A stretch of 24,187 bases of DNA. It comes from a virus. Below the pieces are notes generated by a model. That model saw only the letters and a list, made by a program, of their open reading frames with translations, was not told where the DNA came from and did not search any database. Location: positions 1-24,187 of the IMG/VR virus record IMGVR_UViG_3300042465_002407, one strand, 5' to 3'. Both the position numbers and the translations under genes were made by a program. Of this stretch, positions 1 through 24,187 are shown piece by piece (the first letter of the stretch is position 1; each line of letters starts with the position of its first letter).

Positions 1-303
1 CTTTGCTTTATCAAAATTTAATATAGCAACTATGTTACTTGAATATTGATTTTTAGATTTTTCAATTAATTGTATTAGTCCAAAATTTTCTAATTCATTT
101 AAAGTATTAATATAGGTATTATAACTTCTTATGCCAATAGCATCTTTTGTCATAGTAGTTGGAAGTCCAAATTTTTTTTTCCATCCTAATCTGTTACAAT
201 GCTCTACAATAAAACAGTATAAAGCACAATGGTTAGGTTTGATTTTTTCAGGGTTTTCAAAAGTGAAATCCCAAAAATTACGCATAAGTTCAAAATAGTC
301 CAT
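1..303 (-). CDS. Winged-helix phage replication protein, C-terminus cut by window edge
   Basis: Reading leftward from an ATG at 303-301, the frame stays open for 101 codons to the edge, so only the N-terminal part is present. The translation begins MDYFELMRNFWDF. A stretch near residues 35-85 (FGLPTTMTKDAIGIRSYNTY, then LNELENFGLIQLIEKSKNQY) has the layout of a winged-helix domain: a recognition helix, then a helix and wing ending in 'GLI'. This pattern is typical of small phage replication-initiation or DnaD-like N-terminal domains in Bacteroidota phages. It is the last gene seen in the leftward early operon, after the recombination genes, which suits a replication role. The leader upstream is unusually long and structured (see the 323-410 entry). 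The exact family cannot be confirmed because the C-terminal half lies outside the window. Confidence 0.65.
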   Translation of the reverse strand, partial: MDYFELMRNFWDFTFENPEKIKPNHCALYCFIVEHCNRLGWKKKFGLPTTMTKDAIGIRSYNTYINTLNELENFGLIQLIEKSKNQYSSNIVAILNFDKAK

Positions 304-322
304 AATATTATTTTTTAAAATG

Positions 323-410
323 ACAAAACCCTAAAATGATGCACTACTATCAAATTAGGGTTTGTCGGTTAAGGCTATTGCCTCAATGCTTTCCTGTTGG
401 TAGTGCTTCA
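323..410 (-). ncRNA. Candidate structured leader RNA with interlocked (pseudoknot) inverted repeats
   Basis: Two perfect inverted repeats interlock. Arm A is 400-406 with 341-347 (GCACTAC with GTAGTGC). Arm B is 355-363 with 326-334 (AAACCCTAA with TTAGGGTTT). In the leftward transcript the order is A, B, A', B', which is the topology of an H-type pseudoknot. The connecting segments are 36, 7 and 6 nt. The 36-nt segment holds a small hairpin (372-375 with 380-383). A TAnnTTTG box at 417-424 would place transcription start just before arm A. The region lies between the HTH gene (stop at 438) and the replication gene (start at 303). It could be a regulatory leader, a switch between exclusive stems, or a small RNA. 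I do not recognise it as any named riboswitch or ribozyme. Confidence 0.45.
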
Positions 411-416
411 ACGTTA

Positions 417-424
417 CAAATATA
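417..424 (-). promoter_or_regulatory. Candidate -7 promoter box TATATTTG
   Basis: On the minus strand the sequence is TATATTTG, an exact match to the Bacteroidota -7 consensus TAnnTTTG. No TTG lies about 19 bp upstream (that position reads AGG), so the -33 element is missing or degenerate. Transcription would start near 410, at the 5' edge of the structured leader, and would give the replication gene its own transcript. Confidence 0.35.
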
Positions 425-437
425 CAAAATATTTTGT

Positions 438-695
438 TTATTTCCTATTTATTTTACTTTCTAATATTAACCAAGTTGTATGAACGTATATTATTTCTGG
501 TATTAAGTAAACTTTACTATCATTATTTAATATTGAAATCATTTCATTATAGCTTAAATTATACATATACTTACCGTTTATAACACTTGGTCGAAGTTTG
601 CGCCTTACACATCGATATTTTAACGTGTCAATAGGTATGTTGTGAATTGCAGAAACTTCTTTTAATGTGTATGGTTTTTCGGGAGGGTTTTTCAT
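438..695 (-). CDS. Small helix-turn-helix DNA-binding protein
   Basis: An 85-residue protein. Residues about 9-50 (YTLKEVSAIHNIPIDTLKYR, then basic residues and NGKYMYNLS) match the layout of excisionase/MerR-type helix-turn-helix domains: a first helix with 'LKEVSAIHNI', a turn at 'PID', a recognition helix, and a short wing with 'NGKYMYNLS'. The remaining 35 residues have no recognisable domain. Its start overlaps the NinG stop as ATGA, so it is probably translationally coupled to the recombination genes. The role may be regulatory or in replication (origin binding); the sequence alone does not decide. The cluster position, beside a winged-helix replication gene, favours a DNA-transaction role. 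Confidence 0.7.
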   Translation of the reverse strand: MKNPPEKPYTLKEVSAIHNIPIDTLKYRCVRRKLRPSVINGKYMYNLSYNEMISILNNDSKVYLIPEIIYVHTTWLILESKINRK

Positions 696-1282
696 TTTAA
701 AAGTTTTTGTATTTCTTTTAATTTTTCAACAGTCCAAACTTTTTGAAACTGCTTGTCTATTTCTGCTAATTGTACTAAATTTTGGTAATTTTCTAAACCA
801 ATCCGTTTAGGTAAATTCAAAGAGTAATTTTCAAAATTTCCATCTTTAAATAAGTTGCATTGAACACATTGACCGTTTATGTTATCCAAGTGAAATTTTA
901 GCGTTTCAAAGTTTCCTGCTGGGTAAAAATGACCTGCTTGAAAATCATCTGAATAAGGAGTGTTACAGGAAATACAATTCAAACCTATATCTCTATTTCT
1001 AACGTAAGCGTGAACTTTTGTTTTAGTATTGTTTAACATTAGTTTTAAGCGAGTTAATTCTGTTTTCTCTACTTGCTTTTGCTCAAAGTCTAAACGTGGT
1101 TTCTGTATCTTTAAAATCGATTTAGCCATTTTTATTTTACCGTTTTCAGAATTTAAAAGCCAATCTGAATAACATCCGCACATTTTACCAAGTCCGTAAA
1201 TACGGTTTTCAACTTTAGTTAATTTACCACAACCGAAACCGATTGCAATTCCAATTCCTTTGCATACTTTTTCTTTAATCAT
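692..1282 (-). CDS. ninG: NinG-like recombination protein
   Basis: A 196-residue protein with the NinG (lambda Rap) signature. CISC (103-106) is followed by QAGHF (115-119), PAGN, a 'L.F...NINGQC' segment, CVQC (139-142), and 'FKDGN.ENY...L..RIGLENY'. Paired cysteines around a His-containing core form the HNH-like zinc site of this family. The N-terminus carries extra cysteines (7, 18, 35, 37). NinG proteins help process recombination intermediates, and lambda Rap cleaves branched DNA such as Holliday junctions. Its start overlaps the methyltransferase stop as ATGA, and ERF and NinB are encoded upstream in the same operon, so a role in phage homologous recombination is well supported. Biochemical activity is inferred from the family. 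Confidence 0.88.
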   Translation of the reverse strand: MIKEKVCKGIGIAIGFGCGKLTKVENRIYGLGKMCGCYSDWLLNSENGKIKMAKSILKIQKPRLDFEQKQVEKTELTRLKLMLNNTKTKVHAYVRNRDIGLNCISCNTPYSDDFQAGHFYPAGNFETLKFHLDNINGQCVQCNLFKDGNFENYSLNLPKRIGLENYQNLVQLAEIDKQFQKVWTVEKLKEIQKLLK

Positions 1283-2142
1283 AGTATAAAACTAAAAATG
1301 TGTTCCACTATTGGTAAAGTCCATCCATCACCTAATAAACTTCCTGCTTTTACAGTTGTAAGTATATCACAATAATCATCAGAAAAGCCTTGTAATCTGC
1401 ACATTTCAATTTTGTTTACCGTTCTTACCACTTTATCTTCTTTAATTAAAGTAATCATTCCTGTAGTTTCATTTCTATGTTTTAAATATTGTTGATTTTT
1501 ACTTTCAGCTCCACTACCTGTATTTAAACAACTATGCTTTTCTACTTCAACAAAACCACTTGTAATAATATCTTTCAAAAAAATATTTAAATCTTTTGGT
1601 TGTGGTATATCAGTAATAATATCCCCAAACATTCCATCTTGTCGAGTTCTTATATTACTCCAATAGTATCTATCCCTTAATTGTGCAGTAAATAAACTAC
1701 TATTAATTCTTACAGGATAAACACCTAAAGTTCTACTCATTATTCCTACATCTAATTTACTTGCACTTCCTACATTTTCTTGTAAAAATAATACATTAGG
1801 ATTTAATAATTTTATATGTTCTAATATCTCAACAAAGGTAAAAAATAAACTACTTCTACTTCCGTGTATTCCTGCTCTTTTTCCTGCTGCTGATAAATCC
1901 TGACACGGTGAACCACTTAATACTAAATCAATAGTTTTCCAATCAATATTCCACTCTCTCCATTTGGTTACATCACCAACTTGAATAGTGTCGGGAAAAT
2001 GGTGTTGTGTTAATTCAATAGCATAAGGTTTAATTTCTGAACTGTAATAGTTACCTACTTTAAAGCCTTGATTTTCCAAAGCCTGTCTGCCTGTATTCAT
2101 TCCATTAAAAAGGGATACTACATTTATTGTTTTGTTTCTCAT
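1279..2142 (-). CDS. DNA (cytosine-5-)-methyltransferase
   Basis: A 287-residue C5-cytosine methyltransferase. Visible motifs in order: motif I SLFNGMNTGRQAL (10-22, AdoMet binding), motif IV GSPCQDLS (77-84, catalytic Cys80), motif VI QENVGS (121-126), motif VIII QLRDRYYW (154-161), motif IX region MCRLQGF (247-253) and motif X LLGDGWTLPIV (269-279). The target-recognition region between motifs VIII and IX is short (about 85 residues). The 'GDGW' motif X resembles compact phage and DNMT3-like enzymes. No restriction endonuclease is adjacent. The gene is coupled by ATGA overlaps to its neighbours, so it is probably an orphan enzyme that protects phage DNA from host restriction or marks replication products. 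The target sequence cannot be deduced here. Confidence 0.93.
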   Translation of the reverse strand: MRNKTINVVSLFNGMNTGRQALENQGFKVGNYYSSEIKPYAIELTQHHFPDTIQVGDVTKWREWNIDWKTIDLVLSGSPCQDLSAAGKRAGIHGSRSSLFFTFVEILEHIKLLNPNVLFLQENVGSASKLDVGIMSRTLGVYPVRINSSLFTAQLRDRYYWSNIRTRQDGMFGDIITDIPQPKDLNIFLKDIITSGFVEVEKHSCLNTGSGAESKNQQYLKHRNETTGMITLIKEDKVVRTVNKIEMCRLQGFSDDYCDILTTVKAGSLLGDGWTLPIVEHIFSFIL

Positions 2143-2285
2143 AAAATAGTTACATTAAAATTAACTTGATATGCTCTAAAATAATAATCTTTGCTTTTTA
2201 ATTTATGAAACTCACCAAATGACATAGTCTTTTTAATTGGTGGTTTCAATCCTTTTTTGTGAAATGCATAAACATCTACTGTCAT
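2139..2285 (-). CDS. Small unknown protein between NinB and methyltransferase
   Basis: A 48-codon frame starting with ATG at 2285-2283 and ending with TGA at 2141-2139. Both ends overlap neighbouring genes as ATGA: its start overlaps the NinB stop, and its stop overlaps the methyltransferase start. It fills exactly the gap between them, which argues strongly for a real, translationally coupled gene. The protein is basic (MTVDVYAFHKKGLKPPIKKT, later KLKSKDYYFRAYQVNF) with no recognised domain, signal peptide or membrane segment. Function unknown. Confidence 0.65.
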   Translation of the reverse strand: MTVDVYAFHKKGLKPPIKKTMSFGEFHKLKSKDYYFRAYQVNFNVTIL

Positions 2286-2713
2286 AATTTTAAAGTTAAA
2301 TCTTCGTTAGGTTCGGGTGCGTTAATATCAAAATCTTGCAATAGATAAATTCTAATTTCAGTTGTATAAACTTCCCAATCTGTTGTTGTTAATTCAGTTG
2401 TTGATTTTGGTGTTTGAGTAATCAAACCGTTTTTTTCATTTACGCTTTCGTGAAACACAAATAGTTTCGAAAGATGTTTATGTGCTTTGTCAATGCTCCA
2501 AGTTTCTCCCCAAGTATCTTTTGCTCCTTGTTGCATTAAAGGAACTAGCAAACCCCAATAATATCTGTTTTGTTGTATACTACGTTGTTTTTTAACCTTG
2601 TCAATAGTTATAACAACCTCTTTACCCTCGAATGATTTTATTGCGTTTAAAACGGTGTTTCTGTTACGGTTGAATATTCCGTTAGATATTGAGGTTGTTA
2701 CTTCTATTTTCAT
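2282..2713 (-). CDS. ninB: NinB-like recombination protein
   Basis: A 143-residue protein. After an N-terminal beta-rich part (KEVVITIDKVKKQRS) it shows the NinB signature QQNRYYWGLLVPLM (47-60), followed by 'W....AH..L...F', a typical spacing for this family. NinB (lambda Orf) binds single-stranded DNA and SSB and assists recombination, replacing host RecFOR functions. The gene lies one base downstream of the GQHR-motif gene and is coupled through the 48-residue ORF to the methyltransferase. ERF and NinG in the same operon make the recombination role consistent. Assignment rests on motif recognition, not on an alignment. Confidence 0.8.
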   Translation of the reverse strand: MKIEVTTSISNGIFNRNRNTVLNAIKSFEGKEVVITIDKVKKQRSIQQNRYYWGLLVPLMQQGAKDTWGETWSIDKAHKHLSKLFVFHESVNEKNGLITQTPKSTTELTTTDWEVYTTEIRIYLLQDFDINAPEPNEDLTLKL

Positions 2714-2714
2714 T

Positions 2715-3563
2715 TTAAACTGTTGTTAAATATTTTACTTTAGGCAAACTTTCTTCAACACTAAATTTAAAATATTTTATAGCAGGGTTTCCGTCAATAA
2801 AATAATTATATGCTTTTACGGTCATTCCTAATAACCAGTAAGAATTTAAAGGTTCTTTATTTGTTTTACTGTTTAAAATCTTGGTAAATAAATAAGCTGG
2901 TGCTGTATCCATTGTTCTTGAAATTCCACAAATATTTTTTAAGAAGTCATAAATATCTTTACTTGGGTTTTCTCCGCCAAGCATATAAGCAAATAATGCA
3001 ATTTGTGTACTTGTTAATACTTTTGGATTAGTTTGTCTTTGATAAATATTATTGCTTTCTTTTACAATTTCAGAGAGCCATTCATAGTTAATTTGACAAT
3101 ATTGTAATACATCTTGATTAGACATTAGTCTTTTTTCGGAAACAGAACTAAATGAAATTGACTTTGAATTAGTGTTAAACCATTTATTTATAACAATAAT
3201 TAAAGAAGCCACTTTAGTTGCGTTTTGAAATCCATTTAAGGTTAAAACATCTGCTGGACTTCTGTTAGAACCTGTATCAAATGTTGACATAGCATCAGGT
3301 TCAATACCTCTAACAATACACATATTATAACAATGCCCTGTATGTACTATTGCTTTTAATCTATGCTGACCGTTTTTTAAAATCCCATATTTATCAAAAG
3401 AAATAGATTCTCCATTTTCTTTAAATTCGCCTTTAATCATTTGACTAACAATTTTTATAAAATTTCTTTCTGATACTTTTCTATTTTTATCATTAAATCT
3501 TAAATAATTAGAAGCTATTTCTGGTGTTACATAAATAATTTCTGCTGTTAAATTTGTTTTCAT
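2715..3563 (-). CDS. Phage protein with ParB-like GQHR motif
   Basis: A 282-residue protein. The N-terminal third carries 'ISFDKYGILKNGQHRLKAIV' (about 54-73). The GQHRL core (65-69) is the nucleotide-binding motif shared by ParB-like and sulfiredoxin-like folds. It is followed by 'IVRGIEPDAMSTFDTGSNRS', also common in a widespread family of unnamed phage proteins. The C-terminal two thirds are helical without a known domain. ParB-fold proteins bind CTP or ATP and some act as nucleases or DNA modifiers, but the reaction here is unknown. It sits between the SSB-like gene and NinB, so a role in DNA metabolism is likely. It is preceded by a 67-bp gap without an obvious promoter. Confidence 0.6.
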   Translation of the reverse strand: MKTNLTAEIIYVTPEIASNYLRFNDKNRKVSERNFIKIVSQMIKGEFKENGESISFDKYGILKNGQHRLKAIVHTGHCYNMCIVRGIEPDAMSTFDTGSNRSPADVLTLNGFQNATKVASLIIVINKWFNTNSKSISFSSVSEKRLMSNQDVLQYCQINYEWLSEIVKESNNIYQRQTNPKVLTSTQIALFAYMLGGENPSKDIYDFLKNICGISRTMDTAPAYLFTKILNSKTNKEPLNSYWLLGMTVKAYNYFIDGNPAIKYFKFSVEESLPKVKYLTTV

Positions 3564-3630
3564 AATTTTTAGTTTTTAAACCGATTAACCTATACTTCGG
3601 GAGGTGTTACTTTAATGTTTAAATTTTAGA

Positions 3631-3999
3631 TTAAAACGGTAAATCGGAAAAGTCATCAGCACTAGAATTTTCTGCAAGTTCAAACTCCGAAGCGTTAGGA
3701 ACTTTTGTAGCATCTATTCCGTTGGTATCTTTCTTAATATTCCAACCTTGAATAGTATTGAAATAAACCAACTCTGCTTTTGGGTTCATCCATTCTCTAC
3801 CTTTCAAATTGATACCGATTGTAACGTTTTCGCCAACTTTAAACCCATTCAATAAATCACAACCATCTTGTACAAATTGTACTAAAATATCTTGTGGATA
3901 TTTCTCATCTGTCGTAACTACTACATCACGTTTTTTAAACCCACTTGTGCCTACTTCTTTAGTGACATCAATCATTTTAATTTTTCCTACTACTTCCAT
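3631..3999 (-). CDS. DUF3127-type SSB-like OB-fold protein
   Basis: A 122-residue protein with the features of DUF3127: an N-terminal 'VVGKIKMIDVTKEVGTSGFK' strand-rich start, 'KRDVVVTTDEKYPQDILVQF', and 'VGENVTIGINLKGREWMNPK' with the conserved GREW, then 'YFNTIQGW'. The fold is OB-like. The C-terminus is acidic and ends DDFSDLPF, matching the style of the SSB C-terminal tip (D-D-D-I-P-F in E. coli), which recruits replication and recombination enzymes. Together with ERF and NinB in the operon, this supports a phage single-stranded DNA-binding protein. DNA binding is inferred from family and context. Confidence 0.8.
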   Translation of the reverse strand: MEVVGKIKMIDVTKEVGTSGFKKRDVVVTTDEKYPQDILVQFVQDGCDLLNGFKVGENVTIGINLKGREWMNPKAELVYFNTIQGWNIKKDTNGIDATKVPNASEFELAENSSADDFSDLPF

Positions 4000-4010
4000 T
4001 TTTAATTGTT

Positions 4011-4457
4011 TTAAAATTTAATTGTTATCGATGATTTTCTTGGTGTTGTTGATACTTTTGGCACATCGTTACCATAAGCATCAATTATCGTTTGTGTTTG
4101 AGCCAACTTTAATAAATCGGCACGTGCATCCAAATCAGCTTTTAACTGTTGGTAAATTTCATCGTCTGCATAGTTGATTGTATTACCACCGTTTACAGGT
4201 GTAAATTCAACTCCCCAAACATTTGATTTTTCTTGTGGTAAATGTTTACGCATTTCAGTATCAGCAGAGTTTACAACTTCTTTCAATCGGCATAGGTTAG
4301 CCATAAATTGCATTTTGTCTACTGTTCCGCTTTCTAGTAAATTTTTTACTAATTCAACTCCTGTTTGTACTGCCTCTTTTTTAGTAAAAGTTTGCTCGTA
4401 CATTGTTGCCATTTCTTCGGCTCTTAATGCTATGTGCATTTCGCTTGTTTGTCCCAT
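4011..4457 (-). CDS. Unknown phage protein adjacent to ERF
   Basis: A 148-residue protein, mainly helical (MHIALRAEEMATMYEQTFTK; later 'EIYQQLKADLDARADLLKLA'), with a short beta-rich middle containing 'GVEFTPVNGGNTINY' and a basic C-terminus (TTPRKSSITIKF). Its start overlaps the ERF stop as TAATG, indicating coupling. Genes of this size and composition often sit beside ERF-type recombinases in phages, but I do not recognise a named domain. A role as a recombination partner or nuclease modulator is only a contextual guess. Confidence 0.75.
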   Translation of the reverse strand: MGQTSEMHIALRAEEMATMYEQTFTKKEAVQTGVELVKNLLESGTVDKMQFMANLCRLKEVVNSADTEMRKHLPQEKSNVWGVEFTPVNGGNTINYADDEIYQQLKADLDARADLLKLAQTQTIIDAYGNDVPKVSTTPRKSSITIKF

Positions 4458-4981
4458 TATTTAGTTAATTTTAGTTTAAGTTCAGTTGTTAATGTGGCTA
4501 CTGCTTTTTGTTCAGCAGGAGTAAATGATTTGTAAGTACTAGCTAATGTTTCAACACTTGTACAAACTTTTAGTTTTTCTTCTAAACGTGCTACATTAAT
4601 TGTAGGTTGTTGACTTGCTTTATTCCCATCATCATCATCTGCACCAACGCAAACAAAGGATTGTAAACCGTACCTACGAGCATAAGTTATTCCACTACCT
4701 TGCGCCTGTGCATCGTTTTGCTTGTTGTAAATGATTTCAGTAAAACTTTCCATCATTTCGCCACTTTCGTGAAGTAAAATAGTATTTACAAAGTTTTTAC
4801 CATCAACGTGAACAAGCGGTTGTAGTACGCTAATTCCGTTCTCGTTAAGTATTGGTATTACTGCTTCACGAACTGCGTTTAAATCAGCGTATTTTGATTT
4901 AAAAAAAGGGTTTGTATTACCTTTCTTTGGGTTGCTCATTTCTGATTGTGCTTTTACTAAAGCGGTTGCAATGTTTTTCAT
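4457..4981 (-). CDS. erf: ERF family single-strand annealing protein
   Basis: A 174-residue ERF protein. Conserved elements are visible: NPFFKSKYADLNAVREA (24-40), the central 'LLHESGEMMES', DAQAQGSGITYARRYGL (90-106), and the acidic DDDDGN (115-120) that follows the core. The C-terminal 50 residues are variable and helical. ERF proteins anneal complementary single strands and promote phage recombination and genome circularisation. The downstream operon encodes an SSB-like protein, NinB and NinG, a coherent recombination set. Family assignment is clear from the motifs. Confidence 0.92.
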   Translation of the reverse strand: MKNIATALVKAQSEMSNPKKGNTNPFFKSKYADLNAVREAVIPILNENGISVLQPLVHVDGKNFVNTILLHESGEMMESFTEIIYNKQNDAQAQGSGITYARRYGLQSFVCVGADDDDGNKASQQPTINVARLEEKLKVCTSVETLASTYKSFTPAEQKAVATLTTELKLKLTK

Positions 4982-4990
4982 AGTTTATAA

Positions 4991-5200
4991 TTATTTTAGT
5001 AAGTTATCAAGTTGCTCCATTGGGTTATCAAACATTTTATCTAATACGTTTGGCTTTACTTCTTCGGCATTAAAAACTTCCCAATCATTGATGATTTCTT
5101 GAAGTATAGTTTTAGCTTGTTTTAATTCATTTTCCAAATAATTATTGCGATTTTGTAATGCTAGTATTTGTTCAGCTTGAAATTTGATTAAATCGTTCAT
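4991..5200 (-). CDS. Small coiled-coil protein, unknown
   Basis: A 69-residue acidic protein. Residues 1-40 (MNDLIKFQAEQILALQNRNN and onward, YLENELKQAKTILQEIINDW) form a heptad-like helix consistent with a short coiled coil. The C-terminus (DKMFDNPMEQLDNLLK) is another amphipathic helix. The start is preceded by AATAACACT, the same ACACT-ATG pattern seen before other starts in this window. It overlaps the 39-residue membrane ORF upstream as ATGA. No function can be assigned. Confidence 0.7.
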   Translation of the reverse strand: MNDLIKFQAEQILALQNRNNYLENELKQAKTILQEIINDWEVFNAEEVKPNVLDKMFDNPMEQLDNLLK

Positions 5201-5316
5201 AGTGTTATTATTTTAATTGTTAAATAAATTATTGTTGTTGTAATTGCCATTGCTATTATAATTTCTATGGCTGTTGTTAGTATGAAATTCAGTTCCTTTT
5301 TATCTTGTGGTGTCAT
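5197..5316 (-). CDS. Tiny predicted single-pass membrane protein
   Basis: A 39-codon frame from ATG at 5316-5314 to TGA at 5199-5197. Both ends overlap neighbours as ATGA, so it exactly bridges the 5313-5537 gene and the coiled-coil gene. The protein has a polar N-terminus (MTPQDKKELNF) and then one long hydrophobic stretch with no charge except one Glu and a late Lys (ILTTAIEIIIAMAITTTIIY), consistent with a membrane helix. Function unknown. Short phage membrane proteins can act in superinfection exclusion or lysis timing, but nothing here decides that. Confidence 0.6.
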   Translation of the reverse strand: MTPQDKKELNFILTTAIEIIIAMAITTTIIYLTIKIITL

Positions 5317-5537
5317 AGTTCAATTAAGTTTTTATACTCATAAGAGTTAGTTAAACCATTTGCCCACATTACCAATACAGGTAAAGAGTTCATTTTCTTA
5401 TTTCCTATTTTGTAAATCGTTCCAACCATACCGATAGGGTTGTCATTTAATTTCCAATTCTCATCCGATAGTTTAGAGAATATTAAATCCCCAATGCAGG
5501 AATTTATGTTGAGCATTACTTGTGTTCCTTTTTTCAT
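5313..5537 (-). CDS. Small beta-rich phage protein, unknown
   Basis: A 74-residue protein with an SH3-like appearance: 'KGTQVMLNI' at the N-terminus, 'GMVGTIYKIG' in the middle, and 'LPVLVMWANGLTNSYEYKNL' near the end, a pattern of short strands with a W..G..NSY loop common in small phage and KOW/SH3-type folds. No catalytic motif is visible. It overlaps the next upstream gene by one base (its start base 5537 is the last stop base of that gene). Function unknown; the fold is a guess from pattern only. Confidence 0.65.
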   Translation of the reverse strand: MKKGTQVMLNINSCIGDLIFSKLSDENWKLNDNPIGMVGTIYKIGNKKMNSLPVLVMWANGLTNSYEYKNLIEL

Positions 5538-5791
5538 TATTTCAAAGTGTTTTTTAAGTTTATAAGTTTGTTTGCTAAAAAATCATTGTGACCAACTCTA
5601 GCATAGTCAATCAAATATTGTATCTCGTCAAGTGCTTTTGATATTTTAGTATCAGTTTCGTAAATTGCGTTTTCTAAATAATCGCAATCGTCAAAATCTT
5701 TGTAGTAATCTAAACAAGCGGTTAAACCTGTTGGAATAAAATCGCCTTGTAAATCGTGTTCGTCTGCTGGGTTGTTTTTGAATTTTGTCAT
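5537..5791 (-). CDS. Small acidic protein, unknown
   Basis: An 84-residue protein when started at the ATG at 5791-5789 (MTKFKNNPADEHDLQGDFIP). An in-frame ATG nine codons upstream (5818) exists. I prefer 5791 because it follows AAACACT, as at other starts here, and because a -7 box at 5816-5823 would place transcription start downstream of the 5818 ATG. The protein is rich in Asp and Tyr (DYYKDFDDCDYLENAIYETD) with a helical C-terminal half (ISKALDEIQYLIDYA). No domain is recognised. It may be the first gene of an internal transcript that continues into the recombination genes. Confidence 0.65.
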   Translation of the reverse strand: MTKFKNNPADEHDLQGDFIPTGLTACLDYYKDFDDCDYLENAIYETDTKISKALDEIQYLIDYARVGHNDFLANKLINLKNTLK

Positions 5792-5815
5792 AGTGTTTAG
5801 TTTTAATAAGTTAAA

Positions 5816-5823
5816 CAAATTTA
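5816..5823 (-). promoter_or_regulatory. Candidate internal early promoter -7 box TAAATTTG
   Basis: The minus strand reads TAAATTTG, matching TAnnTTTG, 25 bp before the preferred ATG at 5791. It lies in a 95-bp gap between genes. No TTG is seen at the -33 distance (the region is T-rich), so strength is uncertain. It would re-initiate leftward transcription toward the recombination genes. Confidence 0.35.
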
Positions 5824-5886
5824 AAGGTATTGAATTGAATAAAAAAATTTATTTTACTTTTAAGCGTTGTTTATATTGATTATAAA

Positions 5887-6042
5887 TTATTGTTTTTTAA
5901 ATTGTTGAAGATAATCTTTAACTATTTGTTTAACATTATCAATCTGTGAAATAGGAATGCGAAAAGTAGTTGTTTTAGTTAGTTCTGCAAATGGCGATTT
6001 ACGACCTTGATTTCTGTTTGCGCCTCCGTGAGATTTTTTCAT
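5887..6042 (-). CDS. Small ribbon-helix-helix-like DNA-binding protein
   Basis: A 51-residue protein from ATG at 6042-6040 to TAA at 5889-5887. The start overlaps the upstream stop as ATGA. The N-terminus carries KKSHGGANRNQGRKSPF, a basic Gly/Arg motif of the 'GGxRxGxGRK' type common at the start of small phage DNA-binding proteins and small terminases. It is followed by 'TKTTTFRIPISQIDNVKQIV', a strand plus helix arrangement like half of a ribbon-helix-helix dimer. It is a candidate early regulator of the divergent region immediately upstream, which is inference. Confidence 0.65.
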   Translation of the reverse strand: MKKSHGGANRNQGRKSPFAELTKTTTFRIPISQIDNVKQIVKDYLQQFKKQ

Positions 6043-6260
6043 ATTTGTTTTATTTCAAAAGTTACGTCATAATAATCTTTACCATTTCTAACATATTCAT
6101 CTCCCTCTAATTCCCAAGCATTAATAATTTGTTTCTTTTCTAATTCAAAAAATTTATAATAATCGTTTATAAACTTTCTACCCTCCAAAGTATTTGTATT
6201 AAATAAATTAGGATGTTCTAATTCTAATTGGCTAAATAGTTCTTGCATTGCTGTTTTCAT
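6039..6260 (-). CDS. Small conserved-looking phage protein, unknown
   Basis: A 73-residue, mostly helical protein (MQELFSQLELEHPNLFNTNT, then FINDYYKFFELEKKQIINAW). It ends with a 'GKDYYDVTF' segment. The pattern 'EKKQIINAWE...G.DYYDVTF' is familiar from many short early proteins of Bacteroidota phages, where 'EK.QII.A...G....YY..T' recurs, but the family has no known function. A second in-frame Met at residue 5 is an alternative start. Coupled to both neighbours by ATGA overlaps. Confidence 0.65.
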   Translation of the reverse strand: MKTAMQELFSQLELEHPNLFNTNTLEGRKFINDYYKFFELEKKQIINAWELEGDEYVRNGKDYYDVTFEIKQI

Positions 6261-6346
6261 ATTCTTGCTATTTGTGTTATAAAATAAATTAAAATAATAA
6301 ATGCAAATGTTAATTGCGGTTTCTTGTGTTGTAGAAAGTGTTTCAT
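6257..6346 (-). CDS. Very small predicted membrane protein
   Basis: A 29-codon frame, ATG at 6346-6344 and TGA at 6259-6257 overlapping the next start as ATGA. It begins two bases after the preceding TAA and so fills the gap between two genes exactly. The N-terminus is basic (MKHFLQHKKPQ), followed by a hydrophobic helix (LTFAFIILIYFITQIA). It could be a single-pass membrane peptide. Its size limits confidence; tight packing is the main evidence. Confidence 0.45.
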   Translation of the reverse strand: MKHFLQHKKPQLTFAFIILIYFITQIARI

Positions 6347-6347
6347 A

Positions 6348-6545
6348 TTAAAGTTGTTTTGAAGTTAGATAATTATTAAACATTGTATCCATTTGTCCTG
6401 AAGTTAAATTAACTCTATGATTAACCCATTTTTTTAATAAAATTTGTAAATCATTTTCATTAGTTATTTGAAATTTAATTGCTTTTGCAAATTCTTTTAA
6501 ATCGTTAATCATATTAAAATCTTGTGATGTAAATGTAGTTTTCAT
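6348..6545 (-). CDS. First gene of the leftward early operon, unknown small protein
   Basis: A 65-residue helical protein (MKTTFTSQDFNMINDLKEFA onward) with 'LLKKWVNHRVNLTSGQMDTM' in the second half. No domain is recognised. It is the promoter-proximal gene of the leftward operon: a canonical promoter ends about 30 bp upstream (6578-6608), leaving a short A/T-rich leader. Such first early genes in phages often encode host-takeover factors, but nothing in the sequence shows this. Confidence 0.65.
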   Translation of the reverse strand: MKTTFTSQDFNMINDLKEFAKAIKFQITNENDLQILLKKWVNHRVNLTSGQMDTMFNNYLTSKQL

Positions 6546-6577
6546 AATTTGTTTTTTTATTTGTTGTTATCTGAGTA

Positions 6578-6608
6578 CAAATATACAACCATATTTTGAT
6601 TGTGCAAA
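6578..6608 (-). promoter_or_regulatory. Early leftward promoter (TTG - 19 bp - TATATTTG)
   Basis: On the minus strand TTTG occupies 6608-6605 and TATATTTG occupies 6585-6578. The spacer between TTG and the -7 box is exactly 19 bp. This matches the Bacteroidota primary sigma consensus TTG-N19-TAnnTTTG. Transcription would start near 6571 and the first ATG lies at 6545. This is the best promoter match in the window and indicates recognition by host sigma-ABfr-type RNA polymerase. Confidence 0.75.
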
Positions 6609-6668
6609 CTTTTTCAAGTTTATTTTCAATTTATTTTTACTTTGCCTTATTTTATTGGGTTTACAAGA

Positions 6669-6729
6669 CAAAAAATGCCCGATATTTCTACCGAGCATTT
6701 AATGAACTAAACTAAACTTAAAACTATGA
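6669..6729 (-). ncRNA. Candidate small RNA in the divergent region
   Basis: A leftward transcription unit with no ORF. A TATATTTG box (6741-6734) would start RNA near 6729, and a strong intrinsic terminator ends it near 6669. The predicted RNA is about 60 nt: an unstructured U/A-rich 5' part with repeated AGTTT units (AGTTTTAAGTTTAGTTTAGT), then the terminator hairpin. It could be a regulatory small RNA, or an attenuated leader upstream of the early promoter. No similarity to a known RNA family is claimed. Confidence 0.35.
6672..6700 (-). terminator. Intrinsic terminator, leftward
   Basis: On the minus strand AAATGCTCG (6700-6692) pairs with CGGGCATTT (6681-6673) through nine positions including one U-G wobble, with a 10-nt loop, followed by a run of six T overlapping the stem base (6675-6670). 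On the plus strand the same hairpin has a C-A mismatch and no T-run, so it acts leftward. It lies upstream of the early promoter and may block antisense transcription from the late region or end a small RNA. Confidence 0.7.
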
Positions 6730-6733
6730 GCAA

Positions 6734-6763
6734 CAAATATAAAAAAATAATTGAATAAAGTAA
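6734..6763 (-). promoter_or_regulatory. Second candidate leftward promoter
   Basis: The minus strand has TATATTTG at 6741-6734, an exact TAnnTTTG match, with TTA (not TTG) at 6763-6761 and a 19-bp spacer. It points toward the terminator at 6672-6700, about 35 bp downstream. Weaker than the 6578-6608 promoter. Confidence 0.4.
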
Positions 6764-6785
6764 CCATTATAAATATTTTTATTTG

Positions 6786-6793
6786 TACATTTG
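6786..6793 (+). promoter_or_regulatory. Weak rightward -7-like box TACATTTG
   Basis: TACATTTG matches TAnnTTTG, but it lies only 4 bp before the ATG at 6798 and no TTG sits 17-23 bp upstream. If used, the transcript would be almost leaderless. No better promoter for the rightward genes is seen between 6700 and 6798. Confidence 0.2.
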
Positions 6794-6797
6794 TTTA

Positions 6798-6971
6798 ATG
6801 GAAAACAAATTAACATCGTATGAAGTACAAATATTTGAACTTTCATTTAAGGAAGGCTTAATAAAATTTAGTCGGGATAGTGGAATTTCTATCTATGCTA
6901 TTCAAAAGGTAAGAAACAAATTTAAAAAGTTAGGATTAAAATATGAGCTATGGGAAAAACAATATACTTAA
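6798..6971 (+). CDS. Small HTH-like protein, first rightward gene
   Basis: A 57-residue protein started at the ATG at 6798 (MENKLTSYEVQIFELSFKEG). A TTG further upstream is in frame but its extension overlaps the -7-like box, so ATG is preferred. The sequence 'FSRDSGISIYAIQKVRNKFKKL' resembles a sigma-region-4 or HTH recognition unit: a helix, the turn 'GIS', and a basic second helix. It stands first in the rightward arm and may be a regulator. The last 22 bases overlap the next small ORF in another frame. Confidence 0.6.
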   Translation: MENKLTSYEVQIFELSFKEGLIKFSRDSGISIYAIQKVRNKFKKLGLKYELWEKQYT

Positions 6972-7060
6972 CACCAGAATACTTGACAGAAAATAATTTA
7001 TGGGATAGCATTTGGTTAGAAGAAAAATACCCAGATTATTTTATAAATAAAAATAAATAA
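6950..7060 (+). CDS. Small unknown protein (36 aa)
   Basis: A 36-codon frame, ATG at 6950, TAA at 7058-7060, overlapping the preceding gene by 22 bp and ending 7 bp before the next start. The protein (MGKTIYLTPEYLTENNLWDS onward) is acidic and aromatic with the phrase 'WLEEKYPDYF'. It has no recognised domain. Packing between two genes supports it, but the length makes it provisional. Confidence 0.45.
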   Translation: MGKTIYLTPEYLTENNLWDSIWLEEKYPDYFINKNK

Positions 7061-7067
7061 TACAATT

Positions 7068-7286
7068 ATGGTAGTTGCAAAGTTACTTATGTACGGATTG
7101 ACAGATGAAGATGAGTATTTAACTGACTTCCATTTTGACGAGAACCAAGCGCAGGGAGTATTTGTAAACGAAGATGGTTATCTCGGTGTTATTTTAAGCG
7201 GACAGATCTATGAGTTAGAATATAGCGAAAGTTTATTTGAGCATATCAAAAGTGTTTTGGCATTAAAAACTTTAGGATTTAATTGA
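7068..7286 (+). CDS. Small acidic protein, unknown
   Basis: A 72-residue acidic protein. The middle looks beta-rich ('QAQGVFVNEDGYLGVILSGQ', then 'IYELEYSESL') and the end is a short helix. No motif is recognised. The stop lies one base before the sigma-like gene start, so the two are probably co-transcribed and possibly translationally linked. Function unknown. Confidence 0.65.
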   Translation: MVVAKLLMYGLTDEDEYLTDFHFDENQAQGVFVNEDGYLGVILSGQIYELEYSESLFEHIKSVLALKTLGFN

Positions 7287-7287
7287 T

Positions 7288-7719
7288 ATGTTAGAACTAC
7301 TTTGTAAAAAAGATGATTTTTGGAGAAGGGTAGCCTTTAATATTTGCAAAGACAAAACACTAGCCGATGATTTAGTACAAGATATGTACATAAAATTATC
7401 GGATTGCACAAAAGAGATAAACGATTTCTATGTAATAATTACAATTAAGAATATATTTCTAAATCATCTTAAAAAAGAAAGTTTAACAATCAATATTGAT
7501 GATTACGATTTCAAAGATATGTTAACTACTTTTGAATTAAACGACAAAGAAATTAATTTCATAGGTAGATTAAAGTGGTACGAAAGAGATGTAATAGAAA
7601 TGACTTACGACAAATCGTTTCACGAAATACAAAGAGATTTAAACGTAAACTATCAATTTGTTAGAAGAATATTAATTAAAGCACAAACTAAATGGCAAGA
7701 AGAAAATCAGAAGGCTTAG
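7288..7719 (+). CDS. Phage-encoded ECF-like sigma-70 family protein
   Basis: A 143-residue protein with the two-domain outline of ECF sigma factors. Region 2-like: ADDLVQDMYIKL (26-37), which matches the 'A(E/D)D(L/I)xQ(E/D)xF(I/L)' core that contacts RNA polymerase and the -10 element. Region 4-like: LKWYERDVIEMTYDKSFHEI (95-114) followed by QRDLNVNYQFVRRILIKAQ (115-133), the -35-binding helix-turn-helix. It is shorter than typical ECF factors (about 170-190 residues). Position just upstream of the terminase genes recalls ArpU- and RinA-type late regulators of other phages. It may direct late transcription, possibly from the TTGTAACAAAAA sites at 9803, 17071 and 20186; this link is inference. 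Confidence 0.7.
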   Translation: MLELLCKKDDFWRRVAFNICKDKTLADDLVQDMYIKLSDCTKEINDFYVIITIKNIFLNHLKKESLTINIDDYDFKDMLTTFELNDKEINFIGRLKWYERDVIEMTYDKSFHEIQRDLNVNYQFVRRILIKAQTKWQEENQKA

Positions 7720-8060
7720 GAGATACTATTGAAAAAGTTACAAAAGCAACTGGAGTTAAAAAGTTAATTGAAATATTTGTAGACGGTCAAGACTGCGGAT
7801 GTGATGAACGCAAACAAAAGTTAAACGTTTTATTCGCTTATAGATTAAAGGCACGATGTTTGACAGAGTTAGAATATAATCAATGGAAAGAGTTTATGGA
7901 AGTTAGAACGATAAGACTTTCAGCAGAACAAGTTAAATATGTATGTGAATTGTATGCTTCTGTTTTTAGTAGACAAGTTTACGTTCCTTGCTCAGGTTGT
8001 AGTCCAGCACCTTTAATTTCAATGATTGATAAGTTAGACAAAGTTTATAACCAATACTAA
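7692..8060 (+). CDS. Cysteine-rich conserved-type phage protein, unknown
   Basis: A 122-residue protein overlapping the sigma-like gene by 28 bp. It begins with 'GLGDTIEKVTKATGVKKLIE', followed by 'DCGCDERKQKLN' (Cys35, Cys37), and has further cysteines at 56, 85, 100 and 103 ('PCSGCSPAP'). The cysteines could bind a metal. Similar short proteins starting 'GLGDTIEK.TKATGIKKL' with a 'CGCD.RK.KLN' box occur next to terminases in Bacteroidota phages, in my recollection, without known function. The overlap with the sigma-like gene suggests coupled synthesis. Confidence 0.7.
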   Translation: MARRKSEGLGDTIEKVTKATGVKKLIEIFVDGQDCGCDERKQKLNVLFAYRLKARCLTELEYNQWKEFMEVRTIRLSAEQVKYVCELYASVFSRQVYVPCSGCSPAPLISMIDKLDKVYNQY

Positions 8061-8066
8061 AACACT

Positions 8067-8321
8067 ATGAAAAAATTAATTTTATTACCGATTATCGCAT
8101 TATTATTAAGTTGTTCAGCTGAGGAAAAAGTAAGAGCAGCAGGAGAATGCGATTGCAGAACAGAATATTATAGAGCAGTACCTCCAGTTGGTGGTGGCTC
8201 ATTAGTTTACACTTTTATATTTTCAGAAGCTACAAAGTTTGATTGTTTAAATGATGTATATGGATATTATTTTCCAGTTAGTAATATGAATTATAACACA
8301 GCAAAAGTAGTTTGCGAATAA
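8067..8321 (+). CDS. Small phage-encoded lipoprotein
   Basis: An 84-residue protein with a clear lipoprotein signal: a basic start (MKK), a hydrophobic core (LILLPIIALLL), and a lipobox LLSC (13-16) with Cys16 as the predicted lipidated residue. Mature Cys is followed by S-A-E-E; acidic residues just after the lipidated Cys resemble the surface-export signal of Bacteroidota lipoproteins. The mature part has four more cysteines (28, 30, 59, 83) that could form disulfides. It lies between the Cys-rich gene and terminase, preceded by AACACT-ATG. Phage lipoproteins often block superinfection; a moron role is plausible but not shown. Confidence 0.75.
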   Translation: MKKLILLPIIALLLSCSAEEKVRAAGECDCRTEYYRAVPPVGGGSLVYTFIFSEATKFDCLNDVYGYYFPVSNMNYNTAKVVCE

Positions 8322-8343
8322 TTGTTTAAACAAAACAAAAACG

Positions 8344-8622
8344 ATGGCAGGAAAAGGAGGAGCAATAGCAGGAAACGGAAGAAAATCAAAGGATGAAGAA
8401 AATAGAATTAGAGATTTAATGAAGCCTCATTCTATTCACGCAATTAATTGTTTAGTTAATATAGTTAAAGATAAAGATGCAAGACCAGCAGATAAAATAA
8501 GTGCTTCTAAATTAATTATAGAGTACACTTATGGCAAACCAAAAGAAACAGTTGAAACAACGCACAATCTTAACAGCTTTGATATAAAAGAACTATTCAA
8601 GTTTGATAATAGTAAAGAATAA
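8344..8622 (+). CDS. Terminase small subunit-like protein
   Basis: A 92-residue protein starting 'AGKGGAIAGNGRKSKDEENR', the Gly/Arg-rich start typical of small terminases. A helical domain follows ('IRDLMKPHSIHAINCLVNIV', 'RPADKISASKLIIEYTYGKP'), including the familiar 'A..I.YTYGKPKE' end of many small terminase families. The small subunit recognises the packaging site and stimulates the large subunit. It overlaps the large terminase start by 20 bp. Assignment is by position and pattern. Confidence 0.8.
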   Translation: MAGKGGAIAGNGRKSKDEENRIRDLMKPHSIHAINCLVNIVKDKDARPADKISASKLIIEYTYGKPKETVETTHNLNSFDIKELFKFDNSKE

Positions 8623-9799
8623 ATATAAAGCATTAGGTAGCGACAGCAGATATTATATTGTATCGGGAGGGAGAGGTAGCGGAAAATCTTATTCCGTTAA
8701 CCTCTTTTTGCTTTTACTTACATACGAAAGCGGACACACTATTTTGTTTACTCGTTATACTTTAACTTCTGCTCACATTTCAATCATTCCTGAGTTTATA
8801 GATAAGATTGAAACAGCACAATTACAGAATGATTTTTATATTACTAAAGATGAAATTATAAATCTAACAACGGGTTCAAAGATTTTATTTAAAGGAATTA
8901 AAACAGGAAGCGGAACACAAACTGCAAACCTTAAATCTTTAGCTGGTGTTACAACTTGGGTGTTGGATGAAGCAGAAGAACTAATTGACGAAGATATATT
9001 TGACAAAATTGATTTATCTATTCGACATCAAACAATTCAAAACCGTATTATCTTAATTCTAAATCCTGCAACAAAAGAACATTTTATTTACAATCGTTTT
9101 TTTGAAAGCAGAGGAGTGCAGGAAGGAAGTAATGCAACAAGTAAAGATACAACGTACATTCACACCACATATTTAGATAATAAAGAAAATCTATCAGAAA
9201 GTTTTATTAATCAAATAGAACGCATTAAAACAAGCAACCCATCAAAATACAAACACGTTATACTAGGAGGTTGGTTAGATAAAGCAGAAGGAGTTGTATT
9301 TACCAACTGGAGCATTGGAACTTTCAATCCTGATAACTTACAAACATCATTTGGTCAAGATTATGGATATAGCATTGACCCAACTACATTAATAGAAGTT
9401 GCTATTGATAAAAAGCAAAAAAAGATTTATGTAAAGGAGCATTATTGCAAAACTAGATTAACTACAAGCGAGATAGCTTCTTTAAATAGCACTCACGCAA
9501 TGCGTAAACTTATAATCGGAGATAATGCAGAAGGAAGATTGATTGATGAATTACGTGCTAAAGGAAACAATATAGTTCGATGCGATAAACCACCAATAGA
9601 GTTTGGTGTTTCATTAATGCAAGACTTTGAAATTATAGTTGATAACGATAGTTTAAATATTGTTAAAGAAATGAATAACTATGTTTATTTAGATAAAGGC
9701 AGTAAATTATATGTGGATAAATTTAATCACTGCATCGATGCAATTCGTTACAATGTAGTTTACCACTTAGGCAGTTCATTCGGTATCACAATCCGATAA
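8603..9799 (+). CDS. terL: Terminase large subunit
   Basis: A 398-residue DNA-packaging motor protein. Walker A is GGRGSGKS (22-29), Walker B VLDEAEE (120-126), and the coupling region follows ('ILILNPAT', 150-157). The nuclease domain has candidate metal-binding acidic residues: Asp253 (GQDYG), Asp307 (GDNAE) and Asp379 (HCIDAIRY), in the order seen for RNase H-like terminase nucleases. The only nearby start is a TTG at 8603; no ATG occurs before Walker A, and the reading starts inside the small terminase gene, which favours coupled translation. The family is PBSX/Terminase_3-like by pattern. Confidence is high for function, lower for the exact start. Confidence 0.93.
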   Translation: MIIVKNKYKALGSDSRYYIVSGGRGSGKSYSVNLFLLLLTYESGHTILFTRYTLTSAHISIIPEFIDKIETAQLQNDFYITKDEIINLTTGSKILFKGIKTGSGTQTANLKSLAGVTTWVLDEAEELIDEDIFDKIDLSIRHQTIQNRIILILNPATKEHFIYNRFFESRGVQEGSNATSKDTTYIHTTYLDNKENLSESFINQIERIKTSNPSKYKHVILGGWLDKAEGVVFTNWSIGTFNPDNLQTSFGQDYGYSIDPTTLIEVAIDKKQKKIYVKEHYCKTRLTTSEIASLNSTHAMRKLIIGDNAEGRLIDELRAKGNNIVRCDKPPIEFGVSLMQDFEIIVDNDSLNIVKEMNNYVYLDKGSKLYVDKFNHCIDAIRYNVVYHLGSSFGITIR

Positions 9800-9802
9800 T
9801 TG

Positions 9803-9837
9803 TTGTAACAAAAATAACTTTTTTTTGTTCTTATAAT
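9803..9837 (+). promoter_or_regulatory. Repeated late-promoter-like element (copy 1)
   Basis: TTGTAACAAAAA at 9803-9814, then TTTTGTTCTTATAAT immediately before the ATG at 9838. The 12-mer and the 3' block are the same as in the copy at 20186, and the 12-mer also occurs at 17071. The core TTGT-A-ACAA is palindromic. From TGTAAC, 17 bp lead to GTTC, a layout similar to ECF-sigma promoters. Precedes the tail-gene block. Confidence 0.55.
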
Positions 9838-10449
9838 ATGAAAGTATTATTACCTGAGAGCATAGATGATATTACACTAGAGCAATATCAAAAATACCAA
9901 GAATTACTCAAACGTGAGGACTTGGAACAATACCCATTTAACAAACGTAAGTTAGCAATATTCACAGGTATTAAAATGAATATCGCAAACCAAATATCTA
10001 TTAAGGATATTAACGAAATGATAGCGCAAATTGATTTAGCGTTAGAACAAACCGTAGTATTTAAACAACGTTTCTTTATTGACAAAGTAGAGTTTGGTTT
10101 TATTCCTAACCTTGACAAAATGTGCGGTGCTGAATATTTTGACTTAGGTAAATACTCAACTGAGATTGAAGATTTACATAAAACAATGTCAATACTTTTC
10201 AGACCAATTACAGAAGCTGACGGTTTTGGTAATTACAAAATTAAAGACTATAACGGAACTGAGGAACTTTGCGATGTAATGAAGTTAATGCCTTTGTCAG
10301 TTGTAAATGGCGCATTGGTTTTTTTTTCGAGTTTAGCCAACGAGTTGTTGAACTATATCCAGAGATATACGAAGGAGGAACAAGCGAAGGAAACACAGCA
10401 TCAAATTACTTTCGCAAATGGGGATGGTACGCAACCATTGATGAATTAG
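9838..10449 (+). CDS. Tail assembly chaperone, short form (G-like)
   Basis: A 203-residue protein. The start at 9838 directly follows the repeated element. It opens with 'LPESIDDITLEQYQKYQELL', typical of Bacteroidota phage proteins in this position. The body is helical and acidic and reaches 'VVNGALVFF' before a T-run at 10319-10327. The open frame overlaps a second frame (to 10589) by about 124 bp. That arrangement, together with the position ahead of the tape-measure gene, is the hallmark of G/GT tail assembly chaperones, where the short form is made without frameshifting. It is predicted to bind the tape measure protein during tail assembly. Residues 164-203 follow the slip site and look low in complexity. 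Confidence 0.7.
   Translation: MKVLLPESIDDITLEQYQKYQELLKREDLEQYPFNKRKLAIFTGIKMNIANQISIKDINEMIAQIDLALEQTVVFKQRFFIDKVEFGFIPNLDKMCGAEYFDLGKYSTEIEDLHKTMSILFRPITEADGFGNYKIKDYNGTEELCDVMKLMPLSVVNGALVFFSSLANELLNYIQRYTKEEQAKETQHQITFANGDGTQPLMN
10320..10326 (+). promoter_or_regulatory. Candidate -1 ribosomal frameshift site (T TTT TTT)
   Basis: Nine T run from 10319 to 10327. In the upstream gene's register the codons are GTT TTT TTT TCG, so positions 10320-10326 form the ideal X XXY YYZ heptamer T TTT TTT. A -1 slip moves the ribosome into the frame ending at 10589. A perfect 6-bp hairpin (TATATC-CAGA-GATATA, 10354-10369) lies about 28 nt downstream, farther than the usual spacing. Confidence 0.65.
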
Positions 10450-10589
10450 CAAAAGGAAATATATTAAACTATAAAAAAATAGTTAAGTTAAATGTTCACG
10501 AAATACATTTATTTCTAGCACATAAGATTGACAAAATGAAAATGAAAGCATCGGTTATGAAACAAAGCACTAATTCAATAGAGATATGA
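10326..10589 (+). CDS. Tail assembly chaperone, frameshift extension (T-like)
   Basis: This -1 frame continues the chaperone after the T-run. It contributes 87 residues (FEFSQRVVELYPEIYEGGTS onward), so the long form would be about 250 residues. The part 'SNYFRKWGWYATIDELAKGN' followed by 'VHEIHLFLAHKIDKMKMK' looks like a conserved phage family rather than random reading. It lacks a usable start: the only upstream ATG in this frame (10269) lies inside the chaperone gene and the intervening residues are out-of-frame readings of it. The stop overlaps the next start as ATGA. Expressed by frameshift, in my view; a plain sequencing indel in the T-run is the main alternative. Confidence 0.65.
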   Translation, partial: FEFSQRVVELYPEIYEGGTSEGNTASNYFRKWGWYATIDELAKGNILNYKKIVKLNVHEIHLFLAHKIDKMKMKASVMKQSTNSIEI

Positions 10590-11047
10590 ACCAATACACA
10601 GAGTTACTTTATTACATAAAATCTTTAGCCGAAGCTGATAGTTTAGTAAATACAGTTACTAAAGGCGATTTTGACCTTTTGGATTTAGACAAGATGAATA
10701 TATTTCCTTTAGTTCATATTGCTATTGCTGGTGCAAGTTTTACAAATGGTTCAACTGTAAATTTTAGCGTTCAAGTTGGTTGCTTTGACATTCGAGATAT
10801 TAATAAAGAGATAAGAACAAATAAGTTTTGGGAACAGGATAATGAAGTTGATAATCACAATACAACTTTAGCAATTTTAAATCGTATGTGGTTAAAAATG
10901 TACACTGACTTTGAGCAAAACAATATTACAGCAAGTGAAAGTCCAAGTTTAGATATTTACAGTTTTGTGCGTTCAAATACTTTGGATGGTTGGATATTAT
11001 CATTCGACGTTGAAGTTCCAAACACAACTATTAATTTATGCACGTAA
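10586..11047 (+). CDS. Tail terminator/completion-like virion protein
   Basis: A 153-residue protein. It shows 'VNTVTKGDFDLLDLDKMNIF', then 'PLVHIAIAGASF' and 'VNFSVQVGCFDIRD', and ends with 'WILSFDVEVPNTTINLC'. This pattern (L.KM.IFPL.HI ... F.V.V...DI) recurs in tail-module proteins of Bacteroidota phages that I associate with tail terminator or minor tail roles. No catalytic motifs. Gene order (after chaperone, before an HK97-gp10-like gene) agrees with a head-tail joining or tail-terminating function, but the fold is not certain. Confidence 0.5.
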   Translation: MNQYTELLYYIKSLAEADSLVNTVTKGDFDLLDLDKMNIFPLVHIAIAGASFTNGSTVNFSVQVGCFDIRDINKEIRTNKFWEQDNEVDNHNTTLAILNRMWLKMYTDFEQNNITASESPSLDIYSFVRSNTLDGWILSFDVEVPNTTINLCT

Positions 11048-11051
11048 TAAA

Positions 11052-11579
11052 ATGAGTGTTCAAACTGCATTAAATAGTTTTGGAAAAAACATAGTTCAAC
11101 AATCTAGAAGTAACCTAACTAAAAAAGGCAAAAAAAACACAGGCGATTTATATCAATCTATTAGTTACGAATTAAACGTTTCTAAAAATAGTTTTCAGCT
11201 TTCGTTTAGTATGACTGATTACGGTCAGTTTGTTGATAAAGGAGTTAAAGGAGTTAGTTCAAGTTCTAAAGCACCAAACAGTCCGTTTAAGTTTGGAACA
11301 GGAAGCGGATTTAAAGGAGGTTTAACAAAAGGGATTGATGCTTGGGTTCAAAGAAAAAGAATACAGTTTAGACAAAAAGAAGGTAAAGGAGTTAAAGGTC
11401 AGTTATTAAGTTATAAAGAAACTGCTTTTTTAATTCGTAGAGCAATTTGGAATAAAGGAATTGAAACAACAAACTTTTTTACAACACCATTTGAAAACGA
11501 GTTTAAAAAGTTACCTGAGCAATTAGTCGAAGCATACAATTTAGAATTAGATACATTTTTAAAATACACTTTGAAATGA
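11052..11579 (+). CDS. HK97 gp10-like head-tail/neck protein
   Basis: A 175-residue basic protein from ATG 11052, four bases after the preceding stop. An earlier in-frame ATG at 10965 would overlap the previous gene by 83 bp and lacks a reason to be used. Residues 56-67 (DYGQFVDKGVKG) match the 'YA.FVE.GT' hallmark of HK97-gp10-like proteins. 'FKFGTGSGFKGG' and 'IDAWVQRK' follow. These proteins act at the head-tail connector or tail-completion ring. The stop overlaps the next start (ATGA). Family assignment is by motif and position. Confidence 0.68.
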   Translation: MSVQTALNSFGKNIVQQSRSNLTKKGKKNTGDLYQSISYELNVSKNSFQLSFSMTDYGQFVDKGVKGVSSSSKAPNSPFKFGTGSGFKGGLTKGIDAWVQRKRIQFRQKEGKGVKGQLLSYKETAFLIRRAIWNKGIETTNFFTTPFENEFKKLPEQLVEAYNLELDTFLKYTLK

Positions 11580-12349
11580 TAAAGAACTTATCGCCTTACT
11601 ATTTAACGATACCATTTGTATCTCCAACATCGGGTTTAACTTGCACAGCTTACACTTTGCAGGTTTTTATTTGGGATGGGTTAAAAACTTCCGTTCCAGC
11701 AGAACCTATTTACGAGATTAGAAAACAAAATGCAACTGCTTCAATAGGTAATGACAGAATTAATATTGCAAGGTTAATATCTTCATTTATAAACTTGACA
11801 GCCCAAACAATGACTGTTACAGATTTATACGATGCAAACAATCAACTTTGGGTTCGTAGTCAAGTAAGATATGAAACATCAAACCCAACAGACTTTTTGC
11901 CTAAACTAACTACAACATCATTAACGTTAAAAGGTTATGCTTATGGAATGGAGGGCGAAAATACAACCATACCTGCAAATAATATTTTAATGCAAGGAAC
12001 GGAGTTTAAAGTATCTCGCAACGGGTTTTTTAATATTCCAATATATGTTGGAGAACCAGTTTATCCACCTGTTGAATTTTTAATAACTAACATCGTTGTT
12101 GACGAAGCACCAATGTACACTTTAACATATACTAGAGATGGTTTATATGATGATTTGCAATATCGTTACAGATTGCAACCTTCAACGGATTGGATAGTAG
12201 GAGATGATTTATTTACTTATGATGATTTTCCTGATATTGCAATAACGCTTCCATTAGTAGCAGGAGATTATGATGTTCAAATTTACGCTTACGATGTTAT
12301 TAATAACTTTTTAGCTTACTCTAATATTTACGAATTAACAATAGTATAA
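11576..12349 (+). CDS. Tail/baseplate-associated virion protein, unknown
   Basis: A 257-residue beta-rich protein beginning 'IKNLSPYYLTIPFVSP' and continuing 'CTAYTLQVFIWDGLKTSVPA'. Such an N-terminus is familiar in tail modules of Bacteroidota phages. The C-terminal 90 residues ('FLITNIVVDEAPMYTLTYTR' and 'LPLVAGDYDVQIYAYDVINN') resemble a fibronectin-type III or Ig-like beta-sandwich. Such domains decorate phage tails and may bind cell-surface glycans. No enzyme motif. Coupled to the next gene by a TAATG overlap. Confidence 0.6.
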   Translation: MIKNLSPYYLTIPFVSPTSGLTCTAYTLQVFIWDGLKTSVPAEPIYEIRKQNATASIGNDRINIARLISSFINLTAQTMTVTDLYDANNQLWVRSQVRYETSNPTDFLPKLTTTSLTLKGYAYGMEGENTTIPANNILMQGTEFKVSRNGFFNIPIYVGEPVYPPVEFLITNIVVDEAPMYTLTYTRDGLYDDLQYRYRLQPSTDWIVGDDLFTYDDFPDIAITLPLVAGDYDVQIYAYDVINNFLAYSNIYELTIV

Positions 12350-12927
12350 TGGCAATAACAGTAATATCATATCCTAGCAACGAAATAGATTATACTTTAA
12401 CCGAAGTTGGCACACTTGATAGCGGTGCAATAATTCAAAACATTTGGGTTGATGTTTCAGAAGCTATTACGGATGAGTATATCGAAGTAACTTTTAATGA
12501 TGAAGTAATTACATTGTTAATTACAGATGAATGTAGATACACTCCTATTGATGTTTGCTTTTTTAATAAGGAAGGCGAAATGCAAATCTTACCATTCTTT
12601 AAAGCAAAGACAGAAAATTTAACTGTTACAAATGAAAGTTACGAAAGCGATAACGGACAACCTTTAGCAGGAAACCACCAATTTGTTAGATACAATGTTC
12701 AAGGCAAATCTGCATTTAAAATCAATAGCGGTTTTGTTTCTGAGGATTTAAACGAAACTTTTAAGCAGCTGTTTTTATCCACTAGAGTTTGGATGTTTGC
12801 CGATGGAATTTACACACCAATTAATTTAGGTTCTAAATCTTTAGAATATAAAACAAGGCAAAAAGACAGATTGATTAATTACGAATGCGAATTTGAATAC
12901 GCTTTTAATGAAATTAACAATATCTAA
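12349..12927 (+). CDS. Tail-module virion protein, unknown
   Basis: A 192-residue acidic protein. It has repeated strand-like segments ('AITVISYPSNEIDYTLTEVG', 'DEYIEVTFNDEVITLLITDE', 'YTPIDVCFFNKEGEMQILPF') and ends with 'KTRQKDRLINYECEFEYAFN'. No known domain is recognised. It lies between two large tail proteins with one-base TAATG overlaps, suggesting balanced co-expression and a structural role in the distal tail. No signal peptide. Confidence 0.6.
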   Translation: MAITVISYPSNEIDYTLTEVGTLDSGAIIQNIWVDVSEAITDEYIEVTFNDEVITLLITDECRYTPIDVCFFNKEGEMQILPFFKAKTENLTVTNESYESDNGQPLAGNHQFVRYNVQGKSAFKINSGFVSEDLNETFKQLFLSTRVWMFADGIYTPINLGSKSLEYKTRQKDRLINYECEFEYAFNEINNI

Positions 12928-14930
12928 TGATAGTTAAAATATACATCGGTGCTGATAAACTAGATTTGTTTAAAGACGAGAATATTTCTTTAACAAGTTC
13001 GGTTGCTTCCATAAATGATATTTCTAAAAACACAACTGATTTTACACAATCGTTTACCGTTCCTGCTTCCGATATAAACAACAATATTTTTAAGCATTAT
13101 TACAATGCTACTTTAGAGAATGGTTTTGATGCAAGAACACCAGTAGCAGGAACTATTGAGATTGATGGTTTACCTTTTAAGAATGGAAAATTTACTTTAA
13201 CTAAAGTAGCCTTAAAGTCAGGAAGTCCAACATCTTACACAATTAATTTTACAGGTAATTTAGTAAGCATAAAAGACAAAGTTAGAGATGATACTTTGGC
13301 TCAGTTGGATTTGACAGCTTACGACCATACTTATAGTTCAGCTAATGTTGAAACAGGTTTAACGAATGAATTATTTAGTGGAGATTTAAAGTATGCTATG
13401 TTTGGTAAAAAGCAATACTTTTATAAAGACGATGCAACTAATAATGATAATACAGAAACTCTAGCTAACATTGCTTGGGGTGGCGGTGCTGATGTTGGAG
13501 TTTTATGGTCTGATTTAAAACCTTGTTTAAAAATTGCAAGAATTGTAGAAGCTATTGCTGCAAAATACGACTTTACTTTTTCAAATGATTTCTTTGGAGA
13601 TGCTTCCTTTGAAGATTTATATATGTGGTTAAATAATAGTAATGAAGTAGTATCATTTGAAAAGAGAATAAATTTTACAACGGGTACAAATCCTTATTTT
13701 GATTTTACAACTGATGAAGCTACTTATCCTGCTATTTTTACTGTTAGCGGAATATTACACAAAGCAACAATAATACCAAATGCAGGATTTACAACAGCAC
13801 CTTACACAATTAATATTTATGTTAATAATGAAAAAGTAAGTTCAAAAACATTTTTAGGAGGCACTCAGACAATTTCTGTAAGGTCGGAAAACAATAAACC
13901 AGCAGTAGTATTTTTTACTGTAACTACTTCACAACCTTTTGAGTTTGATGCTGAATATTATGTTTTAATACAAAGACCGTCAGTACCTATTTTGTTTTAT
14001 GAAGTTTACGCAACAAACGATGTAATTACTTCGACGTTTTTTGTAAATCAAAATATGCCTAACATAAAAGTAATTGACTTCTTAAAAGGCTTATTTTCGA
14101 TGTTTAAGTTGGTAGTTATAGCAAACGAATATAACGATATTTATGTAAACACTTTTGTTAGTTTCTATGCCGATGGTGGTTTTTATGATGTAACGAAATA
14201 TGTAAACTTTGATAGCACCACAGTTGAAAGAGGAAATTTACTAAACGAAATATCTTTTAAGTTCCAACCTCCTACTACTTTATTAAATAGTCAATTCCTA
14301 TTAAATACAGGCGAGGCTTATGGCGATGAAGTTGCAATATTAGAAGATGCCGAAGGAAACAAGATTGAAGGAAGTAGCTTTACTTTAGAATTACCTTTTG
14401 AACAATTTGTTTACGAAAGATTGATTGATTTAAACGATGATGTTCTTACCAATATCCAATACGCTGGTATATTTAATGAGCAAATTGAAGCGGTAGTTCC
14501 TGCTCCTCATATTTGTTATTTGATAGCTGTTAATATGACAGACAAGCCAATGGCTTTTATTGATGATACAAACACAAAAACGCAAATTAGTTCTGCAATA
14601 AATATTCCGTCGCATACAATGACACTTGAAGATGTGGAATTTTCTACTGTGTTTGGTTCTGAATTTAGCGAATGGAATGGCGAAATAATAACAAATAGCC
14701 TTTATAACCTTTATTACGATGATTATATTAATGCTATTTTTAATATAAAGCGTAGAAGTTTTACTTTTACAGCATTTTTACCAGTCGATATAATGACAAA
14801 GTTAAAATTAAACGATGTTCTTAAAATCAAAGAAGATTATTATAGAATTGATAACTTTAATTTAAACCTATTAACAGGCGAAGTAAAGTTAAATTTAATT
14901 AACTCTTTTGACAACACAATAACAATATGA
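12927..14930 (+). CDS. Large tail protein, baseplate/hub-like candidate
   Basis: A 667-residue protein. The N-terminus has 'TDFTQSFTVPASDINNNIFK' and 'TPVAGTIEIDGLPFKNGKFT', a pattern I associate with large tail proteins of Bacteroidota phages ('DFS.SFT.PA...N...F'). The rest is beta-rich, and the end reads 'DVLKIKEDYYRIDNFNLNLLTGEVKLNL', with fewer than 20 residues per recognisable block. By size and position (largest tail gene before the tape measure) it could form the baseplate hub or tail-tip. No hydrolase motif is visible, so peptidoglycan cleavage is not implied. Confidence 0.6.
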   Translation: MIVKIYIGADKLDLFKDENISLTSSVASINDISKNTTDFTQSFTVPASDINNNIFKHYYNATLENGFDARTPVAGTIEIDGLPFKNGKFTLTKVALKSGSPTSYTINFTGNLVSIKDKVRDDTLAQLDLTAYDHTYSSANVETGLTNELFSGDLKYAMFGKKQYFYKDDATNNDNTETLANIAWGGGADVGVLWSDLKPCLKIARIVEAIAAKYDFTFSNDFFGDASFEDLYMWLNNSNEVVSFEKRINFTTGTNPYFDFTTDEATYPAIFTVSGILHKATIIPNAGFTTAPYTINIYVNNEKVSSKTFLGGTQTISVRSENNKPAVVFFTVTTSQPFEFDAEYYVLIQRPSVPILFYEVYATNDVITSTFFVNQNMPNIKVIDFLKGLFSMFKLVVIANEYNDIYVNTFVSFYADGGFYDVTKYVNFDSTTVERGNLLNEISFKFQPPTTLLNSQFLLNTGEAYGDEVAILEDAEGNKIEGSSFTLELPFEQFVYERLIDLNDDVLTNIQYAGIFNEQIEAVVPAPHICYLIAVNMTDKPMAFIDDTNTKTQISSAINIPSHTMTLEDVEFSTVFGSEFSEWNGEIITNSLYNLYYDDYINAIFNIKRRSFTFTAFLPVDIMTKLKLNDVLKIKEDYYRIDNFNLNLLTGEVKLNLINSFDNTITI

Positions 14931-15076
14931 TACAGATAATTGAATTATTGCAAACTTTAGATTATTACGGTGGTGGCGAATGCATCGAGATAGCAAAAGG
15001 GAAGCACGAAAAGATAACAAAGTTTTGGCAATTTAAAATTAAAATAAAGAGATTATGGCTTAACAAAAAGAAATAA
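14927..15076 (+). CDS. Small basic protein before tape measure
   Basis: A 49-residue frame from ATG 14927, overlapping the preceding stop as ATGA, to TAA at 15074-15076. N-terminal half: MIQIIELLQTLDYYGGGECI. The C-terminal half is strongly basic (KFWQFKIKIKRLWLNKKK). The ATGA coupling supports translation. It is followed by 89 bp of non-coding A-rich sequence before the tape measure gene. No function recognised. Confidence 0.55.
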   Translation: MIQIIELLQTLDYYGGGECIEIAKGKHEKITKFWQFKIKIKRLWLNKKK

Positions 15077-15165
15077 AAACACCCAACAGCAATAAGAAAT
15101 TGTTTAATAGGAAAATCAAAAACAAGTGGGAATTATAAATGGGAATATTATAAATAATAATAAAA

Positions 15166-17058
15166 ATGATTGAGAAGCAAATAAATATTGTTGTTAGTAC
15201 AAAGGGAAGCGAAAAAGCCGAAGCAAACATTGCTAAACTTACTACGAGAGTTGAAACTTTAAGTTCAGCAAATGCTGTTACAAAGAAAACTTTTGACTCA
15301 TCTAGGGATGCAATATTAGAGTCAACTGGCGCAACTGATGCTTTAGATAAAGCTACAAATGGATTGGGAAGTACTGTCTTAAGAGCTGCATTAAATAGTT
15401 CCCTTTTATCTAAGGAGGGAAAAATAATGTCTGTTGTTAATAAGGGGCTTGCATATACGCAAGGTCTTTGGAACGCTGCAATGGCTGCTAACCCTATTGG
15501 ATTGTTAGTTGCTGCAATCGCTGCTGTAATTGCAGCAGGTTATTTATTGATTAAGTTTTTTATGGATAGCGCAGCTGCTAATGAAGCTGCAATGGCTGCT
15601 ACAAAAAAGCACACTAAAGAATTAGAAAACCAAACAGCAAAAGCGACACAAAGTTCGGAAGCGTTAAAAGTTAAAAACAATCAATTACTAGCATTAGCAA
15701 AAGCAAGTGGAGCAAGTGCTGAGGAAATTAGAAGATTGACTTTGCAATACGCTAATGAAGAAGTTGCTGTTAATCGTGCTAATGCAGTTATAGCATCAAA
15801 CACTTTTATTCGTGAAAGAAATACATTAGCAGTTTTAAAAGCAAAAGGAGTTTCAGAGGAAGCAATCGCAGCACAGGAAAAATTAACCAACGCATCTTAT
15901 AAAGATTTACAAAACGCAAATAAAATTTTGCAAGGTAGTTATGATAAAAGGAGAGATATAATAAATAGCGCAGAAGTTGAAATTTTACAATCTAAAACTG
16001 ATAATACTAAAAAAGCAAATGAACAAGCTGCTTTAGATTTAATTGAACAAGAAAAAATTGCAGCAGAAAAAATAAAAACAGCATTTGAGGCAGAAAAGAC
16101 TTTTGTAGAAAATCAATTAAAACTTTCAAAAGGTTCTATTGATGAAAAAAGAAAAATTGTTTTAGAAGATAATAAATTATCTAAAGAGGACAGAAATAAA
16201 TTTTTATTAGACTTACAACAACAGGAAATAGATTTAGAGGAAGCTCATAATAAAGCAATAGTAGATTTAAACAAAAGATACGATGATGAAAAGGCAAATC
16301 GTTTAGCTGATACAGCTGTTAAAAAAGAGGAATTAGATTATGCAAATCAAGTTTTAGAAATTGAAAGAATTGCAGAAACTGAATTAGAAAAACAAACTTT
16401 AATTGAAAAATTAAACGAGGAACATTTAATTAGAATGGGTGTTGCTAAAAAAACTGATGCAGATAAAAAGGAGGCAGAGGATAAAGCAGCAGCTGATAAA
16501 GAAATAGAAATAGCTAAAAGGGTTTTAGAGCAGAAAAAATCATTACAAGATGCTCAAATAAATTTAGCTTCTAGCGCAGTTGGGTTACTTGGAGCAATAG
16601 CGGGTAAAAATAAAGCACTACAAAAAGCTTCTATTGTTGCTGAAAATGCAATAGGAATAGGAAAAATGTTTATTACTACCGCTGCATCAAATGTAAAAGC
16701 TACTGCTGAAGGAGCTGCTTTATCTTTTTCAACAGGTGGTGCTTCATTAGGTATAGCAGCTGCATTAGTTGCTAGTAATAATGTTTCGTTAGGTCTTAAT
16801 GTAGCATCATCATTAGTTGCAACACAAAAAGCATTAGCTGCTTTAGGTGGTGGAGGTGGAGGCGCAGGTGGAGGAAATAACTCTGGTGCTAAAGGCGCAC
16901 CAGCACCCTCTTTTAATTTAGTTCAAGGAACAGGAAGTAATCAAATTGCAGAAGGCTTGGCAACAGAACGTAGACCAGTACAAGCATACGTTGTAGCATC
17001 GCAAGTATCAACAGCGCAAAGTTTAGACAGAAACATTATAGATAGGGCAACTTTGTAA
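15166..17058 (+). CDS. Tape measure protein
   Basis: A 630-residue protein with typical tape-measure architecture: helical N-terminal region, a hydrophobic segment at about 109-132 (NPIGLLVAAIAAVIAAGYLL), long charged coiled-coil (about 135-450, rich in Ala, Lys, Glu), a small-residue hydrophobic region (470-560), then a poly-Gly linker near 565-573 and a C-terminal 'PVQAYVVASQVSTAQSLDRN' tail seen in Bacteroidota phage tape measures. It sets tail length and may help DNA cross the envelope. The modest length implies a short siphovirus-type tail. Start preceded by AATAATAATAAAA. The frame ends 49 bp before the protease gene, and the second repeated element lies between them. Confidence 0.85.
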   Translation: MIEKQINIVVSTKGSEKAEANIAKLTTRVETLSSANAVTKKTFDSSRDAILESTGATDALDKATNGLGSTVLRAALNSSLLSKEGKIMSVVNKGLAYTQGLWNAAMAANPIGLLVAAIAAVIAAGYLLIKFFMDSAAANEAAMAATKKHTKELENQTAKATQSSEALKVKNNQLLALAKASGASAEEIRRLTLQYANEEVAVNRANAVIASNTFIRERNTLAVLKAKGVSEEAIAAQEKLTNASYKDLQNANKILQGSYDKRRDIINSAEVEILQSKTDNTKKANEQAALDLIEQEKIAAEKIKTAFEAEKTFVENQLKLSKGSIDEKRKIVLEDNKLSKEDRNKFLLDLQQQEIDLEEAHNKAIVDLNKRYDDEKANRLADTAVKKEELDYANQVLEIERIAETELEKQTLIEKLNEEHLIRMGVAKKTDADKKEAEDKAAADKEIEIAKRVLEQKKSLQDAQINLASSAVGLLGAIAGKNKALQKASIVAENAIGIGKMFITTAASNVKATAEGAALSFSTGGASLGIAAALVASNNVSLGLNVASSLVATQKALAALGGGGGGAGGGNNSGAKGAPAPSFNLVQGTGSNQIAEGLATERRPVQAYVVASQVSTAQSLDRNIIDRATL

Positions 17059-17070
17059 ATTTCTGCTAAA

Positions 17071-17106
17071 TTGTAACAAAAACAACTTTATTTAATTATA
17101 TAATAT
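17071..17106 (+). promoter_or_regulatory. Repeated late-promoter-like element (copy 2)
   Basis: TTGTAACAAAAA at 17071-17082, identical to copies at 9803 and 20186, followed by ATTATATAATAT to the ATG at 17107. The 3' block differs (no GTTC; ATTA at that position), but the A/T-rich TATAAT-like end is retained. Precedes the head-gene block. Confidence 0.5.
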
Positions 17107-18222
17107 ATGAAAACATATTTAGCTAAATACAATAGACAAAAAAACAAAGGAGTTTTCGGAATTTCTTTAGTTGAAAACCCAGCAATGGAAGGTTTGTTTG
17201 TTGCGCTTTCAGAAGATGAAAAGAAAATTCAATTTGCTACGGTAAACGAGGAAAAAAGAATTTTAGCAGGTTTGGTTTTAGAACCTAATAAACCAATTTA
17301 CAGAAATCAAAACGGAGAGGAATTTAATATCGTTTTTGATGAGCAAACAGTTGAGGATTTATGTTACGGTTTTTCTCAAAATAAAAACAATTCAAACTCA
17401 ACTATTGAACACGATACAAACCAAATTATTGATGGTGTAACTTTCACAGAAAATTGGTTAGTTCGTGACGAGAAAATTGATACTTCGGTAGCATTGGGTT
17501 TGAAGTGTAAAAAAGGAAGTTGGGTTGCAGTTATGAAAGTTGATAGCGACGAGATTTGGAATGACTATGTTAAGACAGGAAAAGTTCAAGGCTTTTCAAT
17601 CGATGCTATGCTTTCACTAGAAGAAGTGAATTTAAAAACAAATATAACAATGAGTAAAGAACAAGAAAAAAGTTTTATGGAACTTTTGAAAGATTTGCCA
17701 AACGCTATTAAACTTGCGTTAAATCCTAAAGAAGTTGAGTTAAAATTAGGCAGTGTAAAACTTGCCGATGGTAGCCTAACTTTAGAGTTTGATGGCGAAA
17801 TGATTATGGTTGACCAAAGTGTTTGGATAACAGCAGAAGATGGAACTCGTGTTCCTGTTCCAGTTGGAGAACACCTTTTGGAAGATGGTACAACTTTAAT
17901 AGTTGAAGTTGAAGGAATAGCAAAAGAGGTTAAAATGGTTGAAGAAGAAGAAGTTGTTGACGAAAATGCACCAATGGATATGACAGACGGTAAAGTTTCA
18001 AACGATGCTAAAATAGCAAGTGAAATTGAAAGTGCAATCAAATCTATTTTGATTAAATACTCTGAGCAACAAGCTACAATTTTTGAATTGAAATCTCAAG
18101 TTGAAGAATTAGGAAAAGCACCTGCTTCAAATGGAATTAAACAACCTTTGAACAACACGACAGTTGACTTATCTAAAATGACAAAAGGCGAAAGAATTTT
18201 ATATAACATTAAAAATAACTAA
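17107..18222 (+). CDS. XkdF-like prohead protease with scaffold-like C-terminus
   Basis: A 371-residue protein. The N-terminal 170 residues match the XkdF/Peptidase S78-type phage serine protease pattern: 'GISLVENPAMEG' near the start, a His in STIEHD (His102), 'WLVRDEKID', 'GSWVAVMKVDSDEIWNDYVK' and GFSIDAM (Ser164). His and Ser are candidate catalytic residues. The remaining part is acidic, with a Glu-rich stretch (near 275-285, 'MVEEEEVVDENAP') and a C-terminal helix (IKSILIKYSEQQATIFELKS) like a coiled-coil scaffold. It ends in a 'TKGERILYNI' segment. Fused protease-scaffold proteins are known in phages; here the fusion is inferred. It directly precedes the decoration-like and capsid genes. 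Confidence 0.78.
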   Translation: MKTYLAKYNRQKNKGVFGISLVENPAMEGLFVALSEDEKKIQFATVNEEKRILAGLVLEPNKPIYRNQNGEEFNIVFDEQTVEDLCYGFSQNKNNSNSTIEHDTNQIIDGVTFTENWLVRDEKIDTSVALGLKCKKGSWVAVMKVDSDEIWNDYVKTGKVQGFSIDAMLSLEEVNLKTNITMSKEQEKSFMELLKDLPNAIKLALNPKEVELKLGSVKLADGSLTLEFDGEMIMVDQSVWITAEDGTRVPVPVGEHLLEDGTTLIVEVEGIAKEVKMVEEEEVVDENAPMDMTDGKVSNDAKIASEIESAIKSILIKYSEQQATIFELKSQVEELGKAPASNGIKQPLNNTTVDLSKMTKGERILYNIKNN

Positions 18223-18224
18223 AA

Positions 18225-18641
18225 ATGAGTACAAGAGGAACAACTTTAAGCGGTGCTGAATTTCAATTATTAAGAACAGAAACATTAGCAGCAGCAAAAA
18301 CATTAGGTAGCGGAGATAGTGCAAAAGTATTTACACTTTCAGCAGCAGCAGGAAAAGTAATAACATTACCATCGGTAGCAGTTGAAGGATTTAACGCAAA
18401 ATTTGTAGTAGGAGCAGCTTTCGCAACTACTAATTTCACAATCGTATCTCCAACAGCAGTCATTCAAGGTGGCGCACACGTTAACAGCGTTTTTGTACAA
18501 GCAGCTAATGAAAATACAATTTCATTTGTAGCATCAGCAGAAACAGTAGGAGATTATATCAACATCGTTTCTGACGGAACAAATTACTATGTTGATGGTT
18601 TTGGAGCAGCAACAGGTTCAATCACATTTACAGCAGTTTAA
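18225..18641 (+). CDS. Decoration-like head protein
   Basis: A 138-residue beta-rich protein with few charges. It starts 'STRGTTLSGAEFQLLRTETL' and has 'VFTLSAAAGKVITLPSVAVE', 'FNAKFVVGAAFATTNFTIVS' and 'GDYINIVSDGTNYYVDGFGA', a repeating strand-loop pattern. Located between protease and capsid, a position often held by capsid decoration or stabilisation proteins. The stop of the protease lies two bases upstream. A fibre-like fold is also possible. Function is inferred from position. Confidence 0.6.
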   Translation: MSTRGTTLSGAEFQLLRTETLAAAKTLGSGDSAKVFTLSAAAGKVITLPSVAVEGFNAKFVVGAAFATTNFTIVSPTAVIQGGAHVNSVFVQAANENTISFVASAETVGDYINIVSDGTNYYVDGFGAATGSITFTAV

Positions 18642-18665
18642 TAATAATAATAACAATATAACAAA

Positions 18666-19574
18666 ATGGCAACAGTAACAAACGTTAGCTCGAATTATGC
18701 AGGGAAAGAGGCAGGAGCAATTATAGGTAAGACTTTCAAAGAAGCAGATACACTAAGGTTAGGATTGGTTACAATCGCACCAAATGTAGGTTATCAATTA
18801 AATATGCGTAGAATACGTTACACAGACGGAACAACTGCTTATACTTGTGGTTTTACACCTGAGGGAGCAATTACGCTTAACGAAAGAACTTTAGCACCTG
18901 TTAAACTTAAAAATGATTTACAAGTTTGTAAAGAAGATTTCAGAGCAACTTGGTCACAAGAAACAATGGGAGCAAGTGCTTCAAATCCAAATGCACCTGC
19001 TGATATTATGGAAGCAATCCAAGTAGAAGTTCTAGGACAAACTGCTGAGGATGTTGATAGCATCATTTGGAATGGAGATAGCACAAATACTAATGAGTGG
19101 GATGGTTTCTTAAAATTGTTTTTAGCAGATGCAGCGGTTATCGATGTTGATGTTGATACTGTAACAGAAGCTAACGTAGTAACTGAATTGAAAAAAGCAT
19201 TAGCAGCTATTCCAATACCTTTAAGAAGAAAAACTCTTAACGTAATGGTTTCTCCTGATGTATTCCAATTTTACAGTTTCTCTTTAACTACTCCAGCAAT
19301 CACAAACGGTTTAGGAGCAGAAGAAAGACAAATGCGTTTTGGTAGATACCTTTTAACTGAAGTTAATGGTTTACCTGCAAGTACTATCGTTATTGCAGAA
19401 GCTAAAAACTTAGTTTTCGGAACAGGTTTAGAAGCAGACTTTAACCAAATCGCAATGGTTGACGAAGATGAAATCGGATTGTTAACAGGTCAAATCCGTA
19501 TGAAAATGGTTTACTCTGGTGGAGTTCAATACTACAACTCAGAGGAGATTGTTTGGGCAAGACCAATAGCATAG
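18666..19574 (+). CDS. Major capsid protein
   Basis: A 302-residue protein. N-terminus MATVTNVSSNYAGKEAGAII, then 'TLRLGLVTIAPNVGYQLNMR', 'LKNDLQVCKEDFRATWSQET' and a C-terminal 'GVQYYNSEEIVWARPIA'. The size, position after the protease and decoration-like genes and the alternating helical and strand segments agree with an HK97-fold capsid protein of Bacteroidota phages. The Ala-, Asp-, Glu- and Val-rich composition is typical. It is followed by a terminator hairpin (19584-19605), as expected for a highly expressed gene. The poly-AAT leader (AATAATAATAACAATATAAC) precedes the start. Confidence 0.8.
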   Translation: MATVTNVSSNYAGKEAGAIIGKTFKEADTLRLGLVTIAPNVGYQLNMRRIRYTDGTTAYTCGFTPEGAITLNERTLAPVKLKNDLQVCKEDFRATWSQETMGASASNPNAPADIMEAIQVEVLGQTAEDVDSIIWNGDSTNTNEWDGFLKLFLADAAVIDVDVDTVTEANVVTELKKALAAIPIPLRRKTLNVMVSPDVFQFYSFSLTTPAITNGLGAEERQMRFGRYLLTEVNGLPASTIVIAEAKNLVFGTGLEADFNQIAMVDEDEIGLLTGQIRMKMVYSGGVQYYNSEEIVWARPIA

Positions 19575-19583
19575 TTAATAACT

Positions 19584-19605
19584 AGGGGAGTTTGGATACT
19601 CCCCT
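19584..19605 (+). terminator. Terminator-like hairpin after capsid gene
   Basis: AGGGGAGT (19584-19591) pairs with ACTCCCCT (19598-19605), an 8-bp perfect stem with a 6-nt loop, followed by TTATTT. The downstream U-tract is interrupted, so termination may be partial and serve to raise capsid mRNA over downstream genes. Confidence 0.6.
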
Positions 19606-19624
19606 TATTTAAAATAATAATAAT

Positions 19625-20134
19625 ATGGCTTGTGATATTACAGCAGGAAGATTAAAACAATGTAAGCAGTCTTTAGGTGGATTGGGTACATTGTATTTAT
19701 TCAATTTCCTAGAAAATCCTTTTACGGTTGCAGCGGGTGTAGCAACAGCTATAAACCCACTTTTACTAACTGTTTACCAATACGAAATTGAAGGCGACGG
19801 AAATAAAGTTGATGAAAACTTAGTTCCTGACAGAAATAGTGGTACTTCGGTTAATACTCAAACTATGACAATAGTATTGAAAAAAATTGATGCTGCAACT
19901 TCTTTACAAATGAACCTTTTAGCTTATGGTTTCCCAATGGCTGTTATAAAAGACAGAAACGGAGTTTACCACGCTTTAGGAATTGATGATGGTATTGATT
20001 TTTCAGTAGCACAATCAACAGGTGGCGCAAAAACTGAAATGAACGGTTACACTTTAACTGGAGTTGCAACTACGGGTGCTTTATCTCCTAAGTTGGATGC
20101 AGGAACGATAGCAGACTTTTTGCTTTTAGTTTAA
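19625..20134 (+). CDS. Virion protein paralogous to 22686-23255 (tail-tube-like candidate)
   Basis: A 169-residue protein: 'MACDITAGRLKQCKQSLGGL' then 'GTLYLFNF', later 'TQTMTIVLKKID', 'VIKDRNGVYHALGIDDGIDF' and 'MNGYTLTGVATTG'. The plan (Met-Cys start, CK.S.GG(L/I) box, DRNG.Y..G...G, then D/MNG) recurs in the gene at 22686. This family is widespread near head-tail genes of Bacteroidota phages. Its strand-rich pattern and expression next to the capsid suggest an abundant virion component such as tail tube, but I cannot confirm that. It is bounded by terminators on both sides, so its transcript level may be set separately. Confidence 0.6.
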   Translation: MACDITAGRLKQCKQSLGGLGTLYLFNFLENPFTVAAGVATAINPLLLTVYQYEIEGDGNKVDENLVPDRNSGTSVNTQTMTIVLKKIDAATSLQMNLLAYGFPMAVIKDRNGVYHALGIDDGIDFSVAQSTGGAKTEMNGYTLTGVATTGALSPKLDAGTIADFLLLV

Positions 20135-20153
20135 TATTTTTTGTGTTTAGTTT

Positions 20154-20187
20154 AAAAAGACTTTGTTAATTCAAAGTCTTTTTTTTT
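20154..20187 (+). terminator. Strong intrinsic terminator
   Basis: AAAAAGACTTTG (20154-20165) pairs with CAAAGTCTTTTT (20172-20183), a 12-bp perfect stem with a 6-nt loop, continuing into a T-run to 20187. It ends the 19625 gene's transcript. The T-run merges with the repeated promoter-like element that starts at 20186, so termination and re-initiation are back to back. Confidence 0.85.
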
Positions 20188-20220
20188 GTAACAAAAACTG
20201 CAAAATTTTGTTCTTATAAT
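20186..20220 (+). promoter_or_regulatory. Repeated late-promoter-like element (copy 3)
   Basis: TTGTAACAAAAA at 20186-20197 and TTTTGTTCTTATAAT ending at 20220, directly before ATG 20221. Identical in both blocks to the copy at 9803. TGTAAC and GTTC are 17 bp apart in both copies. Its place right after a strong terminator is good evidence that it restarts transcription. Confidence 0.6.
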
Positions 20221-20523
20221 ATGAACGTAGTAAATCCAAATGACACAGCACACAATATTTTTATAATACCTAGAAATTATAATATTGAAACACCTGTTTT
20301 AAATTTTTACAATGAAGCTACAAAATTATCAGAAGATATTGATTTTGGGTATAGCATTACCGACGGTATAATGACTATTGGTTTTGATTTTACATTTTTA
20401 GAAAACGACAGATTTACGATAAAAATTTCAGAAACAAATGAAATATATTACAGAGGTAAATTATTTGCTACTTCACAACAACCACAAGAATATAAATTGA
20501 CTAATAATGTATATTACTACTAA
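20221..20523 (+). CDS. Small beta-rich virion-module protein
   Basis: A 100-residue protein. 'TVLN'-type strands are followed by 'IMTIGFDFTFLENDRFTIKI', then 'NEIYYRGKLFATSQQPQEYK'. The 'YRGKLFAT.Q..QEYKLT.N' ending recurs in small proteins of Bacteroidota phages located before portal genes, in my recollection. Predicted to be strand-rich and possibly virion-associated. Stop overlaps the portal start as TAATG, so it is coupled with the portal. Function unknown. Confidence 0.6.
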   Translation: MNVVNPNDTAHNIFIIPRNYNIETPVLNFYNEATKLSEDIDFGYSITDGIMTIGFDFTFLENDRFTIKISETNEIYYRGKLFATSQQPQEYKLTNNVYYY

Positions 20524-22148
20524 TGGCAAACGATATTAGATTAATACAGCTTAATAATTACATAAGACCAAAGGTTGAAGAAACACAATCTAAAGAATGG
20601 GTTTTAAATGGTAAAAATAATGGGTTTTACAGATACTTAATTGACAGATATAATGGTAGCGTTACCAACTCTGCTATTATTAATTCCTATGTAGATATGA
20701 TTTACGGTCAAGGTATCGGAGTTAAAAACGCCTTTACTAGCACTAATGATTATATTAGATTTAAAACAATTCTAAAAGATGAAGATTTGAAACGTATTGT
20801 TTCAGACTTTGTAATATTTAATGAGTTTTCAGCGCAAGTAATAAGAAATAAAAAAGGCGATGATTTAGCTACTATTAAACATTTACCTAAAGAAAGAGTT
20901 GCGCCACATAAAGAGAATGAAGAAGAAGAAATTGACACTTACTTTTATTCTCGAGATTGGAGCAATACAACTAAGTTTAAACCTATTCCTTTTGCAAGTT
21001 TTGGAACTTCTAAAGATGATATTGAAATTTATAATGGTGCGCCTTACAAAGCAGGTAAAACATATTTTTCAGACCCTGATTATTTAAGTGGTTTGCCTTA
21101 TTGTGAAATGGAGGAGGAAATATCTAACTATTATATTTCGCACATTAAAAACGGTTTGTCTTTTGGTTACATAATTAATATTCCTGATGGAAATTCTTTG
21201 TCAGAAGATGAAAAAGACGATTTAGAACGTAAGATAAAACAAAAGTTAACAGGAAGTTCAAACGCTGGTAAATTCGTGCTATCATTCAACGGTAGAGATG
21301 CAGAAATTACAGTAACACCTTTAACAGTTAATGATGCTCATAAACAATGGGAATATTTAACAAGCGAAAGCAGACAACAGATAATGACTTCTCATCGTGT
21401 TGTATCTCCTATTCTTTTTGGTATTAAAGATAACACAGGTTTTGGAAATAATGCAGATGAATTAGATACAGCTAGAGAGCAGTTAATTAAATTCGTTATT
21501 GCACCAAAACAACAATTTATTTTAAACGGTATTGAAGAAATATTGCGCTTTTACGGAATTAATTTACAGTTGTTTTTTAAACCGTTAAAAGAAGTAACAT
21601 TAACGCTTTCAGAAGAAAAAAAAAAGACTGATTTAGATTTATTCCTCGAAATGGGAATGGATGCAGAGATTGATGGTTACGAATTAGAAAGTGTTGCACC
21701 AGTTGATTATGACGAAGAAGAAGCATTAACGCTTTCAACAAGTACTGGAACTGCAACACCATTAAATAAATCAATTTACGATACAGATTTTTATTTAACA
21801 CGTTATCGTTATGCAGGAAATCCAAATCCCGAAAGAGAATTTTGTCGTAGGATGATTTCAGCAGCTAAAATATACAGAAGGGAAGATATTGAAGCAATGG
21901 GCGATAAAGTTGTAAACGCAGGTTTTGGAATGCATCCTTTTCCAAACAACCCTTATTCTATTTGGAAATATAAGGGCGGAGGTTTGTTAAGTTCGACTTT
22001 TACAGCAGGAACTTGTAAACATTATTGGGAAAAATTAAAATATAGAGTTAAAGACGTTAAGATTGACCCAAGAAACCCTATTGCAATAGATGATGCAACA
22101 AAGGACAGAGCAAACGGAATAGCAGGAATAGCACCACATTCAATTTAA
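20523..22148 (+). CDS. Portal protein with MuF-like C-terminal extension
   Basis: A 541-residue portal. N-terminal part has 'YLIDRYNGSVTNSAIINSYV' and 'MIYGQGIGVKN', the usual 'GS.TN.AII..Y...IYG.G' portal pattern, and a central 'SESRQQIMTSHRVVSPILFG' region. The last 125 residues or so (from 'DTDFYLTRYRYAGNPNPERE', through FCRRMISAAKIYRREDI to CKHYWEKLKYRV) resemble the head-morphogenesis domain of Mu gpF: 'FC..M' plus a Cys-Lys-His-Tyr-Trp motif that could bind metal or form a structural site. The fusion of portal and MuF-like domain is known in some phage groups. It forms the DNA-entry vertex. The MuF-like assignment is by pattern only. Confidence 0.78.
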   Translation: MANDIRLIQLNNYIRPKVEETQSKEWVLNGKNNGFYRYLIDRYNGSVTNSAIINSYVDMIYGQGIGVKNAFTSTNDYIRFKTILKDEDLKRIVSDFVIFNEFSAQVIRNKKGDDLATIKHLPKERVAPHKENEEEEIDTYFYSRDWSNTTKFKPIPFASFGTSKDDIEIYNGAPYKAGKTYFSDPDYLSGLPYCEMEEEISNYYISHIKNGLSFGYIINIPDGNSLSEDEKDDLERKIKQKLTGSSNAGKFVLSFNGRDAEITVTPLTVNDAHKQWEYLTSESRQQIMTSHRVVSPILFGIKDNTGFGNNADELDTAREQLIKFVIAPKQQFILNGIEEILRFYGINLQLFFKPLKEVTLTLSEEKKKTDLDLFLEMGMDAEIDGYELESVAPVDYDEEEALTLSTSTGTATPLNKSIYDTDFYLTRYRYAGNPNPEREFCRRMISAAKIYRREDIEAMGDKVVNAGFGMHPFPNNPYSIWKYKGGGLLSSTFTAGTCKHYWEKLKYRVKDVKIDPRNPIAIDDATKDRANGIAGIAPHSI

Positions 22149-22152
22149 TATT

Positions 22153-22689
22153 ATGGAATTTTTATTTATAACACCCGAAGAAATAGCATCAACTACCATA
22201 ATGGGTGGTAATGTTGATGTAGATAAGTATCTTTTTTGTATTGCAAACACGCAATTAACAGTTATTGAACCTTTATTGGGAAGTGAATTGTATAATAAGA
22301 TTTACGAAGCTGCAGAAGCTGATACTTTAACAGGTTTGTACTTGACTTTATACGATAACTATGTAAAACCAATAACAAAGTATAAATCTACTGCTGAATA
22401 CATTGAAATCGGGCAATATATGGTCAATAATGGTGGTATTTATAAGCATACTGGCGAAAATATCGAAGTAGTTTCTAGAGAAGAAGTACTTTCTTTATCA
22501 AATAAGTACAATGCGCTTTCTCAAATGTACATTTTACGCTTTAACAAATGGATTTGTAACAATAATTTAGTTGAATATAAAACAATTCAAGACGAAGTTA
22601 ATGCAAATAGAAACGTAAAAGTAACAGCAGGTTGGAAATTGAACGATGCAAGTTGTGGTTATTACTGTAATAACGATTTTTTACTATGA
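22153..22689 (+). CDS. Head-tail adaptor, DUF6712-like
   Basis: A 178-residue helical protein starting 'FLFITPEEIASTTIMGGNVD'. It contains 'KYLFCIANTQLTVIEPLLGS' followed by 'ELYNKIYEAA', and ends with helices around 'WICNNN' and 'VTAGWKLND'. This order (I..T.IGGNVD ... IEP.LG..LY) is typical of DUF6712 head-tail connector proteins of Bacteroidota phages that sit right after the portal. It probably forms the adaptor ring below the portal. The stop overlaps the next start (ATGA). Confidence 0.75.
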   Translation: MEFLFITPEEIASTTIMGGNVDVDKYLFCIANTQLTVIEPLLGSELYNKIYEAAEADTLTGLYLTLYDNYVKPITKYKSTAEYIEIGQYMVNNGGIYKHTGENIEVVSREEVLSLSNKYNALSQMYILRFNKWICNNNLVEYKTIQDEVNANRNVKVTAGWKLNDASCGYYCNNDFLL

Positions 22690-23255
22690 GTTGTATCTCT
22701 GTAAATAGTAATTATTTAAGAAAATGCAAAGATAGTCAAGGTGGTTTGTCTAATATTTGGTTATTTCCATACGTGAAATATTCAAGAAGTCAGATTATAA
22801 CAACGAATAATGTATTAGATACGTTTCCTGCAACAACTATTTATCCATTTTATTCTGTAGCAAGTCCAAGCGCAACTGATACAATGGAAACAGAAGCAGG
22901 AGGTAAGTATCACGACCAAAAAATAACACTTACGTTGCAAGGTTCTGAGGGTGGTTTTGAATTAACAAAATTACAAACTAAAGACTATCGTGTTATATTT
23001 TTAGACAGAAACGGTAAGTATAGAATATTTGGTTTATACAATGGTTTAGAAGCAGGTTCTTTAGCTTATGCAACAGGAAGTTCTCATTCAGATTTAAACG
23101 GTTTTAAAATAGATTTTTCGGGAAAAGAAGAAAACGAAGCGTATTTTATAACAAATTTAGCGGATGCAGGATTTACAGAAGAAGTTTCATTTAGAATTAC
23201 ACAAGACGGTTTATTTAGAATAACAGAAGATAATCAATTTAGAATTATACAATAA
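22686..23255 (+). CDS. Paralogue of the 19625 virion protein, with C-terminal FRITxD repeats
   Basis: A 189-residue protein: 'MSCISVNSNYLRKCKDSQGG' then 'LSNIWLFPYV', later 'HDQKITLTLQG', 'VIFLDRNGKYRIFGLYNGLE' and 'DLNGFKIDFSGKEENEAYFI'. The same order of motifs as the 19625 gene shows that the two are paralogues, diverged but recognisable. The final 21 residues form three tandem units of 8 residues: FRITQDGL, FRITEDNQ and FRIIQ (169-189). Two copies of this family in one late cluster could be tube and adaptor, or two tail components. Function is inferred only from context. TAATG links it to the fibre gene. Confidence 0.6.
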   Translation: MSCISVNSNYLRKCKDSQGGLSNIWLFPYVKYSRSQIITTNNVLDTFPATTIYPFYSVASPSATDTMETEAGGKYHDQKITLTLQGSEGGFELTKLQTKDYRVIFLDRNGKYRIFGLYNGLEAGSLAYATGSSHSDLNGFKIDFSGKEENEAYFITNLADAGFTEEVSFRITQDGLFRITEDNQFRIIQ

Positions 23256-24187
23256 TGGCAAATGTAAAAATTACGGAGTTAACAGATATTGGAACTCCTG
23301 CAAGTGATGATGTCTTAGAAATTGTTGATATATCGACAAACACAAGTAAAAAAGTTCAAGTTTCTGCTTTGGGTGGTGGTGCAACTCCAACATTACAAGA
23401 AGTAACAACGGAGGGGAATGAAACAACTGACGATATTATAGTAAGGGATGGAGATTGGACTTTAAATCTAAAAAAAGACATTGGTTTATCTCCTTTAGTA
23501 ACAATGGAACACGATGTTTATGGGCCTAGAGGCATTTATACTGCTCAAGGAATTCAGCTTAATTCAGTTTCGGAGTTAGAGACAAATTGTCAAATGGCAA
23601 TTCTTGCAGAAAGAAATGAGTATATTGGTTTTAAAGTTCAAAATGAAGATTTAGTAAATACAGGAAATAACCTTTTAACTACTCTAACATTTCCATTAAC
23701 TTCTAGCATAGACCAACTTATTGTGCAAAGGGATTTTGTTTTTCCTGATAAAGCAGAAGGCACTTACACTTTAGCTACTACTGACGATGTAGGAGGCGCA
23801 ACTGATTTAGCATACACACCAAGTCCAACAAACGGAATTGTAACGAGTTCAACAGGAACGGATGCAACATTACCTTTAGCAGATGGTACAAACGCAGGGT
23901 TATTAAAACCTGATAAATATACTGTTTTAGAAAACACTAGCAACACTAATAGTGGCGATAACGCAACTAATTCACAATATAGTGGCTTACAAGCACAAGT
24001 AGATTTACGAACTAGAGAACTATTACAAGATTTTACAGACTATACAAGCACAGGTGTTTTAACTGAACAAATCATATCCAACCAAGCTATAACTGCAAAC
24101 GATATGAAAATAAATAGTTGGTTAAACTTTATTAGTACATTTTCAAGAACTGGAACAACAAATGCAACTGTTGCAATATATTTAAAC
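23255..24187 (+). CDS. Tail fibre-like protein, C-terminus cut by window edge
   Basis: The frame runs from ATG 23255 for 311 codons to the edge. The N-terminus 'ANVKITELTDIGTPASDDVL' and 'EIVDISTNTSKKVQVSALGG' is the usual fibre/receptor-binding start (ITEL ... DVL.IVD..T...KKV..S.L). The middle has 'DLAYTPSPTNGIVTSSTGTD' and 'ATLPLADGTNAGLLKPDKYT', a repeat-like linker seen in long fibre proteins. It is likely to carry host-recognition domains further on. The remaining part is outside the window, so receptor type cannot be judged. Confidence 0.75.
   Translation, partial: MANVKITELTDIGTPASDDVLEIVDISTNTSKKVQVSALGGGATPTLQEVTTEGNETTDDIIVRDGDWTLNLKKDIGLSPLVTMEHDVYGPRGIYTAQGIQLNSVSELETNCQMAILAERNEYIGFKVQNEDLVNTGNNLLTTLTFPLTSSIDQLIVQRDFVFPDKAEGTYTLATTDDVGGATDLAYTPSPTNGIVTSSTGTDATLPLADGTNAGLLKPDKYTVLENTSNTNSGDNATNSQYSGLQAQVDLRTRELLQDFTDYTSTGVLTEQIISNQAITANDMKINSWLNFISTFSRTGTTNATVAIYLN

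Follow-up and report, generated by a model that had tools for sequence, protein, structure and literature searches.

Why should a phage genome carry the same 12 nucleotides directly before the genes that open its tail, head and portal blocks? To answer this question we analysed a 24,187-nt stretch of DNA (hereafter, the window), an IMG/VR virus record for which megablast found no near relative among phage records, and which probably derives from a phage of Bacteroidota, as inferred from its relatives. The original prediction took the repeat for a candidate phage-specific late promoter resembling those of ECF sigmas, with an activator-binding palindrome as the alternative reading.

A repeated 12-mer and a candidate two-part late promoter

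The 12-mer TTGTAACAAAAA occurs in the window exactly three times (9803, 17071 and 20186, all on the + strand), whereas 0.07 copies are expected and 0 of 100 shuffles reach three. The distances to ATG are 35, 36 and 35 bp (ATG at 9838, 17107 and 20221), and the only copy with one mismatch away from these sites (22554) lies inside an ORF. Copies 1 and 3 share a further block, TTTTGTTCTTATAATATGAA. The proposed TGTAAC-N17-GTTC layout holds for copies 1 and 3, while copy 2 has ATT in place of GTT and lies 1 nt further from ATG. As predicted, the downstream genes do start structural blocks: gpA follows the large terminase (TerL) and precedes tail genes, the head protease is followed by a probable capsid protein, and gpC by portal. 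The features considered here are as follows:

7288..7719 (+), ECF-like sigma factor (143 aa, region 2 and region 4), candidate reader of the promoters
8603..9799 (+), terminase large subunit, between the sigma gene and promoter 1
9803..9837 (+), candidate late promoter 1, before gpA: -35 TTGTAAC 9803-9809, N17, GTT 9827-9829, ATG 9838
9838..10449 (+), gpA (PHROG_32199, unknown function), first gene of the tail block
17071..17106 (+), candidate late promoter 2, before the head protease: -35 TTGTAAC 17071-17077, N17, ATT 17095-17097 (GTT in most relatives), ATG 17107
17107..18222 (+), head maturation protease, first gene of the head block
20154..20187 (+), predicted intrinsic terminator (12-pair stem 20154-20183 plus T-run) abutting promoter 3; in many relatives it encloses the -35
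20186..20220 (+), candidate late promoter 3, before gpC-portal: -35 TTGTAAC 20186-20192, N17, GTT 20210-20212, ATG 20221
20221..20523 (+), gpC, small gene directly before portal (20523-22148)

Two genes on either side of promoter 3 (19625-20134 and 22686-23255) belong to the same family (PHROG_19091), a duplicated structural gene of unknown function.

To examine whether the element is conserved, we collected 160 related phage contigs by portal and by TerL, and the regions upstream of the homologous genes were compared. An unsupervised two-block motif search on 52-64 distinct sequences per gene gave, for gpA, protease and gpC separately, GTAACAAAA-like and [C/A]GTT(A)TA-like blocks, with 17 nt from the C of AAC to GTT and with GTT starting 11 nt before ATG in all three. 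Regions upstream of portal, capsid, TerS and the genes starting at 7692 (g7692) and 19625 (g19625) gave other things. In 1.7 Mb of these loci the GTAACAAA-to-GTT spacing is 17 nt in 58 cases on the coding strand and in none on the opposite strand; other spacings from 16 to 28 have at most 4, and of the smaller peaks at 8 and 12 the 8-nt one fits the GTT of terminator stems in sequences that we read. Only about a third of protease upstream regions (20 of 63) fit the strict pattern, and in others a different ORF ends right at the start codon. In one sigma clade (gpA upstream regions of loci L111, L115, L120, L122, L128, L116 and L140) we found TATACAAAAA with TGTT lying about 19 nt before ATG instead of about 12, indicative of a lineage with a longer predicted leader.

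We then scanned the whole of IMG/VR with the pattern GTAACAAAA-N13-GTTATA-N5-ATG. This hits 25 stretches, and with the spacer two bases shorter or two longer it hits 1 and 0, respectively. All 25 are on contigs of this phage family and nearly all sites are at starts of gpA, protease or gpC, while the single control hit carries no gene of the family. In one 6.3-kb contig (L163) the same gpA promoter and gene start appear at both ends (18-53 and 6266-6301) in opposite orientation, which may be an assembly inversion. A weight matrix built from the relatives ranks exactly the three sites of the window first (23.2, 20.7 and 20.6), although it includes a few near-identical relatives and is thus not fully independent. 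The next hit (15.3) is on the other strand overlapping site 1, and random sequence gives about 0.1 hit per window at 15 or more.

A candidate sigma factor and its co-variation with the promoters

The likely reader of the promoter, which the original prediction did not mention, is the 143-aa product of ORF 7288-7719. Its family is found in 69 of 80 TerL loci, always upstream of TerL; ten of the eleven misses have under 1.45 kb of upstream sequence and the other (L096) has extra genes in that space. A scan of 17 records found it in 12, the five misses being contigs of 4.5 to 30 kb. A scan of genome contigs for the sigma gave only three weak, remote hits, so no host or prophage was identified. 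Sigma70_r2 is matched in 28 of 51 members, yet the window protein scores just under the Pfam cut-off (23.8 vs. 24). The sigma70-ECF model (TIGR02937) is matched in 49 of 51 members at E <= 0.01, with the window protein below that model's own cut-off. Region 4 models are found in some members (Sigma70_r4_2 in 7, Sigma70_r4 in 4), and a profile match to SigW in the PDB, where other ECF sigmas were also matched, spans both domains. The AlphaFold2 model (pLDDT 80, pTM 0.42) has two helical domains, with C-terminal helices at 86-142. Its best Foldseek hits are ECF sigmas, although TM-scores to whole ECF sigmas are low (about 0.4), probably because the two domains are placed differently. Overlapping the end of the sigma gene is a conserved 122-aa gene (7692-8057; PHROG_32048, unknown function) with cysteine pairs (DCGC, CSGC) and homologs in 72 of the 160 loci, which could be a partner or regulator of the sigma. 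The divergent intergenic region 6546-6801 holds TTG-N19-TATATTTG on the - strand and TACATTTG on the + strand before the operon that carries the sigma gene. These are possible host-type early promoters, though TTG-TAnnTTTG matches in the window (6 pairings) do not exceed chance (7.6 expected).

To evaluate whether sigma and promoter vary together, we compared protease and gpC promoters of the same genome. Variants agree more within than across genomes (14.07 vs. 12.66 of 17 positions; none of 5000 permutations as high; n = 14), with TGTTAC at both in L031, TGTCAC at both in L054 and TGCAAC at both in L074. Across 51 loci, gpA-promoter distance correlates with sigma distance (0.68), and still does given TerL (partial r 0.43), g7692 (0.44), TerS (0.58, 43 loci) or gpA (0.32), whereas given sigma those controls explain almost nothing (-0.05 to 0.08). 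As TerL lies between the sigma gene and the promoter, linkage alone would not give this. The -35 follows sigma domain 4 (0.30) more than domain 2 (0.09), while the -10 does not discriminate. Partial Mantel tests on related sequences can be optimistic, therefore we treat these results as strong support and not as proof. The assignment of the GTAAC and [C/A]GTT elements to this sigma is by co-variation only.

Predicted transcript starts and the terminator before gpC

Phage sigma promoters of this sort have start sites 6-9 bp from the promoter element (PMC8948821). Here CGTT occupies -12 to -9 from ATG, so transcripts should begin at about -3 to +1, and the original prediction of nearly leaderless mRNAs fits this geometry. 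In Flavobacterium psychrophilum 5.5% of mapped mRNAs are leaderless (PMC9723704), and in F. johnsoniae 87% of predicted leaders exceed 10 nt (PMC6847099).

The terminator noted before copy 3 is real as a predicted structure, and its T-run runs into the TTG of the promoter. In the relatives the two are often nested: at gpC, 24 of 53 distinct upstream regions (about 45%) have an intrinsic terminator hairpin whose loop contains the -35 (in one of these, L047, the -10 is CTT) and whose T-run is the promoter spacer. Three have it upstream, and gpA and protease have none by the same test (0 of 65 and 0 of 64). The stem is kept by paired changes, as 8 of 12 pairs change on both sides, 80% of cells pair, none of 500 shuffles reach the covariation score, and the register beats shifted versions. 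The 19 rows used were chosen because they fold, so the percentage paired is inflated, and it is the compensatory changes that matter. RNAalifold gave no consensus fold on that alignment, we think because the stem centre shifts by about half a base between lineages and the alignment does not follow it; single sequences fold well. It is about as likely as not that in this family the end of one late operon and the start of the next are often a single element of roughly 45 bp, which stops host or upstream polymerase and restarts only polymerase carrying the phage sigma, with the new mRNA starting at the AUG, in hosts where leaderless mRNAs are rare.

Alternative readings and comparison with known systems

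Although transcription and binding remain unmeasured, the comparative evidence strongly supports a phage-specific late promoter of the ECF type, and the original prediction survived its own test of conservation in related phages. We consider it highly likely that the three copies are the -35 halves of such promoters, read by host core RNA polymerase carrying the phage's own ECF-like sigma factor. The sigma would be made in early or mid infection and then switch on the virion gene blocks at gpA, the head protease and gpC-portal, with a terminator stopping upstream transcription at gpC where the new promoter begins. That this sigma binds and initiates there, the start sites, the timing and the function of the terminator are inferred.

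Other readings appear unlikely. Flavobacteria have several ECF sigmas, and one F. psychrophilum promoter class has a CGT box at -10 (PMC9723704), so the promoters could be read by a host ECF sigma while the phage protein does something else. This remains possible, yet the phage sigma gene is nearly universal in the family and the promoter follows that protein's divergence rather than other phage genes. Less likely still is an operator for a phage activator that recruits host polymerase. TTGT-A-ACAA is a perfect dyad in the window, and copy 3 extends to TTTTTGT-A-ACAAAAA, but the dyad is kept in only 26% of 111 sites in relatives, with the left half TTGT in 27% and the right half ACAA in 98%, and in gpC relatives the extended dyad is explained by the terminator stem. 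In agreement with the original prediction, which saw no clean host box at the three sites, none of 179 homologous upstream regions has a TAnnTTTG box within 45 nt of ATG. This counts against the activator and against a Bacteroidota primary sigma promoter. Equally doubtful is an RNA-level leader or translation enhancer. The element always sits just before ATG, and A at -3 and -6, which helps initiation in F. johnsoniae (PMC6847099), is common. However, this reading does not explain two blocks at a fixed 17-nt spacing with no conserved hairpin at gpA and protease, a terminator stands in the way at gpC, only a few genes have the element, and it co-varies with the sigma.

The findings provide a candidate late-transcription switch, sigma plus promoter, for a large family of mostly uncultured phages whose sigma family's best PHROGs match is still listed as unknown function. 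They let operons be read from sequence alone, offer a set of naturally co-varying sigma-promoter pairs for studying specificity, and predict systematic leaderless translation and a terminator-promoter fusion. Cultured relatives are the Nonlabens phages P12024S and P12024L (Inhavirus), with the sigma gene upstream of TerL, annotated only as containing Sigma-70 region 2. In P12024S this gene is gp33, four genes before TerL, and there are seven sites AAAACA...CGTTA(AT) 10-12 nt before gp01, 05, 08, 35, 41, 44 and 45, almost all at one spacing. This -35/-10 variant is its own, the spacing is mostly 18 nt, so that a 17-nt pattern failed on this phage, and there is no site before the gene just after TerL (gp38). 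In P12024L (16207-18674) a 2OGFeDO-domain oxygenase, a beta-glucosyl-HMC-alpha-glucosyltransferase and a methyltransferase, not annotated in P12024S, are annotated side by side, a possible DNA hypermodification cassette.

Phage-encoded sigmas with bipartite late promoters are already known. New here, as far as we could find among the titles and abstracts of open-licence papers, are the family in probable Bacteroidota phages, the fixed near-leaderless layout and the terminator nested in the promoter. The ECF-type promoters of F. psychrophilum SM6 also have a CGT-type -10 read by an ECF sigma in Flavobacteriia, yet they serve host stress and secretion genes and leaders are usually present (PMC9723704). 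The phiEco32 gp36 sigma directs middle and late genes, but from a single-element promoter (tAATGTAtA) and without region 4 similarity (PMC8948821), whereas here both elements and region 4 are present. The closest precedent is the late sigma SaPh711_gp47 of Salmonella phage 7-11, with promoters GTAAtg-(16)-aCTA (PMC8948821). The present system works like it, although membership in its family was not shown, since a tblastn search of phage records, which would miss such distance, found only Nonlabens and weak Rhizobium phage hits. Both have a phage-encoded sigma factor with a region 4 and bipartite promoters with a GTAA-type -35 and a short constant spacer before late genes, while the -10 (CGTT/AGTT here), the 17-nt spacing, the promoter fixed against the ATG, the nested terminator at one site and the phage family are different.
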